DNA of 64,000 nt from Terramyces sp. JEL0728 (taxonomy: Eukaryota > Chytridiomycota > Chytridiomycetes > Rhizophydiales > Terramycetaceae). The stretch lies in NCBI GenBank assembly GCA_027603945.1, contig JADIIU010000043.1, forward strand, positions 1-64,000, given 5' to 3'. The notes beneath the pieces were generated by a model. It was not told where the DNA came from, did no database searches, and worked only from the letters and a program-made list of their open reading frames with translations. Made by a program: the position numbers and the translations under genes. This document shows positions 1 to 64,000 of the stretch, piece after piece. Position 1 is the stretch's first letter. The number at the start of each line of letters is the position of its first letter.

Positions 1-135
1 TTTTAAAATAGAGCAGCTGGAAGTTTTAAGTTTTAAAATAAAAACCCCACCCTAATTGTTATACGTAACTAATACTAACCAAGTGCATTATACTCCATCA
101 CTAATAAACAAGACAAGCTAGCTGTATACCAATGG

Positions 136-442
136 ATGATTGAAAGGATAAAAGCTTACATTACCCACTTGGAAACACTGAATTCAGAGCAAAGATACAT
201 TTGGAAGAGATTTAAAACCAGCATAAAAATAGTCGATAATTTGTTTGCTCCAATTCATAAATCAATCAACAGGAATAATGTCAGAGGGAATTTGAAGCAG
301 GTAGAGACTCTTTATACAGTAAGTCTGGCTAATGTAGACTGCTATTCGCGAATGGGAGAGTTCGAGTTTGGACAAATTTGACGATTACGAGCCGGATGAT
401 TTGGGAGGGATTATAATGTCAATAAACGATCTCAGAGTGTAG
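136..442 (+). CDS. Short unknown protein, possible Exo70 N-terminal-like fragment
   Basis: Two exons (136-318, 338-442) joined by a 19-nt GT..AG intron give 95 residues. The start is the first ATG in frame. The protein is helical and charged, with the run PIHKSINRNN near residue 40 and FDDYEPDDLGGII near residue 78. This layout (helical N-terminus, Pro-Ile-His, then an acidic stretch before a DL-rich helix) recalls the N-terminal part of exocyst Exo70, but the resemblance is weak and no later Exo70 region follows. The next 90 bases before BRK1 are not coding. It may be a true small gene or a remnant of a larger one. I see no signal peptide or membrane segment. Confidence 0.4.
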
Positions 443-531
443 ATTTATCCAAATGCGATAAACAATTGGGCTAATTTCATTGAGCAAGTGATTCATTTTT
501 GGAGTGTTTGTTTCTTGTCGCGAAACTCGAA

Positions 532-760
532 ATGTCCAACTTGTCTGAGGTGCTGCAAGAGGATTGGAGGAGCAGAGACTTTATACGCGCTACAACTAGA
601 TCACTGAACGAGCTGAATGATTTCATTACAAAGTTTGGTATTTGGATTTAATATAGATATTCATGCCCACTCGCAAATCGCCAAACTCGATGAAAAGCTC
701 GATAGATTAGAAAGAAGCTATCAGTTACTAGAAGCGAGAGCAAATGCGAGTTCTCAATAA
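532..760 (+). CDS. BRK1: BRK1/HSPC300, SCAR/WAVE complex subunit
   Basis: Exons 532-637 and 657-760 flank a 19-nt intron; the product is 69 residues, close to the usual BRK1 length of about 75. The diagnostic core is visible: QEDWRSRDFI in place of the family's IHQDWANREYI, then a heptad-like stretch ending IAKLDEKLDRLERSYQLLEAR, matching the family's LNEKLTALERRIEYIEAR. BRK1 is the smallest subunit of the pentameric SCAR/WAVE complex, which activates Arp2/3 to make branched actin. The complex is kept in flagellated, crawling fungi and lost in Dikarya, so its presence argues for a motile amoeboid or zoosporic stage. Splicing joins TTT-G to AT and keeps the frame through the coiled coil. Confidence 0.88.
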
Positions 761-1112
761 TTTGAAAATAAAATGCGTAGCTGCAACTTTTTGCCCATCT
801 TTTTCTTCCCTTTTCTGCGCCATTCGTCAATGCAAAACAAACAATCGCTGCATTAACTGCAATCGCAAAACTATTGTAATCAATTTTTGCATTTCGGTTT
901 CACTTGTGTTTTATTGGCTTGTTGCCAGGGAAACCAGCAGAAATGCAATGATGAATCGCTGCTGAATTTCAACATGAAATGGTCCAATATCACCCGTTCC
1001 TGCTGTTTCTAATGGCCATGCGATACGTATGATGCTTGTAATAGCCGCTTTAGAAACAGTGGCGTGATTTCCAAAATGGGACAAGCTAAATTTTTCACTT
1101 TCAAAAATCACA
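761..1112. other. Intergenic gap, no supported gene
   Basis: This stretch between BRK1 and the PWWP-like gene holds open frames on both strands, but none has recognisable composition. The minus-strand frame at 911-1111 starts one base from the plus-strand ATG at 1113 and has one hydrophobic C-terminal segment; I could not extend it by any consistent splice. It probably carries the 3' end of BRK1 and the promoter of the next gene. Confidence 0.5.
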
Positions 1113-1857
1113 ATGGACTATTCTCAGTTTGCAGTTCCTCCAAAAAGTCCAAACCCAAATCAGCCTGAAAAGAAGCTGGTATTTGTAGATCCTGACGACT
1201 CAAAAGCGACATACTGGTGGCCGGCAATGGTAATATCAAACTGACGGAAGGTTGTTCCAGAAGGAGAATGGTCTCTATTTCAAAAAAGTCAAGGAGTGAG
1301 GGTTCCTATTCCTAAAGAAGGTGAGCTGCTGGTGTGTTATTTTGAAGACGGCTCATTGTAAGTTGATTTTAATCCTAGTTCGGTTGTAAGCGAAAAAGAC
1401 ACACTTCCATTCTCTCCATTTACAGAACCATATACGAAATACGTATCAGTGGGAAACAGATTCTGTAAAGACAAGGGTGTGGTTCTGGCGACTGTATATT
1501 GGCAAACTGGCCATGCTCCTTCATATTTCTCTTGGTTGACTGAAGCGAAAAAGAAGAGGAAATTGGTAATTGTTATTAATGTAGACGAAATCGCCGGTGT
1601 TGAAGAAAACGGAAATTAAATCTCCAGCTACGCCAAACTCGCACTCGCCCACATCACCAAATTTTGACGATCATACACATGTTGACATAAAAGAAGCCAT
1701 ATATTCACTGCCATCGCCTAACAGGTCAATTACAGACGATTCCGATTCGGGGCTGCCTGAAAAAGTGGAAACCCCAGTAAAGCCAATGGAATGCATCATG
1801 TCAAAGAAAAGGAGATGGATGCAGATGTATGCTCAATCGCAGAAAGCAACTCTATAA
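1113..1857 (+). CDS. PWWP-like chromatin reader protein
   Basis: Four exons (1113-1229, 1251-1357, 1379-1565, 1585-1857) separated by introns of 21, 21 and 19 nt give 227 residues. Residues about 25-100 look like a PWWP or Tudor-type module: VDPDDSKATYWWPAMVV (aromatic cage and the WWPA core), then a loop, then ELLVCYFEDGSFSVV, which resembles the W-x-V-x-Y/F-F-x-D/G strand pair of PWWP domains. The C-terminal half is low-complexity, rich in Ser, Pro and Lys (KKRKLTKSPVLKK), as expected of a nuclear tail. PWWP modules bind methylated histone tails and DNA. The domain call rests on motif layout only; the C-terminal exon has no recognisable domain. Confidence 0.65.
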
Positions 1858-2017
1858 TACCCTTTTTCTGTTTTATTTTTATATTAAAGACTATTATTAT
1901 CAATATTTATTATTCAGACTTATGCCAGTGGAATTGCTGCGACAGTGAGCAATACTATTTGATTGCGGTTAGAGTCCAACACGGTTGGCTTTTTTATAAT
2001 TCCATCCGCAAAACGAA

Positions 2018-4368
2018 ATGAGCAATCTGCTCACACTCGCATTCCTAATTATTATCTCTGTTCTTACTTGGAGGAGAGCATTCCAATTGAATGACATTGC
2101 GAATCAACAAGTAGAACAAATTAAAGAACCGTACAACCCAAACTCAAAGCTCCTCCAACACCCGTACAAAACATTCAGGTACAAGCAGTTTGAAGCGAAT
2201 GCAAATAATATCTTTCATTTCACGCAAGTAATGTTAATTTAAGGTAGATTACTGATTTGCATGTATCAAAGTTCTTTAAAACTGGCGGCCAAGTACACTT
2301 GGATGCGTTTTTATACAATGAATTGCCATTAATTGCACCAGACTTGGTGCTTTGTACCGGAGACTTGACTGATGCGAAATCTTCACATACGCTAACGTCA
2401 ATTCAGCATAAACAAGAATGGTTCGCGATTCCTAATCCAGGTTATCTTATTACAACTCGCTATTGAAATCTAAAGTGTTGGAAAGACAAGGCGGTAAATT
2501 TTGGTGGGATCAGAGAGGTAATCACGATTGCTGGAACGTACCTTCTTTCAAAAGTAGTGAAAACATGTTTTTGGAGCTGTCTGCAGTCAAGGAAGCGGGA
2601 TACAGTTTCGTTGTTAAAAAAGAGTTTGGCACTTTTGCGTTTATTGCGCTTGATGGATGGTAACATCTTTTTAATCAGTCCGGAAACTGGAGCTGGACGG
2701 CCATTAAACTTTTTTGGGTACATGGATACCAAAGATATGGATTTCATGGCCGAAGCTTTACTAAGTAGTATTGAAAAGAAGCATAACCACATATTTGGAA
2801 TGTCGCACTATCCAACTGGAACCACTCTCTTTGGGAAAACCAGTGATGGTATTAGTTTTTGGGATACAGCCCAACACTTTTCCATTTGGTTTTGTGGACA
2901 TTTGCATAAACTGTAAGCATTCTTTTAACCAGTGCTGGTGGATTTGGGGAAACCATGTATGCGTATCAAGACAACAAGATGCTAGAATTGGAATTAGGCG
3001 ATTTAAAGTCACATGGAATGTATCGGATAGTAGTTGTTGATCACGATCTAGTTTCGTTTGTGGATTTACCAATTCATGGACCGAAATTACCACTGTCCAT
3101 CCACCATGATGTGTCTACGCTTGCAGATCCGCCTCCAATAATAGTTATTACAAATCCCAAGGATGCCAGATATATGCTGATGAACAAGGAGCCGAAATAT
3201 TTGATCAAATCTTCAACACATATCAGAGCAATGATTTGGTCGAAAAACATTGAAAGAATATGGGCAGTAATAGATTCCAAGACTATTAAAGAAGATGCAG
3301 TGTATGCTGGAAAAGGAACACCGTGGGATTCGATTGAGCTAGTTGATCAACGGGAACCTTACCTTCCGCTTTATTTGATCAAGTGGAATCCAAAACTTTA
3401 TGACGATGGGGAGGTCCATGTACTTGCAGTGGTTGCTGTTGATAAATCCGGAAGAGAAGCAAATCATACGGTAAGATTCCGGGTGGATGGGAATCGTATT
3501 TTCAACATGGATGCTGGTAGCGGTGGGTTTATTATTTCACTCCCACTAGGAATTTTGGTAAGTACCTCTAACCCTAGTTTAAAGATCTTTTTATATTGTT
3601 TTACATTATAGTAGCTTTCGGATTCTTGTTAATCCCAAAGGCGTTTGTACTTATGACACAATCAGTTAGTGTTTATGATTCCTGGAGAATGGATACTTCA
3701 ATAATGCTGATTGAAATCGACAGGAACTCTGAGCAATTTTGGAGAATGTTGAGACCATCGCTCAAACAACGTGTTCGACATCGCTGGAATGATTTTAAAT
3801 TCACAATGGTAGCTACATTCTTGCGTTTCTGTGAAATGTCTCAGAAACCAGATATTTTCTATCCCTTGTATCTGTTTGCACTTTATATTACAATTGGGCC
3901 GTGGTTCTTGGGCGATTTTGTTCCTAGCTCACTGGACCCTGGAAAGAGATATGGATGGCTGATGGTTTACGGGTTTTGGTTTTCAGATGGGACTTGGGAA
4001 CCGGTCTTTGATACCTGGCTCTACGGTAATATTAAACTGATTTAGCTTGGTACGGGTTGGTGTATACTGTATTTCCACTGACGTTTTATTTATCATTTTG
4101 CGTAACTCCCCCGTCATTGCTTTACTCAAAAACCAATGTTAGACTGTTGTCTCCTATTCATAAAAGATGGTACTCTAGGTATCTCTTGAATGCGGTTGTA
4201 TTCTACCACTTTTTGGATACTTGTTCAATGACCATCTTCTATGGACCAATTGCGACAGTCGTTTCTCCAGGAAAGACGTGGATAATGATATGGGCTATTT
4301 ACATTCTGTATAAATATCAAGCATTCTCGTCTGTAGAGTTTGCGAAACCAGTTGAAAAAGATGAATAA
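2018..4368 (+). CDS. TMEM62: TMEM62-like membrane metallophosphoesterase
   Basis: Seven exons (2018-2227, 2248-2420, 2441-2659, 2679-2912, 2933-3557, 3578-4025, 4046-4368) with six introns of 19-20 nt give 743 residues. The N-terminus has a membrane anchor or signal (LLTLAFLIIISVL). A calcineurin-like phosphoesterase domain follows: FTQITDLHVSKF (metal-binding D-x-H), LVLCTGDLTDA (GD), WWDQRGNHDCW (GNHD), GMSHYPTG and WFCGHLHKL (GHxH). A beta-sandwich region and several C-terminal membrane segments (about residues 480-740) complete the TMEM62 layout. The family is an ER-type membrane protein of unknown substrate. All metal ligands appear intact. Every splice restores a family-typical sequence, which makes this gene a strong proof of the tiny introns. 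Confidence 0.88.
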
Positions 4369-4616
4369 AGTAGATATGTAGTCTTGTACTTTGACTTGAA
4401 ACCGGATGGGAACCTCGGCAAAGTGTTATTTGGATTCAATCGAAATAATTGCCATTTACCGTTAGCCGATTACTCGCACTACCTTGTGATTGCTTTTAGC
4501 CCTTTCGTCCACTTGAAATATGCTATATCTTTGTAAACTGTAAATTCGGTAAACCGTAAATGGTAACGTCAGGTTCGCTTTAAAAGCGCGGGTATCACAA
4601 GGAACTTTTTTCCAAA

Positions 4617-4757
4617 ATGAAAAACATTATACTAGGAACTATATTCGCTGTGCTTGCTCTTGCAGCTCCGATCGCTCAGAATGGAAAATCTGGCGGTGAA
4701 TGCTTTCACCAAAATTCTTCACAAATCTGTTATCCTGGTGGGGGGCCAATAGAATAA
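4617..4757 (+). CDS. Small secreted C-x8-C peptide, family member 1
   Basis: Single exon, 46 residues. A hydrophobic signal peptide (KNIILGTIFAVLALAAP) is followed by a short Gly-rich spacer and the core C-FHQNSSQI-C-Y, then a tail PGGGPIE. It shares with six other peptides in this window the exact spacing of eight residues between two cysteines and the S-S-Q-I-C end of the loop. A disulfide-closed nine-bond loop is the natural prediction. There is no dibasic or amidation site. An AATAAA signal lies at 4761, just after the stop, so it is its own transcript. Upstream 4369-4616 is AT-rich non-coding DNA with a TTTAAAAG box near 4580. Function unknown; no match to any peptide family I know. Confidence 0.75.
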   Translation: MKNIILGTIFAVLALAAPIAQNGKSGGECFHQNSSQICYPGGGPIE

Positions 4758-5116
4758 TGATTATTAATAAAACGTAGTTAGATGCGGTTTGATATAATGT
4801 TACTTTATTGATGTCTATGTAAGGGGAGTCAATCAAGTGCGGCGGTCGATTCCTGTCACTGCATGGTTAAATACAAACATTTCCGTCCTGGTATGATTTA
4901 ATACAACTTATATATGGACTGCAATACCAACATTACGAAATAGTGAACCCTTAAACAAAAGAATGCTTCTTTATTAAAGGTGGTTGTTAAACAGTCGTTA
5001 AACGTTCAGTTGATACCTGTTTCAAAACTCGGTCGGCAAATCCCAAAGACAATATTTAAGTAAAGAGTTTATCCAGTAGATTTGAATTCGCTTTTACAAC
5101 TGCTTCAAAGTTTTCA
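4758..5116. other. Intergenic DNA between peptide genes 1 and 2
   Basis: AT-rich sequence holding the polyadenylation signal of peptide 1 and the promoter of peptide 2. I see no open frame with a signal peptide or the C-x8-C core on either strand. Confidence 0.5.
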
Positions 5117-5230
5117 ATGTTTAAATTAATTCTCATGCTACTAACTGCGTTCTCATATGGTATTCCAGTACATTGCCATAAGGATGTAAGTTCACAGATT
5201 TGTTTCGATCCAGGTCATGGTGAAGACTGA
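5117..5230 (+). CDS. Small secreted C-x8-C peptide, family member 2
   Basis: Single exon, 37 residues, the shortest member. MFKLILMLLTAFSYG is the signal peptide; the mature part is only about 20 residues, with core C-HKDVSSQI-C-F and tail DPGHGED. The start MFK is shared with five other members and fixes the ATG. AATAAA follows 11 bases after the stop. The loop begins with a basic pair HK, unlike the Ser/Asn-rich loops of its neighbours, and the tail is acidic. Role unknown; a secreted signal, an antimicrobial or an effector are all possible. Confidence 0.72.
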   Translation: MFKLILMLLTAFSYGIPVHCHKDVSSQICFDPGHGED

Positions 5231-5470
5231 TATTTGTATCCAATAAAATAGATAGTTTCCACTTTACCTCATGGCTTGTAAACTTATCGAGTGTCATTAA
5301 TCAAAGATATGAGATTGCAGTAGTCTTATTGAAATAGCCATCTTGTGAGCAGCTCAGAATCCGTTACTGTGCAGGTGGCGAAATATAAATTACACTGTTT
5401 ACCATAAAGATCTCCTTTATAGCCAATTGCTGAACCAAAGAGCTCCAGCCTAATTTCTTTGATCTAGAAT

Positions 5471-5489
5471 CACAAAAAATGTATATAAA
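5471..5489 (+). promoter_or_regulatory. TATA box plus A-rich element of peptide 3
   Basis: TCACAAAAAATG followed by TATATAAA, 24-31 bases before the ATG at 5513. Nearly the same arrangement (ATCACACAAAAAAATATATAA, 6005-6025) precedes peptide 4, and ATCACAAAA occurs at 10635-10643 before peptide 8. The box is close to the ATG, so the 5' UTR must be very short. Confidence 0.5.
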
Positions 5490-5512
5490 CCGTATTTGAG
5501 TACGATTCACAA

Positions 5513-5653
5513 ATGTTTAAATTACTAATTTCCCTTGCTGCTGCTGTTTTATCAAGTGCCATTGCAGTGCCCGATATACCTCCAATTGCCCTTCCTACTC
5601 CAATTTGCCACTCTGAATCTTCCAACCAACTATGCTATAACAATAAAAAGTAA
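5513..5653 (+). CDS. Small secreted C-x8-C peptide, family member 3
   Basis: Single exon, 46 residues. Signal peptide MFKLLISLAAAVLSSAIA, then a Pro-rich spacer (VPDIPPIALPTP), core C-HSESSNQL-C-Y and a short basic tail NNKK. The loop differs from the S-S-Q-I norm only by S-S-N-Q-L. AATAAA follows 10 bases after the stop. The Pro-rich spacer is shared with member 4, which suggests 3 and 4 are the most recent duplicates; their promoters are also alike. Confidence 0.75.
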   Translation: MFKLLISLAAAVLSSAIAVPDIPPIALPTPICHSESSNQLCYNNKK

Positions 5654-6060
5654 TAGGACAGACTAATAAAATACTTATAAATTGTACTCTTATTGCTTTG
5701 TCATTAAATTGTAGCCTTTACTTGTATTTGCGCAGTTCCCACTTATAGATCCAAGGTTTTGGAACTAGGCACCTATTAAACTCAAGGTTGCAAATAAATT
5801 TGCTGCAGAGAGTTGCGATACAAATTCATAAGGAGTTGTTTGACTTTCATGTAATACCGCCATTACACTTTCTCTGCCCGCAACTGCGTAATCTAAGCTC
5901 TCTTTGATGAAAGCATTACTGTTGCTTTTTCCAACAATTCCGCTTGACCGAATCAAAGGAATTCCACTGTATTTAGCCTGTTTTCTTTGATGGCGAAACG
6001 GCGGATCACACAAAAAAATATATAATTCACAGAATTTGGAACGGTTACAAATTTATACAC
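5654..6060. other. Intergenic DNA with an unassigned minus-strand frame
   Basis: Contains the 3' end of peptide 3 and the promoter of peptide 4 (TATATAA at 6019-6025). A minus-strand open frame at 5765-6013 (82 codons) has ordinary amino-acid content but no family I recognise, no signal peptide and no membrane segment. It would be the only non-peptide gene inside the first part of the cluster, and it overlaps the promoter of peptide 4, so I do not call it a gene. Confidence 0.4.
6005..6025 (+). promoter_or_regulatory. TATA box plus A-rich element of peptide 4
   Basis: ATCACACAAAAAAATATATAA, ending 35 bases before the ATG at 6061. It matches the element before peptide 3 apart from a two-base insertion (CA). 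The shared element and similar distance suggest co-regulation or a recent tandem duplication that included the promoter. Confidence 0.5.
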
Positions 6061-6198
6061 ATGTTCAAAATTATAATCGTCTTTCTTGTTGCTCTAGTAT
6101 CCAATGTGTCTGCTATTCCGTACCCTGCTATTCCGCGTCCAACACAAATTTGTCGTAGTGAAAATTCTGGTCAAATATGTCATAATAATAATATGTAA
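6061..6198 (+). CDS. Small secreted C-x8-C peptide, family member 4
   Basis: Single exon, 45 residues. Signal peptide MFKIIIVFLVALVSNVSA; Pro-rich spacer IPYPAIPRPTQI; core C-RSENSGQI-C-H; tail NNNM. One loop serine is replaced (N-S-G-Q-I), showing that the third residue before the final Cys-flanking Q-I pair can vary while Q is invariant. The poly-A signal is less clear here (TTTAATATATAATATT just after the stop). Function unknown. Confidence 0.74.
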   Translation: MFKIIIVFLVALVSNVSAIPYPAIPRPTQICRSENSGQICHNNNM

Positions 6199-6342
6199 TA
6201 GCAGTCTATTTAATATATAATATTTGATTTATCTTTGAACCAATTGCTATTTACAAATTGTGTTTTTACAAACGCACAGACAATCACTCATGAAACCACG
6301 ACTATAATAGACCACAGGTATTCACAAGGTTCACAACCGTAA

Positions 6343-6514
6343 ATGCTCAAGTTTACATTCATGTTACTCTCGATAACACTTGCTCTGCCAACTAGTACAG
6401 ATACAAATTTGGGTTCAGCAAGTACAACTAAAACTCACGGTGGTGATGTTGAATGCTGATGCCTCTTCAAACCAAGTATGTTTTCCCGCTCACAGTAACA
6501 ACTTGTCTGAATAG
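6343..6514 (+). pseudogene. Frameshifted copy of the C-x8-C peptide family
   Basis: The frame from ATG 6343 encodes a family-like signal peptide (MLKFTFMLLSITLALP) and a Ser/Thr-rich spacer, then reaches the first cysteine codon at 6454-6456 and stops at once (TGA 6457-6459). In the next frame, starting at 6458, the loop end S-S-N-Q-V-C-F and a tail run to TAG at 6512-6514. A net loss of two bases next to the first cysteine would account for it and would also explain why seven, not eight, residues now separate the two cysteines. A one-base insertion is the alternative. Programmed frameshifting seems unlikely, since there is no slippery heptamer. It is most simply a recently broken member. Confidence 0.65.
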
Positions 6515-6790
6515 ATTATTTCTATTCTAGTTGCATCATATAACAGCGGGACCTCTAATTTGGATATGATTCGAGGCTTCAATCGCACTGAACTTTTGAT
6601 ACACGGCTTGCTTGTTGGCGAGTGTGATCTAGAACGTAGAAATAATACTAGCTGTTGCAGTGCTGCTAATATGCATACACAATGAAAATCCATTTGCAAT
6701 GACTGTTCCAAAAGCGGGACCATGATTGGATCGGATCTTTTCGGCTGGTCGTTTCAGAAATTTTACCCAGCCAATTGTTTCCCAAAAAGA

Positions 6791-6928
6791 ATGTTTAGAA
6801 AGATATTGGTATTACTCTTAGCTACACTGGTAGTAGCAGCTCCAGCCCCAAAAGAAACTGATCCTCCTCGTGAATGCTTGCCATCAAGCTCTAGCCAGAT
6901 ATGTCACAATAATGGAGATGATTTTTAA
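6791..6928 (+). CDS. Small secreted C-x8-C peptide, family member 5
   Basis: Single exon, 45 residues from ATG 6791. The frame is open upstream to 6722, but MFRKILVLLLATLVVA at 6791 matches the start and signal peptide of the other members, so I use it. Spacer APKETDPPRE, core C-LPSSSSQI-C-H, tail NNGDDF. AATAAA lies about 7 bases after the stop. The H-N-N tail start is shared with member 4. Function unknown. Confidence 0.75.
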   Translation: MFRKILVLLLATLVVAAPAPKETDPPRECLPSSSSQICHNNGDDF

Positions 6929-7297
6929 TATCAATAAATAAGATTTTTTAGTATCAATTAAATATCTGATTTATTGAATTGACGCTGTACAATGGAGATG
7001 TATGGATCACATACTGGCTTGGTGCTACCGCAGAATCCACTTTTTCTAAGTAACGAGTATTTAAAAGTAGATTCTTGGTTATTTTGTGCTGAATCCTAGT
7101 TTGTTTCGCATGGATCTCGAACCATCCAAAAGTAGAAGTGAACCACATGTCGAAATTGCTTTGGATTTCTAGCACTAACATTTGCTTTACCAGTTGCAGA
7201 ACATTGGGGAACAGGCTATCAATGGCCATACTTTAACTTTCCAGAGTTAATAGTCTATGCTTAGTCTTAACGCCAAATATTTGTACAAACTCATTTA
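6929..7297. other. Intergenic DNA, no supported gene
   Basis: A minus-strand frame (6954-7229, 91 codons) fills much of this gap. It has an ATG and a mixed composition but no recognisable domain, and it lies downstream of the HIT gene on the same strand without a clear promoter. I see no remnant of the peptide family here. Confidence 0.4.
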
Positions 7298-7926
7298 TTA
7301 AATATCCCAATCCCAAGTAAAGTTATTTTGATACTTTTGCTTCCCTCTTTCTAAAGCATCAATCAATTTTTCAATAGGAATAAACCAATTGCAAAACCTT
7401 GAATCTGGATATTTCATTCCACGAAACATATTCTTGAATGGCCGTTCAATTATATGTAAATGTAAATGATCAATTGAATTGAATGGCGGTACATGGAATC
7501 CCAACACCAAGTTTGTCTTTATAATTTCCTTTGCTATCCGTGTCATGTTCTGGAGCATGGGAATATGAGCAGGTCCTAATTGCTTGACTGTCGCTACAAT
7601 AAGGAATGATTACCTATATGCAGTCTAGGAATAAGTAAATAGTGGGATTTTGCAGCTGGGTTGATATCTGCAAAGGCAATAAACTCTTCATCACTATAAA
7701 TGATTTTATTTGGTCCGTTTTGTTTAATAATATCGCAAAATACACATCTTTGTTTTGAGGTTGTCATCCTAACTGATTCGCAACCGAGTAACTTGTCCAA
7801 CTGGGGATGTAATAAGTGGTTAACGCAAATGATTTCCACGATAATGAATGATTCGTACAGATAGTGTCTGATGTATGGCGAAAATAATATTGCAGCTGCT
7901 AGTATTAGAAGCGCAATAAAGCGCAT
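7298..7926 (-). CDS. HIT-family hydrolase with N-terminal membrane anchor (HINT3-like)
   Basis: Two exons on the minus strand (7926-7614, 7593-7298) with a 20-nt intron; 202 residues. The HIT domain starts at about residue 60 with RCVFCDIIKQ and IIYSDEEFIAFADINP, continues LLIPRLHI, and ends with the catalytic triad motif HLHLHII. HIT enzymes hydrolyse AMP-linked or similar nucleotide conjugates, with the central His as nucleophile. Residues 1-20 (RFIALLILAAAILFSPYI) form a membrane segment, unusual for this family; a shorter form could start at the Met just before TTSKQRCVFC. It stands back to back with a second HIT gene (8063), so the pair is an inverted duplicate. Confidence 0.85.
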
Positions 7927-8062
7927 TCAATTTCAAAAGTTTGAAAAAGTAAATCGTGGATTGAGCATATAAACTTTATATTACACTTTATTAAGCGTTG
8001 CGTTTTGGAATCAAACTTTATTTCAAACATGATCAAATACCTTAACATGAGCACTTTATTTT

Positions 8063-8476
8063 ATGACTTGCATTTTTTGTGGGATTGTCGAAAAGAATGA
8101 TTCTGCAACAGTAAAGCACAGCGACAAGCAATTTGTCGCTTTCAATGACCACAGCCCAGCAGCTACAGTCCACTTGCTGCTTATCCCCAAAAAGCACATC
8201 CTCAATATAAAGGAATTAAAGAACTCGGATGTAGAGATGCTCAAAAACATGAAGCAAGTAGCAATCGAACTATTGACCCAAAATAATATCAAACCTGAGG
8301 ATCAATTGATTGGATTCCATGCTCCTCCATTTGTATTTGTTCCCCATTTGCATTTACACGTAATTGGAAAACCATTTACCAGTACTATTAAATCAGGACT
8401 GTTCCAAAATTGGTACTTGATCAATCCATGGGTAGATATTGACTCTGCTATCGAATCTCTATTAAAAAACGAATAA
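8063..8476 (+). CDS. HIT-family hydrolase (HINT3-like), soluble
   Basis: Single exon, 137 residues, the normal size for a HIT domain. CIFCGIVEKND at the start, KQFVAFNDHSPAA, LLIPKKHI, and the triad PHLHLHVI near residue 105. The PPF element before it (GFHAPPFVFVPHLHLH) is shared with the neighbour at 7298 (GFHVPPFNSIDHLHLH), which marks the two as paralogues, and is also seen in HINT3/aprataxin-like proteins. It lacks the membrane anchor of the neighbour, so the pair may serve cytosolic and membrane pools. The two start codons are 136 bases apart in opposite directions and probably share a promoter. Confidence 0.87.
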   Translation: MTCIFCGIVEKNDSATVKHSDKQFVAFNDHSPAATVHLLLIPKKHILNIKELKNSDVEMLKNMKQVAIELLTQNNIKPEDQLIGFHAPPFVFVPHLHLHVIGKPFTSTIKSGLFQNWYLINPWVDIDSAIESLLKNE

Positions 8477-8650
8477 ATTTATATCCACTTTGATGTTGTG
8501 CGAATTGGGACTTGTAAATCTTTTAAAGTACTCGTACAAAGACAGGCTATATGCAATATATAATGGGATCAGTGACAAAGAAACCGTTCCATCCATTGCA
8601 TAGCACACCAACCAAATCGATATCCACCCCGTTACAAAAAGAATTGGCAT
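8462..8650 (-). CDS. Possible small two-pass membrane protein
   Basis: 62 codons with an ATG start. Two hydrophobic stretches (ILFVTGWISIWLVCYAM and LSLIPLYIAYSLSL) are followed by a polar tail. It fills the gap between the HIT gene and the 7-TM gene and overlaps the HIT stop by 15 bases on the other strand. No family recognised. It could equally be a chance frame, or one exon of something larger that I could not splice. Confidence 0.25.
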   Translation of the reverse strand: MPILFVTGWISIWLVCYAMDGTVSLSLIPLYIAYSLSLYEYFKRFTSPNSHNIKVDINLFVF

Positions 8651-8788
8651 TCAAAGACATTCTGACTCTCTGGTACAAGTACATGTTTGGCAAATAATAA
8701 ATCCAATTGTCTATTGAACAATGAGGTTTCCATTATTTGTAAACAAAAAAATGTATTTACGCATTGTAAAATAAAAAAGTTCATTAGA

Positions 8789-10108
8789 ATGATTTTAGGT
8801 CCTGACAACTTTTACGTTTACTCGTTCTTTTTGGTTTACTTGTACGCGGTTGTGCTGTATTCTGGGTATCGATGGCATTATATTCCTAAACGGCAGCGGG
8901 TGTATTACACTGGCTCCATGCTGTTTTATATCCTTGGGTTCAGCTGCTGTATACTCTTTTCAGACACGATTGGCAATTCTTTTGAATGCCAGGTTGGAAG
9001 GAAACTTGTCTATCTGTGTTTTTCTGTTGGGGTGATCATTTGTGTACTTGGCCAATTGAAGAAAGTAGCACATTTTTCAAGGAACAACAGTTTCGGAACA
9101 TTTGCACTTGTTGGTGGGTATTCCTTGAAGATCCTGTCATGTTTCAAAGCCCTGTATGATGTTAACGCGCAATCATCAGATATGTTTGATGAATACTACT
9201 TTTGTTCTAGTGGCTTTGACAGTAGTGCACTTTATTTCGATATCGGTACAAATATCCTGGTGGAAATGTCGATATTACTTCAATATGTGATTTACGCAAA
9301 GGAAAGGAAGGAGGGATTCATGAATGTATTCTACTCGCTGTGGGATTTGGAATGCCGGCTTTACCTTGGCATTATTATTGCGAACGTAGCTTACTTGTTT
9401 TTCAGCTTTGAATCCGTTGAAAACCCTCAGTTCTATTATTCAATCTACACTGCGATACCAACAGTTGCCATGTCCATAGCTATAATTGCACCCGTTGACA
9501 CTTCAAAAAGAGGATTAGATTCTAGTACACCCTTGACCAATTCTTCACTAGGCGAAAAGATTAAGAGTGAACATGAAAAGAAAGCTGTTCGCAAACCAAA
9601 TAGAATTTTTGCAAATCATATTGAAAAGCAGCGGGCTGGACATGGCGATAGCTGCGACGGACTTGGATCTGTCCACGCAACTTCATTCTCTTCGCTGAAT
9701 GACTCTATGAGAAAGTTGAATGAAAATATAGAAGATCAAAAGATACAAAAAAGCGCAGTCAAAGGAAAAGGCAGTCCACTTGCAAGACGACACACAGACA
9801 AAGACAAAACCAAGAACAGTCCAAAATTCATCATTCCAAGCAAAGAACCCGAAGCTAAACAAAGTATATGGGAAAAGTTTTGCGACAAACCATCATTCAA
9901 AAAATGTTTATTCAAAAACAATTCATCTAAAAGCGAGACGCAATTATCAATCGAACAAAAGTTTTCAAATTATTTGAAAGACGGGGATGGGAGCAGTGAT
10001 TTATCGCTTGAAACTCGTAGAATCAGTCCTCATTTTGCTGGTATTTTCCGGAATGAAGAGTGGGTAAGGCAAAGCAACAGTGATTCCGATGATGAAAAAA
10101 GTACTTAG
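8789..10108 (+). CDS. Orphan seven-transmembrane protein with long cytoplasmic tail
   Basis: Single exon; the first in-frame ATG is at 8789 (439 residues). Seven hydrophobic segments are visible in the first about 235 residues, beginning FYVYSFFLVYLYAVVLY and ending YYSIYTAIPTVAMSIAIIA. The remaining about 200 residues are hydrophilic, rich in Ser, Lys and Asp (for example SSLNDSMRKLNENIEDQK, SNSDSDDEKS), like the phosphorylated tail of a G-protein-coupled receptor. I recognise no named GPCR family and see no DRY or NPxxY motif. It lies inside the secreted-peptide cluster, between members 5 and 6, so a role as a receptor for one or more peptides is an attractive but untested idea. Confidence 0.7.
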   Translation: MILGPDNFYVYSFFLVYLYAVVLYSGYRWHYIPKRQRVYYTGSMLFYILGFSCCILFSDTIGNSFECQVGRKLVYLCFSVGVIICVLGQLKKVAHFSRNNSFGTFALVGGYSLKILSCFKALYDVNAQSSDMFDEYYFCSSGFDSSALYFDIGTNILVEMSILLQYVIYAKERKEGFMNVFYSLWDLECRLYLGIIIANVAYLFFSFESVENPQFYYSIYTAIPTVAMSIAIIAPVDTSKRGLDSSTPLTNSSLGEKIKSEHEKKAVRKPNRIFANHIEKQRAGHGDSCDGLGSVHATSFSSLNDSMRKLNENIEDQKIQKSAVKGKGSPLARRHTDKDKTKNSPKFIIPSKEPEAKQSIWEKFCDKPSFKKCLFKNNSSKSETQLSIEQKFSNYLKDGDGSSDLSLETRRISPHFAGIFRNEEWVRQSNSDSDDEKST

Positions 10109-10252
10109 TGCTGTTGAATATATTCCTTTTTTATTCCATGTCTGTACTACCAGATTACTGCCTTTCCATTTACGAATCGCAATATTCTTTACGCCTTGAA
10201 TCCGCCGAGTTTGTGACTGCTTTTAATTGTACCCAAGTTCTGAAGGAGCATT

Positions 10253-10283
10253 GCATTTCGTAAGCGGTAAATGAAATATAAAA
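10253..10283 (+). promoter_or_regulatory. Promoter element and TATA box of peptide 6
   Basis: GCATTTCGTAA (10253-10263) then TATAAAA (10277-10283), 28 bases before the ATG at 10311. The same 11-mer GCATTTCGTAA occurs at 10665-10675, followed by TATAAG at 10682-10687, before peptide 7. An exact 11-base match at similar positions in two divergent peptide genes suggests a shared factor site. Confidence 0.5.
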
Positions 10284-10310
10284 GAAATGTAACTTGACGC
10301 GGTACAGATA

Positions 10311-10430
10311 ATGTTCAAATTAATCGTTATACTTTCCGCTGCCTTCTCTCTGCCAACTCCTTGCAACAATAATAATTCCAGCCAAATTTGCTATATAGCT
10401 GACACTATTCCTAATGCACCATCAAAATAA
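10311..10430 (+). CDS. Small secreted C-x8-C peptide, family member 6
   Basis: Single exon, 39 residues. Signal peptide MFKLIVILSAAFSLP is followed almost at once by the core C-NNNNSSQI-C-Y, so the mature peptide has hardly any spacer before the first cysteine. The tail is the longest of the family (IADTIPNAPSK). Four asparagines fill the variable half of the loop. AATAAA overlaps the stop codon region. The loop half N-N-N-N versus H-S-E-S or F-H-Q-N in others shows that the first four loop residues vary freely while S-x-Q-I-C is fixed. Confidence 0.75.
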   Translation: MFKLIVILSAAFSLPTPCNNNNSSQICYIADTIPNAPSK

Positions 10431-10710
10431 AACTATTTAATCATATTATCTTATTCTAGTCAGCCGTACCCAATTGGTGATACTATGACTCGTTATTTCA
10501 ACACTTCAACGCAATTAAAGTACAGGAATTCTGGTTGGAGCAGTGTAACTGTTGCACTCATCACACTGAATGCCGCTTGTGGCTCTTTGGCTGTCATTCA
10601 CCGAATTTTGTGCAAAGAGTGCTTTTACCGAGAGATCACAAAATTTCGCAAACTGTAATTGACGGCATTTCGTAATTGTTCTATAAGAAAATCAAAAGGG
10701 AATTCAAATT

Positions 10711-10833
10711 ATGTTTAAACTGTTAATCGCCGCTCTGTTTTCTGCACTCGTTGCTGTATCAATAGACATTGACCATCCAAAACACTGCCATTCAGAATCA
10801 TCAAGTCAAATTTGTCATGCAGTTGGGCAATAA
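10711..10833 (+). CDS. Small secreted C-x8-C peptide, family member 7
   Basis: Single exon, 40 residues. Signal peptide MFKLLIAALFSALVAV, spacer SIDIDHPKH, core C-HSESSSQI-C-H, tail AVGQ. The loop is one substitution class away from member 3 (HSESSNQL). The 11-base promoter element GCATTTCGTAA is at 10665-10675. AATAAA appears about 45 bases after the stop. It is the last member, 65 bases from the 3' end of the PAQR gene on the other strand. Confidence 0.75.
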   Translation: MFKLLIAALFSALVAVSIDIDHPKHCHSESSSQICHAVGQ

Positions 10834-10898
10834 CACTGTAGAAATGATAAACAATTACACTGTCAAACCAATAGATTTAAATAAAGATTGCAATTTAT

Positions 10899-12013
10899 TC
10901 AATGTTTCTTGAACCAGCTAATCATTTGCTGATCTGAATGAACGCACTGCGAATTGCTTGTATGCCACCAGCTGTACATTCGATAAATCGCAAGATAATT
11001 CGCAATCACAGCAGAATAAACAAATAAATGCCAAATCTGATGCGAACTGCCAAAAATATCAAACCTGGTAGGAACCCATCTTTCTGGAATATGCAGAATG
11101 TAAAATACCACTCCAATAAGATATAGGCTCCACGTCATCAATAAATCTCCAAAGGAATACGAGTGGGTCGACATTGAAAGGCCGTATCTGTATATATGGT
11201 GCAACAACGGAATAGTTCCAGTTGCACCAGCAAAAACAAATATGTTTGTCCGCAACCATCTGTACTGCACAGTTTCATACTTGTGCCCCAAAGTAATATA
11301 CATCTACCTTAAAACCAATTACTGTCAAAGCCCCAATAAGAATCGAGCAAACCAGGTAAACAGGCTTATAGAAAGAATCACAGTAAAATCCATAATAAAT
11401 ACAGGGCACATACTGTCCACTAAATTAATCTTACTTACACTCCTAGAAATACTATCCCCGCATAATCAGCTTTGTTACAAGTAACAGAAACTCTTCTAGA
11501 ATGGCAAGTACACAAATGGAACACAGTCGAGCAAGCAAGACAAGCAAACGCACCGCTAAAAAACGAAAAGAAACTCAAGTAATCATAAACGGTATTCGTA
11601 TCAAACTCCTGCATCCGATAAAAGTACGTATAATACATGAGCGGGAAGAGTGATAGCGAGCCTAACAGATGCGTGTAAACGTTTCCTGTTTCGTTATGCA
11701 AGTACAATAGCGATAGTATACATCCTGTCCATGAATTTGTTTGGCGTCTGTAACCGGTAAGTATGTATTCGTTGTCGCAGGACCAGATAGAAGCGTGTTT
11801 TATAGTCGTTGTATAAATATTAACTGAGTTCCTGTAATCATTTTCAAACTGTTTGTAATCTACCAATCGTGATAATATTTGTACTTGTGGTTTTGCAGTG
11901 ATGTTTGGTGATATTAGCGGCTGAGTGGCTTCTTGGATCTTTGTGGTTACCGCACGCAGTTTTGTTGAGGGGTCTCTGGATGACTGTCTCGATCTAATTC
12001 TAATTTCAGACAT
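10899..12013 (-). CDS. PAQR-family seven-TM receptor (AdipoR/Izh-like), paralogue 1
   Basis: Three exons (12013-11439, 11419-11308, 11279-10899) with introns of 19 and 28 nt; 355 residues. A cytosolic N-terminus is followed by EYILTGYRRQ, then the first-helix motif YLHNETGNVYTHLLG typical of PAQR proteins, STVFHLCTCHS (zinc-binding H of helix 2), and near the end SSHQIWHLFVY (the second zinc H-x3-H pair). These three histidine sites form the Zn2+ centre of ceramidase-like AdipoR receptors. Fungal members (Izh) affect sterol and zinc homeostasis. Its paralogue lies at 13959-15005. Its 3' end is 65 bases from secreted-peptide gene 7, which makes it one of several receptor-like genes beside the peptide cluster. 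Confidence 0.88.
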
Positions 12014-12062
12014 TTTTATTTATGGTAAAATTCGGGGTGTAATTTGGAATTGAAATCTTGTG

Positions 12063-12134
12063 TCTTTGTTAGTATAGTGGTTAGTATCTCCGCCTGTCAC
12101 GCGGAAGACCGGGGTTCGATTCCCCGACAAAGAG
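12063..12134 (+). tRNA. tRNA-Asp (GTC)
   Basis: A 72-nt cloverleaf: acceptor TCTTTGT pairs with ACAAAGA, discriminator G; D arm TAGTATAGTGGTTAGTA; anticodon stem CCGCC..GGCGG-type with loop TGTCACG giving anticodon GTC; T arm CCGGGGTTCGATTCCCCG-type. No intron. It is followed by TTTTTT (12135-12140), a normal RNA polymerase III stop. It lies between the starts of the PAQR gene and the 3' end of the Crinkler-like gene. Confidence 0.95.
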
Positions 12135-12231
12135 TTTTTTGTTGGATCCGAATAACATTTTTGCAAAGCTACACGTCTACTTGGATATCGAATCGCGCTG
12201 AAATTCAACCTATACAAAGCTTTATTCACAT

Positions 12232-13919
12232 TTAAATCATTTTTGCAACCCCAAAGTCAATTAATTTGATATCTCCTTCAGCAGTCAAAATAACATTCTC
12301 TGGTCGCAAATCATCATGAACTACACCGACAGATTTTAATTCTTTTACCGCCTCTCCCAACTTTTTCTTTAAAACATCATCTCCTCTCCAGTCGCAGTGT
12401 TTTCCTTGAATAAAGTCCATCGCAATGAAGTGTTGTCCAAAGTATTCGCATTCCCCATAATACTTTGGAACACACTTTAATTTGTAATTTGATAATTTTC
12501 GATATATTTTGATCTCGTTCTTCAACATTTGATAGCCATCACGATTATTAAAAGTGTCACAACATTTTACAACAATGTTGGTGTCTTTTAATCGAATTGC
12601 TGACCCAGTTGCTCCAGAACCAACAAATGTTCCATTTCTAAGTGCATTGATATCAAGATGGTATCTTTTGAGCTTAACGTTCATGTCTGTTGAGTAATTG
12701 CTGCAATTATCTGATTTTTCTTGTGAATCATCAATCTCCATATGTTCTTGAGAGTTCGATTCATCAGACGACGACTCCACATCATCATCAAATTCTGTAT
12801 AAGGCATTGCACCGTCATTTGGACTTGATTCAATGCCGTTACTATTATTTCCAACTACTAGACGAATAAAATAATAAATGGACTGTAATAGTGTTGGAGA
12901 CGTGGAATAATGGTATATTGCATCGCTGATAAGAAGTCTTCCTTCACTTGGTCTATGCAAAAAATATGTTACATCATAACAAGTCACGCATCCATACTTT
13001 AGATTGTTGAATGCTAAATATCCATAAACTTGCTTGATCACTGTGAAAACCTCCTTTCTTTTTAATTCAGGTCGAGTGTTGGAGCTTTTATCATATTTCC
13101 TATCTTTCCTATACATTTCGATTAAATCAAACAGTTCATTTTCATTTTTTTGCACAGGCAATGTATCAGGGGATTTATCTTCAATAAAGGACACAACTTT
13201 CGGACCAAATGTTAATAAAAAATCTGGCTTTCCAATAAATTTAACACAGTTATTTCCCTCACTTGGGTTTTCAGTAAATGCCTGCGCTTTTGTCACGAAT
13301 TTGCAATTTCTTCCTTCATCCCTAAATATCCTATTGAAGTTATGTAAATGATTATGAATAATCGTGTCAACGTCCTTTTCTGAACCGATTTCAACAGTTG
13401 AAGTACCCGGTAACTTGACATCATTTCCAATTCGGGTATTAGGATATGAATAGTTTGCTGCGTCTGACTTGAAAGCTTCCCAGCGTCCCATATACTTTGG
13501 AGTTCTCGGATGACCTCTTTCGGTCTGAGTGCCAGACTTTACTTCCAACGCTTTTTCGACTGGTTCAAGAATATTCGATAGAAACCTCCTAATTGTTTCC
13601 TGTTTTGTATCAATTAATAGTGCTGTGTCTTCCGTATTTCCAAAGGTCAATTCTGTCAGCAGTTGGCCGCCTTTAAGAGCATCATTCTCCAAGTTCCCTA
13701 TAGTCAAATATTATTATTACCAATATGCAGTGTTACGTTTTCTGGTAAACCAAAGATACTTTTTCGTTCTGGTTCTGCTAGAAAAGCTCCAATTAAATCG
13801 GCGACGTTCGAAAGAGGTAATCCTCTCTCTTTTCCATCCGGGTGAAAGTTAGTGTGTATTTGAACAGTAAGGTTATTCCCATATCGAATCCAAAAGGTCC
13901 TATTCCCATTTTGATTCAT
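12232..13919 (-). CDS. Crinkler-like effector: header, PD-(D/E)xK nuclease and short kinase domain
   Basis: Exons 13919-13721 and 13697-12232 with a 23-nt intron; 554 residues. The N-terminus (LPLSNVADLIGAFLAEPE) resembles the header of Crinkler-type proteins. A middle region has KPDFLLTFGPKVVSFIEDK, the P-D..E-x-K pattern of restriction-like nucleases. The C-terminus is a small kinase: GSGATGSAI loop, VVK lysine, VVHDDLRPENVIL catalytic loop, LIDFGVAK metal loop, and the protein ends four residues later. Nuclease-kinase pairs are a known Crinkler architecture; these proteins act as secreted or selfish effectors in oomycetes, chytrids and glomeromycetes. I see no signal peptide. The stop right after DFG means most of the C-lobe is missing, either normal for this short type or a truncation. 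Confidence 0.65.
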
Positions 13920-13958
13920 TTTTGGGAAGAAATTTGTGGCTAATAAAATCAGTCAAGA

Positions 13959-15005
13959 TCATTTATTAAACCAATTGATCATTTCTTGATCGGAAACCAA
14001 GCATTGAGGGTTGTTATTATGCCACCAATAGTACATTCTAAAGACCGCAAAATAATGACTAATAACACCTGAATACACGCACAAATGCCATATTTGATGA
14101 GAGTGGCCAAATATATCAAAAGCATACGGGATCCAACGTTCAGGTATACGGTAAGCATAAATAAAAGCTCCTCCCAAGTACGAAGCACCCATTATCAAGA
14201 CGTATTCAACAGCGAATGACTCAAATGCCATATTAACTCCATATCGCCATACGTGGTGGAATAGCGGAACCACTCCCAGCGATCCCAAAAGAGTAAACAC
14301 ACCAGTTCGCAACCAACGATACTGCGGTGTAGCATACTTGTGCCCCAAAGTAATATAAATCTACATTAAAACCAAATACAGTAAAAGCACCGCACACACT
14401 GATAGCAGCCAAATACAATGTCCTATAAAAAGAATCGCAATAAAATCCATAATACAGACACGGCACAAACGACCCGCTAATTTAAAATCAACTTACACTT
14501 GCAAAAATACAATTCCAACGTAATCCGCTTTGTTGCAACCCACAGATACGTGTCTAGAATGGCAGGTGAACAGGTGGAATACAGTTGAACATCCTAGACA
14601 TGCAATAGATCCAATGAAAAACGGAGTTAGAGCGAGGTAATCGTAGATACTCGTTGATTCGCTAGTCATCCATTGGAAAAATGTAAAGTAAATCAATGGG
14701 AATATAGTTAATAATCCAATCAAGTGTGTATAAACGTTCCCTGTTTCATTGTGAAGGTAAGTGAGAGATAAAATACATCCCCGAAAAGAATTTGTTTGTC
14801 TTCTGTATCCATGCAAGATATAATCAGTATCACCAAACCAGACGGGAGCGTACTTTCTGGTAGTTGTGAAAATATTGATAGAGTTTTCATGGTTACTAAA
14901 TTGCTTGTAATCTGCATACCTGGCAAGTTTGATTGGTTTCTCTTCTGGCTGTTTTTGCAGCGGTTGCTTTGAAGTTGCCCTTGCCCGGATTTTTATTTCT
15001 TGCAT
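13959..15005 (-). CDS. PAQR-family seven-TM receptor (AdipoR/Izh-like), paralogue 2
   Basis: Three exons (15005-14497, 14476-14365, 14336-13959) with introns of 20 and 28 nt in the same places as paralogue 1; 332 residues. Motifs: YILHGYRRQTNS, YLHNETGNVYTHLIG, STVFHLFTCHSRH (zinc His), FNYATPQYRWLRTGVF (matching the FATPKHRQTRAGVF-type loop of AdipoR), and HSHQIWHLCVYSG (zinc H-x3-H). All zinc ligands are present. The second intron is nearly identical in sequence to that of paralogue 1 (27 of 28 bases) although the exons have diverged. The gene pair encloses the tRNA and the Crinkler-like gene, so those may have been inserted after the duplication. Confidence 0.88.
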
Positions 15006-15286
15006 ACACTTTTTTGTTTTTGGTTTGAGAATTTATTTAGCCGTCCGCTTGTGATAATTTTCATAGTATTAGGATCAATCAAACTTGACCGTAGCAAGTG
15101 GGGAGCTGTATGGATTGCTTGTAATTTTAGAATTACTAATAACCACACTACCAGGATGTGCAACTTGTGTTCAGTATCCAAGCAGTAAGCAACTCGCACG
15201 ATTAGGACTAATACCAATGCGAAAGTAGAAAAACTAAAATCTGCCAAATTTCTTTGATGGAACAAACTAAGCAAGTATTTTATTAT

Positions 15287-15826
15287 TCAATCACTGTAAT
15301 CGCCATCTGGTTCGTATTCACTTTCAGACTGCTCGTATTCGCTACCGTTATCTTGCTCTGACTCTGACTCATAATCATCGTCTTCATACTCTTCCTCTTC
15401 CTTTTCTTGCTGAATTTCCTGAATTTCAACCTGTCTTTCATTCCCCAATCTAAGCTTGTACTCTTCTTCCTCCTGCACAAGTGTGGAATCATACTGATAA
15501 TTTCCCTCCTTCATATCAAATACTCCGCACTCTAAATCCATTTGGATGTGCTTGCCATCAACGTTCTCCAAATTCACATCGATATTCTGTTTGATTTTTT
15601 CTTGCAATTCGTTATTTGATTGCTCTAGTTGTGGAAGGAAAGTTTGTACCCGGGATAGAATATCAGTATCTGGTTTGAATGTTTTCGGTTTGTTGATGTA
15701 GAGCATGGAAGGCAGTTCCTCTCCCTTTCTCTTCCCTGATACCTTTTCTACTTCAACTGACGAATCCACAACAGTCTCTACTGGCGACTGACCTCCAACT
15801 TCCTCAATCAGTTTTTTCAATTCCAT
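15287..15826 (-). CDS. NOPCHAP1: NOPCHAP1-like snoRNP assembly chaperone
   Basis: Single exon, 179 residues. The core DILSRVQTFLPQLEQSNNEL followed by an I-Q-M-D-L-E-C-G-V-F-D stretch matches the conserved block of NOPCHAP1 (C12orf45), where a helix with RLQSFLPQM precedes I-E-M-D-L-G-L-G-V. NOPCHAP1 bridges NOP58 and the R2TP/AAA+ machinery in box C/D snoRNP assembly. The C-terminal 45 residues are extremely acidic (E/D/S/Y), which is common in nucleolar chaperones. Its ATG is only 15 bases from the divergent ATG of the TFIIH subunit gene, so the two share a minimal promoter or start transcription inside each other. Confidence 0.75.
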   Translation of the reverse strand: MELKKLIEEVGGQSPVETVVDSSVEVEKVSGKRKGEELPSMLYINKPKTFKPDTDILSRVQTFLPQLEQSNNELQEKIKQNIDVNLENVDGKHIQMDLECGVFDMKEGNYQYDSTLVQEEEEYKLRLGNERQVEIQEIQQEKEEEEYEDDDYESESEQDNGSEYEQSESEYEPDGDYSD

Positions 15827-15841
15827 TTAAAAAAAACCAAA

Positions 15842-16045
15842 ATGGTAAAAGCTATAAAAGGAGTCCTGGTAGAATGCGATCAGTCTGTAAAAACCATAAT
15901 AATGGACCTGGATTCAAAAATGAAGTTTGTGATTGAAGATTTAGATGATACCCATTTGTTTATTGAAAGTAGTAAATTGAATGAAATCAAGCAGCGACTG
16001 GATGATATCCTTGAAGAAAATACTTATAAATTGGAAATAAATTGA
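15842..16045 (+). CDS. GTF2H5: TFIIH subunit Tfb5/GTF2H5 (TTDA)
   Basis: Single exon, 67 residues, the full length of the family (67-72). It aligns along its whole length: KAIKGVLVECDQSVKTIIM, then MKFVIEDLDDTHLFIESS, matching human LKGVLIECDPAMKQ and FIIQDIDDTHVFV. The protein forms a dimer with Tfb2/p52 and stabilises TFIIH for nucleotide-excision repair and transcription. Divergent from the NOPCHAP1-like gene with 15 bases between start codons. Confidence 0.93.
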   Translation: MVKAIKGVLVECDQSVKTIIMDLDSKMKFVIEDLDDTHLFIESSKLNEIKQRLDDILEENTYKLEIN

Positions 16046-16124
16046 TTTTGATTTTGTATATGGGTTTATTACTGTTTTGGCAAGATAGGTCGAAAGACAC
16101 AGCAAGTCTGCATAGCACAACCAG

Positions 16125-16778
16125 CTACGGCTTGAAATACTGATGGAATAAAAGATTTTGGACAAGCGAATACAAGGCAGAGCATACCCAATAAAACACT
16201 ATCCCACTACTTACTTGACTGGCAACAATAACAGAAACAAGAGACAAAATCCGCATAAACATTTTCCCAATCTTGTTGAATTCAATATTAGCCAGATGCA
16301 ACAATCCAATCAAAATAGGCGCGATAAGTGTAGGATCAGGTATCGATAAATCCTCCATCCAAAGTATCCCTTCTTCTTTTACACCTGGCAAAACAGTGTC
16401 CTCAAATATAGTTGATCCGACAACCTGTCTAACTTGCATTGTCATAAAAACAAAAAATGGAATTTGTAAAAACGGCAATGAGATTGATTTCCAGGCTTGG
16501 ATATCGAACGTCTGTTTCAACTCTGCTAGCTTCTTTCTATACTTTAATTCTGCATCTGGCTGCTTTACAAGGGTCGTCTTCCATGCACTAATCAGCGGTT
16601 GAACTGTTTTCAGTTTTGCGTTCCGCTGTTGCTGAAGGTAAGCGAATGGCAGAGTGAATAGCGTTCTTCCTAGTATTGTTGTCGTTAGAATTGCAGTTGG
16701 CCAGTCCATGTATTCGTGCAAGTGTATTATTACATTGTAATTTCTCTTTTGAAATAATCTTGCAGATCTTGCAAACAT
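16125..16778 (-). CDS. COX18: COX18, mitochondrial OXA1-family insertase
   Basis: Single exon, 217 residues. A basic, Arg-rich presequence (FARSARLFQKRN) suggests mitochondrial import. The OXA1/YidC fold follows: DWPTAILTTTILGRTLFTLPF (first membrane segment), a charged coiled loop (QQQRNAKLKTVQP..LAELKQTFD), SISLPFLQIPFFVFMTMQ, LIAPILIGLLHLANIEF, and VSSGIVFYWVCSALYSL near the end. COX18 moves the C-terminal tail of Cox2 across the inner membrane. The short length and absence of a long C-terminal coiled coil favour COX18 over OXA1. The frame stays open through a possible GTAAGT..AG pair near the 3' end; I keep it as coding because the last segment is family-like. Confidence 0.85.
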   Translation of the reverse strand: MFARSARLFQKRNYNVIIHLHEYMDWPTAILTTTILGRTLFTLPFAYLQQQRNAKLKTVQPLISAWKTTLVKQPDAELKYRKKLAELKQTFDIQAWKSISLPFLQIPFFVFMTMQVRQVVGSTIFEDTVLPGVKEEGILWMEDLSIPDPTLIAPILIGLLHLANIEFNKIGKMFMRILSLVSVIVASQVSSGIVFYWVCSALYSLVQNLLFHQYFKP

Positions 16779-16977
16779 TTTTCAGAGAATTCCTTGGACA
16801 AAATTAAATGGGATCCTTGCTGAAATACTACCTCTGATATATCTTGTATTTCTAAAGATTCTTGAGAATTCACTATAGCATGTAAACTAATAATCAATAT
16901 TTATTTCATTAGCTTGTAATAAGAGAATAGTTTGTTTAGCAGTTGCTTTTCTTGTTTATATCTAGATTAATAATATT

Positions 16978-18345
16978 TTACACGACATACAGAGTGATGA
17001 GGAAACACACAGTCCCGTTCGCCAAATGATAAACCAGTCTCTCCCTGGTAGAATACGTTGCCAGCCATGCACCGACAAATACAACCAAAAGTGACAGATT
17101 GGGGAAGCTTACTGTCAATGTTTGTTTAATGAAATTCATTGAAAACTGGATGCGCAGCAACATATTAACCAGATTGGCAATAATCAATCCATAGGACCCT
17201 AATTGCAACACATTCATTGTCAAATAACTAGTGATGATGAAAACAATCCAGAAATAAATAAAATATAGTGATTGTTTGGCTAGGACTTTGGTATCCCCAA
17301 CTGCTTGCAAGTAAGATTCCGTAATTCCATTAATCCCCATTACTGGGACATAGAGACAGTAGAGCGACAGTAAATTACTGGCATCTGATTTAGAATACAA
17401 TATCTGTAGTAGTAATCCGGTGTAATTGGTAGCAAAGAAGACAAAGTAACTGCCGAATATAATATGGAACTGAAACAAAGTCTCCAAGAAATCCTGTGTT
17501 TCCTTTTGTTTCGTTGATTTTGAAAAGTACGCTCTGCTGATGTCTTCTAGCGGTAAAAACAACATTCGACAAACTAGTGAACCTAAATCAGATACCAGTC
17601 TATAAGATCCTTTGCTTTCATCTTTGATTCCCAACCAAACTAGGACAATTTTATCCCCCACCGTCAACAAATGCTTAATTATTGTCTGGAATACGAATCC
17701 AAGCGAAATTGAAATAATCTCAATATCTAGCCAAGTAGGAGATTTTTTAGGAATTAGTGAAACATCCATCTGGATTCTTGAATACAACACAAGCAACACC
17801 AGGGAGTAAATGACTTGTAAGTACGCATAAATATACAATCCATCAACAGTATCTAATTTCCCATTATTTAACCTGAATAATGCTAATCCAAGTGTTGAAA
17901 TTATCTGAGTGAAAAATGCTTTTGATTCAATTCCAACCCGCGTTTCGTACAATAACTTGAACTGGCAGTAGGAGTAAAATGGCTCAGTTAATAATTCTAT
18001 TCCGCAAGCGAGCGTATACAAATAAAACACAGTCTGTTTGTCGCCTTTGAAAGTATTTGTAAATATTGAAATGACAGCCAAAACTAGAAATACAAGGAAT
18101 GGAATAAATGACATGTTGATGACCAGCTGCAGCTTTTTCGATCGAAGTAACCCCATCCTGATACTCTCCCTGGACAAGAACAGCAATGAAGTGTGGTATA
18201 AATCCATATCCTGAATTATTCCAATCATCCCTAGTTCGGATATCCGAGTAAGGAACACATTGCACCCAAACGTCAACCCCCTGGTAACAACCTGTTGCGA
18301 TAAAACAAATCCAACGCCTTGAAGTGACTTTTTCAGATTCGACAT
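16978..18345 (-). CDS. RFT1: RFT1, ER dolichol-oligosaccharide flippase-like protein
   Basis: Single exon, 455 residues from the ATG at 18345 (the frame is open a little further upstream but without an ATG). The start NLKKSLQGVGFVLSQQVVTR and the early FLTRISELGMIGI match RFT1, and RESIRMGLLR (family RE..R.A..R) is the signature of the first cytosolic loop. Twelve or so membrane segments follow, ending with VGAWLATYSTRERL. RFT1 is needed for Man5GlcNAc2-PP-dolichol to reach the ER lumen in N-glycosylation. Length is slightly below the usual 540. It starts 110 bases from the divergent ABHD gene. Confidence 0.85.
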   Translation of the reverse strand: MSNLKKSLQGVGFVLSQQVVTRGLTFGCNVFLTRISELGMIGIIQDMDLYHTSLLFLSRESIRMGLLRSKKLQLVINMSFIPFLVFLVLAVISIFTNTFKGDKQTVFYLYTLACGIELLTEPFYSYCQFKLLYETRVGIESKAFFTQIISTLGLALFRLNNGKLDTVDGLYIYAYLQVIYSLVLLVLYSRIQMDVSLIPKKSPTWLDIEIISISLGFVFQTIIKHLLTVGDKIVLVWLGIKDESKGSYRLVSDLGSLVCRMLFLPLEDISRAYFSKSTKQKETQDFLETLFQFHIIFGSYFVFFATNYTGLLLQILYSKSDASNLLSLYCLYVPVMGINGITESYLQAVGDTKVLAKQSLYFIYFWIVFIITSYLTMNVLQLGSYGLIIANLVNMLLRIQFSMNFIKQTLTVSFPNLSLLVVFVGAWLATYSTRERLVYHLANGTVCFLITLYVV

Positions 18346-18454
18346 TTGTATTTTGCCACCCAAAATATCCGCATTGCGTTGGAAAAGTTTCAGAAATATA
18401 AAAGGCAAATTCAAGCGACTACTGACCCGAAAGGACTTGCTGGAACAATTGAAT

Positions 18455-19603
18455 ATGAACGAAATTATCTTGAAACGAGATTACAAAGAATCTAGGTGGT
18501 CTATCTTCTCTTGGGCACCTACTTCCCCTCAAACCGGCTATAAGGCGGAAAAGAAGCTTTTGGAGACAGAGATTCAACTCGACGATAATACACATGTCGG
18601 GTTTGTTGAAATTGGCAAAAACAGACTGATTAATACACTCACCTTGAATTTTAATCCAGATAACCAAAAGAACTTGGTTATGACTCATGGATACGGAGCT
18701 GGATTAGGGTTCTACTACAAGAATTATAACGAATTGAAAAAGCTGGATGGGTTTAACGTCTACTCTCTTGACTGGCTTGGAATGGCAAACAGCAGGTACT
18801 CTATTTTAATTCAGTCGGCCTCCGTTTGTGAAAACTCGTTATAGAGACACTGAAGAAAAGTTGGTTGCTGATGCTGAAGATTTCTTTGTTGATTCTTTGG
18901 AAGAATGGAGAAAAAGGATGGGGATGGAGCAAATGGTTTTGTTGGGGCATTCCCTTGGTGGATGTAATTCCTATTAACGTAGATCTCAGTACTTGCTATG
19001 CGTTGAAATACCCTTCAAGAGTAGAGAAACTGATCCTTGTATCTCCTGTCGGCGTGCCAGTGGAGCCAAAAGAACAAAACCCAAGAAGAAGTGGTTACTT
19101 GTGGTCATTTTTCAGGACTTTATGGAGCTGGAACATTACACCAATGTCAATCATCCGTACTTTAGGACCTGCCGGCCCTTCACTCGTTCGTAAATACACT
19201 TCGCGAAGATTTGCTCATCTAGCAGAAGAAGAAAACAAATCACTTGAAGATTACATCTACCACATTTCAGCACAATCGGGTAGCGGCGAATACGCACTTG
19301 CCCGATTGCTCAAGCCTGGTGCGTGGGCTAGAAACCCGCTGCATCACAGAGTGCACGAGTTGAAAATGCCAACTAGTTTCATTTATGGTGACCAAGATTG
19401 GATGGATCATCGATATGCACTTTTGTCAACTGTTAACTTCACATCCCCTGTCAAGGTTGCTGTTGTTGCTAATTCTGGCCATCACTTGTATCTTGGTAAG
19501 TATTATTAATTTAGATAACCCACCAATCTTTAATCTAGCAGTAAAGAAAGAGTTGGGACAGGATGTTAGAGGACATCCTGAATTGGTTTATCCGCATCAA
19601 TAA
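18455..19603 (+). CDS. ABHD4/5 (CGI-58/Ict1/Cld1)-type alpha/beta hydrolase
   Basis: Four exons (18455-18795, 18815-18963, 18983-19495, 19515-19603) with three 19-nt introns; 363 residues. Features in order: VMTHGYGAGLGFYYKN (oxyanion HG), VYSLDWLGMANSRSRPPF (D-W-L-G-x-x-x-S-R-P, characteristic of ABHD4/5), LLGHSLGGYLSTCYA (nucleophile Ser), SFIYGDQDWMD (acid Asp), and SGHHLYLDNPPIFN (catalytic His plus the H-x4-D acyltransferase motif). Relatives act on N-acyl phosphatidylethanolamine, lysophosphatidic acid or cardiolipin. Both catalytic Ser and H-x4-D motifs are present, so it can be an active enzyme, unlike CGI-58 which lost the Ser. An upstream non-ATG extension could hide a short first exon. 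Confidence 0.87.
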
Positions 19604-19794
19604 AGTTAATTTTGAATTTCCCATTATCTGGAACCACACCAAAATATCAAAATTATCTTCAAGTTTGTATCTTTTATATATACTCTGCCATAAATATCCA
19701 GTAAAATATTTCTCCTTGACCAGAGTCGCGTATTTTACATTGGGCCGATCTACTTATGTGACGTAACCAGTTTGCTGGACTTTTCTCATTTCAA

Positions 19795-22700
19795 ATGCTA
19801 CGAGACGATATCAATTCTCTCAAGCAGAAATTTGAAACCATACGCACTCAGTTGGAAAAACTGGATATTCAAAGTGCAAATCCACTCATCGCGACAATCA
19901 AGCAGGACCAGGATAACTTGAAACTTTTTGTTGAAGATTTGAATCGAGGTGAGGTCAATTAACCCAGCGCGATTGAATTTTAAAGAAGCTGGCGCATCCC
20001 TTAAATGGTTTCCATCCACTTTGGTGGAATTCCGCTCACATCCATATTCAATTAGAAACGGAGTTAATAACTATATACCCATGCATAGCTTTGAATGTCC
20101 AATACATCCGCTTTCGCTATTTTCCCAAATTTGGAACATTATATACCTTGGATTTCAACTGGTATACGCTTTTCTATTGCCATTAGGAGTTGGATTTTCG
20201 TATTACAACAGTATTCTACCCACACTCTCTATATTCCTTACGGTGTTTGTACTAGTAGATGCAATTATAAAAATCAACACAGGAGTAGAGGTTGACTCCA
20301 TGCTGGAAATGGAATTAAAACGAGTTAGGATGATTCACTTGAAAAAAAGATGGTTGATATACAGCTGTATCCTTGCATTCCCATTTATATTTATATTTAC
20401 ACCGGCAATGCTATCGGATAGAATTTATTTTTGGATTTTGCTCCTCAATCTTTTCCCAGCACTGGTGCTGATATGCGATCATACACGGACATACCTGGCA
20501 ATTGAATATTTAAAACTATTTCGACAGTCGTCATTCAGCTTGGCGGTTATCAATGGAGTGCTGCTGCTGTATATCGTCTTTTACTACGCGTAAGATCAGG
20601 CTAACATAGTCATATTTATATATGCGTGAATAACTTTACAAACGAATATTCCTTGAGCATAAAAAGACCATTCTATGTACTGTTATTGGAAGGGATCAGT
20701 TTCGTTTTTGGGTCAGAGTAACCTTTGCTAATGCAGGTGGGCAATTAGACCGCAAGGAGCTGGATATCAATATACGGCACATATAATTGTAGGTACAGTC
20801 ATCTCATCGCTGTTTATGGCGAATATCACAATCTATTTATTGAGTTTAAATGTCCCCACCAGAGAATTTACCGAGAAACTGGAAGAAGTAGATCAGTTTG
20901 TACTTGCAAAAGGCGTGGGAAAGGAGATCCATGAGCGCATGATTGCGTACTATCATTTCAAATACACCGACGCCAAATATTTTGACGAACAAAAGATACT
21001 GCACGAATTAAACACTCCATTGAAACTGGTAAGCCAGTATTAAAAAGTCGATTCTACTGAGAAGCTATCAAAATTTTCTGTTCAAGGTCCCCTTTCTAAA
21101 AAATGCGTCGTTCGAAGTAATGGCCAAGATAGTTTCAAGTCTAAAGGTTGAACATTTCTTGAAGGAAGATATCATAATTGAAGAAGGATCTACAGGCGAT
21201 CAAATGTATTTTGTTGCAAAAGGAAAAATGAATGCCTTCATCAAAGGGATCAGAGTCGGAAGTATAAAACCCGGAGACTATTTTGGCGGTAAGAGTGATT
21301 AATCCAAGAAATCTCGTTATTATTCGAAGATGTAAAACGGACAGCGACAATTGAAGCCGTCACCAACTGTATACTCTATTCGCTGAACCGACAGGATTTT
21401 AGAAAGATTATTGAACTAGATTCCTCATTTTCCGGAATAGTCACAAAATTTGCATTGAAACGAATGGCTCGAGATAAGATTGATATTCTTCCTTATACGC
21501 CTCTGAAAAGAATGGCTCAAGAAAAAGCATTTCAGGATAACGATATTGGTAGAAATCAAACTATTACTTCAAAGAAAAAACCGAAAAATGTGCGTTTAGC
21601 TGCTCTTGATCATTTACTCAAACCCACGTTATTGTCAAAAGCAGCAGAATATAGCTCGAACGAGCAAATGTCTGCCGTGTCTGAAATTGATGATGTCAAA
21701 TCCTCCATTCACGCTTCATCAGCGGTTCATAACGCTTCGCAATTCATTAATGGATCATTTATAGGTAGCGAAAATCGAAACAGTAATGCCATAAGCACTT
21801 GTAACGGAGCATTGCCCAACAACGACCAAATAATTAGTTTAAATTTACAAGATGTCTCCATGGATATTAAATGTAACGATAAAATATTAAACGTTCGGGA
21901 TGAAACCGTAGCACAGTCATTCGTGAAATCTAAATTGAACTGCTCAACGTTTCCTGATGCATATCTGGAGAATAAAGCCCAAGAACTTTCCCGAATCCTT
22001 GCACCACCAACCAGCATTTTACCTATCATAACATCTGCACCAATAACATCATTGACTCATGCAAATATTAATACAGACACAACTAGCGCATCCCATCCGA
22101 CAACACATTCTGCGAACAAAGACACACAGAGTCAAAGTTCAACAGTCTCAACTCAATCATTTAACACTCCTCGCGACAGAGATAGGCAGTTTGAAAACAA
22201 TATTCTTGAAGATTCATCAAATGCGACTTCAATGGTAACAGAGCCATCATCCAATGCAGTTTACGCTAGCAAAGCGCTGCCCAGCATTTTGGAGAGGCCA
22301 GAATTGAAAAAGTACACAAAAGAAAGACACAGTTCGACAACCGAGTTGAGTTCTACTTCAGCAAGTAATGATGGAAATACGAGAGCTGGAGGAAGACGAG
22401 CTTCAATAGCCATATGTGGGAATCGAGATTTTATTCAATTGAGTGTCTCAGAGGACCTGGACAGAAAACACTTTTCTTTGGCGATGATTGAGTTTCAAAA
22501 TGAACATACAAACTTTGAAAAAAATACAGAGGCGGCCAAAGTGGACTTGAGCTCTCAGATAGAGGCTCAAAAAGGTTCAGAGATGATTCCAAGTAGATTG
22601 GAGAAACCAGGTACATAGTTCTTAGTTTAGGTTTCCTAAAAAGAAAAAGTGAGCAAAAAGATGCAATTTCTGATGCTCACATCTTCTTCAATCAATCCAA

Positions 22701-25700
22701 AGCAATTTTTCTAGAGTCGGAGAAGGCCGTAGAGTTACCAGTTGGAAAAAATCAAGCAAATTTAGAAACGGCTCATATACTCAAGATTAGAGAATCATTT
22801 CCTTATGATGATAACCCAGCTCCTTCTCCAATATCATCTGTTTTTGAAAGGGAAGAAGCCGACCTTAAACGCACAAGGAAAAGAAAACTACAAACCAACC
22901 TAAAATACGATTTTAAGTATTACAAACTAAGCAATCAACTTTTTTCCATAGCAAACATTATTTTTCTACCAATTTTTATATCGCGCAATGATTTTGATCA
23001 AATATTATTGATATACAGTCCCTTAATATTTGCTCAAACTATAGCCTATATTTTCAGTAGATACAAAAACAGTCTTTTCAGCAAAAACAAGCAAAGCAGC
23101 TTGCAATCCGGTATACAGATCGCATTCTTGGTAAGTTGCGGAATTCCATGGATTTATCTGGAAGATTATATGTGTTTCTTTCAATTAATACCCAATTTTG
23201 TTATTCTCTCGGAGGTGGATATTACAGCTGTTGTGAACCAGGTTAAACACGCTGGATATAAGTTCAGTTCCGAGGCACTTTTCGGGTTGCAAGTATTTAT
23301 TTGCATTCTTATATATTGGTAAACTATAATTCACAAAAGGAATTTTATTGCCTCAATTTCGATATATGCAGGAGATTTTAGTATATCCGATTATGCTGTT
23401 TATTACAGTATGGAATTCCACGAAGCAGCTGCGCGGATGCTAAACAACGGGTACTTGATAATTAAAGTAAGGTGTGGAGCTTTAGCACCTTCCACTCCAC
23501 AAGAATATTATCTGCGGACTATAAATATGTTGCTGAATGCTTTTTTTCTAGCATTATATGTCGGAAACATTTCTAGATATATGATTGGATTGGACAGTAC
23601 CGGGAGGAAATTTCACGAACAACTGGAGCAGGTTGGACAGTATATTAGCTATAAAGGGCTTGGAAGAGAATTGAAACACAAGATTCTCCATTTGTACAAT
23701 TTGAAATATATCAATAGCAAGTATTTTGACGAAGAAAGGATATTCCAGGAGCTTAATCAGCCGTTGAAGCTAGTAGAAATTTGCTAATACAGTCTATTTA
23801 CTTGAGAGAATGTGCACCGTTAATTAGACAAGTTCCTTTTTTCAAAAGTTCTGAAAAAGGATTCATATCCAATCTTGTTACAATGCTGAAGCCGATACAC
23901 TTTTTAAAAGACGATATCGTAATAGAAAAAGGATCAGTAGGAGCACAGATGTTTTTTATATCATCCGGATATTTGGAAGTAACTTTGAATGGCAGAGTGC
24001 TAGGCAAATTGTCTCCAGGACAATATTTTGGAGGTAGTCCCCGTTAACAGTAGAAATTGCGTTATTGTTGAGAAATCCGAAAAGGACAGCTACGATTAAA
24101 GCACTGACGGATTGCTTCCTGTTTTCATTGACAAGAGAGGCTTTGTACAAGATAAAGGACTGGTATCCCGATGTCGGAAAAAGAATGCAAGAAATGGCAG
24201 ACGAGCGAATCGAGGCCGATAAATTAAATTTCATGAAAGAAGTGCCATTCTTTAAAGGCGCAACGAAAGAGTTCTTTTCGGAAGTTTTTACAGCGCTGAG
24301 AATGGTTGCCTTTGAAGCTGGAGATGTTATTATTGAAAAAGGCACCATTGGAGAAGAAATGTATTTCATAATCGGTGGGTCAGTGAACGTAGTGATAAAT
24401 GATGTGGTCACATTTACAATGAGCGCAGGAATGTATTTTGGAGAGATCGCAATCATAATGGAAAACACAAAAAGAACTGTCAATATTGTCGCAGCAACTT
24501 TTTGCACATTGTACAGCCTTTCAAAGTACGACTTGAATACTATTATTGTCGGACACCCCGAATTAGCAGATAAGATGCTGCAGGTTGCCAGCGAAAGGAT
24601 ATTCAACGACAAAATTCGTAACATTCTCACCAAAGTTCCTTTCTTAAAAACTGCTAGCAATGATGTGGTGGCTAAATTGGCAAAGCTGATTCAAATAGTG
24701 CCATTTCAAGCTGGAGATCAGATATATGATATCGGGATGCCAGGAGATTCAATGTTTTTTATTATCTCTGGGGAGATTGGAATTTATGACGAAGAAAGAA
24801 AAATATCTCACCTTACGGAGGGCCAATTCTTTGGCGAAATCTGCCTTATATTCAAAGACGCAAAGAGGACTTGCAAAGTAGTTGCTGTAACGAACTGCGA
24901 ACTATACGAACTTGGCCGGCTTAACTTGAACAAAGTACTAGCTGATGATCCGAAATTAGGCGATATTATTCAATCGGTTGCAACTCATCGAATAATGGAA
25001 AACAAAGTCCGGAAATTAGTTAGCCAAGTCCCGATTATGCATGGGGCCAGTAAAAGCGCTCTTTCGAAAATTGTGAAATTACTCAAACTTGAAAGGTATT
25101 ATCATGGGAATATGGTTGTAAAAAAGGGTGACATTGGAAACGGAATGTATTTTATAGCTTATGGCACTCTAAATGTAGTTAGAGATGACAAGATAGTCGC
25201 TGTTCTTGAGTCGGGACAGTATTTTGGAGAAATTGACTTGCTAAGTGACTGTGTCCGGACCGCTAGTGTAATTTCAACAGGAACATGCGAGCTATATTAT
25301 CTATCAAAAGAAAATTTCAAAGAGGTTGTAGCGGAATTTCCTCAAATCCAAGAAGTTTTGGAGCAAGCAGCAAACGAAAGAATCCAAAATGACAAAATTC
25401 GAAAATTGCTCAACGATATCCCATTTTTTGCTGAAGTTGAAGATTCAATAATTTCAGAAATATTTGATTCTCTCACTCTTGTACACTATTTTCCAAACTC
25501 TATTATTTTTGAAAAAGATGAAATTGGATCTTGTATGTACTTTGTTGCATCTGGCAGTCTCGTTGGCAAAATTGGAAAAGAAGTGATTACATACATGAAA
25601 GGTGGACAGTTTTTTGGAGGTAATCAAAAGTTAACACAGAAATTTCCTTGCTATTTGATTCGAAAAGAACAGCATCTGTGTGCACCGAGACTGATTGCAC

Positions 25701-27005
25701 GCTGTACACACTACAAAGGGCTGATTTGGATGGAATTCTATTAAATTTTCCAATTGCAGCCGCAAAACTAAAGAAGGTAGCTCACGATAGATTGAGATAT
25801 GACAATATTAGAGAAATGATTAAAAAAGTATCGTTCTTCAAAGATGTTGAGGAGGAAGCCGTCCTAGATATCACAAAAATTTTGAAAACTGAACCATTTC
25901 ATGCCGGCGAATATGTTATTCTAAAAGATCAACTTGCCGATAAAATGTATTTCGTTATATCTGGCAAATTCCAGGTTATAATCAACGACGTAGTTGTATC
26001 TGAACTCTCAAATTCCCATTTTTTTGGAGGTACAGTGGTGAATAACATAGAAATTGCTATTCTTCAAGCAGACTCAAGACGCACTGCTTCAGTAAAATCG
26101 GCAGGAGAAGGCGAATTGTTGTCGTTATCAAGAGTGGAATTACAAGGAGCCTTAAAAAAGTACCCAAAAATATTGAATTCATTGAAAACAACGGTGGAGA
26201 AAAGATTGGCAAAAGACGGCCTTCGAGCCAGAATTTTGGACATACCGATATTCAAAGAAGCTAATAGCAACTTTATACTGGAGTTGATTGATAATCTAAC
26301 GACGGAAATTCACTTTAGCGAAGATAAAATCATCACACAGGGAGACTTGGCCGATGCAATGTATTTTATTACTTTTGGAGAAGTACAGATATTTATCGAT
26401 GAACAAAAGATAGGGGCAATGTCATCTGGACAATATTTTGGAGGTAATTAAAGATAACATCAGAAATTGCTCTCCTGACCGAAAACACCCTTCGCACAGC
26501 CAGTATAGTGGCAGTTGGAACTTGCGAGTTTCTCAAATTGAACAAATTTTCTTTTAATTTGATTGTGGAAAAATATCCAGAGGAAAGGCTCAGATTACAG
26601 CTCGAAGCCGAAAAATTAATAATCAATGACAAAGTGCGAATTCTCCAAATTTCTAAACTTTCGCCATTTTTCAAGTGCAAGAAAATTGCTCTGTTGGAGG
26701 CTGCTGCTGAAAAGTTGACAGTTGCAAAGTCCCCTGCCAACAAAGTAATATTCGAGAAAAATTCAAATGGGGATTGCATTTACTTTGTAAAAAGCGGCAA
26801 AGTTACAATTAAAGACTCTGCAACTTTCATGTACGACTTGAAAAAGGGAGATTGCTTTGGAGGTATTTTAATTTAATAATCAGACTATAATTGTAAATTG
26901 GAAGCGCAAACTAAAAGAAAATATACAGCCATTGCAAAAAACGACTGTGAATTGTATATTCTTAGCGGTAGTGACTTTTTGAAACTGCCAAATGAAGTTA
27001 ATTAG
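19795..27005 (+). CDS. Fused protein with two channel-like membrane regions and nine cyclic-nucleotide-binding domains
   Basis: Fourteen exons (19795-19948, 19968-20589, 20610-20717, 20737-21028, 21048-21288, 21309-22610, 22631-23318, 23340-23772, 23793-24033, 24054-25619, 25640-26029, 26051-26443, 26464-26862, 26884-27005) with 13 introns of 19-21 nt keep one frame for 2316 residues. Region one: a coiled coil, membrane segments from ECPIHPLSLFSQIW, a C-linker (FDEQKILHELNTPLK) and one CNBD. A Ser-rich linker of about 450 residues follows. Region two: more membrane segments, a second C-linker (FDEERIFQELNQPLK) and eight CNBDs in a row. CNBDs 1-8 keep the phosphate-binding FGE..RT motif; the ninth is degenerate. 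Neither pore region shows the GYG filter of HCN/CNG channels. No in-frame ATG exists at the start of region two, which supports one gene. Confidence 0.8.
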
Positions 27006-27028
27006 TAATAAACATGTAGTATACATTT

Positions 27029-28862
27029 TTATTTAATATCGTGATGAGAATCAATCATGGTTATTAACGGTTGTTCATTTGGATCTAGAACTATAGGCTC
27101 AAAGTAATCCCACTGTCCTCTGCCGTAGTCAAAGAACTTTTTGGCAAAATATGTAAAGTTTTTGATTGATAGTCTTGCTGCTGGAAGCCAGGCCGACCCT
27201 ACCTGGAAATCATGCGGCATGTCTTTGTATAATTCATGCCGTACCCACGATGTCGTAGAGTTTCGATTCTGGCTGTGGTATTTATATGCCAAAGCTATCG
27301 ATTCATCACGCAGTGTTTCTATTTCGCCAGCTTGCTGTCGTTAATGCAGTTTTACCACCAGCATTGGCATTAATCCAATAAAATCCCCAAAGATGGGAGA
27401 AACCAGCGGATGCCGAACGAATCTTTCCAGTGCATCTCGTTCGGTTTCGCTTATCTTTTGGTGGATATAAGAACTGTTTTCGACTGCTACAGAGGTAAGA
27501 GCGTATTTGTTGCTACCGATTGATTGCGCAAAACTAGCCACCGAAGCTACTTTATATGGTACTGTACCAGTCGGTGAAAGTACATCCAGAGGTCTATCCA
27601 TATTCTCGCCAAAGCAATAGCTGTAGACAGGGTGTGTTACGTCTGAAAAAACTGGTTCGTGTAAATTATAGGTATTTGGGGGCAAAAAGTCGTACCCGGA
27701 ATTTTCTTTCCATGATTTTGTGGAACAGGATAAATCAACCCAGGGCGAAAGCAGGATGCACGCTTTTGGGAGAGGAACCAAATGGGATTCGTCTGGATCG
27801 CGCAAGTACATATTAAGATAGTTGATTAGTGCCATTGTCAAACCTCCACCTGCATTACAAAAGCAAAATACCTGCTGAATCTCCAGATATGATGATATCT
27901 TCGGGGTCATAAGGGTCATGCAGCATTTCTGTTGTATTTTCAAACATTTCATTTGTGGGGTCTAAAAGCCATAAATACCCTGCCAGAGCATCATGCAACC
28001 CCGCTGGGAATGGATGTTCAGGTGCAAGACGGTAATTAATTGCAAATACCGGGCAGTTGCAATTCTTTGCTAAAATACCAGTCAAATTCCTATATATTTT
28101 GGCACTTCCAAGAATATACGCCCCGCCATGTATGTAACTAATTAATTTAAATTTACTAAATAACTTTGCGCTTTCTTTCTGATTTTTGAAAAGATTTAAA
28201 TATCCTGTTTTTGATTGAATTTCCATTCTCTGGCAAAAGCCATTCACCATCAAGTGTATAATAGTCCCCGACAGTAGAGCAGGTCGGATCTTCAGACGGT
28301 ATTGGGTATCTCCAAGCTAATATTAACTGCAGTTACTGGAAGTGTTTTTCTGATATTCTCTTCCTCTCTTTTCATAAGCTAACAGCAGTGATCTGTTTGT
28401 TATAAAGGTGCATGTTTTGACGGAAACCCCAGATGGTGTCAGGTCTACTAATCCAGCAGTCTCCACACCTGATCTGGCGAAATTCATTGAATGAAATGGG
28501 TACTGCATATTCTCTCTCATAAAATGAAGAGCGAATGCAGTAACAAAATCCCAGGACGGCCTTGTGTTTGAGTTCGTAACTATATTTGTCACCCCCGAGG
28601 CGACTGTCTTTACTTGGTGAGCTAATAGAGATCCCCCGTGCAGTACACCATTGTATACCTTTTCTGATATGGAATTCCGGGCTTGTTTTTTTGGTTTTTT
28701 AAATGTAGATAGTGCGAGGGTAGAAGCTGTTCGTACGATTCGCACCACAGATTGATAGTAATTAACTGGTTGAGCGTCCACATATTTCTTTTCTTTGCCA
28801 TTTGGAGAATTCAGGCTAGCTATCTGCTCTTTGAAATCTATGTACTGGAATAGAGCCTCCAT
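27029..28862 (-). CDS. Hormone-sensitive-lipase-type esterase
   Basis: Five exons (28862-28337, 28316-28157, 28137-27872, 27849-27356, 27334-27029), introns 20, 19, 22 and 21 nt; 583 residues. The hydrolase core begins at about residue 230: KVIYYIHGGAYILGS (HGGA oxyanion hole), INYRLAPEHPFPAGL, IIISGDSAGGGL (nucleophile Ser in GDSAGG), ILLSPWVDL, and MPMLVQAGEIETLRDES (acid loop). The family's His lies near MPHDFQ. The N-terminal 200 residues are a poorly conserved helical region as in fungal HSL relatives. Such enzymes cleave acyl- or steryl-esters. It is divergent from UNC-45 with 153 bases between starts and ends 23 bases from the stop of the channel-like gene. Confidence 0.87.
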
Positions 28863-29015
28863 TATTGCAACTTTTTCTCTATTGTTTGAACATGACCTTT
28901 GCCGCCCGTTCTATTATGCAGCTTATAAATGTTATTCTGCTTTGAATATCCCGAGTTTCCCATCCTGCTATTTGGTGGTTGGCGGGCTTTGAAATTCTCC
29001 ATTTTCAATCTTGGA

Positions 29016-31479
29016 ATGACCAACAACGAAATTGACGAAATCACCAGCAGTACTATTAAATTAACGTTTAGAATTAAATTCAACTGGAATAGACCATGAA
29101 TTACTGTTGAAGAGAGCAAAAGCGTATCGCTCAACGGGGGACTTGATTTCATCGCTAGATGATACCAGGAATTCGTTACGTATAAAAGAAACGGATGCTG
29201 GAAAAATAATGCTGGAAGTGCTATTAAAAGAAATTGCGCAACAGAAGAATCCAATTTCTATCGAATCGCTGATGGCGGATTTGCAAGATGTGGAAACCCC
29301 AGCCAAAAGATTGGAAGCAAGCAAAAAACTGTTGTACTTGATTCAGGATACTGGGGTCTGTGAAAAGTTTGCCAATAGTGATAATTTTAAACTATTAGTA
29401 TCACTTGCACAATTGGAAACCGAAAATGATATGAGATTGAAAATGCTGCAACTACTGGCGGCAATTTCGGGTTACACTGATGTTATTGACTATTTTATCG
29501 AAAATATTGATGCGAAAGAGTTGGAAGCTCTACTAACTGAAAAAGATGACAAAAATATGCAATTTGCCAGCGACTGCTTTGCAACATATCTTGGAAACTA
29601 CGCACGTAGAGATCCTGACAGCCTGGACAAATCAAAGTTGCTGTTGAAAGTATACTATGATAGATGTAACGGCAGACATCTTGAAAACATTCAGCTGTCA
29701 GCCTATAGAGGATTGATTAAAATACTAATGAACGAGAAATTGGCCCTAAATTTCCTTAGCATAGAAAACCTCGATATTTTGAAAAACTTGTATTCGAAAT
29801 CAGAAAACTATCAGTCCATCACTGTAGCAATCCTGGCCTGTTGCTTTTCCCAGGTATCCAGTGACAACGAACAAAAGATTACTAAATTGTTCCAAAGTGC
29901 TATCGGCCAGATGATAGACAGCAACCAACAAAAATTAGGGTTAATGGCGCTTTCAACTCTTTTTCAAGCAAATCCAAAAGTTGCAGGAACGATTTTATTG
30001 GCTGAGGGTTTCTTGGATAACATTTTGGAAATTATAGATATGGAATCTGAAGATGTTCAATATTATACCGTCGAGGTTCTATCTGCCGCTTGTAATTTAC
30101 CAGAAGCCAAGAAGCTGATTGCAGAAAAATGCTCAACATACCTACTAAAATGCTTGAATGATAAATCAGCTGAAAGGCTAAGAATTGTTGCTTCTCTTGC
30201 GTTGGTTAAAATCATGTCGATTGATCCAAATGTCCAGAAAGAGTTGCTTTCGAAGGAAGATATTGGAACCTTCTTTACTGCGATTTTAAACAACAATAAC
30301 GCCTCCGCTGTGAACAAATCAGCCGCGATCGAAGCATTGGCTTACCTTACTATTCACCCTTTGGTCAAGGAAAAAATCGTGAATGACAAGCAATTAATCG
30401 CCAGTTTAAAGTCTTTGGCTCAGAACGGAGAAAGAACAGCACAATATGGCATTGTTTTGATCGTTTCAAACTTGACAATGTATAGGAAAAAGCTGACGGA
30501 AGAAGAAAAGCAGCTAAAGAAAATTCACAAGTTTGCCAACAATTCCCCAGAAGATAATCCGTTGGACAACGACGATAATGTAAGTAGCCGGATTGCAAAA
30601 CTGGTTGGGGAAAATATACTTTCAGTTCTTGTTGGAATTAAGCCTGACAGCGACAATTTCAAAGAGGCAATTGCCAATATCTTCCTCAATATTTCGACCA
30701 GTGTGCCATTAAGAGGTGCCATTGTCCAATCTGGCGCAATCAGGATTTTATTGAAGATTGCTATTTCTGAAAATGTTAACGTTGGAATGATAGCAGCTCA
30801 TGCAATTGCTAAAGTTGGGATCACTACCAACCCATCCTTAGCCTTTAAAGGTGAGTTATCATCTGAGGTTATTCGACCGTTGATGAATGTTATTGTCAAT
30901 TCAAAAAGCGGTTTGGCCAAATTTGAGAGTTTGCTGGCATTAACAAATCTGGCCGGAATGGACGATACTGTTAGAAACCGGATTATCCAGCTTGATGGCT
31001 TACCAACATTGCTTTCCTTGCAATTTTCAGATCACCATCTAATCAGAAGAGCTGCAACGGAAGCACTGTGCAACTTGATATTCCACCCAGTAGTGTTTGC
31101 AAAGTACATGGACAAGCATGCCGACCAACCGCTTCAAATTATGGTAGCATTGTCTGACGACGAGGACAATATGACTAGAAGAGCTGCTTCTGGTCTGGTT
31201 GCAGTGCTATCGTCAGAACCTGAAGCCATTCCTCTTTTGGTTGCTCATAAAAGATTCTTTGAAATTTTGACAAACCTGATGTCGAGTGAAAATGAAGAAT
31301 TGATTCACAGAGCGTCCGAAGTCATCAAAAACATTTCATTGATAGAAAAGTATTGCAAGTTGATTCCAATAGACATTCTGGAGCTGGTCAAAATGTATAA
31401 AGGCTACAAGAACCAAGCTATTGCTCAATCGTCCGACCTTATTTTGAAAAACGCTGCTTCATTGGGAATTAAAGTCTAA
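29016..31479 (+). CDS. UNC-45/She4/Cro1 myosin chaperone
   Basis: A small first exon (29016-29049) and a 22-nt intron precede the long exon 29072-31479; 813 residues. The first exon is needed because the long frame has no early ATG. Residues about 15-45 (HELLLKRAKAYRSTGDLISSLDD) are the end of a TPR-like unit; full UNC-45 has three TPRs, so the Hsp90-binding part is short, as in fungal She4. The rest is armadillo repeats, with the UCS domain from about residue 520: SVPLRGAIVQSGAIRILL, RRAATEALCNLIFHP and RRAASGLVAVLSSEPE. The protein folds and stabilises myosin heads. Confidence 0.88.
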
Positions 31480-31542
31480 TATATTGGTACTTTATTACAT
31501 GTTCAAAATTGCTACTAGCTCCTTTGCTTTCTAAATGTGAGC

Positions 31543-33696
31543 TTAAATTACCTTTCCAGCGTCAATAGTTGCATTGGTTAATTTTTGTTTGATATGCTTG
31601 TCGGCAGTATTCCTTTCCAATCCTTCTGCCAGAGCACCCAACTCTTCTTTCACATCAAACATGGTATCCAAGACTGTATCTGCCCTTCTTATGATATCCT
31701 CAGTCAAATCAGTAGTAATATCCAGAGTTCCTTGAGTTTCATAAATAATATTGTCAATATTATTGTAAACAGAATTCACTAGGTCGACCAAATTGCTCTG
31801 TGACGATAGACTTTTCATTGCGCCAACGAGATCCTTGATATTCAAAGCCATGTCATCAATTTCATCCTGCAAATAGTCCTAACCTAAGAAATACCGTTAC
31901 CAACGATTCTGTCAACTCCATCGGTGGCGGTTCATTATTTGCTTCGCTCTTCCGGACAGTGGATCTCTTGCGATTGCTATTCTTAATTTCTTTCAGCAGG
32001 TCAATCACTTGTAATAGGCATTTATCCAATTCGTGCAATTCAGCGTCCAGACGCTTGGTTACTCCTGCATCCCCTTTTGTTGTGTACTCTTTAGTTACAG
32101 CCATCAATCCAGACAATCTTGCAGACATTTTCGATTTGGTATTATATACAGCATCCTTTTCTTTGGACGATAGCGAAGGATCATCCTCTTTATCGTCGCA
32201 CTCTTTTGATATTTTTTGGCAAGTGAGGAGAATATTCTTCATAGGTCCAAGTATGGCATTTTTCGTTGGTGAATTCAATGAAAATTTCATTTCGTTCATG
32301 TACTTTTTGAAATCTTGATAGTGCATGTCCAGAGTGGGAGGCCCAAATGATATTGGGTAATCCATCTCTGTATCCCCTGGACTTGTGGGCGACATCAATT
32401 GCGGCTCTTTAGGAGAAATCTGTGCGTTAATTAATTCCTACAGTTACTCTAGGGCTCTTTTGCATATCATCGAGCTGTTCTTTAGTTTGCTGCAGCTGGC
32501 TGTTTAGCAAAACCTTTGACTTTGCGAGCGCGTCTTTTTCTCCTTCAGCTACAAATAGCTTCTTTTTCAATGTCTGAACATCTTCAATCAATGATTTTGA
32601 ATCTTCTCTAATGACTTTCATGTCTTTTTTCAAATTTTCATGTTCAATCTCCAGCTGCTTATACATTTGCTCATATTTTGCATTTTCGTGATTATGCTGA
32701 ATCAAGTTAATATTACTTTCTTTTCTTTTTCCAGATCCCGTTTTAATTGGCCATACCGAGCAGCATGCGAGTCAACTTCTTTCTTCAAATCATCTTTTTC
32801 TCCCTGCAACTGTAGAATTTGTTTGTTTAATTCGGTATTTAATTTTTTCATTTCTGTTACTTGTTCATTCAACTCATTTGCTTCATTGTCTCTTCTGCTG
32901 ATTTGTTTCTCTAGGACCGAGATTTTCAATTCATATTCAGAACGCAGCTTTTCCAAGTCTCCTAGACTAGCTTTTGGAGGAGATTCATACTTGTTTCTGA
33001 CTGTATTCGCAAACTGATATCGATCCGTAGTGGAGGGTCGTCTCCGCCTGCCTGGTTCACTAGTTGCGCCAACATCCTAGAATAAGAAGTAAATACAGTG
33101 TTATTCCTATTACGAGAAGATTGGATTTCATCTCGATTTCCTTGCGAATGGTCCTCTTTTCTAGTTCGAGAGTTTTCTTCCCTTCTTCTGGTAGAGCCAG
33201 TATCTCTTTCCCTTGGCCTTCTACGGCCTGTTGAAGGGGTTCGATTCTGCGCCTATATTTAACCTGAAATGCAAAGATTGAATTCACGCAGTCAAGTGAA
33301 TTCTATTTTTCACATACCCGTTCCATTGTTTGTAATTCAGGATATCTTTTCTCTACTGCCTCCAGCAATTGCAATACAAATTCTTTAAATTTAACTTCAG
33401 GAAACGTCGCCATTTTAACTCTGCCCTACAAGTAAAAGCTTGTGTACCTGGTTACGCTTTTGGGTGTATTCTGGATTAATGGGGAGAAAGGGAAGCTCTT
33501 TCGACTGGTAGAGTCTGCGATTTATTTCATCGTAGACATCTCTGGAAACGTCCAAGAATGCCTCTGGCATCATTTGGTTGAATTTCGTCAGTGAAACAGA
33601 AGCTGTCTTTTTCTTCATTTCTGAATCCTCCTTGGTATATGTTTTGTAGAGCGCATGGTATTCCTTTATCGGATTCCCACGATATATATCAGCCAT
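31543..33696 (-). CDS. Spa2/GIT-type scaffold with SHD repeats and coiled coil
   Basis: Seven exons (33696-33448, 33425-33318, 33263-33114, 33076-32717, 32696-32448, 32419-31901, 31878-31543), all introns in phase 0 and 22, 54, 37, 20, 28 and 22 nt long; 656 residues. The N-terminus has two Spa2-homology repeats: DVSRDVYDEINRRL..LPINPEYTQKRNQ, then FPEVKFKEFVLQLLEAVEKRYPEL. A long coiled coil (about residues 200-380) and a helical C-terminal bundle follow, as in GIT and Spa2. In fungi Spa2 organises the polarisome; GIT proteins tie Arf-GAP and PIX signalling to adhesion. No Arf-GAP domain is present, so it is more Spa2-like. This gene carries three of the few introns over 25 nt. Confidence 0.8.
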
Positions 33697-34060
33697 GATT
33701 CTACTTGTATTCTAAAAAACGAAATTTGTTCCCTGCTTCTTGGTGCTCAAATTGGAAATTCGCCGTTGCACAATCACTACTCGATCAAACAGGGCAGGGA
33801 AAGCAACATAAACAATATTGTATTCCATGATGCATTTCTCAAGTTCACCGAGCTCAATCTCTAGCAAAGAGTGGAAATTTAGGGACAGTGAGCAAGCCTA
33901 GCTGCCAAGAATAATAACTAACCAAATACTGAGGGCTATTTTATGTTGCTCTAGACTATCGCCGAATCGTCAACGCAAGAGTTTGTCATTGGCTTGAGTA
34001 GAAGCCCCAATGAAGCAGCCCGCATGTATAAAACCAAGGGTGAAAAAGCACCAATCAACT
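33697..34060. other. Divergent promoter region between Spa2/GIT and fungalysin genes
   Basis: No convincing gene. It holds the 5' ends of both divergent genes, including the TATA box of the fungalysin at 34027-34033. Confidence 0.6.
34027..34033 (+). promoter_or_regulatory. TATA box of the fungalysin gene
   Basis: TATAAAA, 28-34 bases before the ATG at 34061. It decides the start: the frame is open further upstream with an ATG at 34010, but transcription from this box would begin after that codon. Confidence 0.6.
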
Positions 34061-36045
34061 ATGTATTTGGCACTGTTAATTCCCAGTACATTAGCAAACG
34101 CTTTCCCAGCTCTGTATATCCCCAATGTGCGCTTTAATTGGTCATTTACGGATACCCCAGGCCAAATGCTTACCCCAGAAAAGTTACAGCAAGCTTCAGT
34201 CAAATGGATACAAAATAACCTTTCGTTTGGACCGCAAGATTCGGTAGTAGTCAAGGATTGTATGTTTGATGAAAGCACAAGTATGAATTATTGTTACATG
34301 ATGAAGCAAGCGTATGGATTGGATATTGTAAATTCAATGGCTCAATTGACACTGTCTGCATCAGGAAATGTACTAGCTCATGGAAATTGCTGGGTCAAAC
34401 CAGAAAGCATCAACCCGCTTGTAAAGAGAGGAGACTCAATATCCTGCGCTAACGCAATTCAGTCTGTTGCCAAAAGCTTAAACATTACAAAGACAAATCT
34501 TCAAGATTGGAGAGTCACAACAAATGATAAATCAGTCACAATTTCCAACATAGATTTTGCGATAGGAAATGCAACCTGTCAAGAGGCTTTGTACAAAACC
34601 AAAGATTCCCTCAGACATATTTGGAGCGTTGTCGTTAATACCGATGCGCAATACCTTAATTTGATGGTTGACATATCCAGCGGTGGGATCCTTGGTGCGT
34701 CTGATTGGAATTCCCATTTTGATTTTACAGCAGACGGCGACTTGAAGAAGCGGGCAGTAGCAGCTCCAGCTAGCAATTTCCAATATCGAGCTCTTCCTTT
34801 GGGTGCTTTGAATCCTAGAAATAAGCCTCCAACGATCATCACAAATCCTGCTGATACCACTGTTTCCCCACAAGGTTGGCATGACGCTGGTGCTAAAGTA
34901 TTCACTTCTTCTGGAAATAATGTGGTAGTCAGTGATAATAGAGCTGGAATAACTGACGTGAAAAAGGCTTCTGCACCAGCCAAGCAAATCAAGGGAGATG
35001 GCTCTGTTTTTGATTTTACAATGGATGATACCACACAGAGTCCATCAGATTACATTGATGCATCAATTACTAATGCCTTCTTTTTAGCCAACGCATTCCA
35101 TGATATTTTCTACCATTACGGGTTTACAGAAGCTGCGGGCAATTTCCAGAAAAATAACTTCAACAAAGGAGGGGCAGGAGGTGATCCAGTATTGGCGTTT
35201 GTTCAAGATGGCTCTGGTCAAAACAATGCAAACTTTGCTACTCCTCCAGATGGCCAGTCTGGAATTTTAAAGCTGTTTGTATTTACTAGCACTAGTCCAA
35301 ATAGAGATGGCGCCATGGAAAACTCGATTGTGGTAAGATTCCTTTTTAATTACAGTTGCACGAATTGACTCATGGGGTATCCTCCCGATTAACTGGCGGT
35401 AAAAGACAAGGGAATTGCCTTAGCACTTTGATCAGCGGCGGTCTTGGTGAAGGTTGGTCAGATGCAATTGCTATGGCGCTGGAAATGGGCAAATCTGCTT
35501 CTAGGGGAAACAATATTGCCCTTGGCCAATATGTAACCGGAAACTCGCAAAGAGGAATAAGAACATTTCCATACTCTACAAATTTAGGAGATAATCCCTT
35601 AAAATATTCAAATTTGAATACTAGAAAGGAAGTCCATGCAATTGGCGAAGTATGGGCGGTGATGCTGTATGAATTATACTGGAATTTGGTTGATCAATTT
35701 GATTTTGATGCTGACTTTGTGCGAACTTCAACAGGAAATGGAGGAAATACGAGATTCCTCAAACTCTTGATAAATGGTATGAAGCTACAGCCATGCTTTC
35801 CAAACTTTATCAATGCGCGCGATGCAATTTTGGCTGCCGACAAGCAACTTTTCAGGAGTGAAAATTCGTGTTTGATTTGGGCTGCATTTTCCAAGAGAGG
35901 CCTTGGAATGCAAGCAGCTGCTAATTCGTTTGTCGATGATGATACAGTCCCTGCAAACTGTGCTCAACAGGTTCTACTAGACAATGATAGCTCAAAGGTT
36001 TGTACTACGTGTTTAGCCTTCACCAGGGCATTGCAATTGTTTTAA
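34061..36045 (+). CDS. Fungalysin, secreted M36 metallopeptidase
   Basis: Exons 34061-35332 and 35356-36045 with a 23-nt intron; 653 residues. The intron sits inside the zinc site: splicing yields ENSIV-LHELTHGVSSRLTGG, with HELTH as zinc and catalytic motif, and LGEGWSDAIAMAL supplies the third ligand Glu. A signal peptide (MYLALLIPSTLANA) and a propeptide of about 220 residues with an FTP-like inhibitor segment precede the mature enzyme, which begins near KKRAVAAPASNFQY; KKR could be the processing site. DYIDASITNAFFLANAFHDIFYHYGF is family-typical. M36 enzymes digest extracellular protein and are expanded in parasitic chytrids. The C-terminal 25 residues, with two cysteines (VCTTC), are not family-typical and may reflect an unspliced end. 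Confidence 0.93.
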
Positions 36046-36081
36046 TAGACAGCTGATCATTATTTTCTCGTTTAATTTTAC

Positions 36082-36135
36082 TTTTTTAATGCAGATATCG
36101 CAAGCTTTAGATAGGCGTCTTGAACTACTGCCTTG
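36082..36135 (-). pseudogene. Relic of a Zn2Cys6 N-terminal exon
   Basis: On the minus strand the frame RRLSKACDICIKK ends at a GTAAAA donor-like sequence (36081). It matches the first exon of the neighbouring Zn2Cys6 factor (TKACDSCCKK followed by its first intron) in sequence and in donor position. The continuation, which should carry the other four cysteines, would lie inside the fungalysin coding region, and none is found. It looks like the left-over first half of a second zinc-cluster gene. The rest of 36046-36445 holds no other recognisable feature. Confidence 0.4.
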
Positions 36136-36445
36136 TATCAGATTCCAAATGTTTGATTTGCTACAGCAATGAAATTCCTGAAATTGCGGAAAAAATGAAA
36201 TGGTGGTAATTGCAGTTTGATTGCATCTGATTAATTTCTCAACAAAACACATGTAAATCCTGCCTGAGTATCAACGGTAATCTTCCAAATACTTTGTTCA
36301 TGTTGGAAGAACAAAGTTCCATTCTGTCATATCAGCCCAATAAATGACAAAAAAGGATTCCACAAAGTTCAACTTGGAAATTAGATTCGACAGATGTTTG
36401 GCTGAACCAAATTAATTTTATTATTAAAACATTAACAGCAGCAAG

Positions 36446-38038
36446 TTAGATGAATGTCCCAAAAGTATTCAACGCAATCTCAGGATCATCCTTCCACTGC
36501 CTCAGCAGCTCTGTCCTCACAGATAAAGCAGGGAAACGAACTGCCATAGCTTCCATAATTTCTATACATTTGTCTATTTTTTCCATCAGTTTTGATAGTT
36601 TGCCCAATACCACAGTGCCGATACAAAAAATGGCTCCAGCAACAAAGGGTATGTAACAAATGATTGTATTGCATCCATAAAATTCCGGGTTGGATATCAT
36701 AAACTTGCTGAGGATATTGCTAATTGTAAATGACGATTCTAAACAACGAGTGAATATATCGTGGGATTGCGGTTCAGGGTAGTGTTCAATGATTATGAGC
36801 AAACTTGCTTTGTATAAGATGATGACAAATAGGTGGTAGAAACACATCATATATGCGACTCTCCAAGGTGGAGGGGACTGAGATAGTTCATCAAATCCAT
36901 ACCCTTGTGGTAATTCTGTGATCCACTCTGGAAGTGTATCATGCCAATTTGTTATATCCAAATATAATCTGTTTTGTTCCATTTTCCATTCGGGATTATT
37001 AAAGTCAAGATCCTTCCTCATAAATCCTACAATTTTGCGCGCATGTTGAAAAAGTGACAGAAAATAACTGTATAGCCCTGATGAAGCAAATGGATTGTAA
37101 ATCCTTCCATGAGTAGACTCCATCTCTAATATTGGGAATTGGGCATTTATCGAAATCATGAATGGGACGTTGCGCAAAAAGGACACAATCAAGTCTGATT
37201 CATTTAAACAAAACCAGATCATTCCTCTGAAATGCTTCTCTGTTCCCTCATCTGTACCAAAAACTCCCCCATTGGGCAGTTGCCGTTGTATCTGTCTGGC
37301 AGATTCAAAATCTAACTGTTGAGCTAATCTAACTGCAGTTCCCAGTGTTACCACTACATTGTTGTACGAAAATGTAACGTTGAGAGAGTACATGCTGAGT
37401 AAATACACGGCAGCCACTGTAAAAGGATTTGGGTTATCAATAGCTCCCTTTTCAAACAATGCCCTAGCATAATGATAATGCTTTTCGGCAATGGCTCTAT
37501 AATGTGCAGTTTGTTTAGGCATTACAACAGTCAACGCGTACATGATGTGTAATAGCATCATAGGGACTTTGGAGTTTGGATGAAGCCAAGATGGATTAAA
37601 TATAGGAAATGAAGGATGTATCAACTGCGTGTACGCATGTAGCCAAGGAACATAAACCCCGTTCGGAAGTTCAACATCAGGAAAAGAGTCGATATTCCAA
37701 TTGCTAAATTCTGAAGGATATGTTGCTTCTGCAGTCGGTCTTTGCATTCTCTGAGGAAACGAATTTCTTGAATCATATTTTGAAAGGTCGAGCTTCAACT
37801 TACTTAGCGATCGAGAGCACGGCTGCACCGTTTTCCTTCTTGATACATTCCCCGGAACAGGTCCACGTTTCTTTATCGGGTTTGTGTATAGACATTCGAT
37901 TTCATTTGATGCGCAATACTCGCAAGGCTGTTCTCCCGTACACTTTCTTCTCTAAATTCAAGCTAGGGTTACCTTTTTACAGCAAGAGTCGCATGCTTTC
38001 GTTGTCCGTTTCCTTTTCTCTGTTGGTTTAGGCGACAT
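36446..38038 (-). CDS. Zn2Cys6 fungal transcription factor
   Basis: Exons 38038-37973 and 37951-36446 with a 21-nt intron inside the DNA-binding domain; 523 residues. After splicing the cluster reads C-DS-C-CKKRRK-C-TGEQP-C-EY-C-ASNEIE-C, the exact C-x2-C-x6-C-x5-C-x2-C-x6-C pattern, preceded by a basic stretch (KPTEKRKRTTK). The middle region (about residues 120-400) is a fungal-specific transcription factor domain: YTQLIHPSFPIFNPSWL is its typical opening, and GTAVRLAQQLDFES its central motif. Target genes unknown. The 400-base gap on its 3' side contains a relic of a similar first exon. Confidence 0.9.
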
Positions 38039-38377
38039 TTTTCAAATTTTTTCGAAATTTTTGTGTTGTGGAATTCTAGATTTTGTAGAGCACAAGTCCC
38101 AAAATATTATTTGCGGACCAAAGATCTAAAATTCAAATATCAGTAGAACAACGTCTAAGTTGTCGTTATCACGGTGATTGTCACGCTGCATTTTTGTTGA
38201 CCCCGTTGAATCTGGTAAAATAGCAATTAATATTTATCAACTCAGCTATAGCTCATTATTGTGATTAATCAGTCTTCAAAATAGAATGCCGACACCATTC
38301 CACCATTCAATATCAAATTTTCAAAATTTTGTGTGCCATGTGGAAATCGACAGCAGTTTGATGCAAGTAATTGTTTA
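38039..38377. other. Intergenic DNA upstream of the Zn2Cys6 factor
   Basis: AT-rich, no open frame with coding character. It lies between the start of the transcription factor and the stop of the IPI1 gene, so it is the likely promoter of the former. Confidence 0.55.
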
Positions 38378-40249
38378 TTATTCAATGAATCCAACTTCAT
38401 TTAACCTTTCTATCGCAATGTCAGCATCTTTCATTCGAGAGTACAATGCCGGATCTACCAATTCAAACACCTCTTGTTTTGACAAGTACCGGTCCAGCCC
38501 TTGCACATCATTCCAGTCAATCTCTTTCAACTTTTCAGCAATCTGGATATGCAATACGGCTGTCTTTGCCAACAGTAACACTGGGTTGAAATTCATTTGA
38601 AGAAAATCTCGGATTATTTCATCATAATTCCCAGATTCATTCACGAGGGTATTGTAAAATATTGGCAAATGATTTTCAATTGTTTCTCCAGATTTTCTGA
38701 TTCCCAGCAAGCAAGTTAGTTTGAAATTCAGGTTTCTGTCCTTGAACAAATCATATGCAAACAGCAGTAAGTTTGTATCAATTTTGCTTAGCGAGAGTAG
38801 GCCGTCCATTACTGTGTCTGTGAAATTAATGTAATTAAATAATGAAATGAATTTGAGTTGCAGATGCTGTGGCCATAATTTTAACGGCCCAAATATTCCG
38901 CTCTTGTAGATAATTGGAACCAAAAACTCTTCCAGATCCAGGGAATTTTGAATCAAGAAATGGTGTAGTTTATCGATAATGTCTGCTGTGAACTGTAAAT
39001 CGTTTCGAAGCAGGTACAGTTGCTTTGGCAGCGATAAAATGAATTTTTCATCGGATAACAAATAAAACAATTGCTTTTGTAGACTTGCAGAGGCAGTTTT
39101 TGATTGAATCTTTTGTAGTTTCTTTAAAATATCAGGAGTTTGAATTTTCTGAATTAGAGTAAAAAATTCAGGTATAAACTCTACTTGGTTAGATACCATA
39201 TTCAACACAAAAGCATCAAGCTCTTCGGTACTTGCCAAGTGCACTTTGATCAAGCCGTACTTGATGTTCATTTCATCAACTGTATTAATAATCTTTTTGT
39301 TTTCACCAAAGGGAAAAATCGATGAGAAATGAGAATCAAGCATTTGTTTGTAATCTTTGAGATTAAAGTAGAGGAGGATACTAATAATTAAACTACAAAT
39401 CTTTAGCTCTCTTGTTTGCTTGATGTCATTCTTTGACAGCACAACACTGGACTCGATCCAGTAGTTGATTAGGATAGGAACAACCGATTCTTGAGTTTTC
39501 TTTGTCTCTTTTGTTTTATATCCAAAAAAATTCAATTTGGATTCGTTCCATACTGGTTTAAACAAATCGACTTTTGTGTTTTTGCTTTCCTTGACTATTT
39601 TACTCTCGATACAGTTTGGAATGGAATCTTATATAAGTTAATAAATACCTAGAGAATCCAAGCAATGGTATTCCTTGATCATTTGCAGAAACATGTAAAA
39701 AGTCTCCAACAACTCCAATCTATCGATATTCCCCTTGAAGAGTAATACAAAGTTATCTTTGATTTCAGAATGGAAATTCTTGAAAAACGGATATCCCAGT
39801 AAAATCTTTAATAACCGCAATCCGCTGTTTCTAATTCTTTCATTGATATGAGTCATGGCATTTCTCGTATACACAATGAATAAATTGAAATATACTTGTG
39901 GAATTTCAATGGCTCTAATCAGATTCAATGTATTTTTGCGAACAATATCATCTGCATCCAAAATTGAGCGGCAAACTGGTGGTAATACGATATTGTAATT
40001 ATCCGTTACTAATTGCGGGTTTGTAGAGAGTAATGAAATGAACTTTAATGGTGCTTCTTGTCTTGTCTGTGTATTTTGATGGAATAAATTGGTGATTAGA
40101 GATTGCAATTGCTCCTTGCTAGTCTGGACGAGAGTCTGCAGAGGTAGAACAATTCGTGATGATTTGAAACTGGTGTTTGTCTGATTTTCTTTTACTTGTT
40201 TCTTGCCTACCTTTAGTTTTTTCTTTTCAAAATCCTTTTTCTTTTTCAT
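38378..40249 (-). CDS. IPI1: IPI1/TEX10, Rix1-complex pre-60S factor
   Basis: Exons 40249-39649 and 39627-38378 with a 21-nt intron; 616 residues. The N-terminus is diagnostic: KKKKDFEKKKLKVGKKQ, then TSFKSSRIVLPLQTL, matching the KDFQK-x-KLKVGK and DTSFKSKAIVL block of IPI1/TEX10. HEAT-like helices follow. With Rix1 and Ipi3 the protein joins late nucleolar pre-60S particles and prepares removal of ITS2. Length is between yeast Ipi1 (334) and human TEX10 (929), and the C-terminal half looks TEX10-like. Confidence 0.85.
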
Positions 40250-40606
40250 TTTGCAGACAAAAAATTATTGCAGTAAACATTGGATGGCCAGAACCCCATA
40301 TTTTACTGTCATTTATCCGATGGATGAAGATGAGCCATAAGCTAGTATCGTTGTGTGAATCTTGCATAATAGCATGTTAATTTTCGGGCATTCAACAGTT
40401 CTGTTGATTCTTTAATTTTGCCTACAAGCCGCTGTTCAAGCACTGCCGAATGAAGCTCTGTGTAACGGCGTTATGCAAATCCTTACGCAACCTAACATTA
40501 CAAGCACATGGCTGTCGGAGTTTCATTAGCTTGTGAATTTCTATTCGCACTTAAAAAGTTTATAACCACGTGATCATGTTAAATAGAAACAAAAAAAGAA
40601 TTTTTT
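40250..40606. other. Divergent intergenic region with an E-box
   Basis: No gene seen. CACGTG lies at about 40567, 40 bases before the next ATG, a possible bHLH (Cbf1-type) site. Otherwise AT-rich sequence between the IPI1 start and the unknown gene. Confidence 0.45.
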
Positions 40607-41293
40607 ATGCTTTTAATAGTAACAAACAGTAACCTCATAATAATAACCTGCTGTAAAGAAACATCTGCCCTATTCGATCAGCCAATAGGCAAACACCTCC
40701 ACACCCTGTTCAAACCAGCAGATCACCACTACCTTTTAAACAATGAAATTTACCAGTGCGAGATAGAACAGTTACCAAATAATATTATGTTTCGATTCAA
40801 AAAAACAATCAGGGAACCAAACGTATTCTATATCTCTCAATACGGCATCGCCATTGACGGCATTGAACCACTGTATTATCCAATAATGTGGTTTGTGGAC
40901 ACACGGGATTTAAGTGTGCTATTTGGATGTTTAAAGAGTGACGGTAAAGTGCATTTGCGGTGGAGGAGCAACACCATCAACAGCATTTTTAGGAGTGAAT
41001 ATAATTACGGATATACCATTACAGACACAGAAAAGATCATTCTCTCAAAATCAGATACCAATATACAAGAACATCATCAAGAAAACATCCTAGATATTAC
41101 TATACAAGAAAACAAAGAAGCGCAGCTTGATATCCCAGCAAGCAAATACGAATGGGTAGAATTCGAATCACTGAAAGCAGACAACTTTATAATATGTAAA
41201 ATCACAAGAAAGAAACTAAACATTCTCTACGCCAAAGTAATTCATGCTAATTCTAGTCGTTTATCGAATATTTCTGTTCAAAGATCGGGTTGA
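40607..41293 (+). CDS. Unknown protein of 228 residues
   Basis: Single exon with an ATG start. The N-terminal 25 residues are moderately hydrophobic (LLIVTNSNLIIITCC), and the rest is a mix of beta-strand-like segments, for example YYPIMWFVDTRDLSVLFG, and Lys/Glu-rich stretches. I recognise no family and no catalytic motif. It stands between IPI1 and CDK11, convergent with CDK11, with its own short upstream region containing CACGTG. Codon content looks like its neighbours, so it is probably a real gene. Confidence 0.55.
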   Translation: MLLIVTNSNLIIITCCKETSALFDQPIGKHLHTLFKPADHHYLLNNEIYQCEIEQLPNNIMFRFKKTIREPNVFYISQYGIAIDGIEPLYYPIMWFVDTRDLSVLFGCLKSDGKVHLRWRSNTINSIFRSEYNYGYTITDTEKIILSKSDTNIQEHHQENILDITIQENKEAQLDIPASKYEWVEFESLKADNFIICKITRKKLNILYAKVIHANSSRLSNISVQRSG

Positions 41294-41408
41294 AGATTGA
41301 AACCAGTTTTATATTTAGTAATATCATCAAAGTTATTGATTATATCAACAATAGTTTTTAATAAATAGGAATTTGTCTGCTAGTGGATGCAGAATCACAG
41401 TTGCATTT

Positions 41409-42517
41409 TTATTTCAAATTTGGGGATATATTTCTTTTGCCTCTTCTTTCACCACTGGCCTTGGAAGGAAAAGAAGGAAACAGTTCACTAGGTTTCGGCA
41501 ACGGACTAGATTTGAAAAAAGAGTGCTCAAGAGCTTCACTAGCGCTAATTCTTTTTTCCGGATCAAAAGTAAGAAAACTGTTCATCAAGTCCAATCCTGA
41601 TGCGGGCAGGAATGCAAACCTACTATTAAGATTATTGTTTGGCTGGTTTGCAAAATTAACTGTTTTTGCATTCGGCAGATCGTAATATCCTGGCCAATTG
41701 GTTTCATTTGGTGACCCGAGCAGCTGGAATATCTTTGATAGCTGGTCTATTTCACCTTTACCTGGTAGTAAAGGTGTGTTGTCTATCAATTCTGCAAATA
41801 TACATCCAATTGACCATAAATCAATTGCTGTTGAGTATGTAGTGCAGCCAAGTAATAATTCTGGCGATCTAGATAAACATAAACAAACCTGTACCAGAGA
41901 GTAACTACCAGTTGAGTTACATCACCAATTGGACTGCCAAACCTTCTCGCCAGTCCAAAATCAGCAACTTTAATCTGCCCTCGGTTATTTATCAACAAAT
42001 TCGAAGTCTTTAAATCCCTATGAATAATCCAATTATTGTGCAAGCAATCCATAGCAGAAAGCAACTGCAGCATTAACGTTTTGGTTTCTGAAAGTAAAAA
42101 CGGTTCAGCCATGTTTTCCATTAATGTTTTTAAATCATGATCCAAGTATTCCATTACAATAAAAATATGATTTAAATTAGCGGTTGTACAAATCTCAATT
42201 ATCTCTACTACATTCGGATGTTTGATTAGTTTTAGTGTATGAATTTCCCGCAGTGAAGTTATTGGGAATCCATCTTTTTCGTTTTCCAGTTTAAGTTTCT
42301 TTAGAGCGAATATTCTGCCTGTTGATTTCTCTTTGGCTCTGTAGACTATCCCATACGATCCTTCTTCAATCCTGTTTAATTTTTCATATAATTCTACATT
42401 CCTGCATCCTCTTATTCCTGGTCCCTTTAAGCAACTATCTTTATTTGCTGAACCGTCTGGATGATCTTGTTTTTGTTTTTTTGTAGCTGGTTCTGTAAAA
42501 TCTCTTTCAGTTTTCAT
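41409..42517 (-). CDS. CDK11: CDK11 (PITSLRE-type) cyclin-dependent kinase
   Basis: Exons 42517-41889 and 41868-41409 with a 20-nt intron; 362 residues. The cyclin-binding helix is exactly PITSLRE (in GFPITSLREIHTLK), the hallmark of CDK11. Other kinase motifs: EEGSYGIVYRA glycine loop, FALKKLKL lysine, IIHRDLKTSNLLIN catalytic loop, VADFGLARRFG, and, across the splice, TLWYRSPELLLG. The C-lobe has NTPLLPGKGEIDQLSKIFQLLG and RFAFLPASGLDLMN, both CDK11-like. The long N-terminal regulatory region of animal CDK11 is absent. The kinase acts on splicing and transcription with cyclin L. Confidence 0.93.
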
Positions 42518-42636
42518 TTCAGATCAAATTTGAGATTGAATTTGGAAAATATTTGTCTTGAAAAATACAATTATCCATCTGCTCTACATATTTCTCTCAT
42601 CACAATAACTTATAGAAACCTAAATTTGATAATTTA

Positions 42637-44841
42637 TTAGCTATTTTGATTACTTTTAATGATTGCAAGGATAGAATTTCTTAATCCAAACTGGTTGATT
42701 CCAATCTTTTGCAGGACACCATCAGTAATAGCCAAGTCTCCAGTTTCCATCAAATCTTGCAATTTGATTTTCTCTTTCACAAAAGCTTCCTTGATGATTG
42801 CAATTTCATCGTCATCACGGTTCCGCTCGATTTTCAGTGCCTCGTAGAGCTCATCTATTGACTCGAATGCACGTTTACGTTTCTTGGAGTCATCTGTAAA
42901 GACTTTTAAATTTTGTGCTACATCCGAATTATTAGTTTTAGCATATTCTAGCAAGGCTGTTAGGGATGTTTCGACATTTGAAGGATTGCACAATTCCAAG
43001 GGGAAACGTAACTCTTCGAAAGAGTTGGTATCATACCAAAAACAATTAGATTCGCGGTAATTTTTATCTTTAATTTCAACTTTGGATTTTGGCGATATAA
43101 AGAATCGATAGTCTGAAATTTCTTTGCTTGCAGTTTCCAATTTCAACATGGCATCATATGAAAATCTAGCTTTCTGGGTTGAATTTTTTACTTGTATTGT
43201 AGCCTGGCACACCACTCTAACTATCTTTTCGGGTTCATGGAGATCTATCTTTTCGGTTTCACGGAGAGTAGCATAAAATATTATATCAACTTTTGTATTT
43301 TTGTGGTCAGGGTCGATCATTACATAAATACAATTTCTATCCAAAGCATTCTTTATCTCGCCTACAATTTCAATTTTCGGTTTCCAGTCCAATATTGGGA
43401 ATAAACGCATTTCTGTCCGAAAATAGCCCCATAAAGTTGAGTCGGATGGTGAAATAATTTCCAATGCAACCAAAAATTCGAATACCTTTCCTTTTAACAA
43501 CTTTGAGGTTTGTGAAGCTGCAATATTCGCAACTAAGTGATGTATGTTGTCCCAATTAAACCATTTAATGTATCCATTGAAAATTTTCACCAAAAAACAG
43601 TTGGGTTGATACAATTTCCAGTTATTTGGCCTGCCTCTTATTCTGATCAAACCTGCATCTATAAATGGTCGCCAGGCACTTGGTAATTTTTGAAATTCGT
43701 AATATTCTACCTGATTATTAATAAAATAATGTGTATGAAATACACATAAATTACGTGCATAGATCTCAAAATTACTTGCATCTATACCAAATGAATCAAT
43801 TGTTGCCTCAATTTGACTATAATATTCGCTAATTGCCATTTTTTCAATTTCATCCCACTTTTCTCGCAAAGCATTTACGGATTCAAAGGTATAGTCGTTT
43901 GTTGACAAAATAAACCAGTACAGTATTTTAGGATGTCCAATAAGATTTTCCATCTTTTTCTTCAAATCTTTTGTAATATTTTCATTTTCTAGTGAAAAAT
44001 ATTCGCAAAGAACTGAATTAATGTCTTGCAAAGTAAAGTCAACAATACTTTCACTTGCATCAAATACATGCCCCCAAGTGCTGGATATCTTCATTTCTTG
44101 TGACATGCTCTTTCGTGTACCAGAAAAAACCCACAAAATCTCTTTGTATTTCTTCAAATTGCATACTTCCTTGGAGAATAAACGGAGTGCAAATCCCATT
44201 ATTTCGGACACTTTGATCTGGCCGTTATCTATTGTTGCCTTCCTCAGTAATCCACAGTAAAATTCCTAAAATTAACAAATTAAAACCTGACAGTCATCAA
44301 GATGTATCACAAGTAACTGATTCATTTCTCGAATTTTTGAGATTAGCTCTGTGTAGACCTCCTCCACTTCGGGAAAACTATTAATTGATGGTGACAGGTA
44401 TTTTGGTATAGATACATTAATAATAGTTTCCAATTTTGATTGTTCCAAGGATCCAATGATACTTTGAAACAGCTGAATTAAAACTGACCTAAATCTTGAT
44501 TCCATATAATTTGTGAGCGTTTCATATTCAATTGTATCAGATTGTTGGTTTGATAGAAAGGTTTTGCAAGAATTAAAACAAGCACGAAAGAGTTGGTTGT
44601 CGATTAGTGAAATTGGTGCCCTAATACTATTTGTATTCTGTGCTGCTTCCATAATTGTTGTTGTCTTTCCTGTTCCTGACATATCAAAACAAGTGACACA
44701 ACTTGGTTTGTCGTCTGCATCATGTTCTTCGCTGAAATGCTGATTCATATATTCTGTTAATTTTATAATAGCCGTGGTTTGAATCGCAGGTGAAAGGAAT
44801 TGCTTTTTTTTAAGCCTTTTTTTAACTATTGATTGCATAAC
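42637..44841 (-). CDS. Crinkler-like effector: P-loop NTPase plus restriction-like nuclease
   Basis: Exons 44841-44287 and 44265-42637 with a 21-nt intron; 727 residues from the first in-frame ATG. A basic N-terminus (KKRLKKKQ) is followed by an NTPase: FDMSGTGKTTTIMEAAQ (Walker A) and LLVIHLDDCQ (Walker B) near residue 180. The C-terminal third has KVDIIFYATL and VRVVCQATIQVK, a D..Q-x-K version of the PD-(D/E)xK active site. NTPase-nuclease pairs are the classic Crinkler layout in chytrids, glomeromycetes and oomycetes. No signal peptide is seen. With the gene at 12232-13919 this makes two Crinkler-type genes in one window, of different architecture. Confidence 0.65.
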
Positions 44842-45004
44842 TTTTGAAAAGAAATTTTGAAACAATTATAAATTGGATAATCATTGATTGGAGCTGATTT
44901 GCAATATCAATAATAATTGACCGCTACCAATGACATTGCATTTATTTACTACAACTGAGAATCACATCGACTAGACAACTTGTTCAATTAAAAATCAAAT
45001 TTAT

Positions 45005-47376
45005 TTAAACATAGCCCTTTTGATTCTTTTTCCAGATAAACGAGACAAACAGACCAAAAACTACTGCAACAACGGCTCCTCCAACTGCGGCTCCAATATA
45101 TATTCCTATCGGAATATTGCTGGATGATGAATTTGAATCTGTGGACGCAGAGCTACCAGAACTAGAGCTGTTTCCATTCACAGAAGAATTAGGATTTACA
45201 GTTCCAATATCTCCATCTGCAAGCGGGCCGACGGTGCTTAAAGATACTTTGCTCAGATCTCCGCCAGATTCCTCCCACAGTACCAAACTATTATAATCAT
45301 TAGATTTGAGATATTCTTTAGGAACATGATAGTATCTTTGAGATGGTTTTCCGATATTTGCTCGGCATTTGTCTGGTGTCCAGATTCCGGCATAGTCACA
45401 GGAAGTGCTAGAATTTCCTGTTCCAACGATATTCCAATACCTTCCCAGGTTGATTCCATTGATAAACACTTGTCCCCTACTCATTGAACCGAGATCAAGG
45501 ACATATGCTGCTGCTTTCCCGTTGATTGGTGGTAATGAACTTTGGTACCAGGCCCAGCCGGGAACTTTTAGCGAGGTGATTGGTGGTGAGGTAAAGTTGC
45601 TATTTGCAATTGATTTCGATTCCCCCTCTAATCCAACTTGCATAGTCCAACCATTGTTTATGATATCAACGCCGTTCAGTTTCACAGAACCAGTTATACC
45701 ACCAGTGTATTTTTCTGGATTGGACTTTGGAGTTGAAATTATACCAAACGCAGTCGAGACAATTTTTAAAGTTCTGGTGGTGTCTTGGATTCCAAATCGA
45801 TTATTGTTTATACTTTTCAATTGTGGCTTTCCGTCAGATTGGATGTCAAACGCAACAACTTCATCATCCAAGTAAATGGAATACACGTCAGTAATGCTTT
45901 GGATTGCCACTGAGATTACTTGGCTCGTCTTGGGAATCACGACTTTGGTGGTGTACCAAAGATAGTCGGATTTATCATGTGTAGTTGAGAATTGTTCGCG
46001 AGGAGTACCAAAAGTAATAGCTGAGGAAGTGTCCCAAATGCCTTTTGTTTCAGGAATGGTTTTAGCGGAAGACACGTAGGCAATAGAGTTAAAAGATGCA
46101 GGATTGGCTGACGCTGTCACTTTGGCAGTGTTGAAAATTTCATTTGTTCCTTTCACAATACTAACAGACCACTTTGGGACGGGAAAGCTCTTGCCGTTAT
46201 AGGTTATTGATTGCTGAGTAGCTGTATCCAGATTAGACAGAAATGCAACTGCCCCACTGCCAGTCCCAAATACTGTAACACCGGTTGTTGAGGAGCCAGG
46301 TAGTTCAACCGGGCTGTTGGCAAGAATAGTGTCGGCCACCGAATTGATAGCTGCGTGTAAAGCTTTGGAATGCGAATATTTTGGTTCATTAGGCAAACCA
46401 TATTCATTTAAAGGTGCATCATAGTCATAAGATGTAGTAATTAATGGAGTACCCGCACTTCTGCCAAAGTTAGTACCTCCATGCCACATATAGTAGCCAA
46501 CATACGTACCTAGCGTGAAAATAAACTTACCCCCTCTAGCAATGAATCTCGCTATTGAAAAAGCCAAATCTTCAGCAGGCCTGTTTGGCGAAGCTTCGCC
46601 CCAGGATTTATACCATCCCGCCCACAACTCTGTGATACCCAACATTTGTGATTTTAATGGTCTAGACTGAACCCAGCTGTCACAATACCATCCATTGCAG
46701 GTATTTAAAACTTGCGGTACATCATCTTGCTTGGACATGAACCATTGAACATTTGAAGTCAGAGAGAGGGCTAAATTGGCAGCCCAGTTGATATATGCTT
46801 TTCCGTCATCTTTGTATTCAGCCTCGACACTTTGATACCTAAATAAGTACAGGGTTACTCATTCTCCATTTGCATCATAATAATTGGACCTCCATTCGAA
46901 TATTCCAAGTCAGAAATGTACTTGTAAATGTATTTCACAAACCTTTCCATTTCGGCTTTGAATGGTTCATTATTCGTTCTAAGAGCAATGCCGGGAATTT
47001 CCTTTAACCATTCAGGAAATCCGCCAAAGTTGAATTCGGCACAAACATAAGGGCCAACACGGAGAATCACATACAGACCTGCATTTTGGGCTTCCTTTAT
47101 AAACCTTCGTAAATCCTTGTTTCCAGCAAAATCAAATGTTCCTCTAACTTGTTCGTGCTGGTTCCAAAATACATAAGTATCAATGGCATTAAGCCCTGCT
47201 TCCTTTGTTTTCTTCATTATATCTGGCCACATTTGGGGAGTTGAACGTACATAGTGAACATGGCCAGCCATGACCAGTGTTGGCTGTCCACCAACTAATA
47301 TCGACCGTGAATTGGATGTTACCCCGCCAGCTGATACTAGGGATAGGAAAATCGTAATAAGCAATGGGAGCTGCAT
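45005..47376 (-). CDS. Plant-type GH35 beta-galactosidase with C-terminal membrane anchor
   Basis: Exons 47376-46859, 46838-46531 and 46509-45005 with introns of 20 and 21 nt; 776 residues. Signal peptide MQLPLLITIFLSLVSA. The GH35 barrel shows TYVFWNQHEQVRG, GPYVCAEFNFGGFPEW, the acid/base Glu in GGPIIMMQMENEYQS and a nucleophile candidate in ITELWAGWYKSWG. The order LNTCNGWYCD, RPAEDLAFSIARF, GYYMWHGGTNFGR is that of plant and oomycete beta-galactosidases rather than ascomycete ones. The C-terminal jelly-roll ends RYYHVPKEYL, then a Ser/Asn-rich stalk and a single membrane helix (GIYIGAAVGGAVVAVVFGLF). It would trim galactans at the cell surface, fitting an organism that meets plant or algal walls. 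The 21-nt second intron leaves the frame open if unspliced. Confidence 0.9.
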
Positions 47377-47452
47377 TCCCTCTATTTCGTAAAGTTTCAC
47401 TTGGCTCGCCGTTGCGGCTTTGATGCCCCGAGTTGAACATACAACAAACTAT

Positions 47453-48209
47453 TTATTCAGATGATTTGAATTTCCTAACTACAAAAGTCGCAAGATAATT
47501 GGCAAGATAGAATATCTTGATTGGATGCGGGCTTTCTAACGGGCGAGATCGATTTGCCATCACGATGTAAAATGGAAACAGAACGGCCAGCCCACCATAT
47601 CGTGCAATAGGAAAGAAAAAGCAAAAGATGGATATCGGCAGCGCTATAGTAAGTACGAATTACCAAACCCGAAAAAGTACAATAATCTCTTTTCGAAATA
47701 ATCTATGGATACAATAATATCCCACCCTGTTTTAGGAGCAAATACCTTTGTTCACCCATCCATATTCAAATACTATAAATGCTGCTAGAAATCCAAACAA
47801 AACTTGCACTATAACTTGGCCAAACGGCAATACATAGAAAAATAACGCCATTATAGAGTACACGGCGATCAGCAATAACTTGTACAATATCTTTACTAAT
47901 TCGCTGGCTAATCTGAATTAATTGCAATTACCGTTGGACTGTAGGAGGTTTCTGCGCCGGTTTGCCAACGAATATTTCATAACTTCGACCAGCAATTTTT
48001 TCTGACTGATTGTGATTCAAAACCAAACATATAAAGTGGGCAGGCAGTATCCAGAATACCAATCTTAATATATCCGTTAATGGTCCTGGTTCAAAGTTGA
48101 ATAATTGTGCTAGTCCGGTAAATATCAGAAAAACAACAATATTGATCCCAACATTCTTCAAGATATTCCCAGCTAGTGTCGTTGATCTCGTTAGTTTTGC
48201 TTTACCCAT
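47453..48209 (-). CDS. EI24: EI24-type ER membrane protein
   Basis: Four exons (48209-47932, 47912-47746, 47726-47664, 47643-47453) with introns of 19, 19 and 20 nt; 232 residues. Only splicing reveals it: joined exons read FIVFEYGWVNKGWDIIVSI, then YFEKRLLYFFGFGLPI-like text (FFGFALPISIFCFFFP), matching the EI24 block with Y-x-W-F/V-N-K-G-W and FGFG-x-P. Several membrane helices precede it. The start is MGKAKLTRSTTLAGNILKN. EI24 proteins sit in the ER and act in autophagy and export of membrane cargo. It lies head to tail with GH35, 76 bases apart. Confidence 0.8.
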
Positions 48210-48373
48210 AAATCACGAATAGAGTAATGGGAATTTGCACCGAATCCTTTACTCCATTTACGAACGATTCGATCATGAATTCAAAAAAAGTTTAAAATTG
48301 GTTTGGGACATATTAATCTGTCTGTATGTTGAAAATAATATTTGTTTAAAAGATTGACGTAATTTTGTTTTCA

Positions 48374-51300
48374 ATGTCAAAATACAAGAATAGTTTCGTT
48401 TCATACCCCAGAAAGCCAATTTATTCCCAAGTAAGGGTAGACGGTTTGGTGCAGTCAAAATTTAAAGTAATTTTACTGTAATCACAGTGCTGCGATCAGT
48501 GGATAGCAATACCAGACGATCGACAAAAAGGGATTGGCCTGATTCCGTACATTAATGAGGCAGATTACAAATCAACAATAAAGTACGAGTATTCCATGTA
48601 CACTTTGGGTTGAAAAATACTAATAGTAGTTCATTCAAAGCCAATACAGGAATACGAAATTTCACCAGATTCGAAATTCTTGAGCTCAAGCACACGGTCG
48701 GACATTTTAATCAGGATTTGGAAACTGCCTGTCCACTCGGGATATGATCCAAATATAAGGTCGGAAATGGATTCTCCAGAAATATTTTTGGCAGGACATG
48801 AAAAGAAAATTGACATTTTGAAATTTCATCCAACTTGTAAATCCATTGTTTTATCTGGATCAATGTACTTGGTATCCGTAACATTAGGGACTCAACTATC
48901 AAATTATGGGATTTGGTTGGATGTCAGGAATTAATTTCGCTGGAAATGCCAAATCAAACCACTCCAGTTGCGGTTGATATTACAGCCCAAGGTAGCTTCG
49001 TAGTTGCTGCTGGTTCCGATGGGTTATTTCATCTATATGACCCAAGATCAAGCACTTTTCCAATTAAGGTAAGATATGGCTGATATAATAGTCTTGGCTC
49101 TCTTCACATAACATTGGAAAAAGCATAAGAGTTGCTGCTGTCCCTCACTGGGATAATAATTATATTATAAGCACGGGCTTTGGAAATCAAAATGAGAGAG
49201 AAATAAAAGTGTACGATGTCCGAAACTTCCAGAGTCATATGGATAAAGCAGTGACAGTTCAATCAGGAGCAGCACCTATGATCCCAATCTGCGATCCTTT
49301 GCTCCCTGTTGTATATTTTTGCATGAAAGGAGAAGGAATCCGAATTTACGATATTGATAATGGCACATTGAATTTTCAAAATGCCCCCAAAGTTGAAAAG
49401 CAATTTGTAACAAACACCTAACGTAGCTGGATTCTCAAATTCTGCCGAAAAGTTACTGTGACAAAACCAAAGTTGAAATTGCGAGATTTTTATATTTGGG
49501 GTATTCTATGCTATTGATTTAGAAATGATAAATCATTGGATTTCCAAAGTGTTTGCATCCCCCGTAAACTGGACGCCAATAATGATGACTTGTATCCTCC
49601 CTCAATTAAATTGAATTCTGATATCACCGCTGAAGATTGGTTGAAAGGTGACACAGATATTGAAATTCGTTCAGTGACAACAATTAAACCAGTGCTTTCT
49701 GTCAAAGATAAAATTGTAAAGCAGCTCCAAACATTTAAAGAATCCAAAATAAGATTAAAAAACCAAACCCAATCGATAGAATGCACGTTGTTGTTGAAAG
49801 GAGATACTCTGTATCTGGGGGATTCAAATACTTTTGAATTGAAATACATTGACAGAATGCAGAATATAGAAGATTATAAAATCAAAAAAACTGAATTTGT
49901 TGAAGTTGAAATCAAATTTAGCACTAAAATTTTTATATTTCAGTTAAGGGAAATAGAAGAATACGACGAATGGGTAAATTTGTTGCAAAGCTACACTGAA
50001 TCTTACAACTTACCCAAACTTCCGCCATTAAAGACACATGCTTTACTGTTAGAAACTTTTACAGTGCACAAACCCAGCCTGAGTAAAGGAGAACCGTACT
50101 TGGTAACTTTGTGTGAAAATAACTCGCTTAATTTTTATGCACCAAACATAAAGTTATATTTGGCTGGGGATAACCCAAAATTTACTTTGAACTTGAATCG
50201 TCTGGACAATATCGCAATTTCTAGCTTCAACTGCATCTCTATATTCTTTGAAAATTCAGTATTCCATATTGTCCATTCAAAGGAAAAATGCGTTGAATTG
50301 TGGTATAACCAGGTTGTAGGTGGTTTGAACGTTAAAAATATTGCTAAAGTAATGAAAAATGGATTAGCGAATGTCAATATTAACGGGATACATTACAAAA
50401 ATGCCTGGATAGCCATCTTTGAAAACACAATCATATACGCTGATCAGCAACTGTCGACTACAGTGTTGTTCAAGGTATTAGGGGAGAAATTTGAAGACAC
50501 AAAGATGAAAGTGGAACAGAAACAACATACTATCGAATATAAATACAATGGAGTAAAAATGATACACGCATTTAATAGCGGCTTTGAGGTACTAATTTTT
50601 GACGAATCCAGGAATGGCAGCGTACTCTGGAACGATTTCAAGATTTAAATTTTAACTTTTTTGCCAAGTTTGAGATACCACAGGATGAATTCCGAAAATC
50701 AACTAATGATAGGAAATATTCCATATCGAACAAGATTAGGGAAATTAATTCTTCTAAAACTCCTAATTTCGCTGCTCCATTATTAATCACTGTTATTTCC
50801 AACGGCTCAAATTATTTAGCTTACTGTGTAGACTCTAATTCAAGCGTAAATCCTAAAAGTTGCCTAGTGGGGGACATGGCAGAGAAAATATATTTTTGGT
50901 TTGGAAAGCAATCTTCGAAATTATGCCAAGCAGAAGCGGTATCGATTGGCAGTACAATAAGAAAAGATAGAGGGTGTAAACCAACATTGATATTTACCGA
51001 TCATGATGAAAAACTACTGAATGACTTTTCAATTGCAGCTGGAATCAACTTTCAAAGCATGAAAGAGTCAGATTGCCAAAAAGAAAATATGATTTGTGTG
51101 TATAAAATCAGAGCAGATACGGATTTAACAAAGTACAACCTATTTCAAAGAGTATATGAGGGACCAATCACCTCAAAAACTATTTTGGAGGGGTGCTGCA
51201 TTGTGCACTTTCAACATGAAGTGTTTTACTGGTATCAAAATGGGGCTAGTGTTACAGAAAAGAATTTAATATTAACCGGAGCACGATGTTTATCATCTGT

Positions 51301-52762
51301 ACTTGTTAAATCCAATCCAATGGTAATGCTGTCGGAAGAGTTCGAGGGTAGAGAAAGCGCTTTATTCAAAAAGAAATTCGTCGATTATATTCTTGAATTA
51401 CCAATTAATATGAAAATGGAAGAAGCTGCAGGCAACATTGCAAAAGGTGTGATTCAGAGTAAAATCTCATTTGCAGAGCTCATTCAAAAGAAGCAAGTAG
51501 AATCAAAGCGGAACCAAAACTTCAAAACAAAATCGTTGGAGTTCTATCTTATCAAGAACTTTGCGCGTATTCCAATTGAACTAGAAAAAAATGGCGGAGT
51601 ACTTTGTCGATCGGAGAGTTATCTCTTTGTCCATACCTTCGTTCCCGAATTTAGCAGTACTGAGAAATGCAGCTTGTATTTCTGGCAAGGGTCCCTTTCG
51701 TCAATCATCGATAAAGGAACTAGTGCCTACCTCGCTGTTGAAGTAGGCAAGGAAAAAAAATGTGAGGTAAGCCAGCACAGAATAGTAGACGGAAAGGGTA
51801 AGGATATTTCTAAATCAAAGAACCTCTTGAATTTTTTGAAATCCTTGGACAGGACTGCTTGATTTTATTGAATGGGACTAATGGATTAAATTGTGCATCC
51901 AACACCACAATTTTGGATTTACGCCGGGTGGTAAACTCACCAGCATGCAGGGCTATTGAAATTGATCCAAAATGTATATTTAATTAACAGATAGATATAG
52001 TTCAATCAGCGTTTTCAATTATCCTTCTGGTAGTTCCTAATTATTATGCAATATGGAAAGGAAAATTGACCGGTGCAGTTGAAAATACAGCTCTTCAATC
52101 AATTTTAAAATTGGCGAATATACAAGGAAAGAAAGAAATTCCCTTTTCAGAAGCTGATCTTGCAAAAGGGAGCAATTTACTTCAAAATAATTATAAAAAT
52201 AACCCCAGATTGTTTGTTTTCAGTGATGCAACTGGTGTGGTTACTGCCTCAGAAGTCTTTAATCTGCTGCAGGAAGATTTGGAAAAAAGCGTGGTGGGTG
52301 TTTTACAGATAGAGGAGGATATGTACATCTGGGTAGGGGAGGAGGCCAGAACATCACTGACGAAATTCGTTTTGGACATTATACAGGTAAAAGATAAATT
52401 AAAGGGAGGAACACCAGGCAATTAATTCTCCGAGTTGCAAAGTTATATATCAGTACACAGAGCCGTTGCATTTTACACAATTTTTCCATGGTTGGTCAGA
52501 CACAAAATACCCAACAGACAAGAAATCAAAGCAATCTTTGTTCGAAGAGTATAACAAAGTATATCAAAGGCTGAATCAAGCATTTTACTCAAAAAAACAA
52601 TTGCTTTCAAATGATATTCCAAGTCATATGGACAAGACAAAACTTGAAACCTATTTAACTGATGAAGACTTTCAGGACACCTTTTCGATATCAAAAAAAG
52701 AGTACCACAATCTTCCAATTTGGAAAAGGGAAACGTTGAAAAAAAAGCACGGATTCTATTAA
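48374..52762 (+). CDS. Villidin: coronin-type WD40, PH domains, gelsolin repeats, villin headpiece
   Basis: Eleven exons (48374-48466, 48488-48608, 48630-48864, 48888-49068, 49092-49406, 49427-49500, 49523-50621, 50669-51797, 51821-51973, 51995-52386, 52418-52762); 1378 residues. Order of parts: coronin-like start (SKYKNSFVSYPRKPIY), WD repeats (LAGHEKKIDILKFHP, GSMDSTIKLWDL), coronin exit (ILPKSYCDKTKVEIARF), about three PH domains (residues about 400-700), gelsolin repeats (IYFWFGKQSS, EPLEFFEILGQDCLILLNG, MYIWVGEEA) and a headpiece ending LPIWKRETLKKKHGFY. Dictyostelium villidin has this same order. It links actin filaments to membranes. Introns are 19-23 nt except one of 31 and one of 47 at the end of the third PH domain, where the splice is uncertain because the exon end loses the last PH helix. 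Confidence 0.85.
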
Positions 52763-52774
52763 TATAATTGTCGT

Positions 52775-54371
52775 TTACTCGTTTGCAACCTCTTGTTTCG
52801 TGTGCAGATGAGGCGAAATGTAGTGCTCACTCGCATGGCAGATCCAATATACCCATGCTAGTAAGCCCGTTCCCACAAAAACTACAGGGGTATAGTTGAA
52901 ATTCGCAGCAGTAATGGGAAATGTTGTTGGTAGCAGGAACAAGAAAGACGTGGATACCAAAGACAAAGATGCAACTATTCCACATGGTATTGCGAATTTG
53001 CCAAGAGTAAAGTAACTTGGCTGAAACTCGTTTCTATAAGTTGTTAAACGCAAAATGATTGGAATAGCATAGGATATTTGGAATCCAATAGTTGAAATAG
53101 AAGTTACTGCAATGAAGGCATCCGAACTGATCAGCTGTAACAGAATCAAAAGTTCGCCCATCAAAAATGTGGCCAGGACTGCCCATCCAGGAACTTTGTT
53201 GTGCTCTTGCACCTGTTTGATTTGCGATGAAAAGGGGAATCCCCCATCTCTTGCTAAAGCGTACACCATTCTCACTGTGACAGTTAAAGACGACATCCCA
53301 GAAAAAAGCAAGTTGATAGACATAATAATCACAAGAGCTAGGGCTGCATCAGTGCTAACACATTGCTGGAATATGCCAAATACGCCTGCACTACCAATTA
53401 ATATGATTTACTCATTGTTCAAGAAGGAGTCGATATCATTTGCAGTCAAGGATACTAGAGATAAAAGAAAGCAAAATCCAATAATTCCAGTTGCAGCACA
53501 AGTGTACAAGATGCCTTTTGGGACTGATTTTTCTGCATCCAAAGTTTCTTCCGATAAATGGCCTGCAGCTTCTCCAATTAATGATGATTACCATAGCCCG
53601 TGAATGAATAAAAGGCAGATAAAGTCCCAATCAACACAACATAACCAAAAGAATCAATGCCGGTTCCATTGTAGGTTTTTGTGAACATTTCCCCCCAGCT
53701 TGCCTGAGAAATTGAACTGTGACAAGAGATATACATGACTAATATTACAGAGGTTGTGCTTGCAAATTGCCAAAAAGCACCAATGTAATTAATATATCCT
53801 TGGTAATCAACCCGTAGAAGGTTGTACAAACTCCAATATGCTAATACACCAGACGAAAGAGCGACTTGCTGGCTGTTTGATAAAGTACTGGCGCCGGCAA
53901 TGGAAAGTATCGCATTAACAAATGTAGAAAACGATGAAGCAAAAAATGCGTCAGCTGCAGAGTTGCCTGTAATTAAACGAGCGTACCCATCAAGTTAAAC
54001 CAACCATCTACATATCCAACAAATCTCGTTCCCATTACCGCGGACCAATAGTACACTGATCCGGCCTGAATTAAACGTCATCTTACTGAGGGAAATCGAG
54101 ATCCAATTTCCGACATACTCAATCCAGTCATTATCGTTAAAATAGACACTCCAATCCACGACCATACCACAACGGCAGGTCCTCCTGTCGAGACTGCGGT
54201 TGGATACAGGGGAATAAGAGAGGAAATCACTGCAACAGCGGTGAAAGATGTTGAAAAAGTCATCAATACGTTCATTCCTCGATAGAGCTCCTGTTTGTAT
54301 CCAAGTTCATTTAGTTTTTCTATATCTTCCTCTGATGCTAGTGTGCTTTTGGACTGATCTACGCTGGACAT
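52775..54371 (-). CDS. Amino-acid/GABA permease of the APC family
   Basis: Five exons (54371-54087, 54065-53987, 53966-53592, 53571-53412, 53390-52775) with introns of 21, 20, 20 and 21 nt; 504 residues. The N-terminal motif DIEKLNELGYKQELYRGMNV is that of fungal GABA/choline/amino-acid permeases. Twelve membrane segments follow; key motifs are ISSLIPLYPTAVSTGGPAVVVW, SEIGSRFPSAGSVYYWSA, FYSFTGYEAAGHLSEET and MVYALARDGGFPFS. Length matches the family (about 510-550). It imports amino acids or related amines across the plasma membrane or tonoplast. It ends 13 bases from the convergent villidin stop. Confidence 0.9.
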
Positions 54372-54614
54372 TTTATCAGGAAAACAAACTCGCATCAGGC
54401 GACTTTAAATTTTACACCATAGTCCGCGTCTGGATTCAAACCAGCTGCTAGCTATGGCCAATGCTCCAAATGTGGTTCCATTGAACATTGGCTGTCGATC
54501 AGCAATCAAATGTCATGATCGCCACTTACTCCCCCATTTGCGGCGTGGATCATGAACGAAGCCCCACTTTGCAGCAAATGACTATTTATACCAAATGCAG
54601 ATCTGTCAAGAGAT

Positions 54615-55466
54615 ATGGATAGACAACCGGGTGCCTATAGAACCATTGCTGGTTTATTGATAGGGTTAGGCATTCACAATATCTTGTGCGCAGTGTTTGT
54701 GCTGTTCCAGAAATCTCAGAGAGGTTCCCAAAGTGCAATCTGGTACTTGTCGCTCTTTGCTTCGTTCTCAGTCATTGCGTTTCTGCTAGTTCAAGTGATG
54801 ATGCTGGACTTTATGACCTCACCTTATGCGGCCGCGAATTGGTACATTGGATTGCTGCTAATGCTGAATTGGGCCTTCCACTTTCTTTCAGGCGTATCTA
54901 TATCCATTATATTGCTTTGTCGGCTTTGTATCTTTTATGACAGCAGAACAATCATAACCAAATCCATGACTCTGCTCTTGGTGCTAGTTATCCTGGTCAA
55001 AGGCGCTTCTAACGGGCTTGGTGTTTACTGCACTTATGGTGTATTCACGAATCAAATCTTGACGTATGAAGATCATCCACAGTTCTCTCTCGCTGAGGCT
55101 TTGGCAGCAGGAGCAGGTGTTGTAGAAGGAGTGTTTTCAATTGCAGGTTCAATTTCGTTTCTCAATGCCCTGTTTACCTCATTTATTGACAAATCATCAT
55201 TTGCGAAAGGGATTCTACTAAAACACGAAGGATACCGACTGATGATTATTTTGGTTCTCCACATCCTAACGTCGGTCCTGCTCTTGTACAATGCCATTTC
55301 GTATCAAAGTCAATATACGCTGCTTGGTTTCTACATCCCATCTTGGAATTATGGTTTGGAAGTTTACACCTTCCTGGAGCTGACCTATCACTCGGCCAAG
55401 AATATCATCCTCGACCAACAATGGACAGCCCAGCAACAAAGTAAATCTCAAAGCAAAAGTTTTTAG
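54615..55466 (+). CDS. Seven-TM protein, tandem paralogue A (short tail)
   Basis: Single exon, 283 residues. Seven hydrophobic segments from AYRTIAGLLIGLGIHNILCAV to NYGLEVYTFLELTYHSAK, with a short cytoplasmic end. The second segment ends VQVMMLDFMTSPYA, repeated in paralogue B as VQMIILDYLTSPYA; the sixth is preceded by LKHEGYRL in both. I know no named family for it. Such orphan 7-TM proteins are common in chytrid genomes and may be G-protein-linked sensors, but no classic GPCR motif is visible. Confidence 0.65.
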   Translation: MDRQPGAYRTIAGLLIGLGIHNILCAVFVLFQKSQRGSQSAIWYLSLFASFSVIAFLLVQVMMLDFMTSPYAAANWYIGLLLMLNWAFHFLSGVSISIILLCRLCIFYDSRTIITKSMTLLLVLVILVKGASNGLGVYCTYGVFTNQILTYEDHPQFSLAEALAAGAGVVEGVFSIAGSISFLNALFTSFIDKSSFAKGILLKHEGYRLMIILVLHILTSVLLLYNAISYQSQYTLLGFYIPSWNYGLEVYTFLELTYHSAKNIILDQQWTAQQQSKSQSKSF

Positions 55467-55858
55467 TAAATCGTTTCAATATCTTAATAAATGTTTCAAT
55501 ATCTATTTAATCAAACAGATTCGCCTTGCTGGAATTCTGGCTATCCAGTAAATCTAAATGTACCTTGTCTTGTGAACCCCAGCCATGAAGGGTGCACAAT
55601 TGTCTGGGTCGTTCCTTTGATTCCCATTCGGGGAGCCAATCAAGCCCGTGGCCGCTGACCATAGAACATCTGCAACATTGAAATATAAACAGAGTAACGT
55701 ATTGGATATTACCACTGGTTTTCTCACGCTCGGTTCAACTCTTTGATGCGGGTATTTAAATTGCAGTTTCTAAAACGGACAGTTGAAAGAAAAACCGGGG
55801 ACCTTGAAAAGCGCAGATTTATAAAAGGTCGTTCGCACAATTTTGTGTTACAATTACA
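55467..55858. other. Intergenic DNA between the 7-TM paralogues
   Basis: No coding signal. A TATA-like box (TTTATAAAAG, about 55818-55827) lies 32-41 bases before the next ATG at 55859. Confidence 0.55.
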
Positions 55859-57681
55859 ATGATTCGTCAAGAGAGTGCGTACAGAGCATTCGCTGCGCTG
55901 ATGCTTGGAATTGCGGTCCACAACTACTCGAGTTCAGGGCTGCTACTGATATCAAAGGCAGACAAAGCAAATACCGGCTGGATTTGGAGACTTTCTTGTT
56001 TAGCTTGGCTGTTCAGTGTCGGATTTCTAATTGTACAAATGATTATTTTGGACTATTTAACCTCACCATATGCTGTTCCAGACTGGTGGGTCGGGCTAGT
56101 AGTCTTGCTCAACTTTTTGTTCCACTACTTGGGGGCTTTGTTTATCGCTTGGACTCTGTTAATAAGACTGCGGGTTTTCTATCCGGTAATTCCTTTCTAA
56201 TTTAGAATTCATCACTGTATGTCATTTCAATGATTGTGCTCCTTGTTACAATTTTCGTTTCCAGAACAGTTTCTGATATGACTGGAGTGTACATCAGCTA
56301 CACTGTCCTTCAAAACAAATACTTGGCCTATGAACAGCACCCTTACTTTTCATTCTGTGAAAAGGTTACAGCCGTATCAGCAATTATTGAGGCTGTTTAC
56401 TCTTCGCTAGGTTCGTTGGGATTCCTGAATTCACTCGCCGACGCCGTCCAGTCCAACAAAAAGAGTTTCTTTATGAATGTGCTCGTCAAACATGAAGGTT
56501 ACAGACTGGTGCTAATTGTTGTTCTGCAAAGTCTCACAGGTATCCTCTTATTGTGGGAATCAATCTTTGGTAGAACTGTCATCACCAACTCTGCGTTATA
56601 CATTCCTTCGTGGACGTATTCTATTGAATTGGTTGCATTCCTTGAACTATCATATGTCACTGCCAAGAAAATCATGCTGGAACAATCTCACACTCCGTCA
56701 TACAGAGCTTCTTCACATGAAAAGCGATCAAAAATGGATTCTGAAGTTCATTTTGAATCTGGAAAAGTTTCAACGGATTATCAACGGCCAACGTCTCCTC
56801 AATTCATCGATTTTGAGAGCGGGAAGAAATCTGCCGAACTTAATAGGATGCAGCAAGAACGAAACACACCAAACTACAACCCGTTAAGTGAATATAACCA
56901 AGATTTAATTCCAAACAATGACAGTAATGTTTATCGCGAAGATTCGAGAAAATATTATGACTATGAAAGCGGAAAGAGATCTGCTGATATAGCCAGAGAA
57001 GAGTCTGCAAGAAGACAGCCACTGTCACCAAAGTTGGAACGAGCAATCCCTCAAAATCCATATGATCCTCTCCAAAACTACAGTAGAGATTTCATTATGA
57101 GAAAGGATTCCCTTGCAACTGCCGTTCCTCCAAATGGATATCCTACTTCTCCAATATTGAACAAGGAAAGAGTGCCTTCACATGCATACTCGTCATCTCC
57201 AGTTTCTCAAAAGAATTCTCCAGAAATGAAGGCTGCTATTCCTGAAGAATCTGAACAACAGTCTGTGTTTACTTATGATTATTCCGCAAGAAGGGCAGTT
57301 GCTAAACCGGAAGCCAACGACCATCTTGGCTCGCCAGTACCTTTGTCTCCAATTCAGCAAGCATTACAAAGGACTTCCTCTCCATTTGCATCATCTCCTC
57401 AGGATAAACCTCCTACCCTTTCAAGCATCTATAAAGATTATTCTTATGAAGAAACTTTCAAGTCCGCTGCTGATCATTCTAGCCCAAGGTCAGCCAGAAT
57501 ACAGAATCATGCCACTCAGTCGGCACAGGCGTTTGCTGATGGCCAAAGCTCTCCAGTGTCCAGTTCTCCAACTAGCCCATCACAAAATACTTATGATTAT
57601 GCCAAGCAGTCTATCCAAAGCAGCGTAGTTGCTCCATACAGGCCGCCATCAAAGAATGCCAAGAGAAACCAATATCAATAG
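55859..57681 (+). CDS. Seven-TM protein, tandem paralogue B with long repeat-bearing tail
   Basis: Exons 55859-56185 and 56206-57681 with a 20-nt intron; 600 residues. The first 275 residues repeat the seven-segment layout of paralogue A (LTSPYAVPDWWVGL, LVKHEGYRLVLIV, IPSWTYSIELVAFLELSY). The remaining 320 form a hydrophilic tail rich in Ser, Pro, Gln and Tyr, with an internal repeat: HFESGKVS, DFESGKKSAEL, DYESGKRSADIAREE, each followed by Pro-rich LSP or TSP sites, plus several later YDYS/YDYA boxes. The SP and TSP sites suggest phosphorylation by MAP kinase or CDK. Paralogue A lacks this tail, so the two may have split signalling duties. Confidence 0.68.
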
Positions 57682-57866
57682 AATAAAATTACTGTAGTCT
57701 TTCATTTTCGCTTAGGTTAGTTCTTGCAGCCAATTTAATAGTCTGCGCCAGTCTATAAATCCTCTAGTTGGAGCGTATCTTTGTGCAGCCTGTTCCCAAA
57801 TATCCAGGGTCTATTTATCCTAATCACCTTGGGGCTGCATTTGATTTTCACATTTTTCCCATACAC

Positions 57867-58295
57867 ATGATACAAACTGAAAAAGATATCGCAGCACCAA
57901 TTGATTCTGTTTGGCAGCACTTATTAAACGCAGAAGAGTGGACGCAATGGAACAAGAGACAATCTTTCCAGGTCAACGCTTTGGAACCAGGCGAGGGAAT
58001 AATTTTTATTAATCAGCAAGACTGGAAAAAGGAATCAATTGAAATAGAGAAAGCAGAGGACTACACACTTCAATGGATCGGGTATTCATTCATTTGGAAC
58101 TACCGTGAAATTTATAAATTACAAACCGTCAACACCACTGTAACTAGACTGACACATGAAAGGGAATATTACGGCTATGTAGCTACTATTTTAAGCTGGT
58201 TTGGCTATCTCTTGATTGATGAGAAGCAAGTAAAGGAAGAAATGCAAGAGGTCAATCATGATTTTAAGCTATATTGTGAATCGAATAAAAATTAA
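57867..58295 (+). CDS. SRPBCC (START-like) domain protein
   Basis: Single exon, 142 residues from the first ATG in frame (57867); the frame is open upstream to 57768 without an ATG. The opening TEKDIAAPIDSVWQHLLNAEEWTQWNKR is the standard SRPBCC start (I-x-A-P-x-x-x-V-W), then EPGEGIIFINQ and a final amphipathic helix. These helix-grip proteins bind hydrophobic ligands such as lipids or polyketides. Size equals one domain. It sits 20 bases from the TPGS2-like gene on the same strand. Ligand unknown. Confidence 0.7.
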   Translation: MIQTEKDIAAPIDSVWQHLLNAEEWTQWNKRQSFQVNALEPGEGIIFINQQDWKKESIEIEKAEDYTLQWIGYSFIWNYREIYKLQTVNTTVTRLTHEREYYGYVATILSWFGYLLIDEKQVKEEMQEVNHDFKLYCESNKN

Positions 58296-58315
58296 AATTT
58301 CCCATTTATCGCGTT

Positions 58316-59017
58316 ATGCAAAGGAGAAGACATGTTGATTCGATGCTGTCAGGACTGGTACCATATATCGAATCGCTTGCCAAAGTGCAAACAGTCAAGC
58401 TTACGAAAAAACCGCCTTGCCTACAATCCTCCATTTCGTTGTGGGAGAGAAAGAATCAAACAACCCTCCCTGCCGATTATAAAACATTTTTGAATATAAC
58501 CGACGGAATCCATCTGATGTGGACCGCTTGTTTCTATCAGGATGATATAGTAATTGGAAAAATAAATATATCTGGGATAGAACAGTTGGTGCCGTCGCGA
58601 ATTGATTCAAGTGAAATCGCCCACGCGTTTGTACTGGAAGAATGTCAACCGTATGGAAATACTTGCATGTGCTTTAAAGGCGATCAAGTGCAGATTTGGT
58701 TCTACAGTTATGGTAATAGTTCACTAATGAAAGAAACAGAACAGTGGTTGTATCTGACAGATTCTTTCAGTAATTATTTCAGGCTTTCTACAGCGTGCTT
58801 GGGCATTATCGGATGGCAACTGTATAGAAAATTACCAGCTTGGACTTTGAATTTCATGTGTTTTTACACTCCTGAAATCTTGCAAGTTTTGACTGGAAAA
58901 TCCAAAGTGCATCAAGAAAAAACAGAGCTGATCAATGTATCATCAGAAAAAATTCTACGAATTTTGCAAGCGCTGAATCAACAAAAGAAACCAAGACCAT
59001 CCTCGGCTAAAAAATGA
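58316..59017 (+). CDS. TPGS2: TPGS2-like tubulin polyglutamylase subunit (SMI1/KNR4 fold)
   Basis: Single exon, 233 residues. The block LWERKNQTTLPADYKTFLNITDGIHLMW is the SMI1/KNR4-type core of TPGS2, followed by IGKINISGIEQLVPS and, later, TWLYLTDSFSNYF-like text (QWLYLTDSFSNYFRL). TPGS2 belongs to the TTLL1 complex that adds glutamate chains to axonemal and centriolar tubulin, so the gene implies a cilium or flagellum. The C-terminus is Lys-rich. Its stop is two bases from the convergent stop of BAP31, so the transcripts must overlap. Confidence 0.75.
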   Translation: MQRRRHVDSMLSGLVPYIESLAKVQTVKLTKKPPCLQSSISLWERKNQTTLPADYKTFLNITDGIHLMWTACFYQDDIVIGKINISGIEQLVPSRIDSSEIAHAFVLEECQPYGNTCMCFKGDQVQIWFYSYGNSSLMKETEQWLYLTDSFSNYFRLSTACLGIIGWQLYRKLPAWTLNFMCFYTPEILQVLTGKSKVHQEKTELINVSSEKILRILQALNQQKKPRPSSAKK

Positions 59018-59019
59018 GT

Positions 59020-59773
59020 TTATTTGTCCTTTTTGGAAGACGAGGTGTTTTCATGCTTGTTTTCCAATTCAACATACCTGTGGTTAATAAAAAGAACTTG
59101 TCTGTCAATTTCATGTATTCTTCGTTGGTTTGGTTCGCTTGCTTCTTTACAATCTCCAATTCCTTGACCAACTTGTCGTACTTTTCTTGCAAATCTTTGG
59201 AATCGGTTTTTTGTTCCTTATCCAACAATTTCAAGTATTCTTTGGTAGTTTTGGCGGCTTGTTGCTTCAAAATCTACATTAGGATATGGTACTTCAGTTT
59301 TTTCTTCATTCTTTGCCAATTCGTTAATCATATTAACAAAGCGGCTACAATTAGATATTTCTACTTGAGAACCAAGGACAAGAAAATAACAGATCCGGTA
59401 AGGTACATGTTTCTTTGTGCTTGGAACATCTTGGAATGCAAGTAGGAATCAGAACGAGAATCCACGTGTGAGTGGTGCTCTTCAGCATGATCGTGCTTTT
59501 CTTGGGTTTTGAATGAGCGGTTAACGTTATCCACGAACAATATGCAAACCAATACAAATATAATCCTCAATCCCTGCTTGATTTGAGCTGCGATAGGGCT
59601 CTTGATGAAGAATTGCTGGATTAATTCAATCTTACGATGACTTTTGTCCTTACGGAATACGGTAATGGCGCTGGGTTAGTTTTGAATTACCTATGGTTAA
59701 TGGCGAATTCACCCAACAGCAATAGGAATATGAGCATCTAGGGTTAATACAAGCGTACTTCTGCTACTAACAT
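59020..59773 (-). CDS. BCAP31: BAP31/Yet3 ER membrane protein
   Basis: Six exons (59773-59759, 59737-59691, 59670-59365, 59344-59293, 59273-59098, 59077-59020), introns 21, 20, 20, 19 and 20 nt; 217 residues. Three membrane segments: LIFLLLLGEFAI, IIFVLVCILFVDNV and LTGSVIFLSLVL. The loop KMFQAQRNMYLTGSVIFLSL is the BAP31 signature (FRAQRNLYISGFSLFLS), and NRFVNMINELAK follows. A C-terminal coiled coil (ILKQQAAKTTKEYLKLLDK) ends in a Lys-rich SKKDK, an ER retrieval signal. BAP31 sorts membrane proteins in the ER. The first exon has only five codons; its ATG overlaps the ATG of the next gene on the other strand. Confidence 0.82.
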
Positions 59774-59955
59774 GACGAATACTCCTTGGTACAGAATAGA
59801 CATTTCAGATCACTTGCGAGATTTCAAACTTCAACAGCCACGATTTTTAACAGTCATCACAGTACAAAACCACATTGAAGATGGAGGATTGGTTAAGGTG
59901 CTCGGGAATACCAACTAGAGATTGGAGTAACCCGACATCTCAATTTGCAAAATAA
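59772..59955 (+). CDS. Possible 54-residue protein of unknown function
   Basis: Exons 59772-59861 and 59881-59955 with a 19-nt intron (GTACAA..GAAG). The product starts TNTPWYRIDISDHLRDFKL and ends PTRDWSNPTSQFAK. It has a soluble, ordinary composition and no family I recognise. Its ATG shares two bases with the ATG of BAP31 (CATG at 59771-59774), and its second exon overlaps an open frame leading into MRPS17. It could be a real small gene or an upstream part of the MRPS17 transcript. Confidence 0.35.
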
Positions 59956-60052
59956 ATACTTTTTCGTTTCTTGTCTGCCTATGGAGCTTCATCTGCAATT
60001 GATTTCCACAAGTTCTCAGAGCACTTTGGCCTCGAAATATTTTTTAGAAAAA

Positions 60053-60415
60053 ATGCCAAATCCAAGACAAACATTTTTTGGACATGTAATTGGCACAGCA
60101 ATGCAGAAAACCATCAAAGTCAGGGTAGAAAAAATCAAAATACATCCTATTGTTCAAAAGGTATTCAAGGAGTAACAGTAGCCTGTTCGTTCGCATAAAA
60201 ATTTTCTAGTTCATGACGAAGAAGAAAAATGTGTTGTTGGAGATTATGTTGCTATCGAATCGTGCGAGAAACTAAGTAAAATGAAACACTTCAAGTTGGG
60301 CGAAATTGTCAAGCCGGCGCAGAGGGCATTCGATTCCAATGGAAATTTACATACTCAAAGTCACCAATTCAAGACACTTCCAAAGCACTATAATTTGAAC
60401 GAATATAAATTTTAA
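60053..60415 (+). CDS. MRPS17: Mitochondrial ribosomal protein uS17m (MRPS17)
   Basis: Exons 60053-60160 and 60182-60415 with a 21-nt intron; 113 residues. The S17 fold is clear: RQTFFGHVIGTAMQKTIKVRVEK, HPIVQK-PVRSHKNFLVHDEEE, VGDYVAIESCEKLSKMKHFKLGEIV. The start MPNPRQTF fits the family; an earlier in-frame ATG (59981) would add 24 residues that could be a targeting sequence. It binds the small-subunit rRNA of the mitochondrial ribosome. Its stop is 10 bases from the convergent SPRY/IQ gene. Confidence 0.85.
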
Positions 60416-60425
60416 TTCTATTAAA

Positions 60426-63152
60426 TTACGCACGCCCGATTCCGCCTTTCCTGTCGGATTTTGGACTAGATTAGCTTCTAAATACCAGACAATTCCACAT
60501 GGCCGGTACATTTTGAGTATAAAATGGCATTGGTATAATGCTTTTTGAACCGCGAGCAAAAATATGACTTCGCCATAACTGAAGCGTAATGAAATGTGCG
60601 ATCTGACCCAGAATCCTCTCCACACTGCCTGGATTTTGGTTGCCGCCAAGTGTCTGGTCTTGACTTTTTGGAGAATGATTCTCTTTCGAGCAAGTTTTCG
60701 CCATGCCCTTTGTATAACAAATGCAGCACAAATATACAGCAATTGGTTTCAAGATTAGTTTCCAAGTACCTCGCCTTTGCGATAATCCTTCCAATTTTGA
60801 CGAGCTTTTCACGAATATCATTTCGCAACAAGGATCGTAGTTTGTAACCTCTGTAAATTCGCTGTATTGTGGTGGCAGCAATAGTTCGCTGGTATTAAAG
60901 CGATTTACTTTTCTGCTTGATCTGATATCTATTAAACGAGCATACAGCGGTCTCCACCAGTTGATGATAACTGAAACTGCTTTTTCCAAATCTGAATAAA
61001 CTTTAAGCTACCTTCCATTTTAGTTTGGTACTTTGAAGCCAGCGGAGAATTCTTATATTGATGCCAGTGTCTCCATTTTTGCTGGATAATTTTGGCAGAG
61101 GTGTGCAGTGTAAGAATAGTTTGTCTATAAATACAACGAAGCAACGCAATCCAAATGTACATTTTCCTTCTCCACACTTTTTGAATTTTCACGGCTGCAA
61201 GGTTCTTTAGTTCTCTCAGTGCTCTCAATTTTCTCCTTGCCATGCGTTGAATAGTACATGCGGCCAAATATTGTTCTCTTCTGATTCTTGCACGCATCTT
61301 TCTTCCTTGATATCTTCTCCATGCTCTTTGAATTTTAGTTGCAGCCAATGATCTTCGGTAAACAGAAGGAGGAAACTGGGAAAAGCTTTTTGCCATATCT
61401 GGCAACAGTGATACTTTGAAATAATTCTTTTCAAGAGACTGTAGTTAAAAATCAACTACATTATTGATTTTTTCATCTTCCTCTTGGCTGATTTTGTCTT
61501 TGGAAACAGAATATCCACTACCATCTAAAATGTAAGTCATGTCAATATTCTTGGTTGAAAATTGCTTGTGCGCATTTATGAGAGCTGTAGCATTTACCAC
61601 ATGTGCAAATGCGGACTGGCCAAAATTTGCTTGAATGGTGGGTTTTTCTTGTGCTGCCTGCGAGTCAGTATCAAGTAGCGCAAAGTGTGGAAGTAATTGC
61701 TGCTTCAAAATTAAAAATCTAATTAAATAGTTTTACCTTTGTCTTTCTTGCTCGTGTGCATCAAATGCCATCGCTCCCTTGCCAAATGCAGGAGGAAGAA
61801 CCTGATTTTCAACCACCAGGCATATATTCCCTTCGTAGAGATCGGTTAGTATACCAATTGTTTTTGTGTGGTTCAGCGTTGGGGTAGAGCACAAAGACGT
61901 TGTATATGGGAATCTCGTGTCGTTGATCAGCAATTCTCCGTTATTATCAAAACCAAAGCTGAACGAAGTGTTTCCTGGATATCCCTTTGAAACTCTTGCA
62001 GATACCCTCCCAGCAACAGACAATCCTGAATCAGCTTTCAGACTACCTGCTCTCCAGTTGGCTCTAAACGGGACAGAAAATTCAAAGTACACGCTCATTT
62101 CTGTTTCTAATCTCGTGTTGATTTGTTTAACAATATCACTAACTGTCTTGAAATCCAGAACTGCCAAATCCTCGTTCGCGCCTCCAAAATTGTAACCCAA
62201 TGACGATATTCTTCTCTTCAGAATCTGAGTGCCATACAAGGGATACGCTAGCACGGAAGCTTGTAACTGGTGAGAAGGATGGTACAGATCGATTAGTCTG
62301 GCAATTATATGAATATACGAAAAATCTGTATCTTTGGCTGGCGAATCCTGTTTCATTTTCAATTGGCTCATAGTTTGAACTACTACATCTCTCACCAATG
62401 ATTTGGCGTACAGTTTGACTCCCCAAGGCCCAGATGTTGCAAAAGCGCAATTCCATTCTGCTTCGACATCCTTTGGTGAAATTAGCCTAAATTCATATCG
62501 ACTGGCAGATATTTGAATGGCCCTATTGTCTCTTGGAGCTGTCAAGGATATCCAAATTAAGTAGAAATACCCCGTAGTTAAAATACCCTTCGATATCATC
62601 TTTTTCGCAGAGCCCAGCTGCAATTGCGTGGTTACACAATCTCGCCCAGTTGGATCTTTCAAATGATTGTATGGCTTCTAAATTGCTTTCCGCAATCAAA
62701 TCTCCCAGCCTCCCAATTATTCCAGGTCTGCATTAAAGTAAAGTACCCAGACTGAAATAGGGCACGCAAATCTCGTTTGGTTTGCAGTCTTCGTTTCCAG
62801 ATAAATTGCGTGAACCCTTCCTTGTGCGTGTTCATTATATTGTTCAATTCTAATTGTAAGATCGACTACCTCTTTCGTCGGTTAATTTGACATATAATCG
62901 CTTACGCAAATTCGTTTTTCTTTGCGAGAGGTTTATAATCGCCATTGACGCTTCTATTCCAAGAATAGAAAATTCATCGTCCTTTTTGGATTTTTCGGTT
63001 AAACTCCTTAGTTCCAAGTAATCCTGCTCCCTTCTGTGCCGTAAATCGTCTTGCTGCTCATCAATGTAACATTTCAAATTGAAACAAATTTCTTTGATTT
63101 GCTGCAGTTCTTTTTGCTGAATTGTTTTCGTAGCCTGTTTTCGCTTTTGCAT
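60426..63152 (-). CDS. SPRY-domain protein with IQ (calmodulin-binding) repeats
   Basis: Ten exons (63152-62870, 62849-62747, 62727-62587, 62531-61737, 61718-61460, 61438-61012, 60991-60849, 60804-60770, 60707-60486, 60465-60426); 815 residues. N-terminal coiled coil (residues 1-130), then a SPRY/B30.2-type sandwich: FSFGFDNNGELLI, TIGILTDLYEGNICLVVENQ, and ANFGQSAFAHVV across two exons. The C-terminal third carries about six IQ motifs such as AATKIQRAWRRYQGRK, AACTIQRMARRKLR, AAVKIQKVWRRK and AATKIQAVWRGFW. It should bind calmodulin or light chains. Similar SPRY-IQ proteins occur in flagellated protists, but I cannot name an orthologue. One intron is only 18 nt (61719-61736). The introns at 60805-60848 and 60708-60769 are the least certain. 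Confidence 0.68.
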
Positions 63153-63247
63153 TGAACTTAATATCCTGAATTAATTATCAAGAACCGCTTCGTTATTTCA
63201 GTGTCTGTCATTTCAAAAATCGCGAAAAATCGATTACACATTAAATA

Positions 63248-64000
63248 TTATATTTGTTTAGATTCTTCATACATTTTAGCTATCATACTGCTCTCAATCT
63301 GCTGATTTTGGACACTTTCCTTTGAGTGGAGTAATCTGAGAATTTCGCACTTGCAATCAATTCTCTTAAAATGCGTTTGAATCAGCTCTATGATTTTCCG
63401 GCTGATATTTGAATTTTCAACATCAATGATTTGGTTAGCTTTTTCCATTGCTGCATTAAGCCCTTTTTTCGCGGCTTCTGTGTTATTTTGAATATCGTTG
63501 ACATTATGGGAATCCTTTAATAAGTGGGCAAGAGCAGCTTTTGCAACTTCAGCCGCCAATCCAGGATGGACAGAATTCGTAAGTATATTGATTAGCGCCA
63601 TTACAGGGTTTTTCTCATTGCCAATCAACTGGTGTAGCAATTCTTCAGTATTATCCAGATTATTTGTATCATCCAGAGACGTTGGTAGCTCAACAAACTT
63701 TTGTATACACTCTTCTTCGTCTTTTTGTAACTTTGCAGCTATTTCCTTCCACTCGACTCCTTCTTGAAAGGAATTGAGCATCATCAATACTTCCTGATCG
63801 GTCCACATTGCCCTTTCTGTTGAAGAATTCTTTGGTTCAAAAGTTTTGAAGCTTTGGAAATCCTTACTTGCCATAGAAATAGGATATTGGCCAGTTTCAA
63901 AACATACCAGGCAGGTTGTAAAATTGTCTTTTTCGTTAAAGTAATAATGGTTGAGACAGTTATTGTTACAGGTACTACAAACAAACCTTTTGCTCTCTGA
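63248..64000 (-). CDS. SWI3/RSC8/SMARCC chromatin remodeller subunit (C-terminal part)
   Basis: Runs off the right edge; the N-terminal SWIRM domain lies outside the window. Visible in order: a ZZ-type zinc finger (FVCSTCNNNCLNHYYF, TTCLVCFETGQYP), a SANT domain (AMWTDQEVLMMLNSFQEGVEWKEIAAKL, then EECIQKFVELP) and the helical dimerisation region (NPVMALINILTNSVHPGLAAEVAKAALAHL). This order is diagnostic of SWI3/SMARCC, the core scaffold of SWI/SNF complexes. No intron is needed in this part. The protein ends MIAKMYEESKQI. Confidence 0.9.
   Translation of the reverse strand, partial: SESKRFVCSTCNNNCLNHYYFNEKDNFTTCLVCFETGQYPISMASKDFQSFKTFEPKNSSTERAMWTDQEVLMMLNSFQEGVEWKEIAAKLQKDEEECIQKFVELPTSLDDTNNLDNTEELLHQLIGNEKNPVMALINILTNSVHPGLAAEVAKAALAHLLKDSHNVNDIQNNTEAAKKGLNAAMEKANQIIDVENSNISRKIIELIQTHFKRIDCKCEILRLLHSKESVQNQQIESSMIAKMYEESKQI

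Follow-up and report, generated by a model that had tools for sequence, protein, structure and literature searches.

A tandem array of small two-cysteine peptide genes enclosing a GPCR-like gene in a Rhizophydiales chytrid

We analyzed a 64,000-nucleotide stretch of DNA from the chytrid Terramyces sp. JEL0728 (contig JADIIU010000043.1, positions 1 to 64,000), hereafter the window, in which seven intact plus-strand ORFs had been predicted to encode a family of tiny secreted peptides. These ORFs were recovered at their predicted positions with lengths of 37-46 aa, and all seven share a hydrophobic leader followed by the pattern C-x4-S-[SNG]-Q-[IL]-C-[HYF]. Beyond what had been predicted, the array holds a broken eighth copy, found via the loop-end codon pattern and carrying the loop end S-N-Q-V-C-F, and, between peptide genes 5 and 6, a gene for a seven-transmembrane (7TM) protein; two HIT-family genes are also enclosed. 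The features are as follows:

4617..4757, + strand: peptide gene 1, 46 aa, core CFHQNSSQICY, AATAAA at +9
5117..5230, + strand: peptide gene 2, 37 aa, core CHKDVSSQICF, AATAAA at +12
5513..5653, + strand: peptide gene 3, 46 aa, core CHSESSNQLCY, AATAAA at +12
6061..6198, + strand: peptide gene 4, 45 aa, core CRSENSGQICH, AATAAA absent within 90 nt
6343..6520, + strand: broken eighth copy, with leader plus first Cys and loop end in different frames (three-frame reading)
6791..6928, + strand: peptide gene 5, 45 aa, core CLPSSSSQICH, AATAAA at +5
8789..10108, + strand: orphan 7TM (GPCR-like) gene, receptor candidate, 439 aa (hydropathy, charge topology, paralogues, model and fold comparison)
10311..10430, + strand: peptide gene 6, 39 aa, core CNNNNSSQICY, AATAAA absent within 90 nt
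10711..10833, + strand: peptide gene 7, 40 aa, core CHSESSSQICH, AATAAA at +47

Exactly two cysteines follow each leader, always eight residues apart, and five residues (M, C, S, Q and C) never vary among the seven peptides, the closest pair being genes 3 and 4 (48% identity). The MFK start described as usual occurs in five, the exceptions being 4617 (MKN) and 6791 (MFR); the latter ORF has an extra in-frame ATG upstream at 6722, and its leader begins at 6791. Every preprotein has a putative signal peptide, in which hydropathy reaches 2.0 or more over 10 residues (2.5-3.8 for the six peptides listed). Most of the genes had been said to carry an AATAAA after the stop, and five do within 90 nt (four within 12 nt, one at +47), the signal being missing from this interval for 6061 and 10311. 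The search pattern first proposed for the core, C-x(4)-[SN]-S-x-Q-[ILV]-C, exceeds the real core by one residue; a regular expression of that length matched none of the seven. Each ORF holds a single core with no repeated peptide copies, and dibasic sites beyond residue 10 are absent from six of the peptides, the seventh (5513) having a single KK at its extreme C-terminus. The C-termini (PIE, GED, NKK, NNM, DDF, PSK and VGQ) lack a CaaX motif. Net charge ranges from -3 to +1, one to four histidines follow residue 13 in all peptides except 10311, which has none, and in five of the seven a histidine directly follows one or both cysteines. Of the Ste13-type X-A/X-P dipeptides that precede mature alpha-type pheromones, an X-P next to the leader is possible in six of the seven by a rule-of-thumb cleavage rule, a feature that is common after leaders anyway. 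The AlphaFold model of peptide 1, built from the seven-row alignment, resolved only the leader helix and was uninformative for the ring (pLDDT 60.4, pTM 0.20).

Across the whole window, seven real ORFs combine a leader with the full motif, against none in 60 dinucleotide shuffles; with leader and C-x8-C alone there are eight real ORFs against a shuffled mean of 0.17, the eighth probably being an unrelated ORF at 27236. The substitution-rate comparison suggested at the outset was carried out, and it bears out the fixed loop end and variable front: the loop end is kept (pN 0.19, with synonymous sites saturated), the loop front is nearly free (pN/pS 0.81, saturated), and the contrast between conserved loop end and variable loop front corresponds to 1 of 70 column arrangements. 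A ratio above 1 is reached only in the three codons preceding the first Cys (pN/pS 1.11). Because the loop end is conserved while synonymous sites are saturated and the flanks of the peptides are hardly alignable, constraint acts on the protein, and this pattern of substitution supports the reading of the peptide genes as real and under protein-level constraint. The original description of a conserved scaffold with a variable face holds; the value for the loop front, itself saturated, does not bear out diversification by selection.

Among the genome places matching the loop-end codons, only those in this array give such peptides. The genome-wide pattern search that had been proposed was run with loop-end codons and returned 49 places (control 17) and 21 places (control 10), all 70 of which were read; an earlier broad pattern, with 265 places against 83 in the reversed control, was superseded by these two stricter ones. 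An upstream Cys is present at 2 of the 62 outside places (L048 and L067), both of which have Phe replacing Ile/Leu. Among named families, Pfam gave nothing above cut-off for any of the seven peptides, the matches below it being DIM (E 0.053) and LPAM_1 (E 0.23) in one peptide each. Membership of the bomanin/DIM peptides (PF08194) was rejected: member 1 alone matched, at 14.2 bits against a cut-off of 20.8, and over residues 1-24, with the Cys core outside, so that the likeness is confined to the leader. A protein database search with the peptide alignment gave 50 candidates, none at E<=10, and a PDB profile search with the peptides gave five weak matches only (E 1.3 or worse). The 439-aa 7TM neighbor likewise finds only itself in the protein database, so close relatives seem to be missing from it; for a neighboring gene family, the only outside relative found was in Boothiomyces (Rhizophydiales), which supports a zoosporic-fungus source related to that genus. 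In the literature searched, which included few subscription journals, a C-x8-C peptide family of chytrids was nowhere described. The expectation that these peptides belong to no known family is supported as far as Pfam and a thinly covering protein database reach, and they form an unnamed, constrained peptide family even if the receptor pairing discussed below is wrong. With ORFs of just 37-46 codons, the family may well escape routine annotation.

The protein encoded at 8789 has seven hydrophobic segments (hydropathy windows, merged by eye), and a positive-inside count predicts an outside N-terminus and a cytoplasmic tail. Its helices are present in a low-confidence model built from two sequences only (pLDDT 54.9, pTM 0.57), which fits the fold of Ste2 best, in a comparison where helical bundles can reach about 13-14 without kinship. 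Sequence tests were negative: Pfam STE2 (PF02116) had no match at E<=10 in any of the eight rows of the 8789 family, hhalign against Ste2 gave a probability of 0.1%, the profile alignment against Ste2 gave a z of -0.52 relative to pattern-preserving shuffles, and kinship between the two 7TM families was not found. Nor did the 8789 family match any PDB sequence. Ste2 is described, in the available text of one study, as having a conserved Gln149 on helix 3 (99%) and an LPLSSMWA motif on helix 7 (PMC8942848). A Gln lies close to the end of helix 3 in all nine domains of the 7TM family, its equivalence to Gln149 being judged by helix position, outside the profile alignment; the LPLSSMWA motif is found in none of the nine, and a Pro following L or I on helix 7 in four, with three rows (L111) stopping there at an apparent exon edge. 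The gene has paralogues in the genome, and no C-x8-C peptide ORF was found beside these sister 7TM genes (L108-L115; the flanks covered span about 3 kb in both directions on C48 and C4 and about 1.5 kb on C38). The chance estimate rests on 7TM counts that are lower bounds. Among the eight upstream regions, no shared word rose above Markov-chain samples.

We propose, with a probability of about 0.4, that the array is a pheromone-like peptide-ligand/receptor locus of this Rhizophydiales chytrid. Each small gene would give one preprotein, whose leader would be removed in the ER; a single disulfide would close a ring spanning eight residues, and the mature peptide, approximately 20-28 residues long, would be released without Kex2 processing. 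Every member may then present its unvarying end of the ring (S-x-Q-[IL]-C-H/Y/F) to one common partner, while the ring front and tails would provide the individual identity of each member. As this partner we propose the 7TM protein whose gene lies between members 5 and 6; it would act as a G-protein-coupled receptor, and zoospores or gametes could thereby recognize kin, mates or strains. In the mating loci of basidiomycetes, pheromone genes lie next to the gene of their receptor, and among the roles originally offered for these peptides (pheromones, antimicrobials, effectors or rival-inhibiting peptides) the receptor-like gene inside the array favors signaling. Its position is nevertheless no proof of partnership, since two HIT-family genes are enclosed too. 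The points counted against the pairing are the low-confidence model, the negative Ste2 sequence tests, the missing PDB match of the 7TM family, the sister 7TM genes without peptides, the 7TM counts being lower bounds and the lack of a shared upstream word.

Basidiomycete pheromones are lipidated CaaX peptides pairing with Ste3; the array resembles basidiomycete mating loci in that a 7TM gene is accompanied by several small peptide genes, but its peptides have a leader and no CaaX end. Ascomycete alpha-type pheromones, many of which have two conserved cysteines, include a C-x6-C example according to the available text of PMC6339444. The array members are similar in being predicted secretory-pathway peptides with two cysteines, a possible X-Pro start in six of the seven and a neighboring 7TM protein, the model of which comes closest to Ste2, but they differ in lacking Kex2 dibasic repeats, yielding a single peptide from each precursor, and having a ring of eight instead of six, candidate ligands linked to the 7TM gene, and a 7TM protein with no Ste2 sequence kinship found. 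KEX2-processed repeat proteins (KEPs), described in the same text as fungal secreted precursors with some from Chytridiomycota, are likewise secreted-looking peptide precursors, although those of the array hold one core and no dibasic repeats. Small secreted cysteine-containing fungal effectors share the tiny, secreted-looking, tandem and apparently lineage-restricted character of the array peptides, which differ in having two cysteines only, a very short mature part and no Pfam or solved-structure match.

The main rival, which we regard as possible without being probable, is that the ringed peptides act outward, binding a host, prey or competitor partner as effectors or rival inhibitors, and that the 7TM gene is an unrelated neighbor. 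Tiny, secreted-looking tandem genes with variable faces, apparently restricted to one locus and with one broken copy as in birth-and-death families, would suit such a role, as would the HIT genes, evidence that unrelated genes do occur within the array, and the sister 7TM genes without peptides. However, conservation is greatest in a single short loop end found in every member, which suggests one partner shared by all, and no selection above neutrality is seen in the loop front.

It is rather improbable that the peptides instead serve in metal-ion binding or as decoration of the cell wall, without any recognition role: the histidines after residue 13 and next to the cysteines would fit metal binding, but their position is not invariant and 10311 lacks them, while the invariant residues include S and Q, which are no metal ligands. 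Small size, a secreted-looking precursor and one possible disulfide are also compatible with membrane-active antimicrobial peptides, a quite improbable reading given net charges of -3 to +1 and no non-leader dibasic site except one terminal KK; the charge weakens the antimicrobial option raised originally and makes cationic antimicrobial action unlikely. That the ORFs are non-functional, decaying or arising by chance, is highly improbable; one of eight copies is broken and two of seven lack a nearby AATAAA, but no shuffle produced such ORFs and the loop end is retained despite saturated synonymous sites.

The pheromone-like reading bears on a gap in the known distribution of fungal receptors. 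In the available text of a GPCR survey, reliable Ste2 or Ste3 receptors were not found in Chytridiomycota (PMC3251606), and in another survey, as far as its available text goes, Ste2 is limited to Ascomycota and Ste3 is assigned predominantly to Ascomycota and Basidiomycota (PMC12842992). Since one compact locus here holds candidate ligands together with a candidate receptor, this gap becomes directly testable with synthetic peptides of approximately 25 residues. The locus looks like a peptide signaling locus of a kind so far undescribed in these fungi. The stronger claim, that it is the first peptide-pheromone/receptor locus seen in Chytridiomycota, in which several genes, each for a single disulfide-ringed ligand, surround that of a 7TM receptor with the Ste2 fold, is doubtful; if true, class-D-like peptide sensing would be older than the Dikarya pheromone system or would have arisen beside it. 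Searches for other receptor types in the genome gave no match to Ste3, as was the case for the control genomes, and a single partial match to Dicty_CAR on C213 (21.3 bits, one internal stop).

All seven intact peptide ORFs claimed by the original prediction are present on the + strand (starts 4617, 5117, 5513, 6061, 6791, 10311 and 10711), and each carries the proposed fixed core C-x4-S-[SNG]-Q-[IL]-C-[HYF] (7/7), with five invariant alignment columns: M1, C, S, Q and C. ORFs combining a leader with this motif number seven in the real 64-kb window vs 0 across 60 dinucleotide shuffles. The search pattern that accompanied the claim, C-x(4)-[SN]-S-x-Q-[ILV]-C, is too long by one residue and matches 0/7 peptides. 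The count of seven is correct for intact genes but overlooked a frame-split copy, so that the array comprises eight copies, one of them broken:

6343-6520: broken eighth copy, with leader and first Cys (codon at 6454) in one frame and the loop end S-N-Q-V-C-F (Cys codon at 6479) in another

A leader-like reading without the matching core lies at 7146-7262; it may be an older relic of the array, a suggestion to which we give little weight.

Proportions of synonymous and nonsynonymous differences were computed over all 21 pairs of the seven genes. Compared across signal, loop front and loop back, nonsynonymous differences are lowest in the loop end (five codons S-x-Q-I-C; 0.19, with synonymous differences saturated at 1.01), followed by leader codons 2-13 (0.46; synonymous 0.69) and the four loop-front codons (0.63; synonymous 0.78), and the three codons preceding the first Cys give 0.67 (synonymous 0.61). 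Both TCN and AGY serve as Ser codons across the peptides, and the conserved loop positions sit C-terminally by column identity (1 of 70 arrangements). Coding regions align with a mean z of 4.3, and the flanking 120 bases hardly align (0.75 and 1.0 on the two sides). Judged from these comparisons, the saturated synonymous sites, kept loop end and barely alignable flanks indicate that the duplicates are old, that the open frames stop where drawn and that the loop end is maintained at the protein level. The predicted conserved scaffold and variable face hold insofar as the loop end is kept and the front varies; positive selection is not demonstrated in the variable part, for which the figures rest on small counts and saturated synonymous sites.

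Across the 15.0-Mb genome, two loop-end codon patterns, which copies without the S or Q would escape, gave 49 and 21 matches. All 70 were read: 8 lie inside the array and 62 elsewhere, two of the latter (L048 and L067) having a Cys nine residues upstream and Phe replacing Ile/Leu. No two-Cys C-x8-C ORF with a leader was found in loci L001-L111 other than the array itself, and protein searches with four members as queries (4617, 5513, 6791 and 10711) returned array members only. Past the window, 66001-69500 of the remaining 40 kb of contig was read. A protein-database search found no relative of the peptides, a silence carrying little information because the 439-aa 7TM neighbour inside the array likewise matches only itself. 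The interval holding that neighbour also contains two HIT genes, one of which (7298-7926) seems to be interrupted by a short intron; a second 7TM family lies outside the array:

8789-10108 (+): orphan GPCR-like 7TM gene, the receptor candidate
7298-7926 (-) and 8063-8476 (+): HIT/DcpS_C-family genes, back to back
54582-57681 (+): two members of a second orphan 7TM family, at the window's far end

The chance that a cluster of the two 7TM families overlaps the array is roughly 0.0025-0.012, calculated post hoc from family counts that are lower bounds; this estimate is further qualified by the two HIT genes lying in that interval as well. The family of the 8789 gene matches a protein of Boothiomyces sp. 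JEL0866, a member of Rhizophydiales, and a domain of that protein is 83% identical to one genome paralogue. No peptide genes of the array type were found near the sister receptor genes (about 3 kb each side on contigs C48 and C4, about 1.5 kb on C38). Three 7TM genes stand in tandem on C38 (locus L111), and the Boothiomyces record P0002 is one model with two such domains, perhaps two genes fused in annotation.

We put the probability that the array is a peptide-ligand/receptor locus at roughly 0.4; that the peptides instead act outward seems to us somewhat less probable. At a ligand/receptor locus, the leader would be cleaved from each preprotein, the ring would close and the peptide would be released without Kex2 processing; the 7TM receptor would then recognise it via the fixed loop end, the individual identity of each peptide being carried by loop front and tails. 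Alpha-type pheromones are secreted via the ER, as predicted for the array peptides, and many likewise have two Cys (PMC6339444); X-Pro trimming may be a further common trait. They derive, however, from Kex2-cut repeat precursors, unlike the array peptides; lipopeptide pheromones require a CaaX, which the array peptides lack. A GPCR survey gives Chytridiomycota as without reliable Ste2 or Ste3 (PMC3251606), and another restricts Ste2 to Ascomycota (PMC12842992). The second 7TM family, which gives at least 20 genomic matches when each exon piece is counted by itself and has members also on contigs C47, C9, C157, C20, C5 and C19, is possibly a chytrid class-D-like receptor expansion. Its C20 locus, L116, scores E 0.0023 and 17.7 bits against Pfam STE2, below the cut-off of 27.2, and the two window members have no STE2 match.

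Other genes in the window are as follows:

10899-12010 (-): gene for a membrane protein related to haemolysin III, present as two pieces
12232-13491 (-): protein kinase (Pfam Pkinase) with a long N-terminal part, which we take to be similar to fungal FunK1-type kinases
24038-25744 (+): reading frame with five successive cyclic-nucleotide-binding domain stretches

A second reading at 13959-14231 (-) resembles the haemolysin-III-related gene by eye and is perhaps another local duplicate.
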